Assembly (NCBI RefSeq): GCF_029714325.1
Contig: NZ_CP121666.1
Span: 4,154,001 to 4,218,000, forward strand
DNA: 64,000 nt
Direction: 5' to 3'
DNA from: Bradyrhizobium sp. CB1717
GTDB lineage: Bacteria; Pseudomonadota; Alphaproteobacteria; Rhizobiales; Xanthobacteraceae
Shown: piece after piece, positions 1-64,000 of the stretch
Layout: each line of letters begins with the position of its first letter
Position numbering within the stretch: position 1 is the first letter of the stretch
Made by a program: the position numbers and the translations under genes
Notes under the pieces: model-generated
What the model was told of the DNA's origin: nothing
Seen by the model: only the letters and a program-made list of their open reading frames with translations
The model's database searches: none

Positions 1-98
1 TCGACCGGTCGATGGTTTTGCGCGAGCCCGACATCGGCGCGTGGTCTGTCTCTCGTCGCTACGACAATGTAGCTTCACTCGAGAATGTTTCCACGAAG

Positions 99-458
99 TT
101 AGTTGTTGGTTCGATTCTGTTTTGCTGCGGCGATCTGTTCCAGCTTCTTTCCCAAATCGTCACGCATTAGCTCTGCGACATCCGGAGGTATGACGTATGC
201 GCTCTCGTTACCGCCCTGAAGAGGGACAAAACGAACGACAACTTCGGTGTGGTGAGCGTCGAGACTCAAAGTCACGAGAGAAACCCGCTCAGTTGCAAGC
301 GGGTAAGGCTTTCGGCCTTTGCGTTGCGCTTTTAGTTGATCCTGAAACGGAGCGGCTAATTGGAATAGCCCGAGAAGTTCATGTTCGGAAAACGTGATCT
401 CTTTTCCAGAGTCAGTAATTACACGAAATCTGCGCCCATCCAACTCGGTAAGTCGCAT
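99..458 (-). CDS. hypothetical protein, partner of the AbiTii gene
   Basis: I do not recognise this 119-residue protein. It is soluble-looking, with no signal peptide or membrane segment, a basic central stretch (QRKGRKPYP) and a charged, probably helical C-terminus. The ATG follows a clear GGAGG at the right spacing. It starts only 19 bases after the stop of the AbiTii-domain gene on the same strand, so the two are probably co-transcribed and may work together. Base composition is lower in GC than the ribosomal genes further on, consistent with island DNA. Function unknown. Confidence 0.7.
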   Translation of the reverse strand: MRLTELDGRRFRVITDSGKEITFSEHELLGLFQLAAPFQDQLKAQRKGRKPYPLATERVSLVTLSLDAHHTEVVVRFVPLQGGNESAYVIPPDVAELMRDDLGKKLEQIAAAKQNRTNN

Positions 459-477
459 TGCCGCCTCCGATTCGTTT

Positions 478-1395
478 TCACCCGCCTAAAAACATGTTCT
501 TCAGCGGCTCTATAAACGGAGTGATTACTCCGATATGGTCCGCGCAAACCGCCATGAAGTGATTGTATGCCGACCATCGCGAGGGCTTGTCTTTAGCGGA
601 TTGTAACGCCGACAGCGCATCTTGCATTTTCTTTAGTTCGTCGCCATCGACTCCGCTGTCGGCCAGCGCTTGGTGGACCTCAGATATCAGCTTGTTTTCC
701 GAAAAATCGATTTGCTTGTTCGTGGAGCTATCGACAACGCTCGTGTGCCCCGAATTTGAAACCGATGTAAGATTACCATACACAATTTGATTGGTTATGT
801 TAGTGACATTGCTGGCTCCTTCACTCGCTTGATTATCTGCTGCCTTTCCTGATGTGATTGTTGCGGCGATCGGTGCCGACTTTTCCAGTTGGATGGTCAA
901 TTCGAGTATGCGCGATCTCACGGCGGCCAACAAGGCAACTACGCTCGGCGAAGAAATCTTGCCATGGACGCTAACGCAGTTCATGCCCGGATACATCTTG
1001 CCTTGAAGGAGAAGAATGAGATTTGAAGCGTCGATATGTAGTTGTCCGCCACTTTCATCAACTCTGGACAATAGGTTCTCAATCGCTGGAACGCTCTGTC
1101 GCTCTGAAATGGTCAACCAGTGTGCGCCAGCGCACTCCTGAATTACGTAAGCAGGAACCGGAGCATTCTTCATTTGAGATCCAAAAGCGCCTATGAAGCT
1201 TGCCGTGTAGTGCACGGTCAATATGCGGTACGGCGGCACCTCAGTCTCATCTGCATAGCCGTCCAATTCGAACCGCACCCAATCTTCGAGTACGTCGCTG
1301 CCTAGCCGAGATGCTAAAAATCTGAGTTTCAGCAAAATGGGCGCGAGTGGCCTGTTTTCCAGGATGTCTTGCTGAATGTCGCTCAATAGCGGCAT
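478..1395 (-). CDS. AbiTii domain-containing protein
   Basis: A 305-residue protein whose N-terminal ~110 residues match the AbiTii family pattern: a short helix (LLSDIQQDILENRPLAPILLK), then LASRLGS..LEDWVRFELDGY and a PPYRI segment. AbiTii domains occur in proteins linked to phage-abortive-infection and other conflict systems; the molecular role is not settled. Residues ~190-240 are low-complexity and rich in N, S and T. The C-terminus (~240-305) is helical, with a possible hydrophobic patch near the end. It sits upstream of a small gene on the same strand, close to the end of a genomic island, which fits accessory or defence cargo. Family assignment is from recalled motif pattern, not a search. 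Confidence 0.7.
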   Translation of the reverse strand: MPLLSDIQQDILENRPLAPILLKLRFLASRLGSDVLEDWVRFELDGYADETEVPPYRILTVHYTASFIGAFGSQMKNAPVPAYVIQECAGAHWLTISERQSVPAIENLLSRVDESGGQLHIDASNLILLLQGKMYPGMNCVSVHGKISSPSVVALLAAVRSRILELTIQLEKSAPIAATITSGKAADNQASEGASNVTNITNQIVYGNLTSVSNSGHTSVVDSSTNKQIDFSENKLISEVHQALADSGVDGDELKKMQDALSALQSAKDKPSRWSAYNHFMAVCADHIGVITPFIEPLKNMFLGG

Positions 1396-1485
1396 GGTTT
1401 GGAACTCCGCCCTTTCTTCTTGTCGCCCTGCTGAGCGAATAGAGCGCGGCTCAGGGGGTGGTAGTGGCCGCCCAGATGAACGCGC

Positions 1486-2106
1486 TCAGTTGAGGTTGCG
1501 CTCGTCTTGAGCACCCGTGAAAACGACCCTTAACGCACCAGACTCGTCGTAAGCATCGTGCAGCCTCTTCAAAACGGCGAGCTGCAGTTCAGAAGGCCCT
1601 TCGCCCGCGTTCTGCACCCTTAGAGGATTGCTGCCCTCCAACAGCCTCTGAAGTCCTGAAAGCACGGCTAACTGGGCTTGCTCAAGATCGACGCGTCCTT
1701 GCGGGTAGTACATGCCGCGTCGGATCTCCTCCTCAGAATGGGTGCGCCCTAGGGACTTGCTCATAGCGAGAAGTAGGGCGACTAGTCGGTCGTTGCATCG
1801 TTCGATCCATGCAACCTTCATAGCTTGCTCTGTATTGTCAGGTAGGGGATTATTGAGCTCGCCGAACAATGCTCGCCAAGTGTCGATTACCGGCTTGTCG
1901 GATTTTGAATGAAATTCAAGATCGATTTGGTTCAGGGCTTGTACGTAAGCATCTGAAAGACGCGTTGCTCGATTGGTCATTAGGGCTTCGAATATGCGCA
2001 TTCTGCGCATCTTCTTTTCTGCCGCCCTCTCGATGAACTTTTGGGCTTGAACCGCGAGCACCGGCCCAACGAGCGTCGCAAAAACAACAGCCCAATCGAT
2101 ATTCAT
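1486..2106 (-). CDS. DUF6680-like membrane-anchored protein
   Basis: A 206-residue protein with one N-terminal membrane segment (about residues 5-20, ending GPVLAVQAQKF) followed by a basic helix and the stretch IFEALMTNRATRLSDAYVQALNQIDLEF. This is the layout of the DUF6680 family as I remember it: a TM anchor with a cytoplasmic helical domain, function unknown. Starts at ATG behind a G-rich Shine-Dalgarno-like run. It lies 90 bases upstream of the AbiTii gene on the same strand, in island DNA. The family name is from memory and could be wrong; the single-TM anchored architecture is directly visible. Confidence 0.65.
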   Translation of the reverse strand: MNIDWAVVFATLVGPVLAVQAQKFIERAAEKKMRRMRIFEALMTNRATRLSDAYVQALNQIDLEFHSKSDKPVIDTWRALFGELNNPLPDNTEQAMKVAWIERCNDRLVALLLAMSKSLGRTHSEEEIRRGMYYPQGRVDLEQAQLAVLSGLQRLLEGSNPLRVQNAGEGPSELQLAVLKRLHDAYDESGALRVVFTGAQDERNLN

Positions 2107-2199
2107 GAATCACCCCCGCGTTGCCTTGTGTGCAACCTATAGGCGCGCGAAGGCGCCACCGGAAGAGGGGGTAGCTCATTTATGCAAATCGGTTAGTTG

Positions 2200-2331
2200 C
2201 TAGCCCATGGACCGCATGGCGTTGTCGGTCATCTGCTGGCGATAGGATGCGCGCTTTTCTTTGAAACGCGCCTTCGCGAGCATCGCTATGCTGACAAGTA
2301 GGAGAAAAGCCACGGCGCCGATGGTTTCCAT
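2200..2331 (-). CDS. small membrane peptide (43 aa), hypothetical
   Basis: A 43-residue reading frame with a hydrophobic segment at about residues 4-19 (IGAVAFLLLVSIAMLA), followed by a basic, Arg/Lys-rich tail. A strong GGAGGAG lies seven bases before the ATG at 2331; another ATG at 2337 is too close to it. That ribosome-binding site and the membrane-anchor-plus-basic-tail layout suggest a translated peptide, perhaps a toxin-like or regulatory membrane protein. It is short, so chance cannot be excluded. Confidence 0.5.
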   Translation of the reverse strand: METIGAVAFLLLVSIAMLAKARFKEKRASYRQQMTDNAMRSMG

Positions 2332-2425
2332 CGTCATCTCCTCCGGAGATCCTCTTCTGAGAATCTGAATCAACCCGAAGCTGTTTTCAAGGGCAAATAT
2401 GCCGGTTAGATGCGCTGCTCGCCGT

Positions 2426-2620
2426 CTATTTGCCCTTGGCTAGCCCGATCTCGACCAGCCGGCGGATAGCTTCGGGGCGCCCGGGTAAGTCGTCCTGGGC
2501 CCGGCGCCAATCGTCCAGCGGTTTTGCCAATTCTGGCTGCAATCGCACAAGCACCGCGGCACCGGCCTCGGATGGCCTTTTCTTGGTTGATTTCGTGATA
2601 TCACGAGTTGATTTGCTCAT
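2426..2620 (-). CDS. ribbon-helix-helix-like DNA-binding protein
   Basis: A 64-residue basic protein. After a disordered N-terminus, a strand-like AAVLVRLQPELAKPLDDWRRAQ and a helix PGRPEAIRRLVEIGLAK follow the CopG/Arc ribbon-helix-helix pattern (beta strand, helix, turn, helix ending in RLVEIGL). Such proteins are typically dimeric autorepressors or antitoxins. No toxin partner lies on the same strand next to it. Two related perfect palindromes overlap its start (2593-2606 and 2624-2637), fitting autoregulation and perhaps control of the divergent gene at 2701. Confidence 0.65.
   Translation of the reverse strand: MSKSTRDITKSTKKRPSEAGAAVLVRLQPELAKPLDDWRRAQDDLPGRPEAIRRLVEIGLAKGK
2593..2606. 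promoter_or_regulatory. palindromic operator candidate 1
   Basis: Perfect 14-bp palindrome TCGTGATATCACGA inside the first codons of the ribbon-helix-helix-like gene. It shares the core TGATATCA with the palindrome at 2624-2637; the centres are 31 bp apart, about three helical turns, as expected for cooperative binding of RHH dimers on one face of DNA. Confidence 0.55.
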
Positions 2621-2623
2621 ATC

Positions 2624-2637
2624 TCATGATATCATGA
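2624..2637. promoter_or_regulatory. palindromic operator candidate 2
   Basis: Perfect 14-bp palindrome TCATGATATCATGA just upstream of the ribbon-helix-helix-like start codon (2620) and upstream of the divergent gene starting at 2701. It differs from the 2593 palindrome only at symmetric positions, as expected for two binding sites of one dimeric regulator. Confidence 0.6.
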
Positions 2638-2641
2638 AAGC

Positions 2642-2676
2642 GAGCCGGGGCAAGGCGGCAACCTCGCTCCCGGCTC
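2642..2676 (+). promoter_or_regulatory. hairpin in the leader of the 2701 gene
   Basis: GAGCCGGG pairs with CCCGGCTC across a 19-base loop, in the 60 bases before the gene at 2701. It could structure the 5' leader, or just mark the promoter-proximal region of the divergent pair. No T-run follows, so it is not a standard terminator. Confidence 0.3.
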
Positions 2677-2700
2677 TAACCCACAACATGGAGGTTACCC

Positions 2701-3270
2701 ATGACGCAGGCTACCCAAACACCTACCACCAGGCGGCAGTTTTCCAAGTGGCTGGCGGCGGCTACGGCTGGCGCCGCTACGGCCACAGTGTCCGCAACCG
2801 CGCTCACATCGCCCGCGGACGATAGCGCGCTGCTGCAGCTCAGGGACCAAATCTTTGAGGCCTGGGAGGCGTCCCATGCTTATGATGACGATCTCTGTCG
2901 GCTCCCTGAGCTGCGGAGAGCCGAATACGAGCGGCTTTTGGAGCAGGAAAAGACAGGGGGCCAATACATCAGCGCGAGAGAGCGCTGGGATGCTGTCTTT
3001 GCAATTCCGGAGGTCCAGCGACTCGATCACCTCGTGGTTTTGAGCGAACAGCACTTTGAAAGGATGGCCCGGCTCGTGGAGCGTATGTGGGGCATTCCAG
3101 CGAAGACGGAGGCCGGCCGCTCCGCGAAGGTGGAGGTGCTTCTGTCGTGCATCATGGATTGGCGCGACCCGGACGGGGAGATGGATTGGCGCCCGCTTAT
3201 GGCGCGCCGGCTATTGGTCGATCTCGTCGGCGGCGCCGAGGCGGAATCGTTCCGAGAAATTTACGCCTAG
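2701..3270 (+). CDS. hypothetical protein with Tat-like signal
   Basis: A 189-residue protein with an N-terminal TRRQFSKWLAAATAG stretch and a following alanine-rich hydrophobic segment (about residues 10-37). This resembles a twin-arginine export signal (RRxF then an h-region), though in these genomes a similar leader also appears on non-exported proteins. The mature part is acidic and helical, with several W/R/E-rich segments, and is not recognised. ATG follows GGAGG with good spacing. It is transcribed divergently from the RHH-like regulator and ends before a strong hairpin at 3314 next to the island end. Confidence 0.65.
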   Translation: MTQATQTPTTRRQFSKWLAAATAGAATATVSATALTSPADDSALLQLRDQIFEAWEASHAYDDDLCRLPELRRAEYERLLEQEKTGGQYISARERWDAVFAIPEVQRLDHLVVLSEQHFERMARLVERMWGIPAKTEAGRSAKVEVLLSCIMDWRDPDGEMDWRPLMARRLLVDLVGGAEAESFREIYA

Positions 3271-3313
3271 CGCTGCTACCATTTTGCTACCGAACTGCTG
3301 GTGACAAACGGTG

Positions 3314-3342
3314 ACAGGGCGGGATGATGCATCCCGCCCTGT
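3314..3342 (+). terminator. rho-independent-like terminator
   Basis: A perfect 13-bp stem (ACAGGGCGGGATG with CATCCCGCCCTGT) and 3-base loop, followed by a short T-containing run (TCATTTT). It lies 43 bases after the gene ending at 3270 and before the tRNA fragment, so it insulates island transcription from the chromosome. Confidence 0.7.
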
Positions 3343-3410
3343 TCATTTTGTGCCGATAGTTCAACACGTGGGGTGACATTCAGTTACAGAAGAGGACGTC
3401 GCTTCACGAA

Positions 3411-3455
3411 CTCCAAAACCGGGGGTCGCAGGTTCGAGCCCTGCCACTCCTGCCA
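3411..3455 (+). other. tRNA-Trp 3' half: attachment site of a genomic island
   Basis: CTCCAAA is an anticodon loop with anticodon CCA (Trp). It is followed by the 3' anticodon strand ACCGG, a GGGTC variable loop, a perfect T-arm (GCAGG-TTCGAGC-CCTGC), the acceptor strand CACTCCT, a discriminator G and CCA. The 5' half is missing: the sequence before CTCCAAA cannot form the D-arm or the matching anticodon strand. A lone 3' tRNA half starting in the anticodon loop is the usual footprint of a tyrosine-recombinase integration site. The intact tRNA-Trp and integrase should lie to the left of this window. Confidence 0.85.
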
Positions 3456-3546
3456 GCTAAATCAATCAGTTAGGTCGAATTTTAGCGAGGCGGGATAGGT
3501 ATGCCGGTGGCGGCTGTTGTCCGCCACAGCAGGCCTTGCCCGTGGA

Positions 3547-4308
3547 TCAGCGTGCGGAGGTCCGGCCGGCTTCGACGGGAATCTGGCTGAGATCGACGTC
3601 CCGGATGGGAACGCGGCGGAGCAGCGAGAAGATCGTCCCGCCGAGCTCGAAATAAGTGCGCAGCCGCAGCGCACGGGAAGAGCCCTTCAGCTCCGCATTC
3701 AGGCTGACCGGCACCTGCACGTAGGTGAGGCCGAGCTGGAGCAGCGAGATCAACGCACAGATCTGATAGCCGTAGCCGTCGGCCTTGACCGCGATCTGGC
3801 GCAGCCATCTCACGGGGTAGACGATCATGCTGTGGTAGTCGGACAGCCAGAAGCCGAACAGGCAGTTCAGGATGAAGCGCAGCGAATGCGACTGGATCGA
3901 GCGGTTGACGGAACGGTCCGATTGATTGTCGCGGTGGGTGATCACCATGTTGGCGGCGCCGACCGCCTTGAACATCCTCTCAATGCCTTCGTTCTGGAAG
4001 GCGTGATCGCCGGGGATCAGCGTGATGGAATCGAATTTCGCGCGCGACAGGGCGTATTCGAAGCCGGCGCCGACACCCCGCCGCTCGGCGTTATGATGAA
4101 CAATGATCCGCCGGTCGCTGGCCGCGAATTCGTCCATGATCGCGCCGGTGGCGTCGGTGCTGCCGTCGTCGATCAGAAAGATCTCGAAATCGTCCAGCAG
4201 TTCGCGTGCCAGCGGCAGCACGCCGTCGATGGTGTCGGCGATCTTGTCCTGCTCGTTCAGAGCAGGGATAACGATCGTAAGCCTTTTTGCCGCCCTGGAA
4301 GGTGTCAT
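3547..4308 (-). CDS. family 2 glycosyltransferase
   Basis: A 253-residue GT-A fold glycosyltransferase: the N-terminal VIPALNEQDKI nucleotide-binding strand, LIDDGSTDAT at ~45-54, and an acidic PGDHAFQN where the metal-binding DxD usually lies. It resembles the polyprenyl-phosphate-mannose/glucose synthase group. A hydrophobic stretch near residues 150-175 could associate it with the membrane. It probably transfers a sugar to a lipid carrier or growing chain in O-antigen synthesis. It is the first polysaccharide gene after the island attachment site. Donor sugar and acceptor cannot be read from sequence. Confidence 0.85.
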   Translation of the reverse strand: MTPSRAAKRLTIVIPALNEQDKIADTIDGVLPLARELLDDFEIFLIDDGSTDATGAIMDEFAASDRRIIVHHNAERRGVGAGFEYALSRAKFDSITLIPGDHAFQNEGIERMFKAVGAANMVITHRDNQSDRSVNRSIQSHSLRFILNCLFGFWLSDYHSMIVYPVRWLRQIAVKADGYGYQICALISLLQLGLTYVQVPVSLNAELKGSSRALRLRTYFELGGTIFSLLRRVPIRDVDLSQIPVEAGRTSAR

Positions 4309-4436
4309 AACAAAACCCGTCGCCGGCCACTCGGTACTGTTGGAACCCCACCCACAACTCTAGGTGATCGAAACGCGGCCGACAATATCGGTCCCGTCAA
4401 TCAGGTCAACGCAAGTGCGTTGCATTCGGGCAACAA

Positions 4437-4958
4437 CTAGTCGACAAAATCGTATAGCCCGGTATCGCCGATCCCGAAGGCACGCCGCAGGCGCCCGATC
4501 CGGCCGGCCATGATCTGCCCTGCCGCCGTCACGGCAAACCGCGAATCGACCTGCTCGACCAGGCCGCCGTCCATCAAGATCCCGGTCCGCCCCCGGAACA
4601 GAGCTGGAACTTGCCGTTCCACGACGTCCGACAGCGGAGCCGTCCGCCCGGGCCGCTCGGCAAGACCCAGCAGGATGTCCAGCGAGACCGATTTGTAGAC
4701 TGCGCCGAAAGCGAAAACGTATCCCATGACGCCAAAGCCGAAAATCGATGCGGCGTCCCAATAGCGGAATTGCGGAACGGTCAAGATGCCGAGCAGCACG
4801 CCGAGAAGATGCGAGGCGACGGCGGTGATCGCGAGCACGATCACCGGTGCAAGCGACCATGCCCGAGCGCGCGCGACGAACTGCAGGACAGGTGCCAGCA
4901 CGGCAAAGGCGACGGCAGCGATGAAACCGACAGCGAATGACATCGTGACGTTATCCAA
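4437..4958 (-). CDS. membrane protein with C-terminal winged-helix-like domain
   Basis: A 173-residue protein with three hydrophobic segments (about 6-28, 34-60 and 68-90), then a soluble C-terminal part (LSDVVERQVPALFRGRTGILMDGGLVEQVDSRFAVTAAGQ, quoted in pieces) that reads like a small winged-helix: helix, turn, then a beta-wing with 'LMDGG..VTAAG'. It overlaps the following gene on the same strand (4951-5457) by 8 bases, and that protein has the same architecture. Function unrecognised; membrane-embedded regulators or scaffold proteins are possible. Confidence 0.6.
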   Translation of the reverse strand: MDNVTMSFAVGFIAAVAFAVLAPVLQFVARARAWSLAPVIVLAITAVASHLLGVLLGILTVPQFRYWDAASIFGFGVMGYVFAFGAVYKSVSLDILLGLAERPGRTAPLSDVVERQVPALFRGRTGILMDGGLVEQVDSRFAVTAAGQIMAGRIGRLRRAFGIGDTGLYDFVD

Positions 4959-5457
4959 GCCCGGTTGAGAAACGAACGAACTTGACGAAATGCGCCACCG
5001 CGAGCCCCTTGGCCGTTGGCGCCAATTTGCCGTCGGCCATCATCACCATTCCCGAACCGATCAGCAGCTTCAATCGATTGCGCGCGAAGGTGCCGAGATC
5101 TCCGCCCTGCATGTAGGCCGCAGCCCATTGCTCCAAGGTGAGGGGAGATCCGGCCCGGGCGAGCGCCGTGAGCAGCGTCAGGGTAAAGCCCCAGGCCAGC
5201 AGGCTGAACAGGACGTAGCAAAGCATCATCGCCGTCGCCAGGAGGAAGACGCCGCTGACCACGTCGTCGAGATGCCTCGGCCCCGGAATTGCGACGCAGG
5301 CGATCACAAAAAGTACCACCACGCTGAGACAGCCCAGCCGAAAACGGCGGCCAGTTCCGCGAATGGCAGTGATACGTGCATAGCACAGCAACAGCAGCGG
5401 AAGCGCGACACTGAGACAGATCGCAGTGGTCTGCGCCGGGCCCGGAAGGAAGTTCAT
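4951..5457 (-). CDS. membrane protein with C-terminal winged-helix-like domain, paralogue
   Basis: A 168-residue protein, also with three N-terminal hydrophobic segments and a C-terminal 'RNRLKLLIGSGMVMMADGKLAPTAKG' winged-helix-like part (helix then a G-rich wing). Its end overlaps the start of the 4437-4958 gene by 8 bases, so the two are translationally coupled. Similar architecture suggests an ancient duplication or a heteromeric pair. No family recognised; regulatory region between this and the divergent gene at 5611 is about 150 bases. Confidence 0.6.
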   Translation of the reverse strand: MNFLPGPAQTTAICLSVALPLLLLCYARITAIRGTGRRFRLGCLSVVVLFVIACVAIPGPRHLDDVVSGVFLLATAMMLCYVLFSLLAWGFTLTLLTALARAGSPLTLEQWAAAYMQGGDLGTFARNRLKLLIGSGMVMMADGKLAPTAKGLAVAHFVKFVRFSTGLG

Positions 5458-5610
5458 CGCGGAAAATCGCCTTGGACGTCTTGGACGCCTTGGTGCCGAC
5501 CAGCCTGTGCGGTGTCTATAGGAGGTCGGATTTTTGGGGTCAATGACCTATCGAGATCCGGTCATTCGGCCCTTGCGGCGCTCAGATAGGCATGCGAATT
5601 CTTGCCGCCG

Positions 5611-7299
5611 ATGCGTTCCCTTTCCCCTCCCGGCACAATGCTACGCGCGACAGTCGTTCTGCTGGCGCTGCTGCTGGCCGCGCATGCGCCGATGCTGCTG
5701 AACGACGGCCTCTTCATGGACGACTGGCTGGTGCTCAAGCCGCGTCCGGACTACATGATCGACATCGATTTCCTCCTGTCCGGCGCCGGCCACCCGGTCT
5801 TCTACAGCTACGATACCATCGCCAACTGGACCGGTGCGCCGGTCGCCGTGATGGTGGCGCTGGCCTTCGCCGGAATTCTCCTCGGCGCCACGTGTCTGGT
5901 GCTGACCGCAACGCGGCTCGATCTGCTCGATCGCGCCGAGGCGGTCGGCTTCGCGCTGATCGTCTGGACCTATCCCGGCTATCAGCTCTGGGCGGGCAAG
6001 GCGAATGCGGTCTACGTGCTCAGCTTCGGGCTCCTGTTCGTCGGCACGTGGCTCCTGACGCTCGCCTTCAGTGCTCATGGCCTGCGACGCGTTCTTCTTC
6101 GCGTCGCCGCCGCGCTGGTATTCCTTCTGAGTTTCGCGCTCAACTCGACGATCGTCCTCTATGCCTTCGTGGTGCTCGGTCTCCTCGTTGCGATATGGCG
6201 GAACGGGGACGCCACGCACGGCTTCGTTCGCCGCACGTGGCTCGCAGCCTGGCGCTGCGCTCTGGGCTATCCGGAATTGATGGTGCTTCCTCTGGTCTAT
6301 TGGGGCGCGCTCAACGTCTGGTTCAAGCGGATCGGCGTGTACGCGCAGCACTATGGCGCCCATTTCCCGACGCTCGGCGAGTTGGCGAACGGCTGGAAGG
6401 CGTTTTTCATCACGAGCTATTGGGACGTCGTGGTCGGCGCGCTCAAGATGACAATCCAGGCACCGGCGCCGCTCGTCGTGGCCGCGCTCCTCGTCGGCGC
6501 CGCCTTGTTGTTGTGGTGGTCCGAGGCGAGGCCGACCGCCGCGAAATATACGGTTGCCGCGCCGCTCTTGCTCGCCGTCGTGCTGTTTCTCGCCTTGTCG
6601 TTTCCCTATCTGGTCGCCGGCTCGCGGCCCTCCAGCTTGCACTTCTACGAGAGCCGTCATCTGCTGATGTTCGGCCTGCCATCGGCGTTGGTCCTTCTCG
6701 GTCTCAAGCGATGGGTCGAACGCGTGATCGGTCCGAGGGCAGCCTTCGCGCTCGTGTTCGGAACTGGATCGGTGCTGTCGATCGGCCTGCTGTTGAACAC
6801 ATACATCTTCATGCAGGCGAGAACCCTCAAGCAGGAAGCTCTTGCGAACGATCTTGCGAACCGCGCACAGCCGGCAGCAACGGTCTTTGCGGTCGATGAT
6901 GGTTTCGTCGATTACCCGTCCCGGCATGTGCCGTTCGGCCTGGCCGAGGTTACGGGCATGCTCCGCCTGGCCTGGGGTGATCAACCCTTCTTCGGATTTG
7001 CGTTGCGGGCCGAGCGGCCGACCATCCTCCAGGAAATGGAAATGGCGCGGACGGCGCCGGGCAGCGCGTTCCGTCATTTCGATCCGTCCGGGCCGCAGGC
7101 GACGATCTTGTTCCAGCCGGGTCCTGGCGCCGCGCCGAACCAGGCTCTGGTGCGCAAGTACTACGCGTGCCGTCTGCTGTCGCGTTGCGACGTATCACAG
7201 CTTCTGCGGCAACTTGCGGAGGTGACCATAAAGCCGGGTCCGATCGCGGGCATAGTACCGCTCGATCGCCCGAAAGCGGATGCGATGCCTAGCCGCTGA
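5611..7299 (+). CDS. polytopic membrane protein, GT-C-like
   Basis: A ~562-residue protein with about ten or more hydrophobic segments through residue ~400 and a soluble C-terminal region (~410-562). The N-terminal MLLNDGLFMDDW shows the acidic pair after the first TM typical of GT-C glycosyltransferases and GtrII-like proteins that use polyprenyl-phosphate sugars. The start is uncertain: TTG 5602, ATG 5611 or ATG 5638, none with a strong Shine-Dalgarno. The stop overlaps the convergent dehydrogenase gene by 11 bases. Probably a polysaccharide sugar transferase or polymerase; not assigned further. Confidence 0.65.
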   Translation: MRSLSPPGTMLRATVVLLALLLAAHAPMLLNDGLFMDDWLVLKPRPDYMIDIDFLLSGAGHPVFYSYDTIANWTGAPVAVMVALAFAGILLGATCLVLTATRLDLLDRAEAVGFALIVWTYPGYQLWAGKANAVYVLSFGLLFVGTWLLTLAFSAHGLRRVLLRVAAALVFLLSFALNSTIVLYAFVVLGLLVAIWRNGDATHGFVRRTWLAAWRCALGYPELMVLPLVYWGALNVWFKRIGVYAQHYGAHFPTLGELANGWKAFFITSYWDVVVGALKMTIQAPAPLVVAALLVGAALLLWWSEARPTAAKYTVAAPLLLAVVLFLALSFPYLVAGSRPSSLHFYESRHLLMFGLPSALVLLGLKRWVERVIGPRAAFALVFGTGSVLSIGLLLNTYIFMQARTLKQEALANDLANRAQPAATVFAVDDGFVDYPSRHVPFGLAEVTGMLRLAWGDQPFFGFALRAERPTILQEMEMARTAPGSAFRHFDPSGPQATILFQPGPGAAPNQALVRKYYACRLLSRCDVSQLLRQLAEVTIKPGPIAGIVPLDRPKADAMPSR

Positions 7300-8323
7300 C
7301 CTGCCGCTTCCAGATCGCCTCGGCAAGCGCAATGTCGGTCACCGAATCTGCGCCGGATGCAAGCGGCGTCCCTCGCTCGACGATGTCGGCGACGAACGCA
7401 TTGGCCTGACGCCGGAACGCCCAACTGCCTTCGCCCGTCAAGCGCGTGATTTGGTCGCCCTGGTCGAGGATGACCTCCGCCTCCTGCTCGGCAAAGGGCG
7501 GGGGCAGTTCAATGGTCACCGCGCCGCGCTCGAACTCGATCTTCAGCCCCTCGCGCCACGGACCTTCGGACCCGTTCGCAAGCTCCAGCGCGCAGGCAAC
7601 GCCCCCGAAGTCGAGCGTCACCGTCGCAGCGCCGGAGGTCTCGACCATGCTATCGGCGACTGTCGGCGATGATCCGAGCAGGTAACGCGCGAGGTTGATG
7701 ATATGACTGAACACGTTCAGAAAGTTGTCGTAGCCGGGCCGTAGCGTGCCCGGCATCCAGTCGGGACCATCCTGCCAGAGCTCGAGCCCGTCCGGCCGGG
7801 TTTCGCCGGTCATGACGAAGTTGTCGTGCGATCGGCCGGTGTCGCCGCCGAAGCACCAGCCTCTTACTCCGACGATGCGTCCGAGCGAGCCGTCTGCGCG
7901 CAGGCGCGTCAGCTTGTCCAGCGCGCGCGCTACGCCGGCATCGTAACGCTTCATGTAGCCGATGCTGTAGACGAGGTGCCGGTGCCGCGCAGCTTCGACC
8001 AGCGATGCGGCCTGAGCCGTCGTGTAGGCCATCGGCTTCTCCGACAGCACGTGCCGGCCACTGTTCAACGCGTCCAGCACGATCGGGCCGGTGGCGCGGC
8101 GCTTCGTCACGACGACGACGGCAGATACCTCGCTATCCGCGAGCAGCTCCCGGTGCGTGCCGTAGATCCGCGAGATGCCGAATTTCTGCGCGGCGGCGGC
8201 CGCCAGATCGGGCCGGAGATCGGCGATCGCGACGACGCGGCAGGCGGGATTGGCAGCGAAATTGGCGAGGTGGCACATCTGGCCGACCATGCCCGTTCCG
8301 ATCATGCCAATGCCTGGCCTCAC
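7289..8323 (-). CDS. Gfo/Idh/MocA family oxidoreductase
   Basis: A 344-residue NAD(P)-dependent dehydrogenase: N-terminal Rossmann fold starting IGMIGTGMVGQ (GxGxxG, residues ~5-12), then the EKP motif in LSEKPMAY (~95) that supplies the catalytic lysine, and a C-terminal GFO_IDH_MocA beta-sheet domain. Family members oxidise or reduce sugar hydroxyls/ketones; WlbA- and YdjS-like members do so on nucleotide sugars. Start is GTG 8323, three bases after the stop of the upstream gene, so it is in a co-transcribed string of three minus-strand genes. Its tail overlaps the convergent gene at 5611-7299 by 11 bases. Confidence 0.85.
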   Translation of the reverse strand: MRPGIGMIGTGMVGQMCHLANFAANPACRVVAIADLRPDLAAAAAQKFGISRIYGTHRELLADSEVSAVVVVTKRRATGPIVLDALNSGRHVLSEKPMAYTTAQAASLVEAARHRHLVYSIGYMKRYDAGVARALDKLTRLRADGSLGRIVGVRGWCFGGDTGRSHDNFVMTGETRPDGLELWQDGPDWMPGTLRPGYDNFLNVFSHIINLARYLLGSSPTVADSMVETSGAATVTLDFGGVACALELANGSEGPWREGLKIEFERGAVTIELPPPFAEQEAEVILDQGDQITRLTGEGSWAFRRQANAFVADIVERGTPLASGADSVTDIALAEAIWKRQVSG

Positions 8324-8326
8324 TGG

Positions 8327-9532
8327 CTAGGATCCCTCGAGGCGCTTCCGGACGACGAGGAAATGCGCCGGCTGACCCCAGGTGTTGATGAACGCCGGGT
8401 CTGACTGGGTGAGGGCGGTGATCGCGGACGCATCGCGCCGCCCGATCGCGCTGAAGATGCGATGGAAGCTGTCGAGCGTCGCCGTGATGGCTTCGATGTC
8501 GGAAGCATCGTCGGCGAGAATGTCTGTCGTCAGGATCGTCTCGCGCAACGAAGCGAGGCTCGCGATCACGCGCGGCAGGCTGTCGCCGAAGGGCTCGTCG
8601 ATCATCCTGTCGACATCGAGCACCAGCGCTTCGATCGAAGCCGAGATCGCGCTCACCGCGTCGGCCTGGCCGACCAGATAAAGCTTCCGTCCGCCGAGGA
8701 AGCTCAGGCGGCTGCGGTCGAGGTGGCGCGTCGCGCGACGCAGCTTCTCGTCCGCCGGCAGGACCTTCTTGTGCCAGTAGACGTCCAGGCTGTCACGATA
8801 GGCGGGCCATGCCGAATGGATGTCGAACCCCTGCTCATGCGCCGCCGTGCAGAGGGCGCCCGAATCGAGGAAATACCGGTATCGGACGAACGGATTTTCG
8901 AGCACGTCCATCAGCCAGGATTCGAAGCTGCGGGTGTGCGGAATGCTGTTCCACTTCGCCTCGAACAGCGACTTCGCCGTTTCCAGCGCCGGTCGGCCCG
9001 TCAGAGCCTTGCCCGCGGCATGGATCGCCTTGAGCGCGAGCTCGAAGAAGCCGCCATATCGTTCGTAATAGGAAACGACGGCATAACCGTCCGGATTGAG
9101 CAGCCGGTGGAAGATGCCGAGCCATTTTTCGCTCGGCTGCACCGTGTAGATGAAACCTTCGGCATCGATGATGTCGAAACGCCGGTCGCTGTGAAACCCC
9201 TCGACGTCGGCCAGCGCGAGTTCGCGCAGACGATCGGTCAGGCCGAAATGCGCGAAATAGGCCTCAATTTTCGGATGCGCATGCCGGTTCGGTTCGGCGA
9301 GCGTCATGTTCGCGCCCCAGCCGGCAAACACCAGCGCGTTCTCACCGGAATCAGGACCGAACTCGAGCACCTCGGCATCGCGGAACAGCCGCGGCGGCAG
9401 CACGAGCTTGTCCGAAAACAGCTCGCGCCGCTGGCTGGCATATGCGTCGAGTTCGGCGGCCGATTTGAAATTCCCGAACGTCGGCAGGACGTCCTGACGT
9501 TCGTAGTAGTTGAAGAGCTTGTCCTCAGCCAT
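8327..9532 (-). CDS. SAM-dependent methyltransferase with C-terminal extension
   Basis: A ~401-residue protein. Residues ~55-175 form a class I SAM-dependent methyltransferase core: motif I VLEFGPDSGENALVFAG, acidic loop LAEPN, and a post-motif DIIDAEGF..YTVQ. The remaining ~200 residues are helical and unrecognised. The N-terminal KLFNYYERQDVLPTFGNF segment is typical of methyltransferases in sugar clusters. I chose ATG 9532, giving an 8-base overlap with the next gene; TTG 9544 is possible. Probable role: O- or C-methylation of a sugar. Confidence 0.7.
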   Translation of the reverse strand: MAEDKLFNYYERQDVLPTFGNFKSAAELDAYASQRRELFSDKLVLPPRLFRDAEVLEFGPDSGENALVFAGWGANMTLAEPNRHAHPKIEAYFAHFGLTDRLRELALADVEGFHSDRRFDIIDAEGFIYTVQPSEKWLGIFHRLLNPDGYAVVSYYERYGGFFELALKAIHAAGKALTGRPALETAKSLFEAKWNSIPHTRSFESWLMDVLENPFVRYRYFLDSGALCTAAHEQGFDIHSAWPAYRDSLDVYWHKKVLPADEKLRRATRHLDRSRLSFLGGRKLYLVGQADAVSAISASIEALVLDVDRMIDEPFGDSLPRVIASLASLRETILTTDILADDASDIEAITATLDSFHRIFSAIGRRDASAITALTQSDPAFINTWGQPAHFLVVRKRLEGS

Positions 9533-10742
9533 GCCGCGTCCCAAGCGCCGCCTCGAGCTTGTCGAGCTCGCTCCAGATGTCGGAGGGCGCGAAGATGGAA
9601 ACGATATGCAGCGGCCGCTTCACGTTCTCGCGCAGCCGGCTGCTCACCTTGGCCTCGTTCTCCTGGTTCACGGCGAGCAGGCAGACGAGCGGATCAGACT
9701 TGCCGGCGAAGTCGTCGGGCGAGCGGATCGGTATGCCGGTGCCGGGCAGGAACAGTCCCTGGCGCTCTTTCTGGTCGTCGACCGAGACGTCGACGAGATC
9801 CGCCAGTTCGTGCGCGTTGGTGAAAGTGCAGGCGCGGCAGCCCGCGCCGTAGATGGCAATCTCGGCGCCGCTCGCGCGGGCCTTGGCGAGGATCGGCCGC
9901 AGGCGGGCGCCGTACTCCCTGGCGCGCTGACCGAATTTCTCACCGACGCCGGCGGGCGCGGGCGGCGCCGTGACCGGGCCCGTGGCACGGCGGGCGGCGA
10001 TCGCGAGACTGCCGCCGCTGAAATTGTATTTCTTCACGGACACCGTTTCGAAGCCGTGGCGCGCGAGCAGCGCGACCAGCGTCGGCTCGGTGAAGTAGCT
10101 GACGTGCTCCTCCCAGAGCACCGAGAGATCGCCTGCCGTCGACCCGGGTGCGAAATCGGGCACGTCGATGAACAGCAGCCCGTCCTCCTTCAGCGCGATC
10201 TTCACGCAGGCGAAGAAGTTCTCGAAATCGACGATGTGCTCGAGCACCTGGCGCGAGATGACGAGGTCGAACTTGCCGGACTGAGCGACCGCGTCGTGGG
10301 CCATCTCAGGGCTGAGCATGTCGGCATAGACCTTGATGCCGCGCTCGCGGGCGATCTTGCCCGACACCGGATTCGGCTCGACACCGACCATGACCTTGGT
10401 GCCGCGCTCGCGAAGCTTGTCCATGAACAGGCCGTCGTTGCAGCCGATCTCGAACACGGATTGGTGGCTCGAGAATTTCGCGATCGTATCGAGCTCGTCG
10501 ACCTGATGCGGCTCAGGCTTCCAGCTGCTGAAATTGTAGTTGAACTGCCGATACAGGATGTCGGGATCGATCGGCTTGACGATCTGGGGCAGACCGCACT
10601 CGCCGCAGGCGAGCACCTCGAACGGGTACCGTTCGTCCTGCTCGTTCCGGCTGTGTCGAAGCCGATGCGCAATCGGCATCATTCCGAGGTCGATGACTGG
10701 TCGCAGGTCGGTCGAATGGCAGAGGCGGCAATGATCGGTCAC
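9525..10742 (-). CDS. zinc-binding class I methyltransferase (TylCIII-like sugar C-methyltransferase)
   Basis: A 405-residue protein with an N-terminal zinc-ribbon-like region, CRLCHS at residues 5-10 and CGECGLPQ near 52, then a SAM-binding core (FEIGCNDGLFMDKL at ~100-113, VGVEPNP, VISRQVLEHI) and a C-terminal domain. The four Cys plus core and C-terminal domain match the Methyltransf_13/23/14 arrangement of NDP-sugar C-methyltransferases such as TylCIII and NovU. It is paralogous to the gene at 30319. GTG 10742 is the apparent start, with a promoter-like element upstream. Expected substrate: a keto nucleotide sugar. Confidence 0.85.
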   Translation of the reverse strand: MTDHCRLCHSTDLRPVIDLGMMPIAHRLRHSRNEQDERYPFEVLACGECGLPQIVKPIDPDILYRQFNYNFSSWKPEPHQVDELDTIAKFSSHQSVFEIGCNDGLFMDKLRERGTKVMVGVEPNPVSGKIARERGIKVYADMLSPEMAHDAVAQSGKFDLVISRQVLEHIVDFENFFACVKIALKEDGLLFIDVPDFAPGSTAGDLSVLWEEHVSYFTEPTLVALLARHGFETVSVKKYNFSGGSLAIAARRATGPVTAPPAPAGVGEKFGQRAREYGARLRPILAKARASGAEIAIYGAGCRACTFTNAHELADLVDVSVDDQKERQGLFLPGTGIPIRSPDDFAGKSDPLVCLLAVNQENEAKVSSRLRENVKRPLHIVSIFAPSDIWSELDKLEAALGTRHG

Positions 10743-10816
10743 GGGTCTAGCTCTTTGCAGGAAAAGTTCTGAAGTTGTGGCCCCGAGCCATTACGGCCCG
10801 CAACTGGCATTGTACG

Positions 10817-10845
10817 GCTATATAGGGCCCCAGCGTTCACCTCAA
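10817..10845 (-). promoter_or_regulatory. sigma70-like promoter candidate
   Basis: On the minus strand, TTGAGG (-35; 10840-10845) and TATAGC (-10; 10817-10822) are separated by 17 bases. It would start transcription about 70 bases before the GTG of the methyltransferase at 10742 and drive the three-gene string 10742 to 7289. A motif match only. Confidence 0.4.
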
Positions 10846-11007
10846 TTGATAAGTTAAGATCCCGCACTGTTCGCAAGTACCCTATCCGATAGACGGACGC
10901 GTGAAAAAAAGAGCCGATTCGACGGGATTTTGCCGTGACAATCTTGCGTGAGGCCGGCCTCGCGAACCCGTCGGCGTCACCTTGCCATGCGGCACATCCG
11001 CAAGGCG

Positions 11008-13260
11008 CTATTCTTCATGCTTGGTAGAGTGTTGCCGGGATCGCCATGCGGCAAGCACTGCAATACCCTCCCAATACTCTTTGCTTCCTCCGGTTACACG
11101 ACTACGGTTCCGCAGCTCGGTGATTGCCGCAACTTGTGCGTCGCTCATTTGGACTCCCAAACCCTTCCACGTCAGCAATATGTAGTCGGCTCCGACATGG
11201 AGCACGTCTAGATTGCGCTGCATGCTATCTGGATCAAAAAGCGGGCTCTGCCCGTGTGCCCAGAAATCGAGCCTGTTGCTCTCGATGTAAAAGGCATTCA
11301 CTTCGTGCCGGCGCAAAGCGGCGATGCTGAGCGGAGGCGGTCCGAGCAGAACGTCTCCATAGTCAGGCAGGAACACCGGATGCAGGGTGTCGACCACCCG
11401 GCCGGATGGCAGGAGTGGGGATTCGGCGCAGGTCGGCAGGAAGCGCAGAGCGGAATTGACGGGCAGGATGTGCCAGCCCGGCGCAACGTGGCGTGAGACC
11501 TCCAGACAGCGGCGAGGATCTAGATCGTCAAAGGAAGGGGAGGTGCCAACCAAACCGATGCGACCGGTGACATATGCCAAGGCACCCCCGACGCGCGCCC
11601 GGGTTATCTCGCCCTGCGACCTTGCCACCACGGTTGCAACCAAGGCCGCCAGACAGATCGCAATTGTCGCAGCAGGCAGGGAGCCGACATGGTCTTGCAA
11701 TCGGTACCGCCGAAAGACGCCGGCAAGGGGCACTATCACTGCAATGGCAATCAGAGGCGTTGCGACCGACCGGAAAGCGAGCATGCGCTCGAGACTACCA
11801 TGCGAAGTGAGAGTGATGAGGCAAACTACGGCGAGTAGAGAGAGAGCCAGGCCGATGGCGAAGGGGCCGTTCCCCTGTGGTCGCCGCACGCCAAGCAAGG
11901 CGGCGCATGCGACAATGAAGACAGGGTATGCCCAGAAGTTCGCCGCGAAAAACAAGCCGGAGAGCACCGTCCAGAAGCGATGCGCAGCGGCCACGACGTC
12001 GAGCATCGAAAATCCGGCATATTTGATGCCCTGCGCGTTGTTCACGTAGACCATGAGGTCCAAGCTGGAGATTTGACGAAAGCGCTCGACGTTGATGAGA
12101 GGCATGAACACGCCGATCGGATTCACCTCGGCGATGCCGAGATAGATCTGATTGACCAGGAGGCTGAGAGCCGCTGTGCCAAGGCCGATTGTGGCCACCA
12201 CGAGCGGCCGCACCATACCGCGTGGGCCGTGAGCGAACCAGCCGGCTCCCGCTCCCGCCATCAAGAATGCTGCGGCGATGATCGCCGCTTGGGGGATCAT
12301 GATCGCGATGGATATAACGGCCGGCACCAAGGCGCGGAAGATCACGCGAATCTTTGTGGTGGCATAGAGCAGCCCGGCCCAACATACAAACAGGAGGAAG
12401 GCTCCTGTCTCGTAGTGAAAGCGTCCAGTTTCCAGTCCGATAAAGCTCGACCACATTGCGATCAGGGTCGCGCAGCCCGGCAATATCCAGCCCGTTGTGA
12501 GTCGCGCTGCGACGCGATGGACCAATGCCGTGATGGATAGCAAGTAAACAACGGAAAGGACTTGATGAGCCATCGGACCTGCGAAGCTCACAAGCAACAT
12601 ATCGGCCCCATGGCCGCGGCCGAGCAGAAACCAGAACAGCTTCGGTTCGTCGGGATTGAGCCAAAGAGTATGCCGGTTCTGCAGATCGGCGAGAAGCGGA
12701 AGATAGAGCTGTGGAATATCACCGCGGGTCGCGTCGAGCACAACGCCCTTCACGAGCAGGAGTACGAGGGCGGATAAACCCAGCAGCCCGACCAGCAGCC
12801 ATTCGGCTGCCGTAAATAGTGTCCAATGGCCGCGGGATGGTCGAGCCAGCTGCCGCGCAAGGTAGCAGGCTACGATCGCCGTCAGGAATGGGACGGTGAT
12901 CCACGGGAAGAGCAACCCGGCCGCACCGAGGCAAACGCCAATCAGGCTGCAGAGAGCCGCGCCGCCGAAGAATTGCAGCACGAGCAAGTCGGCGGTGTCG
13001 AGGTAGATATCCTCGTCGGCGAGCGGGCTAACGAGCAGGGCCCCCATTCCGACAAACGCGAGAGCGACATAGGGAGCGAGGATAGCGAGACACAAGCTGT
13101 TCCACGCTGTAAGGAAGCCGCCACTGAAAAATTGGACCTCGGGAGGAATCTTCACCAAAAGGCCGACCGCGGCGATGAGGAAGGGAGCTGTCATCAAGGC
13201 GGCGCGCGCACTCGTTTGCCAGCGGGGCTCGCCCCAAGACAGGAATCTACTGAAATGCAT
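11008..13260 (-). CDS. large polytopic membrane protein, paralogue 1
   Basis: A ~750-residue protein with about 12 or more hydrophobic segments through residue ~560, then a soluble region of ~190 residues. ATG 13260 is chosen because GGAG lies seven bases upstream; an alternative TTG 13296 has no clear site. It shares layout and several motifs (LPLLADLQNRHTLWL, GHGADMLL) with the next gene upstream (13309-15624), a tandem paralogue. Unrecognised; a GT-C-type glycosyltransferase, O-antigen polymerase or ligase is possible. Function remains open. Confidence 0.65.
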   Translation of the reverse strand: MHFSRFLSWGEPRWQTSARAALMTAPFLIAAVGLLVKIPPEVQFFSGGFLTAWNSLCLAILAPYVALAFVGMGALLVSPLADEDIYLDTADLLVLQFFGGAALCSLIGVCLGAAGLLFPWITVPFLTAIVACYLARQLARPSRGHWTLFTAAEWLLVGLLGLSALVLLLVKGVVLDATRGDIPQLYLPLLADLQNRHTLWLNPDEPKLFWFLLGRGHGADMLLVSFAGPMAHQVLSVVYLLSITALVHRVAARLTTGWILPGCATLIAMWSSFIGLETGRFHYETGAFLLFVCWAGLLYATTKIRVIFRALVPAVISIAIMIPQAAIIAAAFLMAGAGAGWFAHGPRGMVRPLVVATIGLGTAALSLLVNQIYLGIAEVNPIGVFMPLINVERFRQISSLDLMVYVNNAQGIKYAGFSMLDVVAAAHRFWTVLSGLFFAANFWAYPVFIVACAALLGVRRPQGNGPFAIGLALSLLAVVCLITLTSHGSLERMLAFRSVATPLIAIAVIVPLAGVFRRYRLQDHVGSLPAATIAICLAALVATVVARSQGEITRARVGGALAYVTGRIGLVGTSPSFDDLDPRRCLEVSRHVAPGWHILPVNSALRFLPTCAESPLLPSGRVVDTLHPVFLPDYGDVLLGPPPLSIAALRRHEVNAFYIESNRLDFWAHGQSPLFDPDSMQRNLDVLHVGADYILLTWKGLGVQMSDAQVAAITELRNRSRVTGGSKEYWEGIAVLAAWRSRQHSTKHEE

Positions 13261-13308
13261 CTGAAATCTCCGTGCAGGATCGCGTCCCGCCGTCAAATTG
13301 GCAACCCT

Positions 13309-15624
13309 TCAGCGGCACTTAGAGAGTTGCTCGAGAAGCTTGAGATCTCTGCGCGTGTTGTTTGATGGCAGACGGTGCTTGATTGCTTCAAATGGTTCCA
13401 CGCCATAAGCTTCCCGGTAGATATCTTTCGATCTCGCTCGTAGCGTCGAGATTTCGGTCTCAGCATCTGGACTCATCGGTTGATCGCCATTCTGCCACGT
13501 CAACAGCCAGTAGTCCGGGGTCTCGATGCGAACAGTAAAGCGCTTCGCCAGTTCGTCTTTCTGGAAGAGATCAGAGAACCCATTCAGCCAAAAATCGCAA
13601 TTCTCCTTCTGGACGTAAAAGAGATTCACTTTCAACGCACGAAGTGCGGACTCTGCCGTATCTGCAGTCCCCAGCGCGATCTTTTCGAAATTGCGCGCGA
13701 CATCGCTCTGATAGGTATGAATGACCTTGCCGCGCGTGAGCAGGGGCGAGAAATAGCATGGCACCATCGCGCGATAGCCGTTGAGGGGCAGAATGCGATC
13801 AGAGCCCGTCGATTGCTGCAGCACGTTACATCGTTGCCAGTCCACCTCAACACGCGGCATCTGGCGAAGCGGGCGCCCGGTCGCAAAAGCGATGGCACCG
13901 TCATCCCTGAAGCTGCGCCACGGATACGAAGCGGTCGTCCAGGCGCAGGCGATCAAGAGCGCCAGGACAGCTACATCAGGAGCGTGGCGCCCGGCGAACC
14001 AAATCGGGGTCAGTCGCCGAACGATGAGTAGCCCCCAACAGGCGATTGCGACGGTCGCAAGCGGGATTAGTGCGGTGGCATGAATGGATAGTCTGGTCAG
14101 GCTCGGAATGTTCAAGGTCATATCCAGAAGCCGGACGCTGGCTAAGTAGGCGATAACGATGAAAGCCCCAGCGGGATTGGGCAGCGTCCGCGACTTCGAG
14201 ATGTCGGAGCGATCGGGAAACAGCTTCCAGTCGATGAAAGCTACGGCCAAAGTCGTCGTCGCGAGAAGAATAGCAACCAGGAGAACGGACTTGATCTGCT
14301 TGAAGAAAGCGAACAAGCCCGCCTTGCCGAGGAAGTCGCTGACCTCCAGCGACTGCGCCAGCACAAAGTAGTCTAGAATATCGAGGCTGCCGAATTGCGA
14401 GAAGCGCTCTACCGATGCGACGCTCCGAAACAGCGAGTATGGGTTGGTTGCCGGGATTCCGAGGTAAAGATAGTTGAAAGAGAAGGCCAGTGTGCACCCA
14501 GCGATCGCTCCCACTCCGAGCAGCGCGCCTGTCATGACGCCGGATAGGTCGCGCTGAAGCGCCTTAGCGAGCACTCCCAACGCCGAAATCAAGAAGACAA
14601 GCGCGACGTAGAGCGGATAGGAAGCGGCAACGGCAAAGGCGCAAATGCCGGCGGCAAGCCTGTCTCGATCCTGGGAGGACCGAATGACAACCAGCAGGAA
14701 ATAGACGAAGAACGCCGCTGTCTGAAGGTGGTACTTTCCGAACTCCATGGTGTGGAGACCGGGGGTGACGCTCGGCATGGTCCTGGGCCAAGCAAGGCCG
14801 AGAATTGCCAGGCCGAGTGCAATCGGTACCGTTGCGGCTTGCCACCGCCGTCCCAGAAACTGCAATGGCAGAATGAGGCGGGCGAGCTCGAAAATGACCG
14901 CACCGATACCGACGAAGTAGAGAAATGAAATGATCTGGGCGACGTGCGGAGGCAGAAACGTCGCCAGCCACAAATGCAGCCCGTTTCCGTGGCCGATCTC
15001 GAAGTCGGAAAAGATGGGGTTGTCGTCCGCAAGCCAGATGCTGTGATTTCTCGCGACCTCCGCAAGATAGGGCGCATAGAGCTGCTGAACGTCGGTCGAA
15101 ATGACGTCAGGTATGACGGCGCGATCCAGAAACACCGTTGCCAGAAGCCAAAGACCGAGCAGCGATGTCGCGATCAGCGGGAGAGCAAGCGCGAGCTTCT
15201 GCGGTCTCCAGACGCTCCGCATATCCCACAAGAGAATAGCGATCGATAACCCGAGCACGATTTGCGGATATAGAAGTGACAGAACGCCGAACCCAAATCC
15301 CGTCAATATTAGCGTGGCCGCGCCGACGAAGAATTCGTCGACGAGCCGAGCGGATTCGTGCTTGATGAGGGAGAACGTCAGGCGGCCGGTCGCCATGACG
15401 AGCCAGCCAAGATACGGTGTCAGGATGATCCAGGCGATAACGTTGAATCGCGTTACCCAACCGCCCTCGAACACCAGCGCTCGGTAAGTATCGGGCCGAT
15501 TTAGGCACCAGATCGAAACAGCGGCCGGCGCGAAGATAAGCACGCGCCACAGCCACGCCTCAAGGCTGGTGGGCAAGTGCACCTTGGCAGCTCCCATAGC
15601 TTGATCTTGTCCGCTGTTGCCCAT
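13309..15624 (-). CDS. large polytopic membrane protein, paralogue 2
   Basis: A 771-residue polytopic protein, paralogous to 11008-13260. Both have a first-third aspartate region (DVISTDVQQLYAPYLAE here), a 'HSIWLADDNP..GHGNG' stretch before the middle TMs, many hydrophobic segments, and a C-terminal soluble region (SDRILPLNGYRAMVP). ATG 15624 is two bases after the upstream stop, suggesting coupling. The two copies could act as a heterodimeric transferase or polymerase, or on different substrates. No family is identified. Confidence 0.65.
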   Translation of the reverse strand: MGNSGQDQAMGAAKVHLPTSLEAWLWRVLIFAPAAVSIWCLNRPDTYRALVFEGGWVTRFNVIAWIILTPYLGWLVMATGRLTFSLIKHESARLVDEFFVGAATLILTGFGFGVLSLLYPQIVLGLSIAILLWDMRSVWRPQKLALALPLIATSLLGLWLLATVFLDRAVIPDVISTDVQQLYAPYLAEVARNHSIWLADDNPIFSDFEIGHGNGLHLWLATFLPPHVAQIISFLYFVGIGAVIFELARLILPLQFLGRRWQAATVPIALGLAILGLAWPRTMPSVTPGLHTMEFGKYHLQTAAFFVYFLLVVIRSSQDRDRLAAGICAFAVAASYPLYVALVFLISALGVLAKALQRDLSGVMTGALLGVGAIAGCTLAFSFNYLYLGIPATNPYSLFRSVASVERFSQFGSLDILDYFVLAQSLEVSDFLGKAGLFAFFKQIKSVLLVAILLATTTLAVAFIDWKLFPDRSDISKSRTLPNPAGAFIVIAYLASVRLLDMTLNIPSLTRLSIHATALIPLATVAIACWGLLIVRRLTPIWFAGRHAPDVAVLALLIACAWTTASYPWRSFRDDGAIAFATGRPLRQMPRVEVDWQRCNVLQQSTGSDRILPLNGYRAMVPCYFSPLLTRGKVIHTYQSDVARNFEKIALGTADTAESALRALKVNLFYVQKENCDFWLNGFSDLFQKDELAKRFTVRIETPDYWLLTWQNGDQPMSPDAETEISTLRARSKDIYREAYGVEPFEAIKHRLPSNNTRRDLKLLEQLSKCR

Positions 15625-15626
15625 TG

Positions 15627-16604
15627 CTAAACCGATGCGGCGTCAGTCCGTTCGGCGACGGCCCTTGCGTGGTCCGTGCTGAAATTGGCGCGCTCCGGTG
15701 CGACTAGCCACACCAGGCCGCCGAACAGTCCCACGATCAGGCCGCCGAGGCCGAGCAAAACCGATATCGCGAGCGCCTTGTCGGATGCGATCCCGGTCAG
15801 GCCAAGCGCAGCAACCATTGCGCCTTCTCGCACGCCCCAGCCTCCGATCGAGATCGGAACCGCGGACGACAGAATGACAAGCGGAATAAGAACGAATGCA
15901 CTAAGCGGGGAGAGTGGCGCGTCGAGGCCGATCGCGAGGACGTAACAGGCTGCGATCGTGATCAGGTGGATGATGATGGCAGCCGTGATCAACGTCCCGC
16001 GCCCTTCAGCCGCCAGTGGAGCCCTGACCAGCATTGCAAACTGCACGATCCGGTCCGGCAGGGCCGTGATGATGCGGGGCGGCCAGCGATCCAGCGTGAG
16101 CAGGGCGATCAGGCCGAAACACGCGACCACGAGAACGATGAGAATCGCAAACAGGAGCGAATTATCGCTGACTCGTGACAGCAGGAACGGCATTCCTGCC
16201 AATATGACGACACCAAGCGCCAACAGGGCGAGGAAGCGATCGGCCACGATGCTGCTGATGGTTGGCGACCATTGAACGCCGTGACGCCGCAGCATCCAGA
16301 TGCGGACCGCGTCACCGCCCGCGGGCAGCACCTGATTGAAGAAGGTGCTGATGATGAGAATGCGCCAGCCGGGCAGCCAATCCAGGAGCACGTTCATGGC
16401 GCGGAGGATCAGGATCCAGCGGTGACAGAGCACGAACGTCTGGAGGAACAGCAGCAGCACTGCAAGTGCCAGCATGTCCAATTTGACAGCGAGAAGATCG
16501 GCTTTCAGGGACGACAAATCCTGGGCACGCAGCAACAATACGAGAATACCGATCGAGACAGCGAACTTGGCCAGAGTAACCAGTGCTTTTGCAGGCGGCT
16601 TCAT
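15627..16604 (-). CDS. LPG_synthase_TM (UPF0104) flippase-like membrane protein
   Basis: A ~325-residue protein with about eight hydrophobic segments. The LPxGGDAVR motif (residues ~85-92), the following RWGVQW-like helix (RRHGVQW) and the ISIGGWGVREG motif near residue ~240 mark the lysylphosphatidylglycerol synthetase TM/UPF0104 family, which has been proposed to translocate or modify lipid-linked substrates. It is a clear paralogue of the gene at 29235. Start ATG 16604 was chosen because it matches the paralogue's N-terminus; an extended TTG/ATG at 16745 would overlap the neighbour. A likely lipid carrier or phospholipid transport role is inference. Confidence 0.8.
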   Translation of the reverse strand: MKPPAKALVTLAKFAVSIGILVLLLRAQDLSSLKADLLAVKLDMLALAVLLLFLQTFVLCHRWILILRAMNVLLDWLPGWRILIISTFFNQVLPAGGDAVRIWMLRRHGVQWSPTISSIVADRFLALLALGVVILAGMPFLLSRVSDNSLLFAILIVLVVACFGLIALLTLDRWPPRIITALPDRIVQFAMLVRAPLAAEGRGTLITAAIIIHLITIAACYVLAIGLDAPLSPLSAFVLIPLVILSSAVPISIGGWGVREGAMVAALGLTGIASDKALAISVLLGLGGLIVGLFGGLVWLVAPERANFSTDHARAVAERTDAASV

Positions 16605-16665
16605 TGGCTGGTGTCGTCCTCGATCATTCGCGGCGGGATCGTCGAGCAGCGATAGCGGTCGGAGT

Positions 16666-17244
16666 CTATTTTCTCGCCAGATGCTCGGTGGCGAGCGCGC
16701 CCATCCTCGCCACGTAGTCCTGCACGGCGGCAGCGTCGCTGCCATCCGGTGCCCAGTCGGGAAATTCTGTGCGGGCCGGATCGAACGGGCCGGCGGTGGT
16801 TTCGTGGAACACCAGCCATTCCGAGGTGATCAGGATCGAGTGGAAGACCTTTTCCGGCATGCGGTAGTAGCAGCGTTTGCCCTGGCCGTAGGGCGCCATC
16901 TCGAGCACATCGCGAATGCGGCCGTCGTCCTCGAAGATCACGACCTGCGCGGTGCCCTCGATCACGTGAAACGATTCAGGTTTGCCAAGATGCTTGTGGG
17001 GCCGGACATAGGCCTCGCGGTGATGCACGATCAGCATCTCGTGCAGGCCGGAGGAGGGATCGGGATGCGTGCAGAGGCGGCTGCGCAGCCGCGGGTTGCC
17101 GGCGGCGATGCGCTTCAGCTCGCCGATCGTGGCATCGTCCGCGGTGACGATGGCGTCGTCGGAATAGTAGACTTCCGGGTTCTGCGCACGGAGCGAAGTC
17201 GGCGTGCGCGAACGCGCCGTCTCATTCGAAGAAGATGAACCCAT
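16666..17244 (-). CDS. WbuC family cupin protein
   Basis: A ~192-residue cupin-fold protein with the metal-ligand motif RPHKHLGKPESFHVIEG at about residues 85-101 and a second HS/HE position near 140-150 (FHSILITSEWLVFHE). WbuC cupins occur in O-antigen clusters and are thought to act as sugar-modifying enzymes, possibly isomerases. Start ATG 17244 overlaps the next gene by 23 bases; ATG 17271 is alternative with a 50-base overlap. Confidence 0.85.
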   Translation of the reverse strand: MGSSSSNETARSRTPTSLRAQNPEVYYSDDAIVTADDATIGELKRIAAGNPRLRSRLCTHPDPSSGLHEMLIVHHREAYVRPHKHLGKPESFHVIEGTAQVVIFEDDGRIRDVLEMAPYGQGKRCYYRMPEKVFHSILITSEWLVFHETTAGPFDPARTEFPDWAPDGSDAAAVQDYVARMGALATEHLARK

Positions 17245-17887
17245 GGTCGCCCCGATAGCCGCATTTGTCATAGATCCAGGCCCATGTTTGCGGGCCGTGG
17301 AAGCTCAGGCAGGTGAGCTGCCAGTAGAGGAGGTTCGCCTTCTCGCGCTCGTTGCGGAACGATTCCACCATCAGGTATTTCGCGGTGCCGCGTCCGACCC
17401 GCTCGATCTCGCTCACCGCGCGGAAGACGTCCTCGAGCGGAAGGTTGTGCAGCACGCCGAGCGACACCACGAGATCGAAGCTGTGGTCGGAGTAGGGGAG
17501 CTCGACGGCGCTGCCGACCTTCAACTGCGGCCGCACCTCCTCCTTGGCGTTGGCGATGCCGTAGGCGGAGATGTCGATGCCGGCGATGGTGAGATCAGGG
17601 ACGAGCTGGCTGAACTCATAGAGCAGGTAGCCCTTGCCGCAGCCGACATCGAGCACGCTCATGCCGGGCTTGATGCCATAGCGGTCGATCAGGGTCTGGG
17701 CGAGCGGACGCCACCGTCCGTCATAGCGATAACCGCCATAGCCGTAGCGCCGGTCGCCGTCCCAGTAGTCGCGTCCCCACTGCCGTGCAACCGTCGCCGA
17801 TTCCGCCTTGTCATGCTCGACCACGCGCTGAACGTAGTTCCGCTTGGTCGACGCGTGCATCGGCTGGAGCAGGTTGACCTCGGCCAT
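17222..17887 (-). CDS. class I SAM-dependent methyltransferase
   Basis: A 221-residue methyltransferase: VLDVGCGKGYLLYEF (motif I, residues ~78-92), GIDIS (motif II), a DLVVSLGVLHNL segment and a C-terminal strand region. The N-terminus (DYWDGDRRYGYGGYRYDGRWRP) is an aromatic-rich lid typical of methyltransferases in carbohydrate clusters. Start ATG 17887. Possibly O-methylates a sugar; substrate unknown. Confidence 0.85.
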   Translation of the reverse strand: MAEVNLLQPMHASTKRNYVQRVVEHDKAESATVARQWGRDYWDGDRRYGYGGYRYDGRWRPLAQTLIDRYGIKPGMSVLDVGCGKGYLLYEFSQLVPDLTIAGIDISAYGIANAKEEVRPQLKVGSAVELPYSDHSFDLVVSLGVLHNLPLEDVFRAVSEIERVGRGTAKYLMVESFRNEREKANLLYWQLTCLSFHGPQTWAWIYDKCGYRGDHGFIFFE

Positions 17888-17912
17888 GGTCGTTAACCGG
17901 ATCGCGGTATCG

Positions 17913-18305
17913 TCACAGGATGGTCGCGAATTTGTTGACGAGCAGGATGTCCTCGACCGCCTGGATGTCCTTCGGCGACGAGAGCGTGATCTCCTCCACG
18001 GCCGCGTGCAGATCGCAGCCCTCGCGCAGCACGCGGTCGTAGATCTCCCGTCGCCGTGCCTCGTCGGGCGGCAACATGAAGATGCTGTAGAGGATCAGGC
18101 CATTCAGGCGGGGCAACTCGTCGAGGATGTCCTCGAGCACCATGTAGCTGCCGGGCATGATGTGCTCGACGGCGCTGAGCAGATACTGCAGGTTCTTGCG
18201 CCGCGCGTAGTCGCGGATGACGATGTTCTGGACGTGCTGCGGGGAGCGGCTGCCGTTCAGCGGCCGCGCCCCGATGTAGCCGCGATGGCCGGCTCGCTCA
18301 GCCAT
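17913..18305 (-). CDS. sporadic carbohydrate cluster protein, LIC12192 family
   Basis: A 130-residue protein that matches the LIC12192 (sporadic carbohydrate cluster) family: RGYIGARPLNGSRSPQHVQN, then IRDYARRKNLQYLLSAVEH, MPGSYMVLEDILDELP and FMLPPD. The family is named from Leptospira and appears sporadically in carbohydrate clusters; its reaction is unknown. It overlaps the 2OG-Fe(II) oxygenase gene by 8 bases, and the two families frequently occur together. Confidence 0.85.
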   Translation of the reverse strand: MAERAGHRGYIGARPLNGSRSPQHVQNIVIRDYARRKNLQYLLSAVEHIMPGSYMVLEDILDELPRLNGLILYSIFMLPPDEARRREIYDRVLREGCDLHAAVEEITLSSPKDIQAVEDILLVNKFATIL

Positions 18306-19104
18306 GGAAGCCTCCCGGCAGCTTGTATTGCATGCCGACCCGCGTCGCCGGGCGCAGCAGGATCGGCTCGAAGAACTCGCCGAAGCGCTTGTCCGCGTAG
18401 GGCGACATGATGCTCTTGAACCGGCAGTTCATGCTCCAGCGCGTGCCCGGCTCTTCGTTGACGCGATTGCCGTGCATCAGGGTCTGGTTGAACAGCATCA
18501 CGTGACCGTAGGGAATCTCGATGAAGGTCGCGTGCGGCTTGATCGTCTTGTACAGTTCCTCGGCGCTGCGCAGGCTTGCCATCCGATCCTGCATGTCGCC
18601 GTTCAGCGACGGCGGCAGCAGATACATCGCCTTGGTGCGGTGGACGTCCACCAGCGGCACCCACACCACGACCTCGAACGGCGAGTCGCCCGACCAGACG
18701 TCGGAATGGGTGGCGAGCAGGGAGGAATCGTCGCCGGGCATCTGGATGCTGAGATTGACGCGGCGCTGCATGCAGAGCTCGTTGCCGACGATGGTTTCGA
18801 TCGTCGAGCGTGCCAGGCGGAAATAGGTCGGGCGGAACCAGGGCTCGGCGTTGAGGCCGTTGAAGACGTGCAGCCGCAGGCCGTTGAGATCGTCGACGCT
18901 CACGCGCGTATGGATGCCGTCGAGCATCGCATAGGGATCGTTGCTGTGCGGCAGCTTCAGAAAGTCGGCGGCGAGTTCAGCGGCGCGCCGCTGGATCCGG
19001 TCGAGCCCGGCACGGTCGTCGGCCGGCGTGGTGACGAAACCGTTGTCGATGAAGCGCTGCGCCAGCGCCTGCTCATCGGCCTGGAGGAAGTCCGTATCCG
19101 TCAT
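18298..19104 (-). CDS. sporadic carbohydrate cluster 2OG-Fe(II) oxygenase
   Basis: A 268-residue protein. The HSDVWSGDSPFEVVVWVPL stretch (~H133, D135) gives the Fe(II)-binding HxD, and LMHGNRVNEEPGTRWSMNCRF (~H220, R232) gives the distal His and the 2-oxoglutarate-binding Arg. This is the family paired with LIC12192 in carbohydrate clusters. Expected chemistry is hydroxylation, or a desaturation/ring-type oxidation, of a sugar. Start ATG 19104 gives a 4-base ATGA overlap with the DegT gene upstream. Confidence 0.85.
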   Translation of the reverse strand: MTDTDFLQADEQALAQRFIDNGFVTTPADDRAGLDRIQRRAAELAADFLKLPHSNDPYAMLDGIHTRVSVDDLNGLRLHVFNGLNAEPWFRPTYFRLARSTIETIVGNELCMQRRVNLSIQMPGDDSSLLATHSDVWSGDSPFEVVVWVPLVDVHRTKAMYLLPPSLNGDMQDRMASLRSAEELYKTIKPHATFIEIPYGHVMLFNQTLMHGNRVNEEPGTRWSMNCRFKSIMSPYADKRFGEFFEPILLRPATRVGMQYKLPGGFHG

Positions 19105-20219
19105 GCGAAGTACTCCCGCGCGGTCGCGCAGATATAGCTGATATCGGCGGCCGAGAGGAACTGGTTGATGGGGAGCGTGAGGATCTGGTTCGCCTGCCGC
19201 TCGGTGACCGGAAACGCTCCGCGGCCGTGACCCAGATGCGCTGCGGCCGGCTGGAGGTGGATCGGGACCGGATAGTGGATCGCGGTCTCGATGCCCTTGT
19301 CGGCAAGATATTTCTGGAAATCGTTGCGACGGTCGGTCTGCACGACGAAGGTGTGGAAGGTGTTGAACTCGATGTTGCGGCAGGGCGGAATGAACAGCGG
19401 CAGCCCTGCGAGCTCGGCGCGGTATTGCGCGGCGTTGCGGCGGCGGCGCTCGATCACCGAGGGCAAGTGGCGCAGGCGAATGCGCAGCACGTCGGCCTGC
19501 AGCGTGTCGAGCCGCGACACGAGGCCCCATTCCTGGACGTCGCTGCGGTTGATCAGGCCGTGATTGCGCAGGCGGCGAATGCGCGCGGCCATCTCTGCGT
19601 CGGCGGTGACGAGGAAGCCGGCATCGCCTGCGGCATTGAGATTCTTCAGCGGATGCGCCGAGAAGCAGCCGAACGTTCCGATCGTGCCGCTCATGCGCCC
19701 GTCATAGGTCGAGCCCACGGCCTGCGCGCTGTCCTCGATCACGGCGAGAGCGTGCTTGCTCGCGAGCGCCATCAGCGGGTTCATGTCGGCCATGCGCCCG
19801 GTCAGGTGTACCGGCATGATCGCCTTGGTCCGCGGCGTGACGGCGGCCTCGACGGCGGCGGGATCGATGTTCTGGTCCGGCAGCACGTCCGCAAACACCG
19901 GCGTCGCGCCGACCGCGATGATCGCGGCCGTCGATGCCACGAACGAATTCGGCGGGGTGATTACCTCGTCGCCGGGGCCGATGTCGAGCGCGCGCATGGC
20001 GAGGATCAGCGCATCGGTGCCGGAATTCAGCGTCACCACATGCGGCGAGCCGAGATAGGAGGAGAGCTCCTCCTCGAGCTTTCCGACCGCCGCGCCGCCG
20101 ATGAAATCGCCGCGGGAGAACACGCCCTCGACCGCCTGCATGATCTCGGCGCGCTCTTCCTCGAACTGCGCGGGAAGATTGACGTAACCGATGCGCCGGC
20201 GGCCGGTGTCAGCGTCCAT
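19101..20219 (-). CDS. DegT/DnrJ/EryC1/StrS aminotransferase (or dehydratase)
   Basis: A 372-residue PLP enzyme of the sugar aminotransferase family: NSGTDALILAMRAL (~66), the aspartate in VIEDSAQA (~163), and the PLP lysine K192 in SAHPLKNLNA. Lysine is present, so it is a transaminase rather than a ColD-type lysine-less dehydratase. Normally it transfers an amino group from Glu to a keto nucleotide sugar. Its start overlaps the next gene by 11 bases, and it is one of two adjacent DegT paralogues. Confidence 0.9.
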   Translation of the reverse strand: MDADTGRRRIGYVNLPAQFEEERAEIMQAVEGVFSRGDFIGGAAVGKLEEELSSYLGSPHVVTLNSGTDALILAMRALDIGPGDEVITPPNSFVASTAAIIAVGATPVFADVLPDQNIDPAAVEAAVTPRTKAIMPVHLTGRMADMNPLMALASKHALAVIEDSAQAVGSTYDGRMSGTIGTFGCFSAHPLKNLNAAGDAGFLVTADAEMAARIRRLRNHGLINRSDVQEWGLVSRLDTLQADVLRIRLRHLPSVIERRRRNAAQYRAELAGLPLFIPPCRNIEFNTFHTFVVQTDRRNDFQKYLADKGIETAIHYPVPIHLQPAAAHLGHGRGAFPVTERQANQILTLPINQFLSAADISYICATAREYFA

Positions 20220-21315
20220 GGCAGAACTTCCGGACGGTCTCGATGACGCGGTCCTGCTGGGCGCGCGTCAGGTGCTGATCGACGGGGAAGCTGATGACTT
20301 CCTTGGCATGGCGGTCGGTGACCGGGAACGTGCCCGGCGCGTAACCGAGATGCTTGAGGCCCTCCTGCTGATACAGCGGGATCGGATAGTGGATCTTGGC
20401 CTCGATGCCGTTGTCCAGGCAGTACTGGTAGAGCTCGTCGCGGCGTTCGGCGAACACCATGTAGAGATGATAGACGTGCTTCACGTTGGGACGGCGCGGC
20501 GGAACGCGCAGGCCCGGCAGGCCGGCAAGGCCCGCATCGTAATAGGCCGCGTTCTCGATCCGGCGGCGCGTGATCTCGCTGGTCTGGCCGATCAGCCAGT
20601 TGCCGACCACGGCCTGCAAGGAATCGAGCCGTGAATTGCAGCCGAGGATCGCGATCTCGTCGCGGTTCTTCATGCCGTGGTTGCGGATCAGGCGGAGCTT
20701 CTCGTTCATGCCGTCGTCATTGGTGACGACGACACCGGCATCGCCCCAGACGTTGAGGTTCTTGAGCGGATGCAGGGAGAAGCCGGCCGCGATGCCGTGA
20801 GTGCCGGAACGCTTGCCGGCAAACTCGGACAGAATGCCCTGGCAGGCATCCTCGACCACGGGGAGGTTGTGGCGCTGGGCGATCGCCATCAGCTTGCCCA
20901 TGTCGGTGACCTCGCCGGTCAACTGCACCGGCATGATCGCCTTGGTCTTCTTGGTGATGGCGGCCTCGACCTGGTCGACATTCATGCAGAAGGAGTCGTC
21001 GCAGTCGACCAGCACGGGCGTAGCCCCGGTCTCGGCGATGGCGCCGACCGTGGCGATGAAGGTGTTGGCGGCGGTGATGACCTCGTCGCCATGGCCGATG
21101 CCGAGCGCCTTGAGCGGCAGCTTGAGCGCATCGGTGCCTGATCCCACGCCAATGGCGTGACGCACGCCGATCAGCTCGGCAAAGCGCTTCTCGAATTCGG
21201 CGACGGGCTTGCCAAGGGTGAAATCACCGGTCGCCACCAGTCGGCCGATCTCGGCGAGGATCGGTGCGGGGTCGGAGAATTGCTCGAGCAGATAGGAATA
21301 TCGAACGTCGTACAT
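20209..21315 (-). CDS. DegT/DnrJ/EryC1/StrS aminotransferase, second copy
   Basis: A 368-residue PLP enzyme of the same family as its neighbour: GSGTDALKLPLKALGI, VVEDACQG and the lysine K185 in LHPLKNLNV. The start is ATG 21315; the frame is open further upstream, but that extension would run through the transketolase gene. Divergence between the two DegT proteins suggests different nucleotide-sugar substrates or different positions. Confidence 0.9.
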   Translation of the reverse strand: MYDVRYSYLLEQFSDPAPILAEIGRLVATGDFTLGKPVAEFEKRFAELIGVRHAIGVGSGTDALKLPLKALGIGHGDEVITAANTFIATVGAIAETGATPVLVDCDDSFCMNVDQVEAAITKKTKAIMPVQLTGEVTDMGKLMAIAQRHNLPVVEDACQGILSEFAGKRSGTHGIAAGFSLHPLKNLNVWGDAGVVVTNDDGMNEKLRLIRNHGMKNRDEIAILGCNSRLDSLQAVVGNWLIGQTSEITRRRIENAAYYDAGLAGLPGLRVPPRRPNVKHVYHLYMVFAERRDELYQYCLDNGIEAKIHYPIPLYQQEGLKHLGYAPGTFPVTDRHAKEVISFPVDQHLTRAQQDRVIETVRKFCHGR

Positions 21316-21323
21316 GTGACCCG

Positions 21324-22283
21324 TCAGGTGGAATGGAGTTGAGGAGAGGAGGTGCGCGACGCCGCGAGCGCATGCTCGATCGAGGTCGCAATGGCGTTGG
21401 CGGAGAGCCCGTGCTTCTTCAGCAGCGAGTCCTGCGAGCCGTAATTGTGCATGAAGCGATCCGGCAGCGACAGCCGCAGCATGGCGGGCAGGCCGGATCC
21501 GAGCTTGTCGATCAGCGTCTCGGCGACCGCGCTGCCGAGGCCGCCGGAGGGGACGTGCTCCTCGAGCGTCACCAGCAGGCGTGTGGCGCGCACGGCCTGC
21601 AGCAGCGCCTCGGTGTCGAGCGGCTTCACGGTGTGCATGTGCAGGATACCGCAGCGAACGCCTTGCGCGGCCAGCAGGTCGGCCGCGGCGAGGGCGCGCT
21701 GGAGCATGATGCCGGTGGTCACCATGAGGACGTCGCCGGGCGGCCGCATCAGGATGGCCTTGCCGATCTCGAAGCCGTGCTCGGCCTTGGAGACGACGGC
21801 GTCGCCGCCCTTGCCGAGCCGGATGTAGATCGGGCCCTTCCAGTCCAGCGTCTGCTCCATCATGCGCGCCGCCTCGTCGGCGTCGCACGGGCAGATCACC
21901 GTCATGTTCGGCAGCGCCCGCATGATGGCGATGTCCTCGATCGCCTGGTGGGTGGGGCCGAGTGGCGCATAGACGAGGCCGCCGCCGTTGGCGATCAGCC
22001 GCACCGGCAGATTGTGCAGGCAGAGATCGACCGCGACCTGCTCGTAGCAGCGCCGCGTCAGGAAGGTCGCGATGGTGTTGACGTAGGGCACGAAGCCCTC
22101 CATCGCGAGGCCGGCCGACATGCCGATGATGTGCGCTTCCGAGATGCCCTCGATCAGGTGGCGCTTGGGAAACTCCTTGCTCATCGCGCGCAGCGTGCCG
22201 GCGCCGGGATCGGAGCCGATGTAAAGCACACGCTCGTCGCGCGCGGCGAGCTTGTGGACCATGTTCATCGCGGTGTTGCGCAT
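21324..22283 (-). CDS. transketolase, C-terminal (pyrimidine-binding) subunit
   Basis: A ~319-residue protein covering the Pyr-binding and C-terminal domains of transketolase. EGISEAHIIGMSAGLAMEG contains the conserved glutamate that activates ThDP, and the later IRLGKGG and VTLEEHVPSGGLG segments match the Transket_pyr and Transketolase_C domains. Start ATG 22283, 10 bases after the upstream stop; TTG 22313 is an alternative. Split transketolases occur in some archaea and in secondary metabolism and sugar clusters. With the gene at 22294 it should form one transketolase. Confidence 0.9.
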   Translation of the reverse strand: MRNTAMNMVHKLAARDERVLYIGSDPGAGTLRAMSKEFPKRHLIEGISEAHIIGMSAGLAMEGFVPYVNTIATFLTRRCYEQVAVDLCLHNLPVRLIANGGGLVYAPLGPTHQAIEDIAIMRALPNMTVICPCDADEAARMMEQTLDWKGPIYIRLGKGGDAVVSKAEHGFEIGKAILMRPPGDVLMVTTGIMLQRALAAADLLAAQGVRCGILHMHTVKPLDTEALLQAVRATRLLVTLEEHVPSGGLGSAVAETLIDKLGSGLPAMLRLSLPDRFMHNYGSQDSLLKKHGLSANAIATSIEHALAASRTSSPQLHST

Positions 22284-22293
22284 GGGGAGCCGA

Positions 22294-23142
22294 TCAAAAA
22301 TCGCCGACAGCAACGCGAATGGCGTCGAGCTCGCTGTCGGTCAGCTTGTTCTTGTGATGCCAATCGGCGTTGGATTCCGCAGCCGGAAGTCCCTTGCCCT
22401 TGACGGTATGGCAGATGACGGCGGTGGGTTTGCCTGCAACGGCCGGGACCTGCTTCAGCACGGTGCGCAGGGCGCCGACGTCGTGGCCGTTGACCTCCTG
22501 CACGGCGAAGCCGAAGCTGCGCCACTTGTCCGCAAGCGGCTCCAGCGGCAGCACGTAGTCGGTGGGCCCGTAGCTCTGGAGCTTGTTGTAGTCGATCAGC
22601 GCGACGAGGTTGTCGAGCCCGTGCTTGGCCGCGCCCATCGCAGCTTCCCACACCGATCCCTCGTTGATCTCGCCGTCGCCGAGCAGGACGAAGGTCCGGT
22701 AGCTGCGCTCGCGCATGCGTGCGGCAAGCGCAAGGCCGACGCCGATCGAGAGGCCATGCCCGAGTGCGCCGGTCGATGCCTCGACCCCCGGCACCATGCC
22801 GTATTCTGGATGTCCGCCCAGGATGCTGTCGGGGCCGCAGAAGCCGTCGAGCTCCGACAGCGGGAAGAAGCCGCGATCGGCCAGCAGCGCATAGAGCGCC
22901 AGGCAACCGTGTCCCTTGCTGAGGATGGCGCGGTCGCGATCGGGATCGCGCGGATTCTTCGGATCGATCCGCAACACGTCGTCGTAGAGCACGCGGACCA
23001 TCTCGATCAGCGACAGGGCAGGTCCGACATGTCCGCGTCCCGCGGAACGGACAGAACCGAGCACCAGGCGGCGCAAATAAAGGCTGCGCTCGTCCAGGGT
23101 GCAGGTGAGGGCGGCTTCAGCGTGGGGTGAGATCTGGATCAC
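22294..23142 (-). CDS. transketolase, N-terminal (ThDP-binding) subunit
   Basis: A ~282-residue protein with the ThDP diphosphate and Mg-binding motif GDGEINEGSVWEAAMGAAKHGL (GDGx~25-N pattern), SKGHGCLALYALLA and GSLGHGLS-like (TGALGHGLSIG). This is the first half of transketolase. Start is GTG 23142 (TTG 23193 possible); it overlaps the kinase gene by 26 bases. It transfers two-carbon units between ketose and aldose phosphates. Confidence 0.9.
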   Translation of the reverse strand: MIQISPHAEAALTCTLDERSLYLRRLVLGSVRSAGRGHVGPALSLIEMVRVLYDDVLRIDPKNPRDPDRDRAILSKGHGCLALYALLADRGFFPLSELDGFCGPDSILGGHPEYGMVPGVEASTGALGHGLSIGVGLALAARMRERSYRTFVLLGDGEINEGSVWEAAMGAAKHGLDNLVALIDYNKLQSYGPTDYVLPLEPLADKWRSFGFAVQEVNGHDVGALRTVLKQVPAVAGKPTAVICHTVKGKGLPAAESNADWHHKNKLTDSELDAIRVAVGDF

Positions 23143-24154
23143 GTTGGCAAATCGTTTGGTGGAGCCGGCGCGCTTTGTCGAGCTGACCAGCAAGGCGGAC
23201 CGTCAGATCGCCACCTTGCGCGGCCAATGCGCGTCGGGAGCGGCTTTCCGGCAAATAAGCATTCAGGACAATCAGGCACCAGATCGCCCCGAACACAGGA
23301 TACAGTACGTCACGACGGATCGCAAACGCGTCATCCCTAGCCGCGAAAGCTTGCGTGAGGCGTTCGGTCAACCGATTTGCTTTGGCTTCGGGCAGATCGC
23401 TGCCGGGGTGAAGCGCGGTGTCGGACACGAGCTTGACCGGATCGTCCCAGCCGAAATACTCGAAGTCGATGAATCGCAGCCGGCCGTCTTCGCCGCGCAA
23501 TGCATTGTGCAGCCCGAAATCGGACGGGCTCAACGCGCGATGCGCGGGCGCAAGATCGGCTGCGGGATCCCGGCCGAGTTCCGTATAGCGCAGGCGTAGC
23601 TTTCGGATCGCGATGGACGTGCTGGGCACCAGGCTGCCGTCGATGAATGCGCGCAGGTCCGGATGATCGTCCGAGGCCCGCCTCAGTCCGTCCAGGCGCT
23701 GCGCGTACTGGGCGATCGCCTCCTCGGGCGAGAAGATGCTGGCCGAGGCGTCGCGCAAATTCTGCGCGCCGTCGGCGTCGCGCAGTTTCTGCAGCTCGAT
23801 CAGGAAATCGGCCAGCTGATCGGCATCGCCGTCCTGGGGACGCAGCACCGCCGCCTCGCCGTCGAACCATTGATACAGCGCGCAGAACGCATCAGCATCC
23901 TTCGCGACCGGGTGCGGTGTCGACATGATGCCGTGGCGGGACAGGAACGACAGCGCGTCATATTCCTGTCCCAGGCGATCGCGCCCGTCGGACGGATAAT
24001 GCTTGAGGGCGAGGGGCGGGCCCTTTGCCATCTCGAGCCGAAACACCCGGTTGTTGCCGCCGGACCGCGCCGGCTGGGCGGCCGCGACCGGGGCGCCCGC
24101 CAGGCGGCTGCCGAGCGCCATCGCATCCGCTGCGCTGATGTCAGGCTCGCTCAT
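23117..24154 (-). CDS. aminoglycoside-phosphotransferase-like sugar kinase
   Basis: A 345-residue protein with a kinase-like fold: a glycine-rich N-lobe (SGGNNRVFRLE), then LSPSDFGLHNAL, corresponding to the catalytic Asp (D in SDFGLHN) and the Asn, and the metal-binding FIDFEYFGWDDP. Phosphotransferases of this group phosphorylate sugars, choline or aminoglycosides. It overlaps the HAD gene by 4 bases (ATGA), and context suggests a sugar phosphorylation step in the carbohydrate pathway. Confidence 0.8.
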   Translation of the reverse strand: MSEPDISAADAMALGSRLAGAPVAAAQPARSGGNNRVFRLEMAKGPPLALKHYPSDGRDRLGQEYDALSFLSRHGIMSTPHPVAKDADAFCALYQWFDGEAAVLRPQDGDADQLADFLIELQKLRDADGAQNLRDASASIFSPEEAIAQYAQRLDGLRRASDDHPDLRAFIDGSLVPSTSIAIRKLRLRYTELGRDPAADLAPAHRALSPSDFGLHNALRGEDGRLRFIDFEYFGWDDPVKLVSDTALHPGSDLPEAKANRLTERLTQAFAARDDAFAIRRDVLYPVFGAIWCLIVLNAYLPESRSRRALAAQGGDLTVRLAGQLDKARRLHQTICQRDPDLTPR

Positions 24155-24771
24155 GCCGCAAACACTTCGTTACGGATGCCGGTCCACGTCGCGATCGGCT
24201 TGCAATGTCCGGGGTGCGGGGACTGCGAACGCGTGAACAGGATCGATCGCGTGCCCTTCGGGAAATGCGGTTGCTCGAAGACCTCGACGAGATCGTCGAT
24301 GAAGATGTCGAGCTTCAGGCTCACGAGCCTGTCGACCTTGGCGGCCATCGTGTCCTCGAAGTAGACATCGCCGGCAGCCACCGCCGCATCCGCGGCGTCG
24401 ATCAGGCCGGCTCCGCGCAGCCAGCCGCGCGCGGCTTCGCGCAAATCGGTACGGTCCGGATCCTGATGACCGAATCGGGTCTTGTGGCTGACGACGTACA
24501 CCTTCGCGCCGGCCTGTCTGCACGCCGCCAGGAATTCCCGCACGCCCGGATAGATTTCGGCGCCGCCAATGCCCTTGCCGTAGACGAAGCCTTGCAGGCC
24601 TTGCCAGGCGAGCTCGCCGCCGGTGCGGGATCTCAAGTAATCCCGCACATCGGTCTTCAGCCCCTCCCAGCCCTCCGGCACCAGGTCGCGCTGACGCGCC
24701 GCGGCGGCAAAGACCTTGTCGTAGCAGATGATCGTGTTGTCGAAATCGATGCCGATCCGCACGCCGCTCAC
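24151..24771 (-). CDS. HAD-like hydrolase
   Basis: A 206-residue HAD protein: motif I GIDFDNTIICYDK (D9 and D11, nucleophile and acid), a serine in the VVSHKTRFG segment as motif II, a following lysine region, and the acidic FIDDLVEVF as motif IV. A phosphatase for a sugar bisphosphate is plausible, comparable to GmhB in heptose synthesis. Overlaps the flanking genes by 4 bases on each side. Confidence 0.8.
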   Translation of the reverse strand: MSGVRIGIDFDNTIICYDKVFAAAARQRDLVPEGWEGLKTDVRDYLRSRTGGELAWQGLQGFVYGKGIGGAEIYPGVREFLAACRQAGAKVYVVSHKTRFGHQDPDRTDLREAARGWLRGAGLIDAADAAVAAGDVYFEDTMAAKVDRLVSLKLDIFIDDLVEVFEQPHFPKGTRSILFTRSQSPHPGHCKPIATWTGIRNEVFAA

Positions 24772-25769
24772 TTCAGGCTGATATTCTGCATCATCTTGAT
24801 GTTGAAGTACCGGGGGTCGTTGAGCGAGTTCGGCAGACGGCCGGTCTTGAAGGCGTCCACCAGACCCGACACGGCCTGCTCGATCGTGTGGGTCGGCGCA
24901 AATCCGAGCTCGCGGCGGATCTTTTCCGAAGAGACGTGATACGAGCGCAGATCGTCGGTCGGCTCGACCGCGATGTCGACGTTATTGCCGACCACCGACT
25001 TGACGATGTCGGCGATCTTCATCAGCGAGTGGTTCTCGTAGCCGATATTGTAGGTCTTGCCGTCGATCTTCGCGTCGTCCTGCTGGAGCAGGAACAGATA
25101 GGCCGCCGACATGTCCTGGATATGCAGGTTGGGCCGGCGCTGCGTCCCGCCGAACACGCGGATGCGGCCGGTGTTGACCGCAAGGTTGGTCAGGATGTTG
25201 ACGACGACGTCGAGCCGTTGCCGCGGTGCGTAGCCGCAGACGGTGGCTGGACGCACGGTGCAGGTGACGAACCCGGATGCGGCTTCGTCGGCGAGGTCGG
25301 TCTCGCACATCGCCTTGAACTTGGAATAGTCGGTGAGCGGCTCGCAGGACAGCTCCTCCGTCACCTCGGCTTCGTCCTTGATGCCGTAGACGCTGGAGGA
25401 GGACGCGTAGATGAAGCGCTTGATGCCGGCCTTCTTCGCCGCGCGCACCATCGGCCGGAAGCAGTCGTAGTTGATGGACTTGCCGAGCGTCGGATCGAGC
25501 TCGAACGAGGGGTCGTTGGAAATGCAGGCGAGGTGGATCACCGCATTGTTGCCGCGCAGCGCCTCGTTGATCGCGGCCTCGTCGCGGATGTCGCCCTTGA
25601 TCAGGCGCAAATTGGGGTTGTCACGGACGGCGTCGAAGACGTTTTCACCGTACATGAACAGGTCGAGCACCGTGACCTTGTGGCCTGCCGCGAGCAACTG
25701 GGGAACCAGCACGCTGCCGACATAGCCGGCGCCACCGGTGACCATCACGTTCCATTTCTGATCAATCAC
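24768..25769 (-). CDS. NAD-dependent epimerase/dehydratase
   Basis: A ~333-residue extended SDR: TGGAGYVGSVLVPQLL (NAD-binding GxxGxxG), then SSSSVYG and the catalytic tyrosine in YSKFKAMCE (YxxxK). The GTG at 25769 is chosen because GGAG lies seven bases upstream; the reading frame is open further. Probably epimerises or dehydrates a nucleotide sugar. It overlaps the HAD gene by 4 bases, hence operonic. Confidence 0.9.
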   Translation of the reverse strand: MIDQKWNVMVTGGAGYVGSVLVPQLLAAGHKVTVLDLFMYGENVFDAVRDNPNLRLIKGDIRDEAAINEALRGNNAVIHLACISNDPSFELDPTLGKSINYDCFRPMVRAAKKAGIKRFIYASSSSVYGIKDEAEVTEELSCEPLTDYSKFKAMCETDLADEAASGFVTCTVRPATVCGYAPRQRLDVVVNILTNLAVNTGRIRVFGGTQRRPNLHIQDMSAAYLFLLQQDDAKIDGKTYNIGYENHSLMKIADIVKSVVGNNVDIAVEPTDDLRSYHVSSEKIRRELGFAPTHTIEQAVSGLVDAFKTGRLPNSLNDPRYFNIKMMQNISLK

Positions 25770-25795
25770 TGTCGTTCTCCAGAATCTTCTTTGCG

Positions 25796-27361
25796 CTACT
25801 TCAACAACGCGGTCACGAACTTGACCAGCGGCGCCTTTTCGACCGAGCTGCGGTGGCCGACGATACCGACCTTGATCGCGCCTGCCGCATTGCCGATGAA
25901 CGCGACGTCCTCGATATTGCCGCCGGCGGCAACCAGTGGTGCCGTGATCGTCAGGAAGGCGTCGCCGGCGCCGACGGTGTCGACGACGGTCTTGGTGAAA
26001 GCGGGCACACGCGCGACGCCGGTCTTCGACGAGAACGGGTAGCAGCCGAAGGAGCCGTGCGTGATGATCATGTTGTCGCAATCGATCTTGGCGTGCAGGC
26101 CGTTCTCGATCACGGAGGCGATGTCGTTGAACTTGTCGGTGGCGGCCAGCCGCGCTTCCGGTGCGTCGATGCAGATGTAGTCGGCCCGCGGATATTTGGT
26201 GACCAGATTGTAGCCGTGATTTCCGCTGTTGCTCTGGGCGTTGACGGCCAGGAACTTGGAATTCGCGATCAGCGTGTCAATCGTGCTGGACGCGATCATG
26301 CCGTGGCCGAAATCGGTGACGATGACCACGTCCGCGCCGCGCACGCGCTCCGCGGTGACCCGGTCGATCTCCTGCCGCTGGGTCTCGCTGACCGGCGTGT
26401 CGTTCATGGTGTAGACCTCGAACAACTTGTGCAGGTAGCCGAGCTCGACGTAGCGGAGCTTGCGGGTGGTGGGGCGGTTTTCGACGCGGATCGGCGTCAG
26501 CTTGACGTTCTGTCGGATATGCGCGCGAAGGAATTCTTCGGGATAGTCGTCGCCGCCGAGCGTCGTGACGATCTCGACCGACTTGCAGAAGCTCGCGACG
26601 TGGTTCGCCGCGGCGATCACGCCGCCTGCGAATTGCTCCCGGTTCTTGAACAGGGTCGCGACGATGTTCTCCTTCGAGGCCTTTCCGAGCGCGGTGACGT
26701 ACTGGTACTCGTCGATGATCGTATCTCCGACCAGCACGACGTGCATGTCCTGGATCTTGTCGATCAGCTTCAGCAGGCGTTCGGCGCCGCCGCCTTCGCG
26801 CACCTTCTGGAGGTAGTCGCGCAGGGGAGGGTCGTAGATGTCGAAATAGCGGTTCAGCAGCGACGACGAGCTGAAGGTCACGTCGCGCGTGAAGACGATG
26901 CGCCCGCCATGGCGCTCGACGGCCTCGCGCTCGGTCGCGATCTTGCCGGTGACGTCATCCTCGGGATTTTCGTAGTCCGAGCCCTTCACGTAGATGTCGG
27001 GGCGGACGGTGTCGAGGATCGGCTCGGCGCTGGAGGTCCGGTTGATGGCGACCCAGTCGACCGTGCCGAGTGCCGCCAGCATCTCGGCGCGCATGTTCTC
27101 GGGAAAGATCGGCCGTCCCGGGCCCTTGTTGACGAAACGGTCGGCGGTGATGGTCACGATGACCACGTCGGCCTCGTTGCGCGCTGCCAGGATGTGCCGG
27201 ACGTGACCGAGATGAACCAGATCGAACACGCCGTGGCACAGCGCCACGGTGCGGCCCTCGGCCTGTGCGGCGCGCGCGATCGCTCCCAGCTCCTCGAGCG
27301 TCTTGATCTTCTCGTGCGGTGCCGGATGGACCGCCGCCTTGTCTGTCGCAGAATTACCCAT
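25796..27361 (-). CDS. cytidylyltransferase-PfkB kinase fusion (HldE-like, inverted order)
   Basis: A 521-residue bifunctional protein. Residues ~35-175 are a nucleotidyltransferase: CHGVFDLVHLGHVRH, with the HxGH motif at 50-53 (HLGH), and later a KGSDY segment. Residues ~200-515 are a PfkB/ribokinase-type sugar kinase: GAGDAF at 464-469, with the catalytic Asp at 467. Classical HldE, which makes ADP-D-beta-D-heptose precursors, has kinase first and nucleotidyltransferase second; here the order is reversed. The enzyme could phosphorylate C1 of a sugar phosphate and then activate it with a nucleotide. Confidence 0.9.
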   Translation of the reverse strand: MGNSATDKAAVHPAPHEKIKTLEELGAIARAAQAEGRTVALCHGVFDLVHLGHVRHILAARNEADVVIVTITADRFVNKGPGRPIFPENMRAEMLAALGTVDWVAINRTSSAEPILDTVRPDIYVKGSDYENPEDDVTGKIATEREAVERHGGRIVFTRDVTFSSSSLLNRYFDIYDPPLRDYLQKVREGGGAERLLKLIDKIQDMHVVLVGDTIIDEYQYVTALGKASKENIVATLFKNREQFAGGVIAAANHVASFCKSVEIVTTLGGDDYPEEFLRAHIRQNVKLTPIRVENRPTTRKLRYVELGYLHKLFEVYTMNDTPVSETQRQEIDRVTAERVRGADVVIVTDFGHGMIASSTIDTLIANSKFLAVNAQSNSGNHGYNLVTKYPRADYICIDAPEARLAATDKFNDIASVIENGLHAKIDCDNMIITHGSFGCYPFSSKTGVARVPAFTKTVVDTVGAGDAFLTITAPLVAAGGNIEDVAFIGNAAGAIKVGIVGHRSSVEKAPLVKFVTALLK

Positions 27362-27445
27362 GTGAATTACCCAAAAGCACCGGCCGGCCTCGGCCGGCTG
27401 GCCCGAAATTGATCGACTCGCGGCGACAATACGTAGCGAACCTGT

Positions 27446-28474
27446 TCAGTAGCTTGCCTTCTGCGGCGCACCGGACGCCGCATCCTTGTCGTCGCCAAGA
27501 TATTTGAACCAGTCCTTGGTGGCGTCGGCAATCTTGTCCACCGTCCACAGGGGAGCGTCCTTGTACTGGTCCATGGACTTCAGCATCGTCGCGACGCCGT
27601 CCTCGAATTTCACCTTCGGCGTCCATTTCAGGATCCGCTTGATCTTGGTGATGTCGGCGTAGGTGCAGTCGGGCTCGCCGGGGCGCCTGGGAATGTGGAC
27701 CTTGTCGCCGCCGAGCAGTTCAACCAGCCGGTTGACGCTGTAGGTGTTGTCCGAGCCGACGTTGAAAATCTCGTGCGAGACGTCGGAGCGTGCGGCCGTG
27801 ACGAAAGCGTCGGCGACGTCGCTGACGAAGGTGAAATCGCGGGTCTGCTCGCCGTCGCCGACCACTGTGAAGGGCTTGCCGGCAAGCTTCTGCGCCATGA
27901 ACACGCCGAATACGGCGCCATAGGTCCCCGTGGTGCGATGGCGCGGCCCGAACACGTTGAACAGACGGAGCGCGACCGCTGGAAGCTTGTAGACCTGGCA
28001 CCAGTGCATGACGCACTGCTCGCCGAGATTCTTGGTGAGAGCGTAGGGATACATCGGCCGGATCTCGGCGCTCTCCGGCGTCGGATAGACGTCGGGGATG
28101 CCGTAGCAGGAGGACGACGCCGCATACACGAAGCGGCTGACGCCGGCCTGCCGCGCAGCCTCGAGAACGTTGACCGTGCCGTCGACGTTGGCGCGGTGAT
28201 ACGGGATCGGCGATTCGATCGAGGGAACGATGTCGGCGAGTGCCGCGAGGTGGAACACCCAGTCGATACCGTTGAAATACGGGCTGATCGATTCGCGGTC
28301 AGTGACGTCGGCCCGGACGATCTTCAGCCGGCTCGAACCGGCGTGCGACGACAGATTTTCGGAACGTCCGATGACGAAATTGTCGAGCGCAATCACCTCA
28401 TGGCCGTCATCGAGAAGGCGATCAACGAGGTGACTGCCGATGAAGCCGGCGCCGCCAGTGACGATGCATTTCAT
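27446..28474 (-). CDS. NAD-dependent epimerase/dehydratase (UDP-glucose 4-epimerase-like)
   Basis: A ~342-residue extended SDR with VTGGAGFIGSHLVDRLL, the serine/tyrosine region AASSSCYGIPDV and the YxxxK motif in YPYALTKNLGE. The FNVFGPRH stretch and the substrate-binding RRPGEPD are GalE-like. Start ATG 28474. It is the first gene of the long minus-strand string and diverges from the SIS gene at 28611. Confidence 0.9.
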   Translation of the reverse strand: MKCIVTGGAGFIGSHLVDRLLDDGHEVIALDNFVIGRSENLSSHAGSSRLKIVRADVTDRESISPYFNGIDWVFHLAALADIVPSIESPIPYHRANVDGTVNVLEAARQAGVSRFVYAASSSCYGIPDVYPTPESAEIRPMYPYALTKNLGEQCVMHWCQVYKLPAVALRLFNVFGPRHRTTGTYGAVFGVFMAQKLAGKPFTVVGDGEQTRDFTFVSDVADAFVTAARSDVSHEIFNVGSDNTYSVNRLVELLGGDKVHIPRRPGEPDCTYADITKIKRILKWTPKVKFEDGVATMLKSMDQYKDAPLWTVDKIADATKDWFKYLGDDKDAASGAPQKASY

Positions 28475-28610
28475 AGGAACATCCGTAGCGCGAATGCCCT
28501 GCGGGCGTCGCCAATGTTGAGTGAAACCCTGACGCCGACTAACAGCCGGTCGCAATTTTTGCAAGTATTATACCTTTGCAATCCCTGGTAATAGCCGGTA
28601 TCAGGGCGTC

Positions 28611-29222
28611 ATGTTGCAGTCGAGCCGCCAGCCCATGCCCGCCGAGACTCTTGATCCCGATCACAAGGCCTTCCTCGTCGATTACATGGGGCGCCTGCAT
28701 CGCGCGACGGCGATCGACGACGGTGTTTTCGCCAGCATCTCCGCCACCCGCGCGGCCTGGTTGCGTGCGCGCGAGCAGGGCGGTCGCGTCATCTTCATCG
28801 GCAATGGCGGCTCGGCCGGCATTGCTTCGCATCTGGCGATCGATCTGGCAAAGAACGCGTCGGTGCCAGCGCTCTGCTTCAGCGATGCCAGCATGATGTC
28901 GTGCCTTGCCAACGACTACGGTTTCGAGGACTGGATCGCGCACGCCGTGCGGCTGAGCGCCCGCGCCGGCGACTGCCTCGTCGCGATCAGTTCGTCGGGG
29001 CGCTCGAAGAACATCCTCAATGCGGTTGCGCAGGCGCGGACGATGAAGCTCGGCGTGATCACGCTGTCGGGCATGAATGTGGACAATCCGCTGCGCAATC
29101 TCGGCGACGTCAATTTCTGGGTGGACAGCCGCAGCTACAACATTGTCGAGACCACGCACCAGTTCTGGATGATGGCCGCGATCGACCTCGTCATCGGTCG
29201 CGCGGAATACCCGGCATCCTGA
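28611..29222 (+). CDS. SIS-domain, GmhA-like phosphoheptose isomerase homologue
   Basis: A 203-residue SIS-domain protein: FIGNGGSAGIASHLAIDL, then ISSSGRSKNI and a C-terminal helix ending VETTHQFWMMAAIDLV. This follows the layout of GmhA, which converts sedoheptulose-7-P to D-glycero-D-manno-heptose-7-P. One position where E. coli GmhA has a catalytic Glu (after SA..HF) looks like Asp here, while the C-terminal His is kept; alignment is by eye. ATG 28611 follows AGGG with a suitable gap. First gene of the plus-strand trio. Confidence 0.75.
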   Translation: MLQSSRQPMPAETLDPDHKAFLVDYMGRLHRATAIDDGVFASISATRAAWLRAREQGGRVIFIGNGGSAGIASHLAIDLAKNASVPALCFSDASMMSCLANDYGFEDWIAHAVRLSARAGDCLVAISSSGRSKNILNAVAQARTMKLGVITLSGMNVDNPLRNLGDVNFWVDSRSYNIVETTHQFWMMAAIDLVIGRAEYPAS

Positions 29223-29234
29223 GGCGGGCATCGG

Positions 29235-30257
29235 ATGCAGGCGCGGTTCAAACAGGCAGCCCTGTTCTCGGTGAAGCTGCTGCTGTCGATCGCGGTGCTG
29301 GTCTACATCGCGCGCGGTCTCGACCTGCAGCAATTGCGCACCCATCTCGTCTCGATCAATCCCTTGCTGTTTATCCTCGCGCTGGCGCTGATCTTCGTTC
29401 AGACCTTCGCACTGAATGGCCGGTGGGAGCTGATCATGCGCGCGCTGGGCGTGTCGCTGGATTGGCTCGCTGGCTGGCGGATCCTGATGATCAGCCTCTG
29501 GTTCAACCAGGTGCTGCCGTCGTCGGTGGGCGGCGACGCGGTTCGGATGTGGCTGCTGCGCCAGCGCGGCGTGCAGTGGCCGGAGGCGGTCAAGGGCGTT
29601 GCGGCGGACCGTTTCACGGCGTTGATCGGGTTGATCGTGCTGATGGTGGCCGGCTTGCCGGTCCTGATGTCGCGGGTGTCGAATCAGGCTGCGATCCTGG
29701 CGATCGGCGGGCTGACGCTGGCGGGCGTCGCCGGTACCGTGGTCCTGTTGACGCTCGATCGCCTGCCGAAGCGCCTCATCGCGCTTCCCGCGATCGCAAG
29801 CTTCGTCCGGTTCGGAACGCTTGTCAGATTTCTTCTCCTGCGATCCGAGCACCGCGGTTTGCTGTTCGGGTCGGCGCTCTTCATTCATCTCGTGACGGCA
29901 GCGGCGTGCTATGCCTTGGCGCGCGGCGTAGGAGCTCAGCTCTCGGTGGTGGACGCTGCCATCCTGATTCCGCCGGTGGTCCTGCTGACGGCGGTTCCGA
30001 TCTCGATCAGCGGCTGGGGCGTTCGCGAGGGCGCAATGGTTGCCTGTCTCGGCTTGGCTGGCGTTCCTTCCGAGGAAGCGCTGTCGGTTTCGCTCCTGCT
30101 GGGGGCGGTCAGCGTGATCGTCGGTCTGGCGGGCGGGGTGATCTGGCTGGCAAGTCCGGAGCGGGGCTCTTATTCAGCGGACAAGGCCGCGCAGGCTGCC
30201 GAAGAACCGCCGGACTACGGGCTGGCGAAGGCCAGGGAGGTCTCGAGCCACCCTTGA
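29235..30257 (+). CDS. LPG_synthase_TM (UPF0104) flippase-like membrane protein, second copy
   Basis: A 340-residue polytopic protein; LPSSVGGDAVRMWLLR, ISISGWGVREG and the surrounding TM order match the UPF0104 family and its paralogue at 15627. It begins 12 bases after the SIS gene. Two copies on opposite sides and strands of the same cluster suggest duplicated or divided roles, perhaps in moving a lipid-linked intermediate. Confidence 0.8.
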   Translation: MQARFKQAALFSVKLLLSIAVLVYIARGLDLQQLRTHLVSINPLLFILALALIFVQTFALNGRWELIMRALGVSLDWLAGWRILMISLWFNQVLPSSVGGDAVRMWLLRQRGVQWPEAVKGVAADRFTALIGLIVLMVAGLPVLMSRVSNQAAILAIGGLTLAGVAGTVVLLTLDRLPKRLIALPAIASFVRFGTLVRFLLLRSEHRGLLFGSALFIHLVTAAACYALARGVGAQLSVVDAAILIPPVVLLTAVPISISGWGVREGAMVACLGLAGVPSEEALSVSLLLGAVSVIVGLAGGVIWLASPERGSYSADKAAQAAEEPPDYGLAKAREVSSHP

Positions 30258-30318
30258 CTGTCTTGAACCATTACCGTCGATCTGATCTTCACAGGGTGGG
30301 GTTGTCCCGCTCGCTCGC

Positions 30319-31611
30319 ATGTCTCCGTTTTCCGGATCTATGATGCAAAACCTGTTCTACGTCCGCCATACCTGCCGCCTCTGTCATTCGGACAAGCAAG
30401 AGCTGGTCGTTCCGATGGCCGGCATGCCCATCGGCACGCCCAACTTCCAGGTGCCGAACGCCAGCGTCGACGATCCCGTCTTCCGGGCCGCGGTGCCGAT
30501 GGCGCTGCACCTGTGCAGGGATTGCGGCCACCTCCAGATCCTCCATGTCGGCAATCCGGAGGTGCAGTACCGCAACTACGTCTACACCACTTCGCTCTCG
30601 CTCGGCCTGCGGGAGCATTTCGCCGGTTATGCCAACGACGTCGTCAGCCGCTTCGGGATCGCGCCGGGCTCGCTGGTCGTCGAACTCGGCAGCAATGACG
30701 GATCGCTGCTCGGCTTCTTCAAGGAGCGGGGCATGCGGGTGCTGGGCGTCGATCCAGCCGTCGACATTGCGCGGCGCGCGACGGAGAGGGGGATCGAGAC
30801 CATCGGCGATTTCTTCACCGACGTGATCGGTCGCCGCATCCTTCAGAGCCATGGCGCGGCCAGCGTCGTGATCGCCAACAACATGATCGCCAATGTCGAC
30901 AATCTCGATCCGCTGGTGATCGGCGTTCGCGACGTGCTGGCGCCGGACGGATTGTTCGTGTTCGAGACGCAGTATGGCGTCGACGTCACCGAGAAGAACC
31001 TTCTCGACACCGTCTATCACGAGCATCTGTCGTATTTTAACATCAAGCCGCTGATCCGTTTCTTTGCCCGGCTCGGCATGGAGCTGATCGACGTCCAGCA
31101 CATCTGGACCAAGGGCGGCTCGATCCGCGTCACTGTTCAGCGCGCCGGCGGCCCGAAGAAGCCGTCCGCGGAAGTCGCGCGCTTCGTCGCCGAGGAGGAC
31201 CGGCTCGGTGTCGATCAGCCGGCTTATTACGCACCCTATGTGAAGAGAATCGCCGCCATCCGCGACGAACTGATTGCGATGGCTGATGCCGCCCATGCGC
31301 GCGGTCAATCGGTTGCCGGCTACGGCGTCTCGGTCGGTACCACGACGCTGCTGCCGCAGTTTGGCCTGGAGAACAAGATCGACTTCCTCGTGGACGACGA
31401 CCCGAAGAAGGGGAACGTGATGGCCGGCCCGGGATACGACATCCCGATCCTGCCGCCCGCGGCCCTTTACGAGCGCAAGCCGGCCTTCGTCGTCGTCTTC
31501 GCCTGGCGCTATGTCGACCCGATCCGGGCCAAGCATGCCCGCTATTTCGCCGAGGGCGGAAAGTTCGTGGTGCCGCTGCCGGGCATTACCATGGTGGACC
31601 GGGCCGACTGA
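30319..31611 (+). CDS. zinc-binding class I methyltransferase, second TylCIII-like copy
   Basis: A 430-residue protein with zinc-ligand-like cysteines (CRLCHS at ~19-24 and CRDCGH near 69), a SAM core (VVELGSNDGSLLGFF ~117-131; VLGVDPA), the TVYHEHLSYF stretch and a C-terminal domain. The Methyltransf_13/23/14 layout matches that of NDP-sugar C-methyltransferases, as in the paralogue at 9525. Start ATG 30319, with ATG 30340 possible. Ends the plus-strand trio, 328 bases before secE. Confidence 0.85.
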   Translation: MSPFSGSMMQNLFYVRHTCRLCHSDKQELVVPMAGMPIGTPNFQVPNASVDDPVFRAAVPMALHLCRDCGHLQILHVGNPEVQYRNYVYTTSLSLGLREHFAGYANDVVSRFGIAPGSLVVELGSNDGSLLGFFKERGMRVLGVDPAVDIARRATERGIETIGDFFTDVIGRRILQSHGAASVVIANNMIANVDNLDPLVIGVRDVLAPDGLFVFETQYGVDVTEKNLLDTVYHEHLSYFNIKPLIRFFARLGMELIDVQHIWTKGGSIRVTVQRAGGPKKPSAEVARFVAEEDRLGVDQPAYYAPYVKRIAAIRDELIAMADAAHARGQSVAGYGVSVGTTTLLPQFGLENKIDFLVDDDPKKGNVMAGPGYDIPILPPAALYERKPAFVVVFAWRYVDPIRAKHARYFAEGGKFVVPLPGITMVDRAD

Positions 31612-31939
31612 CGGGGCCGGCGGGGGCTGAAGGCCTCCCCGGGATGGCGCCTTGCGGGCGGTGGATAAGTCCTTGATCCACATGGCCTCTGCACGGCGGT
31701 CCGGGGGAGGGGGCTTGCCCCCACAAGCCCTCTCTATCTTGACCTTTGGCCCCATCCGCAGTAGATACCCCGCACTCGCAGCCGGCCCGTTAGACGCGGA
31801 TCTCCGGCGCGGCTTTAAATCCCCGAACAATCGAGCCCGGTTCCCGGCTCATCCTTCGAGACAGAGGGCTGGGCCAACGGCGGCTGTTCGGATCCCTGAA
31901 ATTCATGTGCGTCTGTCGACGGACGCTGGACCTCAAACG
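31612..31939 (+). other. intergenic region upstream of secE
   Basis: No gene seen. It holds two hairpins after the methyltransferase stop (GTGGAT/ATCCAC, 31661-31681, and GGGGGC/GCCCCC, 31709-31722) and the promoter candidate 31739-31767. The rest up to secE is likely 5' leader. Confidence 0.6.
31739..31767 (+). promoter_or_regulatory. sigma70-like promoter for secE-nusG
   Basis: TTGACC (31739-31744) and TAGATA (31762-31767) are separated by exactly 17 bases, close to consensus. It should start a transcript with a leader of about 165 bases before secE and drive secE-nusG, perhaps through rplKA. Confidence 0.6.
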
Positions 31940-32131
31940 ATGGCAGTCAGCCCGTTCAAGTTCTTGCAGGAAGTGCGCTCGGAGACCGCCAAGGTCACCT
32001 GGCCGACCCGCCGCGAGACCACAATCACCACCATCATGGTGTTCGTCATGGTCGCGGTGGCCTCGGTGTTCTTCTTCGCCGCCGACCAGATCATCCGCGT
32101 CCTCATCACCTTCCTTCTGGGCATCCACTGA
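31940..32131 (+). CDS. secE: protein translocase subunit SecE
   Basis: A 63-residue single-TM protein (short alphaproteobacterial form): basic N-terminal ...KVTWPTRRETTIT, the conserved W-P-T-R region, and one TM segment at about 33-58. Forms SecYEG. Its TGA shares an A with the nusG ATG (TGATG), so the two are coupled. Confidence 0.95.
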   Translation: MAVSPFKFLQEVRSETAKVTWPTRRETTITTIMVFVMVAVASVFFFAADQIIRVLITFLLGIH

Positions 32132-32685
32132 TGGCTACAGCAACCGCTCAACTGTCCGACAAGCGCTGGTACATCGTCCACGCCTACTCGAACTTCGAGA
32201 AGAAGGTCGCCGAATCGATCCGCGAGCAGGCCAAGCAGCGCGGGCTCGAGGAGCTGTTCGAGCTGGTGCTGGTTCCGACCGAGAAGGTCACGGAAGTGCG
32301 CCGCGGCCGCAAGATCGACGCCGAGCGCAAGTTCTTCCCGGGCTACGTCCTGGTGAAGATGAAGCTGACCGACGAGGCGTTTCATCTGATCAAGAACACG
32401 CCGAAGGTGACGGGCTTCCTCGGCGCGGAAAACAAGCCGATGCCGATCTCGGAGGCCGAGGCCATGCGCATCCTGCACCAGGTGCAGGAGGGCGTGGAAC
32501 GGCCGAAGGCGTCGGTGTCGTTCGAGATCGGCGAGAACGTGCGCGTGGCCGACGGCCCGTTCGCCTCGTTCTCGGGTGTGGTCGAGGAAATCGACGAGGC
32601 GCGCTCGCGCGTGAAGGTCGCGGTGTCGATCTTCGGCCGCGCCACGCCGGTCGAACTGGAATTCGGTCAGGTCGAGAAGGTCTGA
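32131..32685 (+). CDS. nusG: transcription termination/antitermination protein NusG
   Basis: A 184-residue protein with the N-terminal NGN domain (WYIVHAYSNFEKKVAE) and a C-terminal KOW domain (NVRVADGPFASFSGVVEEID). Connects RNA polymerase to Rho or the ribosome. Its start overlaps the secE stop by one base. Confidence 0.95.
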   Translation: MATATAQLSDKRWYIVHAYSNFEKKVAESIREQAKQRGLEELFELVLVPTEKVTEVRRGRKIDAERKFFPGYVLVKMKLTDEAFHLIKNTPKVTGFLGAENKPMPISEAEAMRILHQVQEGVERPKASVSFEIGENVRVADGPFASFSGVVEEIDEARSRVKVAVSIFGRATPVELEFGQVEKV

Positions 32686-32694
32686 TCGGACGAG

Positions 32695-32716
32695 GCGTGA
32701 GGCTTCGGTCTCACGC
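32695..32716 (+). promoter_or_regulatory. hairpin between nusG and rplK
   Basis: GCGTGAG pairs with CTCACGC around an 8-base loop in the 131-base gap between nusG and rplK. No T-run, so a full terminator is unlikely; attenuator, RNA-processing site or part of the L11/L1-region leader are possible. Confidence 0.4.
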
Positions 32717-32816
32717 GACAAGAGGCCGTGGGAGGACGAGGGCGGTTGCCAGCCGCACATCGATCCCGACCACGAACCTGAAACCGCCGGCCCTGCCGGC
32801 ACAACAGGAGTGATAC

Positions 32817-33245
32817 ATGGCAAAGAAAGTGACCGGATACCTGAAGCTTCAGGTCCCGGCCGGTGCGGCGAATCCTTCGCCCCCGATCGGTCCCGCGCTC
32901 GGTCAGCGCGGTCTCAACATCATGGAGTTCTGCAAGGCGTTCAACGCCCAGACCCAGAAGGAAGAGAAGAACACCCCGATTCCCGTCGTGATCACGATCT
33001 ACGCCGATCGTTCGTTCACGTTCGAGATGAAGACCCCCCCGATGTCCTTCTTCCTCAAGCAGGCTGCCAAGATCCAGTCCGGCTCGAAGGCGCCGGGCCG
33101 TGACAAGGCCGGCAAGGTGACCAAGGCGCAGGTGCGCGAGATCGCCGAGAAGAAGATGAAGGACTTGAATTGCGACACCATCGAATCGGCCATGAAGATG
33201 GTCGAGGGCTCTGCCCGTTCGATGGGTCTGGAAGTAGCGGGGTAA
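32817..33245 (+). CDS. rplK: 50S ribosomal protein L11
   Basis: A 142-residue protein with the characteristic N-terminal [22 protein letters not shown] proline region (quoted only in part) and C-terminal RNA-binding domain; part of the GTPase-associated centre. Full length. Six bases before rplA. Confidence 0.95.
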
Positions 33246-33251
33246 GCGGTC

Positions 33252-33944
33252 ATGGCAATCGGAAAGCGTTTGAACAAAGCCCGCGAAGGTGTTGACCGCG
33301 AAAAGCTTTACCCGCTCGCGGACGCCATCAAGATGGTCAAGGAACGCGCCAAGGCGAAGTTCGACGAGACCATCGAGGTCGCGATCAATCTCGGCGTCGA
33401 TCCGCGTCACGCCGACCAGATGGTCCGCGGTGTCGTGACCCTGCCGAATGGCACCGGCCGTACGCTCCGCGTCGGCGTGTTCGCCCGCGGCGCCAAGGCC
33501 GATGAAGCCAAGGCCGCCGGTGCCGACGTCGTCGGCGCCGAGGACCTGGTCGAGAAGGTGCAGAACGGCTCGATCGATTTCGACCGCTGCATCGCCACCC
33601 CCGACATGATGCCGCTGGTCGGCCGCCTCGGTAAGGTGCTCGGCCCGCGTGGCCTGATGCCGAACCCGAAGATCGGCACCGTGACCATGGACGTCACCGG
33701 CGCGGTGAAGGGTGCCAAGGGCGGCTCGGTCGAGTTCCGCGTCGAGAAGGCCGGCATCCTGCAGGCCGGCGTTGGCAAGGCTTCCTTCTCCGAGGAGAAG
33801 CTGGTCGAGAACATCAAGGCTCTTGCCGATGCTGTCTCGAAGGCGAAGCCGGCCGGTTCCAAGGGCACCTACATCCAGCGCGTTGCGGTGTCCTCGACGA
33901 TGGGCCCCGGCGTGAAGGTCGAGCCGGGCACCATTCTCGGCTAA
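33252..33944 (+). CDS. rplA: 50S ribosomal protein L1
   Basis: A 230-residue, full-length L1 ([20 protein letters not shown]..., [13 protein letters not shown], the TVTMDV strand). Forms the L1 stalk of the E site and in bacteria usually represses its own operon. A strong GNRA-loop terminator follows. Confidence 0.95.
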
Positions 33945-33963
33945 GTCTGGAAATTGCATGAGG

Positions 33964-33999
33964 CGAGGGGCGGAATCGGGCGACCGATTCCGCCCCTCG
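33964..33999 (+). terminator. terminator after rplA
   Basis: A perfect 16-bp stem (CGAGGGGCGGAATCGG paired with CCGATTCCGCCCCTCG) and a GCGA loop of the stable GNRA class. A T-containing tail (TCGTTTG) follows, so this likely ends transcription of secE-nusG-rplKA before the dehydrogenase gene. Confidence 0.75.
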
Positions 34000-34033
34000 T
34001 CGTTTGTGGCAGCGCTTACCGGAAACAAGAACA

Positions 34034-34987
34034 ATGGCTGACAAGGTCCTGATCTACTCGCGCTTTCCCAAGTCGATGATGGCGCGCTTCGCCGAGCGGT
34101 TCGAGCTGCTCGACACCGGCGGCAAGAAGGCAACGGAGGTGTTTCCGCCCGAAGCGCTCGGGGGCATCCGCGCGCTGCTCACCGCGGGCGGCTCGCCGCT
34201 GGGAGCGGAAGCGATGGATTTGTTTCCGAAGCTCGGCGCCATCGTCTGCTACGGCACGGGCTATGACGGCGTCGACCTGAAGGCGGCGGCAGTGCGCAAC
34301 GTAGCGGTCGGCCACAGCCCGGGTGCCAATGCGGCTTCCGTCGCCGACATCGCGATGACCCTGATGCTGGCGACGACCCGGCGGATTTTGGTGGCCGACC
34401 AATATGTCCGCAGCGGCGATTGGGCGGCCTCGAAGCAGTCGCCGATGATGCGTCCGCAGGCCGGCATGCCCGGCCGCCGCATCGGCGTCTACGGCATGGG
34501 CGAGATCGGCCGCAAGATCGCGGCGCGCTGCGCCGCCTTCGAGAGCGAGGTCGGCTATTTCAGTCGCACCAAATACGATTTGCCTTATCAATATTTCCCG
34601 TCGCTGGAGGCGCTCGCCGACTGGTGCAGCGTTCTGATGATCGCGGTCCGGGCAGGGGCCGAGACCCAGCACGTCGTCAATGCGGACATTCTGGGCCGCC
34701 TCGGCGCGGACGGCTATGTCGTCAACATCTCCCGCGGCTCGGTCATCGACGAGAAGGCCCTGGTCGCGGCGCTCACCGACAAGACCATCGCCGGCGCCGG
34801 TCTCGACGTCTTCGAGAAGGAGCCGCACGCGCCCGACGCGCTGACCGCGTTCCCGAACGTCGTGTTCGCCCCCCATATCGGCGGCCATACCCTGGACTCG
34901 CACGTCGCCATGCAGAATTGCGTGCTGGCGAACCTGACCGCGTTCTTCGAAGGCCAGCCGCTCCCTTACGCGGTCAAATCGGCCTGA
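34034..34987 (+). CDS. D-2-hydroxyacid dehydrogenase family protein
   Basis: A 317-residue NAD(P)-dependent dehydrogenase: the VGxYGMGEIGRK Rossmann motif (~157-168), catalytic Arg in NISRGSVID, Glu in EKEPHAP and His in PHIGGHT. Full catalytic set, so probably active on a 2-hydroxy acid such as glyoxylate, hydroxypyruvate or 2-ketogluconate. ATG 34034 was chosen over the in-frame upstream start that runs into the terminator. It sits between rplA and rplJ, not part of the ribosomal machinery; a downstream hairpin (35067-35093) may separate it from rplJ. Confidence 0.85.
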   Translation: MADKVLIYSRFPKSMMARFAERFELLDTGGKKATEVFPPEALGGIRALLTAGGSPLGAEAMDLFPKLGAIVCYGTGYDGVDLKAAAVRNVAVGHSPGANAASVADIAMTLMLATTRRILVADQYVRSGDWAASKQSPMMRPQAGMPGRRIGVYGMGEIGRKIAARCAAFESEVGYFSRTKYDLPYQYFPSLEALADWCSVLMIAVRAGAETQHVVNADILGRLGADGYVVNISRGSVIDEKALVAALTDKTIAGAGLDVFEKEPHAPDALTAFPNVVFAPHIGGHTLDSHVAMQNCVLANLTAFFEGQPLPYAVKSA

Positions 34988-35573
34988 ATCGGTCCTTGTT
35001 GGGCCACCTCAAGCCCGGTCGGCAACAGATTGGAACTGGTGTGAATTTTGCCCTTGGCAAGCAGGCCCGGAGCGGTTAAAGAACCGCCTCCGGACGTGCC
35101 GGCCTCGGCTGGCGCGTTCGTGTACGCATTCCGAAAACCCGACGCGACAGGAGATCATTCCTTTTCAGGACGTCCGCAAGGATTTGCCCGAAAAGGAAGG
35201 AAAACCCGTCGGTTGGCTGGGATGCGGGCAGAGGTCGGGCGGTTCGCCGGCTGACCTTGTCCTGTCCAAGACTGCAGGCGCCCGCGGGAAATTTCGATTT
35301 CTCAACGGCTTAATCGCATGGCCTGCATAGACGGGTGAAGACCGGATTTCACTTCGCTCCCAGCTTTAAGGGCTGGCTTCGCGAAACGGGTCTGGTTCGG
35401 ACCTCGACACGCCGTGGGCCTTTCAGGGGCTCCCGGAGGGCAGGCTTTGAATTGTCGTCTTGCCCGGCGTGTCCGAAGGGTTTTTGACCCGGAGGTTCAG
35501 GTTTGGGCGGGACGATGGGTGCAACCCGGCGGTCCCGCTTTTCGCGAAGACTGCCAACCGGAAAGAGCTTGCT
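34988..35573 (+). other. rplJ upstream region, probable L10 leader
   Basis: No gene seen. A hairpin with one bulge lies at 35067-35093, right after the dehydrogenase, and is likely its terminator or separator. The 3' part (about 35270-35500), with the CCTGCATAGACGGGTGAAGACC stretch in short pieces, looks like the structured leader found before rplJ in alphaproteobacteria, which is the expected target for L10-L12 autoregulation. I see no clean promoter. Confidence 0.45.
35067..35093 (+). terminator. hairpin after the dehydrogenase gene
   Basis: CCGGAGCGGTT pairs with AACCG(C)CTCCGG, 11 bp with one bulged C and an AAAG loop. No T-run follows, so termination may be partial or Rho-assisted. Confidence 0.45.
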
Positions 35574-36092
35574 GTGGAACGAGCGGCAAAAAAGGACGCG
35601 GTCGAACAGCTCAATGGGGTCTTCAAGACCACGAGCGTCGCGATCGTTGCTCAATATTCCGGCCTCACCGTCGCCCAGATGCAGAAGCTGCGCCAGCAGA
35701 TGAAGCAGGCGGGTGCATCGGTGAAGGTCTCGAAGAACCGTCTCGCCAAAATTGCTCTTGAAGGCACTGACGTCGTTGCCATCGGCCCCATGCTGAAGGG
35801 ACCGACCGTGATCGCCACTTCGAACGATCCGGTAGCGGCGCCAAAGGTCGCCATCGAATTCGCCAAGGCGAACGAAAAGTTCGTCATCGTCGGCGGCTCG
35901 ATGGGGAAGACCGTCCTGAATGTCGACGGCGTGAAGGCGCTTGCCTCGCTGCCGTCGCTTGACGAACTGCGCGGCAAGATCGTCGGCCTGCTTGTGGCCC
36001 CGGCGACCAAGATCGCTCAGCTCGCCAACGCGCCCGCGGGCAAGCTCGCGCGCGTCATCCAGGCTCATGCCTCAAAGGGCGAAGCGGCCTGA
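35574..36092 (+). CDS. rplJ: 50S ribosomal protein L10
   Basis: A 172-residue L10 ([35 protein letters not shown]). The GTG at 35574 gives the normal length and N-terminus; the in-frame upstream ATG would add an unrelated extension inside the leader. Anchors L7/L12 and typically autoregulates rplJL. Confidence 0.95.
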
Positions 36093-36146
36093 CGCCCTTC
36101 GCAAAACTCAAACCCGAACCAGACTTACACCTAAGGAAACTGAACA

Positions 36147-36524
36147 ATGGCTGACTTGCAGAAGATCGTTGACGACCTCTCGAGCCTCACCGTGCTCGAA
36201 GCCGCTGAACTCGCGAAGCTCCTCGAAGAGAAGTGGGGCGTTTCGGCTGCCGCGGCTGTCGCCGTGGCCGGCCCGGCTGGTGGTGGCGCTGCCGCCGCTC
36301 CGGCTGAAGAGAAGACCGAGTTCACGGTCGTTCTCGCCTCCGCCGGCGAGAAGAAGATCGAGGTCATCAAGGAAGTCCGCGCCATCACCGGTCTCGGCCT
36401 CAAGGAAGCAAAGGACCTCGTCGAGGGTGCTCCGAAGCCGCTGAAGGAAGGCGTGAACAAGGAAGAAGCCGAGAAGATCAAGGCCCAGATCGAGAAGGCT
36501 GGCGCCAAGGTCGAGCTCAAGTAA
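36147..36524 (+). CDS. rplL: 50S ribosomal protein L7/L12
   Basis: A 125-residue L7/L12 with the N-terminal dimerisation helices, an Ala/Gly-rich hinge at about 35-55, and the C-terminal factor-binding domain ([19 protein letters not shown]). Highly acidic. Multiple copies per ribosome. Confidence 0.95.
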
Positions 36525-36541
36525 GCACTGCTTACTGGTGG

Positions 36542-36566
36542 GGATCCCGGGCTCGGCCCGGGATCC
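36542..36566 (+). terminator. attenuator hairpin between rplL and rpoB
   Basis: GGATCCCGGGC and GCCCGGGATCC pair perfectly (11 bp) with a 3-base TCG loop, 18 bases after rplL. No T-run, consistent with partial readthrough into rpoBC as in other bacteria. Confidence 0.6.
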
Positions 36567-36650
36567 TGGTCCGCCCTCAAGAGGGTGGTCCGGATGCAAA
36601 AGGCGTGCGACGGAACGAGCCGACGCAGGTTGAACACGAAAAAGTGTGGG

Positions 36651-36675
36651 GATTTGAGGGTTTGTCCCTCGAATC
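36651..36675 (+). promoter_or_regulatory. second hairpin in the rpoB leader
   Basis: GATTTGAGGG pairs with CCCTCGAATC (9 of 10 plus one G-U) around TTTGT. It may fold in the rpoBC leader mRNA. Function not known. Confidence 0.35.
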
Positions 36676-36997
36676 TGCACTATTGTCGCCCCATATCGGG
36701 TCGGCAGCACGAAAGCGCGGTGGGCAGGGAGGCCGGATTTCCCTGGAAGCCGTTGGGAGAGCAGGCTATTTCGGGCTTTTGCAGTCCGTGAAGACGATCG
36801 TTGTGACGGGCGGGCGCGCACACCAGCGCCCCGCGCGTCGTTTTGCGTTTTGAAGGTCTGAAGAACAGATTCAGGACATTCCCGCCTGAGCCTGAGTTTC
36901 CGGCCCCAAAACGGGTTCGAAAAATTCAACCCGGGGAGCGGTGGCAGCCGCGTTCCGGACGGCGCGCCCAGAGCGGGCGACGAAATGAGAGGCCACG

Positions 36998-41116
<4,119 letters not shown>

Positions 41117-41127
41117 TTCGACCTTTC

Positions 41128-41152
41128 ATGCCCGGCCTTCGCGGCCGGGCAT
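41128..41152 (+). promoter_or_regulatory. hairpin between rpoB and rpoC
   Basis: ATGCCCGGCC pairs with GGCCGGGCAT around a TTCGC loop (10 bp) in the 129-base gap between rpoB and rpoC. Lacks a T-run; RNA processing or partial attenuation is plausible. Confidence 0.45.
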
Positions 41153-41245
41153 TGGCGCCCCTCCCGAGGCCTTGAGGGCAGGGCGCCGTGCTCGAGTGAT
41201 TTTCGAATTTGCGGCCGGAGGCGACCGGCACGCGAGGAGAAGACG

Positions 41246-45442
<4,197 letters not shown>

Positions 45443-45473
45443 TCGTTCATCCGTAGGAATACCGAGGACAATG

Positions 45474-45500
45474 AAAAGGCCGGCGCAAGCCGGCCTTTTT
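45474..45500 (+). terminator. rho-independent terminator after rpoC
   Basis: AAAAGGCCGGC and GCCGGCCTTTT form an 11-bp stem with a GCAA GNRA loop, followed by T's. Textbook terminator, about 30 bases after rpoC. Confidence 0.9.
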
Positions 45501-45635
45501 GCTGCTTTGTTTGCTTGCTGCGATGCAGGATCAACCTTTGTTCATCTTTCCTTCAGGCGCAAAAGCGCTTCTGCTAGGGGAGCTTAGACCGGTGGATCCC
45601 GTGACGGGGGCAGGGCCGGAGACCACGGAACGGAT

Positions 45636-47696
45636 ATGCTTGATCTCGCAATCGTAGGCGGCGGCCCCGGCGGGCTGATGAGCGCCTGGTATCTGAAGCG
45701 TAAGCTCGGCGACCTCTGCCGCGTCACCATCTTCGAGGCGTCGGACCGGCTCGGCGGCAAGATCGTCACGCGCAAATTCGATTCCGCGCCCGCGATGTAC
45801 GAGGCCGGCGTTGCTGAGATCTACGACTACTCGATGACGGGTCCGGATCCGCTGCGCGAGCTGATTCAGCATTTCGGCCTGCAGACGATTCCGATGGATG
45901 CCGAGCAGGTGCAGTTCGGCGGCGAGCTGCTGAACGACGTGCCCGGCATGACCCGCAAATACGGCGCCAAGACCGCGGCCGCGATCGAGGCGTTCCGCAA
46001 GCGCTGCACCGAGATGATGTCGCCGATCGAATATTACGAGGGCGTCGGCGCACACGACAACGAGAATCCCTGGGCCTACAAGACTGCCGAACAGGTGCTC
46101 GACGAAGAGGTCGAGGACGAGACCGCAAAGCGCTTCTTCAAGGTGATGGCGCGCTCGGACATCGCGACCGAGAGCCACAACACCAACGGCCTCAACGCGC
46201 TCAAGAACTATCTGATGGACGTCGACGGCTATATCGGCCTCTATTCCATCCAGAACGGCAACGAGCAGCTGATCGAGTGCCTGCAGTCGGAGGTCAATGC
46301 CGACATCGAGCTCAATCACCGCGTGCTCACCGTCGGCAAGGCACCGACCGGTCGCTACCAGCTCAAGATGATGAACGGCAAGGGCCCGGAGACGCGCGAC
46401 TTCGACCTCGTGCTGGTCTGCCTGCCGCATTCCTGGCTCGCCACCATGGGGTGGGAAGGCGAGCAGCTACGCAAGTCGATGGTCAAGCATGTCTCCTATT
46501 TCGACCGTCCGGCGCACTATTTGCGCGTCTCGATCCTGTTCGACGAGCCGTTCTGGGGCGAGAAGATTCCGGGCGCCTGGTTCATGTCGGAAGCCTTCGG
46601 CGGCTGCTGCGTCTACAATGAGGGCGCGCGTCACGACGTTGGCAAGCATGGCGTGCTGAACTGGCTCATTCCCGGCTCCGACGCGCTGGCCTTCGCCAAT
46701 CTCTCCGATCAGGAGCTGATCGATGCCGCGCTGAAATCGCTGCCGGCTTCGCTCGGCGATGCGCGCGCGCATTTCATGGAAGGCAAGATCCACCGCTGGT
46801 TGTCGTCGGTGAACGCGCTGCCGGGTGGTCTGCCCGTGCGCGACGTCATGACCAACCACCGGCCCGAGCCGAAGGAACATCCCGGCATTGTCGTCGTCGG
46901 CGACTATCTGTTCGACTCGACGCTGAACGGCCTGCTCGACTCCTCGGATGCGGCCACCGACATCATCCTGACCGAGATGATGCGCCTGCGCCGCGAGCGC
47001 GCGCAGGAGGACAAGCCGCTCTCCGACAAGATCGACCGCGACTATTTCGAGGACTATCGCGGCCTCGGTCCCTATCATGAGGCGTGGCGGCACTTCACCG
47101 ATCCCGACTACCTGACAAAGCTGATCGGCATCGTCTGGGGCAAGGCCAAGGGCTCGAAGCTTCTTGTTGCGGGCGCGGCGAGTGGGGAACTGGTCGGCGC
47201 GCTGCGCGAGCGCGGCATTGATGCCTGGGGCATCGAGAGCAACCGTGCCATCCATGCCAAAACGCCGAAGGCGCTGAAGAAATACAACAAGCTCGGGTCG
47301 ATCACCGACATGCCGTTCAAGGACGGCGCATTTGACTTCGTGTTCGAGACCAGCCTCTGCCACGTGTCCCCGAAGCAGGTGGTCCGCGCGATCCGCGAGC
47401 TCAACCGCGTGGTCAAGACCGGCCTCGTGTTCGGCTCGGTCACCTCCGACATGGCGCCGGCCCTGATCGACCGTTACGACCTGCTGCGCGGGGTCAAGAA
47501 GCTCGGCACCTGGTGGGAATGGTCCGAGCTGTTCTTCGGCAACGGCTTCGATCTGTCGATGCACCGCAAGGACTGCACCGATGCGCTCTGGGAGGCGACG
47601 CTTGCCGCCAACAAGGGCCCGGGCCAGTGGTACGCCGACGCGGACTCTTTGCGTTATTCGTTCTTCGACAAGGTCGAGGACGAGGACGACGACTAG
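45636..47696 (+). CDS. FAD-dependent oxidoreductase-methyltransferase fusion
   Basis: A 686-residue two-domain protein. Residues 1-~440: FAD-binding amine-oxidase/UDP-galactopyranose-mutase-like domain (IVGGGPGGLMSAWYLK, DRLGGKI, and near the C-terminal end of this half GDYLFDSTLNGLLDS, with the FAD-binding Asp). Residues ~500-640: SAM methyltransferase-like fold (KLLVAGAASGELVGAL, WGIESN, DMPFKDGAFDFVFETS). The unusual fusion suggests oxidation and methylation of one substrate. It lies between rpoC and a plus-strand ABC exporter; ATG 45636. Confidence 0.8.
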   Translation: MLDLAIVGGGPGGLMSAWYLKRKLGDLCRVTIFEASDRLGGKIVTRKFDSAPAMYEAGVAEIYDYSMTGPDPLRELIQHFGLQTIPMDAEQVQFGGELLNDVPGMTRKYGAKTAAAIEAFRKRCTEMMSPIEYYEGVGAHDNENPWAYKTAEQVLDEEVEDETAKRFFKVMARSDIATESHNTNGLNALKNYLMDVDGYIGLYSIQNGNEQLIECLQSEVNADIELNHRVLTVGKAPTGRYQLKMMNGKGPETRDFDLVLVCLPHSWLATMGWEGEQLRKSMVKHVSYFDRPAHYLRVSILFDEPFWGEKIPGAWFMSEAFGGCCVYNEGARHDVGKHGVLNWLIPGSDALAFANLSDQELIDAALKSLPASLGDARAHFMEGKIHRWLSSVNALPGGLPVRDVMTNHRPEPKEHPGIVVVGDYLFDSTLNGLLDSSDAATDIILTEMMRLRRERAQEDKPLSDKIDRDYFEDYRGLGPYHEAWRHFTDPDYLTKLIGIVWGKAKGSKLLVAGAASGELVGALRERGIDAWGIESNRAIHAKTPKALKKYNKLGSITDMPFKDGAFDFVFETSLCHVSPKQVVRAIRELNRVVKTGLVFGSVTSDMAPALIDRYDLLRGVKKLGTWWEWSELFFGNGFDLSMHRKDCTDALWEATLAANKGPGQWYADADSLRYSFFDKVEDEDDD

Positions 47697-47829
47697 CTCT
47701 TAAGATCGGGTGAATTCGCCAATTTCTTTGCCGAATTCATCGTGATCGCATAGAATCGGTGCGATAGCGGCTCTCCGCGATCTCATGCTTTCTCTGCGGT
47801 CATGCCGGCCGTCAGCATCGGTTGGTTTC

Positions 47830-49863
47830 ATGGCGTCCAAGCCTCTTTCGCCCGACAAACAGAAGCTCGCCGCCGAAGAGGCGGCCGAGCTCGACGACAA
47901 GCTCGCCTCCGCCGCCAAGCCCGATCTCGAAGGCGACGCGGACGACGAAGACGAGGAGGATGACGAGCTTGAGCTCGAAGACGACGATGAGGACGAGGAC
48001 CTCGTCGTCTTTACCGCGCGCGAGGCCGCCGGCGCGCTCGCGACCATCCTGGGGTTCGTCAAGCCTTATCTGGCCAACTACAAGCGGATGTTGTCATTCG
48101 TGGCGTTCGGCGTCGTCGTCGAGACGCTGTTCAACGTCATCATGCCGCTCAGCCTGAAGTACCTGATCGACGACGCGCTCGGCGAGGAGGATTTCCAGGC
48201 GCTGTACAAGATCCTCGGCGTGCTCGCGGCCGCCGGCATCTTCACCTCGATCGTCGCGATCTGGTACGAGCGCTGGGACGCGCGGCTGGCGGCCTGCATC
48301 ATCTCCGACGTCCGCAAGCGTCTGTTCGAGCACGTCCAGGACCTGCCGGCGGCCTATTTCGGCCGTACCAAGCGCGGCGAGATCCTGTCGCGCTTTTCGG
48401 TCGATCTCTCGGCCTTCGAAGGCTCGGTGAAGACCTTCGCCAACAGCGCGGCGCTGCCGTTCCTGGAATTGATCGCCGGCATCATCCTGATGGTGTTCCT
48501 GAACTGGCAGCTCGCGGCGGTCGCGCTGCTGGTGTTTCCGATCACGCTGATCGGCCCGCGCATCCTCACCCCCAAGGCGGTGCAGGCCAATTACGAGCAG
48601 AAGCAGAACGAAGCCGCGCTGCTCGGCATGGTGCAGGAGAACATCGGCGCCCAGGCCGTGATCAAGGCGTTCAGCCTGCAGCGCAAGATGTTCGGCTTCT
48701 TCAGCTTCCGCAACGACGAGACCCGTAACAGGATCGCCTCGGCCGCGTTCCTGTCGACCATGGTGGAGCGGACGGTCACCATCTCGGTCCTGATGCTGCA
48801 CCTCGTGGTGCTCGCGATCGGTGCCTATCTGGCGACCAAGGGCCAGATCACGATCGGCACCTTCGTCACCTTCGAGAGTGCGTTCTGGGAAGTCTCCTAC
48901 AACATCGCCCACGTGATGCATTTCATTCCGGTGTCGATCTCCTCGGCTGCCGCGATCCGGCACATCCAGGAGCTGCTCGACGAGCCGACGCGCGGCGCCG
49001 ATCGGCCCGGCGCGCCCGATCTGCCGCGCATCACCCACGACATCACCTTCGACCGCGTCACCTTCCAGTACGAGGGCAGCCAGACGCCGGTGCTGGACAA
49101 TCTCAGCCTCAAGCTGAACGTCGGCAAGAGCATCGCCATCGTCGGCCCCTCGGGCTCGGGCAAGAGCACGCTGCTCAACCTGATCCTGCGGCTGTACGTG
49201 CCGGACGAGGGGCGCGTCACCATCGACGGCGTCGATGTCCGCAAGGTCACGCTGGATTCGCTGCGCCGGAGCATGGCCGTGGTGTTCCAGGAGAACATGT
49301 TGTTCAACATGTCGATCCGCGAGAACATCCGGCTCGGCAAGGAAGGCGCGACCGATGCGGAGGTGGAAGAGGCGGCGAAGAAGGCCGAGATCCACCGCTA
49401 CATCATGAGCCTGCCGCAGCGCTACGACACGCCGGTCGGCGAGCGCGGCGATACGCTCTCGGGCGGCCAGCGCCAGCGTATCGCGATCGCGCGCGCGATC
49501 ATCCGCAACCCGTCCGTTCTGCTGCTGGACGAGGCCACCTCGGCGCTCGACCAGACCACGGAAGCCGCGATCAACCGCACGCTGCTGAAGGTCGCCAAAG
49601 GCCGCACCATGATCTGGTCGACCCACCGCCTGACCTCGGTGGTCGAGATGGACGAGATCATCGTGATTTCAGGGGGCAGGGCGATCGAGCGCGGCTCGCA
49701 TGCCGAGCTGCTCGCCAACAATGGCACCTATCGCCAGCTGTGGAACGACCAGATCCACCAGCCGCACGGCGCTGCGGCTCAGGCCGACGACGACAGCGAC
49801 GATGACGACGAGGATGAGGACGATCTCGAGGATGATGAGGACGAGGACGACGAGGAGGAGTGA
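47830..49863 (+). CDS. ABC exporter (fused TMD-NBD) with acidic tails
   Basis: A 677-residue half transporter. An acidic N-terminal segment (~30-65, Asp/Glu runs) precedes a six-TM ABC membrane domain (~80-350), then an ATPase domain: Walker [10 protein letters not shown] from ~439, signature LSGGQ from ~543 and Walker B VLLLDEAT ~563-570. The C-terminus (~650-677) is again almost all D and E. It is MsbA/HlyB-like in domain order. ATG 47830 chosen by position after the stop of the fusion gene. Exported substrate unknown. Confidence 0.85.
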
Positions 49864-51029
49864 CCGAGGAAGTTCGGCTCCAGATCGAAGGCGCCTCCGA
49901 GCGGCCGCAGCAGCCCTTGAACCGACCAGGCAATGAAGCGTGCCCAGCGCTGAGCCGTCCAATAGGGGCTTGTCGCAGTCGAGACTGAGCGGAAGTCGAA
50001 CGCCTTCGCCGCCGACCATTCGTCGCAAGCCCGCTTGACCGGATCGGCGTAGAACGTGGCGACCTTGGCGGCATCCATCCCGTCGGAAGCCAGCCATCGC
50101 GGGATGTAGACGTTGCAGAGCCGATCGACGTCCGTGAAGACCTTGTCGCAGCCGGTCCCGGCGACCGGGCAGGAGGTCGAGAAGGCATCGCCCACCAGCA
50201 CGAGCCCGGGCTGCCCCCTAGCGTCGTTCACGTAGAGGTCGACCGGGCGGATCTTCAGCTCGCCGGGAATGTCGAAAGGGCCGGTGATGCGCTTGAGCCG
50301 GGGCAGGGCGGCATGCAGCGTCTCGGCCGGGACGCGGCGCAGCTCACGCAGCCAGGAATCGTCGAAACCGCGGTAGACGAACAAATTGGCGCGCATCCGC
50401 GTGCCGATCGGAAACAGCGTGATGTAGGGGATCCGGTCACTCGGTCGCTCCGAGAAATAGGTCAGCGCCGGGAAGTCGAACGAATTCCGTCCGGCCGGCA
50501 CCACGTCGAACCCGATCGAGATCGAATGGCAGGCACTGACGATTCGTCGCGGGATGCCGAGCTGGTGGCGCAAGCCGACATTGAGGCCGTTGGCGAGCAC
50601 GATCAGACGGGCCGAGATGGTCTCGTCATTGGAGAGCGTGATCCTCTGCCGCTCCGGGCTGGTCTCGACCGCGATCGCCTTGGCCCAGATACGCCCGACG
50701 CTCGCGGGAATCTCGTCGCGGATGGCGTTGACCAGGGAATCGTAGAGGATGTTGAACTGCCGGCTCGGCGCCTTGTCGAGCAGATGGCCGAATCTCGCGA
50801 TCCAGTTCTCGCCCGAATAGGTCGCGCGCCGCAGCACCGATTCTGCGATTCCGGTCCTCAGGAATCGCTCGACCTGCACCTCGCCGCTGAGTTTTTCGAC
50901 TCGAAAGTCCGCCGGATAGCTCTCATGCGGGTCGATCAGCACCGCGGAAATGCCGGCGCGGCCGAGCATCGCGGCGGCGGTCGAGCCGGACAATCCCCCG
51001 CCGATGATGGCAATGTCGGTGTACCGCAT
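49779..51029 (-). CDS. FAD-dependent oxidoreductase with antisense-derived poly-Ser tail
   Basis: A 416-residue flavoprotein: AIIGGGLSGSTAAAML (GxGxxG at ~9-16), a mid-domain GLVLVGDAFSTSCPVAGTGCDKVFTD (the halogenase/monooxygenase-type GDA region). Resembles flavin-dependent monooxygenase/tryptophan-halogenase-like proteins. The last ~27 residues are almost all Ser and are the reverse-strand reading of the exporter's Asp/Glu codons, overlapping it by 85 bases. The reading frame may have lost its original stop. ATG 51029. Confidence 0.75.
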   Translation of the reverse strand: MRYTDIAIIGGGLSGSTAAAMLGRAGISAVLIDPHESYPADFRVEKLSGEVQVERFLRTGIAESVLRRATYSGENWIARFGHLLDKAPSRQFNILYDSLVNAIRDEIPASVGRIWAKAIAVETSPERQRITLSNDETISARLIVLANGLNVGLRHQLGIPRRIVSACHSISIGFDVVPAGRNSFDFPALTYFSERPSDRIPYITLFPIGTRMRANLFVYRGFDDSWLRELRRVPAETLHAALPRLKRITGPFDIPGELKIRPVDLYVNDARGQPGLVLVGDAFSTSCPVAGTGCDKVFTDVDRLCNVYIPRWLASDGMDAAKVATFYADPVKRACDEWSAAKAFDFRSVSTATSPYWTAQRWARFIAWSVQGLLRPLGGAFDLEPNFLGHSSSSSSSSSSSRSSSSSSSSSLSSSA

Positions 51030-51697
51030 GGCGCAAATCTCTGCTGAAGGCGGCAGATTGACGCATCAACAGGAAAAAAAGCCTTAGCAAGGGTTATAAA
51101 AGTATATTTCACCCGGGTATAATGTGTCATTGGGGTGGCGGAACAGGCGCAGCGTTCCCATATCGGCGTAGGGCGGTGAGTGCGGTAAACATCGGTTTCG
51201 ACAGGCGCGAGAAGCGTTTTGTGACTGTCGTTTCACCTTGACTTGACCGATTCTCACTTATAGAAAGCGCCTCACTTAACGACAGGCGGTGAGCATCGCC
51301 AACGTCGGTACGGACCACCTGCCTGATCATCTAGGGATCGTCCGGCAGGCACCAACCTCGACGAATGCCGCTCAGACGCTGTCGATCATAGCTAGGCAAT
51401 GCCAGTGCGATTCTAGTTCTCTTGAGCATGTTCTCTTGAGATCGAATTCGGATGCATGACCTCGGTGCGCGGGCCGCAGCTTTCTGCTGGTTGGCCTGAA
51501 AACTGCGGTCCTCTGTGGCGTCGTAACGCTTTCCGCTCGTTGATGGAGCGGTTGGCGCAATTTCGCTTTGTGCGGATTGTTCCGCTCAGGGCGGCCTCGT
51601 CGGGCGGGTGGCCCGAACAGAATTTGCGGTCCCGGCAACGGGCCGCGCCAAGACAGCGGGCCCGCAAGGGGCCGCGATAACAAAGGGTAAGGCCAGG
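51030..51697 (+). other. rpsL upstream region
   Basis: No gene seen in 668 bases between the divergent flavoprotein and rpsL. A TATAAT at 51118-51123 is a possible -10 but has no matching -35; a TTGACT/TATAGA pair at 51238-51264 has 15-bp spacing. A tandem CTCTTGAG repeat lies near 51419-51440. Probably str-operon promoter and leader, unresolved. Confidence 0.35.
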
Positions 51698-52069
51698 ATG
51701 CCGACGATCAACCAGCTGATCGCTCAACCGCGGGAAGTGCAGAAGTCGCGCAAGAAGGTGCCGGCGCTGCAGCAGTCGCCTCAGAAGCGTGGTGTTTGCA
51801 CCCGCGTCTACACCACGACCCCGAAGAAGCCGAACTCGGCGCTTCGTAAGGTCGCCAAGGTGCGTCTGACCAACGGCTTCGAGGTGATCGGCTACATCCC
51901 CGGCGAAGGTCATAACCTCCAGGAGCACTCGGTGGTCATGATCCGCGGCGGCCGCGTCAAGGACTTGCCCGGCGTGCGCTACCACATCCTCCGCGGCGTT
52001 CTGGATACCCAGGGCGTCAAGAACCGTAAGCAGCGTCGTTCGAAGTACGGCGCCAAGCGTCCGAAGTAA
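51698..52069 (+). CDS. rpsL: 30S ribosomal protein S12
   Basis: A 123-residue S12. [13 protein letters not shown] and [13 protein letters not shown] keep both lysines at the positions where streptomycin-resistance mutations occur. ATG 51698 follows a purine-rich AGG stretch. Confidence 0.97.
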
Positions 52070-52555
<486 letters not shown>

Positions 52556-52588
52556 CGGCGAAACAAACGGACTCGCAAGGAACACCCC

Positions 52589-54661
<2,073 letters not shown>

Positions 54662-54701
54662 TTGTCGTCGGTCTCAAGCTGACGATTGAACGGAGAGTCA
54701 A

Positions 54702-55892
<1,191 letters not shown>

Positions 55893-55909
55893 TTACGAGA
55901 AAAGGGACG

Positions 55910-55941
55910 GCGAGTAGCGAATGGTGACATTCGCTATTCGC
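55910..55941 (+). repeat. GCGAATAG-type hairpin repeat between tuf and rpsJ
   Basis: GCGAGTAGCGAATG pairs with CATTCGCTATTCGC (13 of 14, one G-U) around GTGA, and the CTATTCGC unit repeats once more to 55949. Resembles dispersed intergenic elements of Bradyrhizobium/Rhodopseudomonas as I recall them; copy number elsewhere cannot be seen here. It may partially terminate tuf transcripts. Confidence 0.55.
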
Positions 55942-55973
55942 TATTCGCCACCCACTGAAGAGAGACCACGGCA

Positions 55974-56282
55974 ATGAACGGCCAAAACATTCGTATCCGT
56001 CTCAAGGCGTTCGACCATCGTATCCTCGATACGTCGACCCGTGAGATCGTGAACACGGCGAAGCGCACCGGCGCGCAGGTCCGCGGACCCATTCCGCTGC
56101 CCACCCGCATCGAGAAGTTCACCGTCAACCGTTCGCCCCACGTCGACAAGAAGAGCCGCGAACAGTTCGAGATGCGCACTCACAAGCGCCTGCTCGACAT
56201 CGTCGATCCGACCCCGCAGACCGTCGATGCTTTGATGAAGCTCGACCTGGCCGCCGGTGTCGACGTCGAGATCAAGCTCTAA
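55974..56282 (+). CDS. rpsJ: 30S ribosomal protein S10
   Basis: A 102-residue S10 ([54 protein letters not shown] in pieces). First gene of the S10/spc run; the bacterial S10 can also serve as NusE in antitermination. Confidence 0.97.
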
Positions 56283-56333
56283 GATTTTGGATCCCGTTCG
56301 CGAAAGCGGACAAAGAGAACAGGAAGCAAGCCG

Positions 56334-57047
56334 ATGCGCTCCGGAGTGATCGCACAAAAGGTCGGGATGACGCGGGTCTTCACGGAGGCCGGCGAACATA
56401 TCCCCGTGACCGTGCTGAAGCTCGGCAATTGCCAGGTCGTAGGCCACCGCACCGAAGAGAAGAACGGTTACGTCGCGCTCCAGCTTGGTTCTGGCGCCCG
56501 CAAGACCGTTTACATGCCCAAGGCAGAGCGTGGCCAGTTCGCGGTCGCCAAGGTCGAGCCGAAGCGTCGGGTCGAGGAATTCCGCGTCACTGCGGATGCC
56601 ATGATCCCCGTGGGAGCCGAGATCCTCGCCGACCATTTCGTCGTCGGCCAGTTCGTCGATGTCACCGGCACCTCGGTCGGTAAGGGCTTCGCCGGCGGCA
56701 TGAAGCGCTGGAACTTCGGCGGTCTGCGTGCCACGCACGGTGTGTCGGTCTCGCATCGCTCGATCGGTTCGACCGGTGGTCGTCAGGACCCCGGCAAGAC
56801 CTGGAAGAACAAGAAGATGCCCGGCCACATGGGTGTCGATCGCATCACCACGCTCAACCTCCGCGTCGTTCAGCTCGACGTCGAGCGTGGCCTGATCCTC
56901 GTCGAAGGCGCCGTTCCCGGCTCCAAGGGCGGCTGGATCCGCGTGCGCGACGCCGTCAAGAAGCCGCTGCCGAAGGAAGCTCCGAAGCCCGGCAAGTTCA
57001 AGGTTGCTGGCGACGCGGAAGCCGCCCCGGCTGCGCAGGAGGCGTGA
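56334..57047 (+). CDS. rplC: 50S ribosomal protein L3
   Basis: A 237-residue L3: start [16 protein letters not shown] and the [20 protein letters not shown] loop, which carries the glutamine modified by PrmB in E. coli. Extra Ala-rich C-terminus, common in alphaproteobacteria. Confidence 0.96.
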
Positions 57048-57048
57048 G

Positions 57049-57669
57049 ATGGAATTGAAGGTCACCACCCTCGAAGGTAAGGAAGCAGGCTCCGTCCAGC
57101 TGTCCGACGCCATTTTCGGCCTCGAGCCGCGCCAGGACATCATTGCGCGCTGCGTGCAGTGGCAGCTCAACAAGCGTCAGGCTGGCACGCACAAGGCCAA
57201 GGGCCGCGCCGAGATCTGGCGCACCGGCAAGAAGATGTACAAGCAGAAGGGTACCGGCGGTGCTCGTCACGGCTCGGCCCGCGTGCCGCAGTTCCGCGGC
57301 GGCGGTCGTGCCTTCGGTCCGGTGGTGCGTTCGCACGCCACCGACCTGCCGAAGAAGGTCCGTGCGCTCGCTCTCAAGCATGCGCTCTCGGCCAAGGCCA
57401 AGGACGGCGATCTGCTCGTGATCGAGAAGGCCGCGCTGGAAGCCGCCAAGACCAAGGCGCTGCTCGGTCACTTCTCGGGCCTCGGCTTGACTAACGCACT
57501 GATCATCGACGGTGCCGAACTCAACAACGGCTTCGCCGCTGCGGCCCGCAACATCCCGAACATGGACGTGCTGCCGATCCAGGGCATCAACGTCTATGAC
57601 ATCCTGCGCCGTCAGAAGCTCGTTCTGACCAAGGCCGCCATCGATGCGCTGGAGGCGCGCTTCAAATGA
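57049..57669 (+). CDS. rplD: 50S ribosomal protein L4
   Basis: A 206-residue L4 with the long loop [22 protein letters not shown] that reaches into the exit tunnel. ATG 57049 is one base after the rplC TGA; in-frame upstream starts are rejected. In gammaproteobacteria L4 regulates the S10 operon; here this is unknown. Confidence 0.96.
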
Positions 57670-57968
57670 CGAAGAACATCGAGCCTCGCCACTACGACGT
57701 GATCCTGTCGCCGGTCGTGACCGAAAAGGCGACGATCGCCTCGGAGCACAACAAGGTGCTGTTCAAGGTGGCCGCCAAGGCGACCAAGCCGCAGATCAAG
57801 GAAGCGATCGAGAAGCTGTTCGACGTCAAGGTCAAGAGCGTCAACACGCTGGTCCGCAAGGGCAAGACCAAGGTCTTCCGCGGCAATCTCGGTTCGCAGT
57901 CGAACACCAAGCGCGCGATCGTGACCCTCGAAGAGGGTCATCGGATCGACGTGACCACCGGTCTGTAA
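57666..57968 (+). CDS. rplW: 50S ribosomal protein L23
   Basis: A 100-residue L23 ([33 protein letters not shown]). At the tunnel exit, docking SRP and trigger factor. Overlaps rplD by 4 bases (ATGA). Confidence 0.96.
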
Positions 57969-57980
57969 GGTCGCACGACG

Positions 57981-58814
57981 ATGGCACTGAAGAAATTCAA
58001 TCCCACGACACCGGGCCAGCGCCAGCTGGTCATGGTCGATCGTTCAGCCCTCTACAAGGGCAAGCCGGTCAAGGCGCTCACCGAAGGCAAGCATTCCTCG
58101 GGCGGTCGCAACAACACCGGTCGCATCACCGTGCGCTTCCGCGGCGGCGGTCACAAGCAGACCCTGCGCCTCGTCGACTTCAAGCGCGACAAGGTCGATG
58201 TGCCCGCGACGGTCGAGCGGTTGGAATACGATCCGAACCGCACTGCGTTTATCGCGCTGATCAAGTATCAGGACGGCGAGCAGGCCTACATCCTGGCGCC
58301 GCAGCGCCTGGCCGTGGGTGACACCATCGTCGCCGGAAATTACGTCGACGTGAAGCCGGGCAACGTCATGCCGCTTGGCAACATGCCGGTCGGCACGATC
58401 ATCCACAACATCGAGGTCAAGATCGGGAAGGGCGGCCAGCTCGCCCGTTCCGCGGGCACCTACGCCCAGCTCGTCGGCCGCGATCAGGACTACGTGATCA
58501 TCCGCCTGAATTCGGGCGAGCAGCGCCTGGTGCACGGCCGTTGCCGCGGCACGATCGGCGCGGTGTCGAACCCGGATCACATGAACACCTCGATCGGCAA
58601 GGCCGGCCGCAACCGTTGGCTGGGCCGCAAGCCGCACAACCGCGGTGTTTCGATGAACCCGATCGACCATCCGCACGGCGGTGGTGAAGGTCGTACCTCG
58701 GGCGGTCGCCACCCGGTCACCCCGTGGGGCAAGCCGACCAAGGGCAAGAAGACCCGCACCAACAAGTCGACCAACAAATTCATTCTCCTAAGCCGCCACA
58801 AGCGGAAGAAGTAA
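57981..58814 (+). CDS. rplB: 50S ribosomal protein L2
   Basis: A 277-residue L2. The peptidyl-transferase-associated [26 protein letters not shown] segment includes the conserved histidine; RGLGxxG-like motifs are intact. Confidence 0.97.
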
Positions 58815-58826
58815 GGAACGCCGGAC

Positions 58827-59105
58827 ATGGTTCGTTCAGTCTGGAAAGGCCCGTTCGTCGAGGGTTCTCTGCTCAAGAAGGCAGATGCCGCGCGCGCGTC
58901 CGGCCGTCACGACGTCATCAAGATCTGGAGCCGTCGCTCGACGATCCTGCCGCAGTTCGTTGGCCTGACCTTCGGCGTTTACAACGGTCAGAAGCACGTG
59001 CCGGTGGCGGTCAACGAGGAAATGGTCGGTCACAAGTTCGGCGAGTTCTCGCCGACCCGGACCTTCCATGGCCACTCCGGCGACAAGAAAGCCAAGAAGG
59101 CTTGA
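58827..59105 (+). CDS. rpsS: 30S ribosomal protein S19
   Basis: A 92-residue S19 ([35 protein letters not shown]). Head of the 30S; part of the S10 string. Confidence 0.97.
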
Positions 59106-59115
59106 GGATTAAACG

Positions 59116-59505
59116 ATGAGCAAACCTAAGCGCGAACGGAGCCTCGCCGACAACGAGGCCAAGGCGGTCGCCCGGATGCTGCGGGTGAGCCCGCAGAAGC
59201 TCAACCTGGTCGCCCAGCTCATTCGCGGCCGGAAGGCTTCCGCTGCGCTCGCCGACCTGCAGTTTTCGCGCAAGCGGATCGCGGTCGACGTGAAGAAGTG
59301 CCTGGAATCGGCTATCGCCAATGCCGAGAACAACCACGACCTCGACGTCGATGATCTCGTCGTGGCGCAGGCCTTCGTCGGCAACGGCCTCGTGATGAAG
59401 CGCTTCGCCGCCCGTGGCCGTGGCCGCTCGGGCCGTGTCTATAAACCATTTTCGCAGCTGACGATCATTGTTCGTCAGGTCGAAGCCGAAGCAGCAGCGG
59501 CTTAA
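59116..59505 (+). CDS. rplV: 50S ribosomal protein L22
   Basis: A 129-residue L22 ([42 protein letters not shown]), including the tunnel loop; longer C-terminus than E. coli L22. Confidence 0.96.
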
Positions 59506-59523
59506 GGGTCGCAGGAGAAAACG

Positions 59524-60249
59524 ATGGGTCAAAAGATCAATCCGATCGGTCTGCGTCTCGGCATCAACCGGACCTGGGATTCCCGCTGGTTCGCCGGCAA
59601 GCAGGAATACGGCAAGCTGCTGCACGAGGACGTCAAGATCCGCGAGATCCTGCACAAGGAGCTCAAGCAGGCGGCCGTCGCCCGCATCGTGATCGAGCGT
59701 CCGCACAAGAAGTGCCGCGTCACCATCCACTCGGCCCGTCCGGGCGTGGTGATCGGCAAGAAGGGCGCCGACATCGACAAGCTGCGCAAGCGCGTTGCGG
59801 ACATCACCTCGTCCGACGTCGTCATCAACATCGTCGAGATCCGCAAGCCGGAGCTCGATGCGACGCTGGTGGCCGAGTCGATCGCGCAGCAGCTGGAGCG
59901 CCGCGTGGCGTTCCGCCGCGCCATGAAGCGCGCCGTGCAGTCGGCGATGCGTCTCGGCGCGGAAGGCATCCGCATCAACTGCTCGGGACGTCTCGGCGGT
60001 GCGGAAATCGCGCGCATGGAGTGGTACCGCGAAGGTCGCGTGCCGCTGCACACGCTGCGTGCCGACATCGACTACGGCGTTGCGACCGCGTTCACGACCT
60101 TCGGCACCTGCGGCGTCAAGGTCTGGATCTTCAAGGGCGAGATCCTCGAGCACGATCCGATGGCCCAGGACAAGAGAATGGCCGAAGGCGAGACCGGCGG
60201 CGGTGGTGATCGTGGTGGCCGTCAGCGCCGCGACACGGCTGCGGCCTAA
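59524..60249 (+). CDS. rpsC: 30S ribosomal protein S3
   Basis: A 241-residue S3: KH domain [16 protein letters not shown] and the C-terminal fold, with a Gly-rich tail ([12 protein letters not shown]). Confidence 0.97.
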
Positions 60250-60279
60250 AGCCAGACAGGAATTTGAGGGCTTAAAGCC

Positions 60280-60693
60280 ATGATGCAACCAAAGAAAACG
60301 AAGTTCCGGAAGGCGCATAAGGGCCGCATCCACGGCGTTGCGTCTTCGGGCGCGACGTTGGCGTTCGGCCAGTACGGCCTGAAGGCGACCGAACCTGAGC
60401 GCGTCACCGCGCGCCAGATCGAGGCCGCCCGCCGCGCGCTGACCCGCCACATGAAGCGCGCCGGCCGCGTCTGGATCCGCGTGTTCCCCGACGTTCCGGT
60501 GTCGAAGAAGCCGGCCGAAGTCCGCATGGGCTCCGGCAAGGGTTCGCCGGAACTGTGGGTGGCGCGCGTCAAGCCGGGCCGGGTGCTGTTCGAGATCGAC
60601 GGCGTCAACACCCAGACGGCGCGTGAGGCGCTGACCCTGGCGGCCGCCAAGCTGCCGATCAAGACGCGCTTCGTCGAGCGCATTGCGGAGTAA
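60280..60693 (+). CDS. rplP: 50S ribosomal protein L16
   Basis: A 137-residue L16 ([43 protein letters not shown] in pieces). Near the A-site tRNA. Confidence 0.97.
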
Positions 60694-60698
60694 TGGCC

Positions 60699-60905
60699 AT
60701 GGCCCAGATGAAGATCGAAGACATCCGCGCGATGAGCCCCGACCAGCAGGATGACGCCATCCTGAACCTGAAGAAGGAGCGCTTCAACCTGCGCTTCCAG
60801 CGCGCCACCGGGCAGCTCGAGAACACCTCGCGCCTGCGCGAGGCCCGCCGTGACATCGCCCGGATCAAGACCGTCGCCGCGCAGACGCGCGCGAAGAAGA
60901 AGTAA
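60699..60905 (+). CDS. rpmC: 50S ribosomal protein L29
   Basis: A 68-residue L29 ([19 protein letters not shown]). ATG 60699 is preferred over ATG 60693 because GGAG near the rplP stop is eight bases upstream. Confidence 0.95.
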
Positions 60906-60918
60906 GAGGCTTACGAAG

Positions 60919-61167
60919 ATGCCGAAACGTACTTTGCAGGGCGTGGTCGTCAGCGACAAGCAAGCCAAGACCATCGTGGTGCGCGTCGATCGCCGCTTCA
61001 CGCACCCGATCTACAAGAAGACGATCCGCCGTTCGAAGAACTATCACGCGCACGACGAGAGCAACGAGTTCAAGCCGGGCGACGTGGTGTGGATCGAGGA
61101 ATCGAAGCCGATTTCGAAGTTGAAGCGCTGGGTCGTGATCCGGGGCGAACACAAGAAAAGCGCCTGA
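60919..61167 (+). CDS. rpsQ: 30S ribosomal protein S17
   Basis: An 82-residue S17 ([38 protein letters not shown]). OB-fold RNA-binding protein. Confidence 0.96.
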
Positions 61168-61251
61168 TCTGTTGGCTTTAGCCGACTGACTTCAGGGAAA
61201 TGTTGAGCGCCGGCTGGGCTGGCGCAATTAGAAAGAGGACGAGGTGCATCA

Positions 61252-61620
61252 ATGATTCAGATGCAGACCAACCTCGACGTGGCCGACAATTCTGGCGCAC
61301 GCCGTGTCATGTGTATCAAGGTGCTCGGGGGTTCCAAGCGCCGCTATGCCACCATCGGCGACATCATCGTCGTCTCGATCAAGGAAGCGATTCCGCGTGG
61401 CAAGGTGAAGAAGGGCGACGTGATGAAGGCCGTTGTGGTGCGCGTCCGCAAGGACATCCGCCGCGCCGACGGTTCGGTCATCCGCTTCGACCGCAACGCC
61501 GCCGTTCTGATCAACAACCAGTCCGAGCCGGTCGGCACCCGTATCTTCGGGCCCGTGCCGCGCGAGCTGCGCGCCAAGAACCACATGAAGATCATTTCGC
61601 TCGCGCCGGAGGTGCTGTGA
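61252..61620 (+). CDS. rplN: 50S ribosomal protein L14
   Basis: A 122-residue L14 ([32 protein letters not shown]). The 84-base gap before it holds no clear gene. Stop overlaps the next ATG by one base. Confidence 0.97.
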
Positions 61621-61934
61621 TGGCTGCGAAGATCCGCAAGGGCGACAAGGTCGTCGTGCTGACCGGCCGTGACAAGGGCCGCACCGGCGAAGTGTTCGAG
61701 GTTCGTCCCGACGCCGGCACCGCGCTGGTGCGCGGCGTCAACATGGTCAAGCGTCACCAGAAGCAGACGCAGGCCCAGGAGGGCGGCATCATCTCGAAAG
61801 AGGCGCCGATCCAACTGTCCAACATCGCGTATGTCGGCAAGGACGGAAAGCCGACCCGCGTCGGATTCAAGATTCTGGCGGACGGCAAGAAGGTCCGCAT
61901 CGCCAAGAGCTCGGGAGCTGAGATCGATGGCTGA
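61620..61934 (+). CDS. rplX: 50S ribosomal protein L24
   Basis: A 104-residue L24: KOW motif [19 protein letters not shown] near the N-terminus. ATG follows the rplN TGA directly, with one shared base. Confidence 0.96.
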
Positions 61935-62484
61935 GGCCGCTTACACGCCGCGCCTGCGCGCGGAATATGACGCGAAGATCCGCACGGCCCTGACCGAGAA
62001 GTTCGGTTATGAGAACGTGATGCAGGTTCCGCGCCTGGACAAGGTCGTGCTGAACATGGGCGTTGGCGATTCCGTCAACGACCGCAAGAAGGCCGAGACC
62101 GCCGCTGCCGAGCTGACCCAGATCGCCGGCCAGAAGGCGATCGTGACCTATTCGCGTATCGCGATCGCGACCTTCAAACTGCGTGAGAACCAGCCGATCG
62201 GCTGCAAGGTCACGCTGCGCAAGGCCCGCATGTACGAGTTCATCGATCGCCTGGTGACGGTCGCGCTGCCGCGCGTCCGCGACTTCCGCGGCCTGAACCC
62301 GAAGAGCTTTGACGGCCGCGGCAACTACTCGCTCGGCATCAAGGAGCACATCATTTTCCCCGAAATCGACTTCGACAAGGTCACGGAAGCCCGCGGTATG
62401 GACATCACCGTCTGCACCACGGCCAAGACCGACGAAGAGGCGAGGGCCTTGTTGACCGCTTTCAATTTCCCGTTCCGGCAGTGA
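61927..62484 (+). CDS. rplE: 50S ribosomal protein L5
   Basis: A 185-residue L5 ([37 protein letters not shown]). Binds 5S rRNA. ATG 61927 gives an 8-base overlap with rplX. Confidence 0.96.
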
Positions 62485-62530
62485 GACGCTGACCTTAAGC
62501 CTCTCAAACGCGGATACCCAGGAGCCAAGC

Positions 62531-62836
62531 ATGGCAAAGAAGAGTTCAGTCGAGAAGAACAACCGGCGCAAGCGGATGGTGAAGAACGCCGCCGCCAAGC
62601 GTGAGCGGTTGAAGGCGATCATCGCCGACAAGAAGCTGCCGATGGAAGAGCGTTTCGCTGCGACGTTGAAGCTGGCCGAAATGCCGCGCAACTCGTCGGC
62701 GACCCGCATCCGCCTGCGTTGCGAGCTGTCGGGCCGTCCGCGCTCGAACTATCGCAAGAACAAGCTGTCCCGTATCGCGCTGCGCGACCTTGGCTCCAAG
62801 GGCATGGTCCCGGGCCTCGTGAAGTCCAGCTGGTAA
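62531..62836 (+). CDS. rpsN: 30S ribosomal protein S14
   Basis: A 101-residue, zinc-independent (C-) S14: no CxxC pair, standard RPRSNYRKN core. Uses the long form. Confidence 0.96.
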
Positions 62837-62850
62837 GGAGGGGCGTTTAG

Positions 62851-63249
62851 ATGTCTACGCACGATCCAATCAGCGATCTGATCACCCGCATCCGCAACGC
62901 GCAGATGCGTTCCAAGAACAAGGTCTCCACGCCTGGCTCGAAGATGCGCGAGAACGTGCTCGAGGTGCTGAAGACCGAGGGCTACATCCGCGGTTACGCC
63001 ACGCTTGAGCACCCCTCGGGCCGCAGCGAGATCGAGATCGAGCTGAAGTATTTCGACGGCGAGCCCGTCATCCGCGAGATCGAACGCGTTTCCAAGCCCG
63101 GGCGTCGTGTCTACGCCTCGGTGAAGAACCTGCCGCGGGTCAACAACGGGCTCGGCATTTCGGTGTTGTCGACGCCGAAGGGGATCATGGCCGACCACAG
63201 CGCGCGCGACGCGAATGTGGGCGGTGAAGTCCTCTTCACGGTGTTCTGA
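62851..63249 (+). CDS. rpsH: 30S ribosomal protein S8
   Basis: A 132-residue S8 ([20 protein letters not shown], the [17 protein letters not shown] loop). In other bacteria it represses the spc operon. Confidence 0.97.
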
Positions 63250-63265
63250 GAAGGATTTTTCATCC

Positions 63266-63799
63266 ATGTCACGAGTTGGCAAAAGGCCTGTGGCGGTTCC
63301 GTCGGGTGTGACCGCGACCGTCGATGGGCAGACCGTCAAGATGAAGGGGCCGAAGGGCCAGCTTCAGTTCGTCGTCCATGACGACGTCGAGGTGAAGCTC
63401 GAGAGCGGCCAGATCAAGGTCAAGCCGCGTGCCGAGACCAACCGCGCGCGGGCCCTGTACGGTACCGCTCGCGCCCAGGTCGCGAATCTGGTCGAAGGCG
63501 TCACCAAGGGTTTCGAGAAGAAGCTCGAGATCACCGGCGTCGGTTACCGCGCCGCGATGCAGGGCAAGAACCTGCAGCTCGCGCTCGGCTACAGCCACGA
63601 CGTGATCTACCAGATCCCGGAAGGGATCACGATCACCGTGCCGAAGCCGACCGAGATCACGGTGGCGGGCAGCGACGTCCAGCGCGTCGGCCAGGTCGCC
63701 GCGGAGATCCGCGCCTACCGTCCGCCGGAGCCCTACAAGGGCAAGGGCGTGAAGTATGTGGGCGAATTCATCTTCCGCAAGGAAGGCAAGAAGAAGTAA
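63266..63799 (+). CDS. rplF: 50S ribosomal protein L6
   Basis: A 177-residue L6 ([30 protein letters not shown]). ATG 63266 gives the normal N-terminus; an in-frame upstream start would run into rpsH. Confidence 0.96.
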
Positions 63800-63810
63800 C
63801 GGAGCCGGTC

Positions 63811-64000
63811 ATGTCCAAAGCCAAGGTTACGAATGCCCGGCGCAAGCGGAGTGTGCGGCTGAAGCTGCGCCGCTCCGGTGGTGGCCGTCCGCGTCTGTCG
63901 GTGTTCCGTTCGTCCAAGCACATCTACGCCCAGGTCATCGACGACCTGAAGGGCGAGACGCTGGCCTCTGCCTCTTCGCTCGAGAAGTCGATGCGCGGCG
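63811..64000 (+). CDS. rplR: 50S ribosomal protein L18, partial at window edge
   Basis: The first 63 codons of L18: [20 protein letters not shown], then [24 protein letters not shown] in pieces. The window ends before the stop. Position after rplF is standard in the spc operon. Confidence 0.93.

Follow-up and report, generated by a model that had tools for sequence, protein, structure and literature searches.

A split-transketolase cassette of Bradyrhizobium sp. CB1717, kin to the bradyrhizose cluster, probably builds an unusually large cell-surface sugar

The window analyzed here, a stretch of 64,000 nucleotides from the genome of Bradyrhizobium sp. CB1717, carries a gene cassette whose core recurs in many unrelated bacteria. 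Judged by sequence, its description as kin of the bradyrhizose cluster, not identical to it, appears largely right; bradyrhizose is an unusual bicyclic sugar of ten carbons. Since it matches the bradyrhizose core and occurs in many unrelated bacteria, the cassette probably builds unusually large cell-surface sugars; we put at roughly two in three the probability that cassettes of this kind supply a surface polysaccharide with an unusual activated sugar (NDP type) of over six carbons. The gene content, the conservation, the kinship with the cluster of the ORS285 type, and the residue changes were observed directly and are described below.

A Pfam profile search recovered, each on the strand previously given, every protein that a preliminary description had placed between 19101 and 28474: a split transketolase (TKT), two DegT aminotransferases, an APH-fold kinase, a HAD phosphatase, two SDRs, an inverted nucleotidyltransferase-PfkB fusion (NT-PfkB), and a divergent SIS protein (Table 1). 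The unit also extends past 19101 to 16666, taking in four genes absent from that description (WbuC cupin, methyltransferase [MT], TIGR04323, and TIGR04324), and the divergent arm continues after the SIS gene with a flippase-like protein and then a C-methyltransferase. With the starts chosen, neighboring genes within 19101–28474 overlap by 4–26 bases or are separated by 8–84 bases. Every cassette frame passes a third-position-GC filter except the long DegT2 frame (20209–21888), from which the Pfam score of that protein derives. The HAD call is weak by Pfam since its score falls short of the cut-off; a DFDNT motif is visible by eye at its N terminus. The best solved structure match of the second SDR is a UDP-glucose 4-epimerase.

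Table 1. Features of the cassette, in window coordinates
Feature	Position	Strand	Evidence
WbuC-family cupin metalloprotein	16666..17271	-	TIGR04366 135.8 bits, cut-off 42
SAM methyltransferase (MT), conserved cassette member	17222..17887	-	Methyltransf_11 3e-18
LIC12192-family sporadic carbohydrate cluster protein	17913..18305	-	TIGR04323 166 bits, cut-off 55
Sporadic carbohydrate cluster 2OG-Fe(II) oxygenase	18298..19104	-	TIGR04324 341.5 bits, cut-off 150
DegT/DnrJ/EryC1 aminotransferase 1	19101..20219	-	Pfam E 6e-105
DegT/DnrJ/EryC1 aminotransferase 2, start ATG 21315	20209..21315	-	Pfam E 7e-103 (longer frame)
TKT-C (pyrimidine-binding + C domains)	21324..22283	-	Transket_pyr 2e-31, Transketolase_C 2e-27
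TKT-N (ThDP-binding)	22294..23142	-	Transketolase_N 1e-50
APH-fold kinase	23117..24154	-	PF01636 6e-10
HAD phosphatase	24151..24771	-	PF00702 Hydrolase 3e-5, 24.9 bits, cut-off 26.4
Extended SDR (cassette SDR), start GTG 25769 or ATG 25745	24768..25769	-	Epimerase 4e-41
Nucleotidyltransferase-PfkB fusion (NT-PfkB)	25796..27361	-	CTP_transf_like first, PfkB second; inverted relative to HldE
Extended SDR 2, epimerase-like (SSC...YxxxK)	27446..28474	-	Epimerase 3e-62
SIS-domain isomerase, GmhA-like fold	28611..29222	+ (divergent)	SIS_2 2e-11
Flippase-like membrane protein (LPG_synthase_TM)	29235..30257	+	PF03706 8e-47
C-methyltransferase (Methyltransf_13/14)	30319..31611	+	PF08484 1e-43

The TIGR04323 and TIGR04324 genes are adjacent and both score above their curated cut-offs, as expected of a sporadic carbohydrate cluster. 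In the oxygenase, H133, D135, H211, and R222 are invariant across nine aligned sequences, and a sequence search of the PDB gave no match up to E 1. The predicted structure of the TIGR04323 protein has a mean pLDDT of 50.9, too poor for a structure search. No paper was found in a literature search for "LIC12192" or "sporadic carbohydrate cluster."

Mutants of ORS285 in the gene gdh are without the bradyrhizose O-antigen; gdh belongs to an eleven-gene cluster about 44 kb (40 kb in the text) from the O-antigen ligase, is the sole gene tying bradyrhizose to this cluster, and according to the authors may have been mutated with polar effect (PMC4743980). The ORS285-type cluster, known here from the genes of related genomes alone, was located with the published gdh primers and matched by gene count and, roughly, by ligase distance. 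In each of the six ORS285-type loci examined (five from Bradyrhizobium, one from Bosea), the primers enclose 381 bp, with one to five mismatches per primer (1 + 2 in L041 and 1 + 1 in L054); the published fragments are of 300–400 bp (PMC4743980). The operon of L041/L042 has exactly eleven genes, the published number; they encode NT-PfkB, an NTP-transferase, SDR, SIS, gdh, TKT-N, TKT-C, an alcohol dehydrogenase (ADH), HAD, APH, and MT, and a Wzy_C gene lies 41 kb away.

Eight of these eleven genes have counterparts in the window, all at E 1e-14 or better: MT (57% identity), TKT-N (48%), SDR (44%), HAD (44%), TKT-C (41%), APH (34%), SIS (32%, E 9e-15), and NT-PfkB (29%). The window thus holds all of the split TKT with G469/K528, SDR, SIS, NT-PfkB, HAD, APH, and MT. 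No gdh primer site was found in it at up to three mismatches (the best have six to eight), tblastn at E 1e-5 gave no match to the ORS285-type NTP-transferase or zinc ADH in the 64 kb, and the ORS285-type gdh has only a distant match there, the second SDR (26% identity). The link to bradyrhizose, raised as speculation in the preliminary description, therefore holds as kinship but not as identity. The same description would have been refuted if strains with known bradyrhizose lacked the set; the outcome is intermediate, as the four ORS285-type genomes (G065, G098, G083, and G032) are without a window-type NT-PfkB but carry a diverged homologous set.

Orthologs of the window-type NT-PfkB, at 85%–100% identity, occur in 43 of 146 genomes of the genus (its own included), so the window gene set is not a chance assembly. 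The ORS285 type is rare in this sample, being carried by four of the 146; among 41 genomes related to G065, gdh is found in G065 itself only. Cassette proteins are 63%–99% identical among seven Bradyrhizobium loci, where the C-methyltransferase lies beside the cassette (94%–96% in L045, L046, L047, L053, and L133; 82%–87% in L052 and L132). DegT aminotransferase 1 is absent from L126, L130, and L151 and is not core outside Bradyrhizobium; a genome of another family, G578, has the same cassette without DegT. An 8-kb query from the cluster had no near match in a plasmid collection. Photosynthesis was rejected as a marker of the cassette: with the thresholds used, 12 photosynthetic genomes comprise one of the ORS285 type, three of the window type, two of a third type, and six with none.

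We surveyed 80 genome loci: 47 with the signature H469G, R528K in the transketolase (GK), 27 other split transketolases, and six unscored. The GK loci carry HAD in 38/47, APH in 35/47, MT in 34/47, and SDR in 36/47 cases (eight have none of HAD, APH, and MT), against 0/27, 0/27, 1/27, and 0/27 at the other split-transketolase loci; these controls are mostly Bacillota, so that co-occurrence is confounded with descent. The earlier suggestion of a transketolase dedicated to a sugar cassette is supported. In a tree of the transketolases, 61 rows (57 GK, three others, and one unscored) are split from 26 (24 others and two unscored) with SH-aLRT 99; the tree omits L094 and L096 (short contigs), L151–L153 (fetched later), and L075, L086, L088, L093, and L098 (removed by a filter on TKT-N/TKT-C length).

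The window transketolase has the PF00456, PF02779, and PF02780 domains together with Glu418 and His481, which place it in the transketolase superfamily, and the nearest solved chain to its TKT-N is the split transketolase 6yak. The positions that we take to be acceptor contacts in canonical transketolase (R359, S386, H469, D477, and R528) read R, G, G, L, and K, so that R359 alone is retained, unlike in a canonical aldose-phosphate enzyme. Across 58 GK TKT-Cs, whose frames were drawn around the best tblastn match with stop signs removed unchecked, E418, H481, and R359 are kept and G469 and K528 present in all, L477 occurs in 54, and S386 is replaced by R/K in 43, the acceptor pocket being partly rebuilt with basic residues. 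H30, H69, and H263 are kept in 57/57 GK TKT-Ns and H103 in 47/57; the TKT-N matches of L058, L061, L075, L092, L103, L115, and L128 contain a stop sign, set to X. Since donor-side residues are mostly kept whereas acceptor residues are changed, the split TKT probably extends an unusual acceptor by two carbons instead of making sedoheptulose-7-phosphate. The acceptor may still be phosphorylated, given the basic residues in the rebuilt pocket.

From these observations we infer every reaction, the product, and the destination of the cassette. By the logic of NDP-heptose synthesis, SIS, PfkB kinase, HAD, and nucleotidyltransferase would yield an activated sugar, and carbonyls would come from the SDRs and from a zinc-type ADH or, in the window, the 2OG-Fe(II) oxygenase. 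The private split TKT would then form the key carbon–carbon bond: a ketose phosphate would donate a two-carbon ketol unit, and the acceptor would be no ordinary aldose phosphate but probably a ketone of the activated sugar. The SAM methyltransferase would add one carbon or cap an oxygen, and in Bradyrhizobium the two DegT enzymes and the C-methyltransferase would decorate the product.

A C7 + C2 + C1 route to a C10 sugar would fit the gene set. SIS, PfkB, HAD, and nucleotidyltransferase would give an NDP-heptose, an SDR its C4 ketone, the split TKT the two carbons added there, and the SAM methyltransferase a C-methyl; a C7 aldehyde, for which the ADH and the 2OG-Fe(II) oxygenase acting with the LIC12192 protein would be exchangeable sources, would undergo aldol addition and so close a ring like that of inositol. 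Bradyrhizose would be one product, that of the window an aminated, C-methylated relative, and the core may span about ten bacterial phyla. That all these steps hold jointly, as a widespread and undescribed class of pathway to ten-carbon, possibly carbocycle-fused sugars, is a tentative proposal that we consider possible but doubtful. A 13C-labelling study of bradyrhizose biosynthesis, reportedly published in Org. Lett. in 2019, may already support or contradict the C7 + C2 + C1 sum.

The transketolase might instead act at the start, as first proposed, making a C7 or C8 ketose phosphate that SIS, PfkB, HAD, and nucleotidyltransferase would turn into an NDP-heptose or NDP-octose. Folds of the GmhA/HldE/GmhB type are present, and with R359 kept, K528, and often R/K386, a phosphate could be held; but H469G (58/58) and D477L (54/58) alter acceptor contacts, and the genome encodes two full-length transketolases with canonical residues elsewhere, which makes a sedoheptulose-type role less likely and leaves this reading on the unlikely side. 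An ordinary heptose or 6-deoxyheptose cluster, in which the TKT merely boosts the supply of sedoheptulose-7-phosphate, is very improbable. SIS, NT-PfkB, and SDR do resemble GmhA, HldE, and HldD at the family level, yet they score far below the equivalog cut-offs (86 of 209, 163 of 521, and 120 of 275 bits, respectively), against the heptose-type roles first suggested; NT-PfkB has the nucleotidyltransferase before the kinase, the signature is fixed throughout the TKT subfamily, and most loci of that subfamily also carry HAD, APH, and MT. The window SIS has D at the position of E65 in E. coli GmhA, presumably a functional residue there.

The destination of the product bears on another reading, in which an aminocyclitol-like small molecule, either secreted or linked to lipid, takes the place of a surface polysaccharide sugar. 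Antibiotic-type clusters also contain DegT, APH, and 2OG oxygenase genes, as here; flippase-like genes are present, and Wzy_C is not near. The O-antigen setting claimed in the preliminary description is circumstantial: a Pfam scan of 30 window proteins, up to 32685, finds one GT2, C-methyltransferases, and membrane proteins, but the nearest Wzy_C match is about 0.35 Mb away in the same genome, not at the 40–44 kb of the ORS285 ligase. On the other hand, GT2 and WbuC lie near the window cassette, and the ORS285-type set, about 41 kb from Wzy_C, is tied to O-antigen by mutants (PMC4743980); we judge the small-molecule reading improbable. Scarcely credible is a decaying or silent relic: the distribution is patchy (43/146), but the frames are open and tightly packed, identity is 63%–99% in the seven Bradyrhizobium loci, and the TKT catalytic residues are kept.

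The preferred reading, an activated sugar of more than six carbons, gives a gene-by-gene hypothesis for bradyrhizose synthesis with the expected carbon–carbon-bond-forming enzyme; the synthesis genes were called unknown in 2016 (PMC4743980), and no biosynthetic pathway was found in the accessible portions of the bradyrhizose papers. Among the matches listed by a literature search for transketolase with O-antigen, no title or abstract describes the cassette. The residue signature separates its TKT both from full-length transketolases and from the other split ones, and the TIGR04323/TIGR04324 pair becomes linked to a sugar pathway whose product is known. If the reading is true, bacterial surfaces would carry large branched or fused sugars more often than one would expect from the few structures known, and the cassette would supply transketolases for tertiary-alcohol synthesis.

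Among known systems, the ORS285-type cluster (L041–L043, L054–L057, L152, and L153) is closest: TKT-N, TKT-C, NT-PfkB, SDR, SIS, HAD, APH, and MT are common to both, and the G/L/K of the TKT-C signature is identical where scored, whereas the window adds TIGR04323/TIGR04324, two DegT enzymes, and the C-methyltransferase and adjoins secE-nusG. The ADP-heptose pathway (GmhA/HldE/GmhB/HldD) shares the SIS, PfkB, HAD, nucleotidyltransferase, and SDR folds but differs in equivalog scores and domain order. In miharamycin and amipurimycin synthesis, according to the available portions of a review, a split transketolase is proposed to attach a hydroxyacetyl unit to a keto sugar; all 13 transketolase candidates there are split, as in the window, and none of them, the review states, had been characterized in vitro, but these are Streptomyces secondary metabolites, not surface polysaccharides (PMC12247030). 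The same portions describe YerE branching (yersiniose, caryophyllose), in which a ThDP enzyme of a surface-sugar pathway yields a branched sugar; YerE is of the decarboxylase family, whereas the ThDP domains among the 30 scanned window proteins are of transketolase type only, as best matches (PMC12247030). The NCBIfam sporadic carbohydrate cluster shares TIGR04323 and TIGR04324 with the window; there the families are named without a stated function, and here they are tied to a transketolase cassette.

All the proteins named in the preliminary description, which had read them as a private transketolase route to a higher-carbon sugar, are present and tightly packed on the minus strand of the window (4,154,001-4,218,000 of a 9.23-Mb single-contig genome), around a split transketolase (TKT-N and TKT-C). 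With the starts chosen, the intergenic gaps from the gdh-like gene to WbuC are 84, 26, -4, -4, -26, 10, 8, -11, -4, -8, 25, and -50 bases. The gene unit extends beyond the range first described, to TIGR04324, TIGR04323, the WbuC cupin, and a methyltransferase. TKT-N proteins from two compared loci, L132 and L133, are 89% and 97% identical to that of the window.

Features of the cassette and its surroundings (window coordinates)
Feature	Position	Strand	Remarks
Second C-methyltransferase (Methyltransf_13/14), another methyltransferase, Gfo/Idh/MocA oxidoreductase	7289-10742		Grouped together; perhaps a second sugar-modification set
ORF, 762 aa	11008-13296	minus	13 hydrophobic stretches; matches nothing in Pfam or NCBIfam; could be a membrane glycosyltransferase or polymerase
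ORF, 771 aa	13309-15624	minus	8 hydrophobic stretches; matches nothing in Pfam or NCBIfam; could be a membrane glycosyltransferase or polymerase
Two DegT genes	19101-21315
TIGR04324		minus	2OG-Fe(II) oxygenase; 341.5 bits (cut-off 150)
TIGR04323		minus	LIC12192 family; 166 bits (cut-off 55)
Divergent arm with adjoining secE-nusG	28611-32685		In order: SIS, flippase-like protein, C-methyltransferase, secE, nusG
ORF, 449 aa	28539-29888	minus	Overlaps SIS and the flippase-like gene in antisense; no Pfam match; probably a by-product of high GC

The transketolase tree (87 rows, quick method, SH-aLRT support only, midpoint root) has a 61-row side, supported at 99, that holds 57 rows with the TKT-C signature G469 and K528 (H469G and R528K relative to canonical transketolase; hereafter GK). 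The clade of the window type (W, with loci L126 and L130) and a 40-row clade of the ORS285 type (B, the bradyrhizose-linked gdh cluster) are each supported at 100, as is a third type (T), which sits on a very long branch and whose place is uncertain. Two further split transketolases elsewhere in the same genome have long branches and, judged by eye, lack the cassette signature.

We aligned 58 GK TKT-Cs with the genome's own two full-length transketolases, which are canonical at all seven positions; numbering and residue roles follow the yeast enzyme. E418, H481, and R359 are kept in 58/58, and H469 is G and R528 is K in 58/58, as the definition of the group dictates. D477 is replaced by L in 54 of the 58, and the S386 position holds R (31), G (13), K (12), or S (2). 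The 27 other split transketolases keep R528 in 25 cases and have S469 in 22. Among GK TKT-Ns, H30, H69, and H263 are kept in 57/57 and H103 in 47, with Q in 10; all four are kept in the 27 other TKT-Ns. Thus most catalytic and donor residues are preserved, whereas the acceptor site has been remodelled but retains basic residues, which speaks for an acceptor that is unusual and perhaps anionic.

The wider family was sampled as the best 80 of 547 loci from a contig scan with the TKT-N alignment. The 47 GK loci, 27 non-GK loci, and 6 loci unscorable for the signature in this sample contain, respectively, NT-PfkB in 32, 1, and 2; NTP in 17, 1, and 1; SIS in 24, 0, and 3; ADH in 32, 2, and 0; HAD in 38, 0, and 2; APH in 35, 0, and 2; MT in 34, 1, and 0; DegT in 13, 2, and 1; and SDR in 36, 0, and 5 and gdh in 34, 2, and 6, these last two counts overlapping since both are extended SDRs. 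The non-GK controls are mostly Bacillota, and descent and co-occurrence are confounded in this split. HAD, APH, and MT are all absent from 8 of the 47 GK loci (L062, L076, L077, L095, L097, L099, L101, and L102), which in L062, L095, and L097 may reflect short contigs. All eleven B-type families occur, within the same best 80, in Bosea vaviloviae SD260, Pseudolabrys sp. Root1462, Herbaspirillum sp. Sphag64, and Bradyrhizobium erythrophlei GAS478. Among the matches listed, TKT, HAD, APH, and MT also occur together in records labelled Cyanobacteriota, Melainabacteria, Chloroflexota, Verrucomicrobiota, Planctomycetota, Omnitrophota, Poribacteria, Thermodesulfobacteriota, Fidelibacterota, and Minisyncoccota, all of them metagenome-assembled; mis-binning is likely in places, because the TKTs of L087 (labelled Chloroflexota) and of L090 (labelled Alphaproteobacteria) are almost identical.

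NT-PfkB orthologues at 85-100% occur in 43 of 146 genus genomes, this one included, and a 32% homologue in four more; at E 1e-80, NT-PfkB is found in 5/297 genomes of the order, all within the genus. TIGR04323 is found in 7/398 phylum genomes, six of them in the genus (this one included). The seventh, G578, has MT, TIGR04323, TIGR04324, TKT-C, TKT-N, APH, HAD, SDR, NT-PfkB, a gdh-like gene, and a SIS nearer the ORS285 type (57%). Its cassette is without DegT, which suggests that the two DegT genes were added in Bradyrhizobium; the W-type cassettes L126, L130, and L151 lack them too. Their 65% DNA identity over about 864 bases makes tandem duplication probable. The secE-nusG pair adjoins the W-type cassette in L045, L046, L047, and L053 as well; L053 lacks only the flippase-like gene between SIS and C-methyltransferase, and in L052 there is no secE or nusG match within the 5.5 kb of sequence available.

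B-type TKT-C (89-100%) is found in 4/146 genus genomes, and at the thresholds used none of the 146 carries both B and W, the four B genomes being absent from the W NT-PfkB matches. The T type occurs in four genomes (G131, G082, G036, and G014), two of them photosynthetic, with a split TKT, SDR (56-57% identical to W), gdh-like gene (55-58%), NT-PfkB, and MT, and without a HAD or APH match at these loci. The sole annotated T locus (L048) also has SIS, transaldolase, a Gfo/Idh protein, and a UDP-glucose-dehydrogenase-like protein; the T-type split TKT (L048-L051) has the same G/L/K signature.

To look at a possibly exchangeable step we compared 40 GK loci, namely the 16-kb L151 and 39 that span 20 kb or more, with L041 and L042 merged into a single locus. 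HAD, APH, and MT lie within 11 kb in 30; 20 of these have ADH only, 10 TIGR04324 only, and none both or neither. The other ten comprise eight with neither (four T-type), one with ADH only (L058), and one with both (L126, ADH match 30%). Seven of the ten TIGR04324-only loci are of the W type and come from Bradyrhizobium, and the other three are L130, L151, and L063; of the ten, L063 alone lies outside the W clade, L151 not being on the tree. With about two independent occurrences, the exclusion is only suggestive of ADH and the oxygenase being two ways to one carbonyl.

The SIS of W, B, and T has D at the GmhA catalytic E65 position, and among the three types only W retains His180. In the W gdh-like SDR the motif is SSC...YxxxK, and a UDP-glucose 4-epimerase is its best solved match; B gdh has TPE...YxxxR and by eye seems closer to dehydratases. 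The PLP lysine appears, also by eye, to be kept in both DegT enzymes.

In the mechanism that we consider most likely, SIS, PfkB, HAD, and NT would produce an activated sugar, the SDRs would introduce a ketone, the transketolase would add a two-carbon unit to that ketone, MT would add a carbon or methylate an oxygen, and ADH or the oxygenase would supply a second carbonyl. With the methyl group of bradyrhizose placed at C9, a hypothetical carbon map of C7 + C2 + C1 would give its ten carbons, and a six-membered carbocycle would form by an aldol reaction between the new two-carbon branch and a C7 aldehyde. Bradyrhizose is a ten-carbon, bicyclic, inositol-fused sugar whose rings can close from hydroxyl 4, 5, or 9 (PMC9912281, PMC9042403). 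Transketolase addition to a keto sugar is plausible, because transfer of hydroxyacetyl to keto sugars has been proposed for miharamycin and amipurimycin; in the same review 13 candidate split transketolases, all from Streptomycetes, are described as uncharacterised in vitro (PMC12247030).

The link to bradyrhizose, speculative in the preliminary description, can be set against the ORS285 cluster. Mutants in gdh lose the bradyrhizose O-antigen, although polar effects could not be excluded by the authors; gdh belongs to an eleven-gene cluster that six photosynthetic strains share, and the ligase gene rfaL lies about 44 kb away, a distance that the text gives as 40 kb (PMC4743980). The word "transketolase" is absent from the main text of that paper. 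We probed genomes with the gdh primers of that study. Shortened by one base for the genus scan, the reverse primer matched 2/146 genus genomes, G065 and G098, at up to 2 mismatches; the two primers bracket 381 bp in 6/6 ORS285-type loci tested (L041, L043, L054-L057), and the window has no primer site at up to 3 mismatches. The G065 operon has exactly eleven genes (NT-PfkB, NTP-transferase, SDR, SIS, gdh, TKT-N, TKT-C, ADH, HAD, APH, and MT), and its contig also carries a Wzy_C gene, a candidate rfaL orthologue, at a distance of 41 kb from gdh; the same eleven are found in G083 and G032. Eight of the 11 B-type genes have counterparts in the cassette of the window (E 1e-14 or better), and NTP-transferase and ADH have no match in the window at E 1e-5. 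The B-type gdh is 26% identical to the window's gdh-like SDR, and the two SIS proteins share 32% (E 9e-15). Judged from these sequences, most of the enzyme set is kin to the B cluster and the cluster itself is not orthologous. Among the matches listed in searches of open-licence PubMed Central papers we found no printed description of the cassette. The cassette is real and conserved, a variant of a kind of cluster for which a single mutant study and two named families with no assigned function are the previous record.
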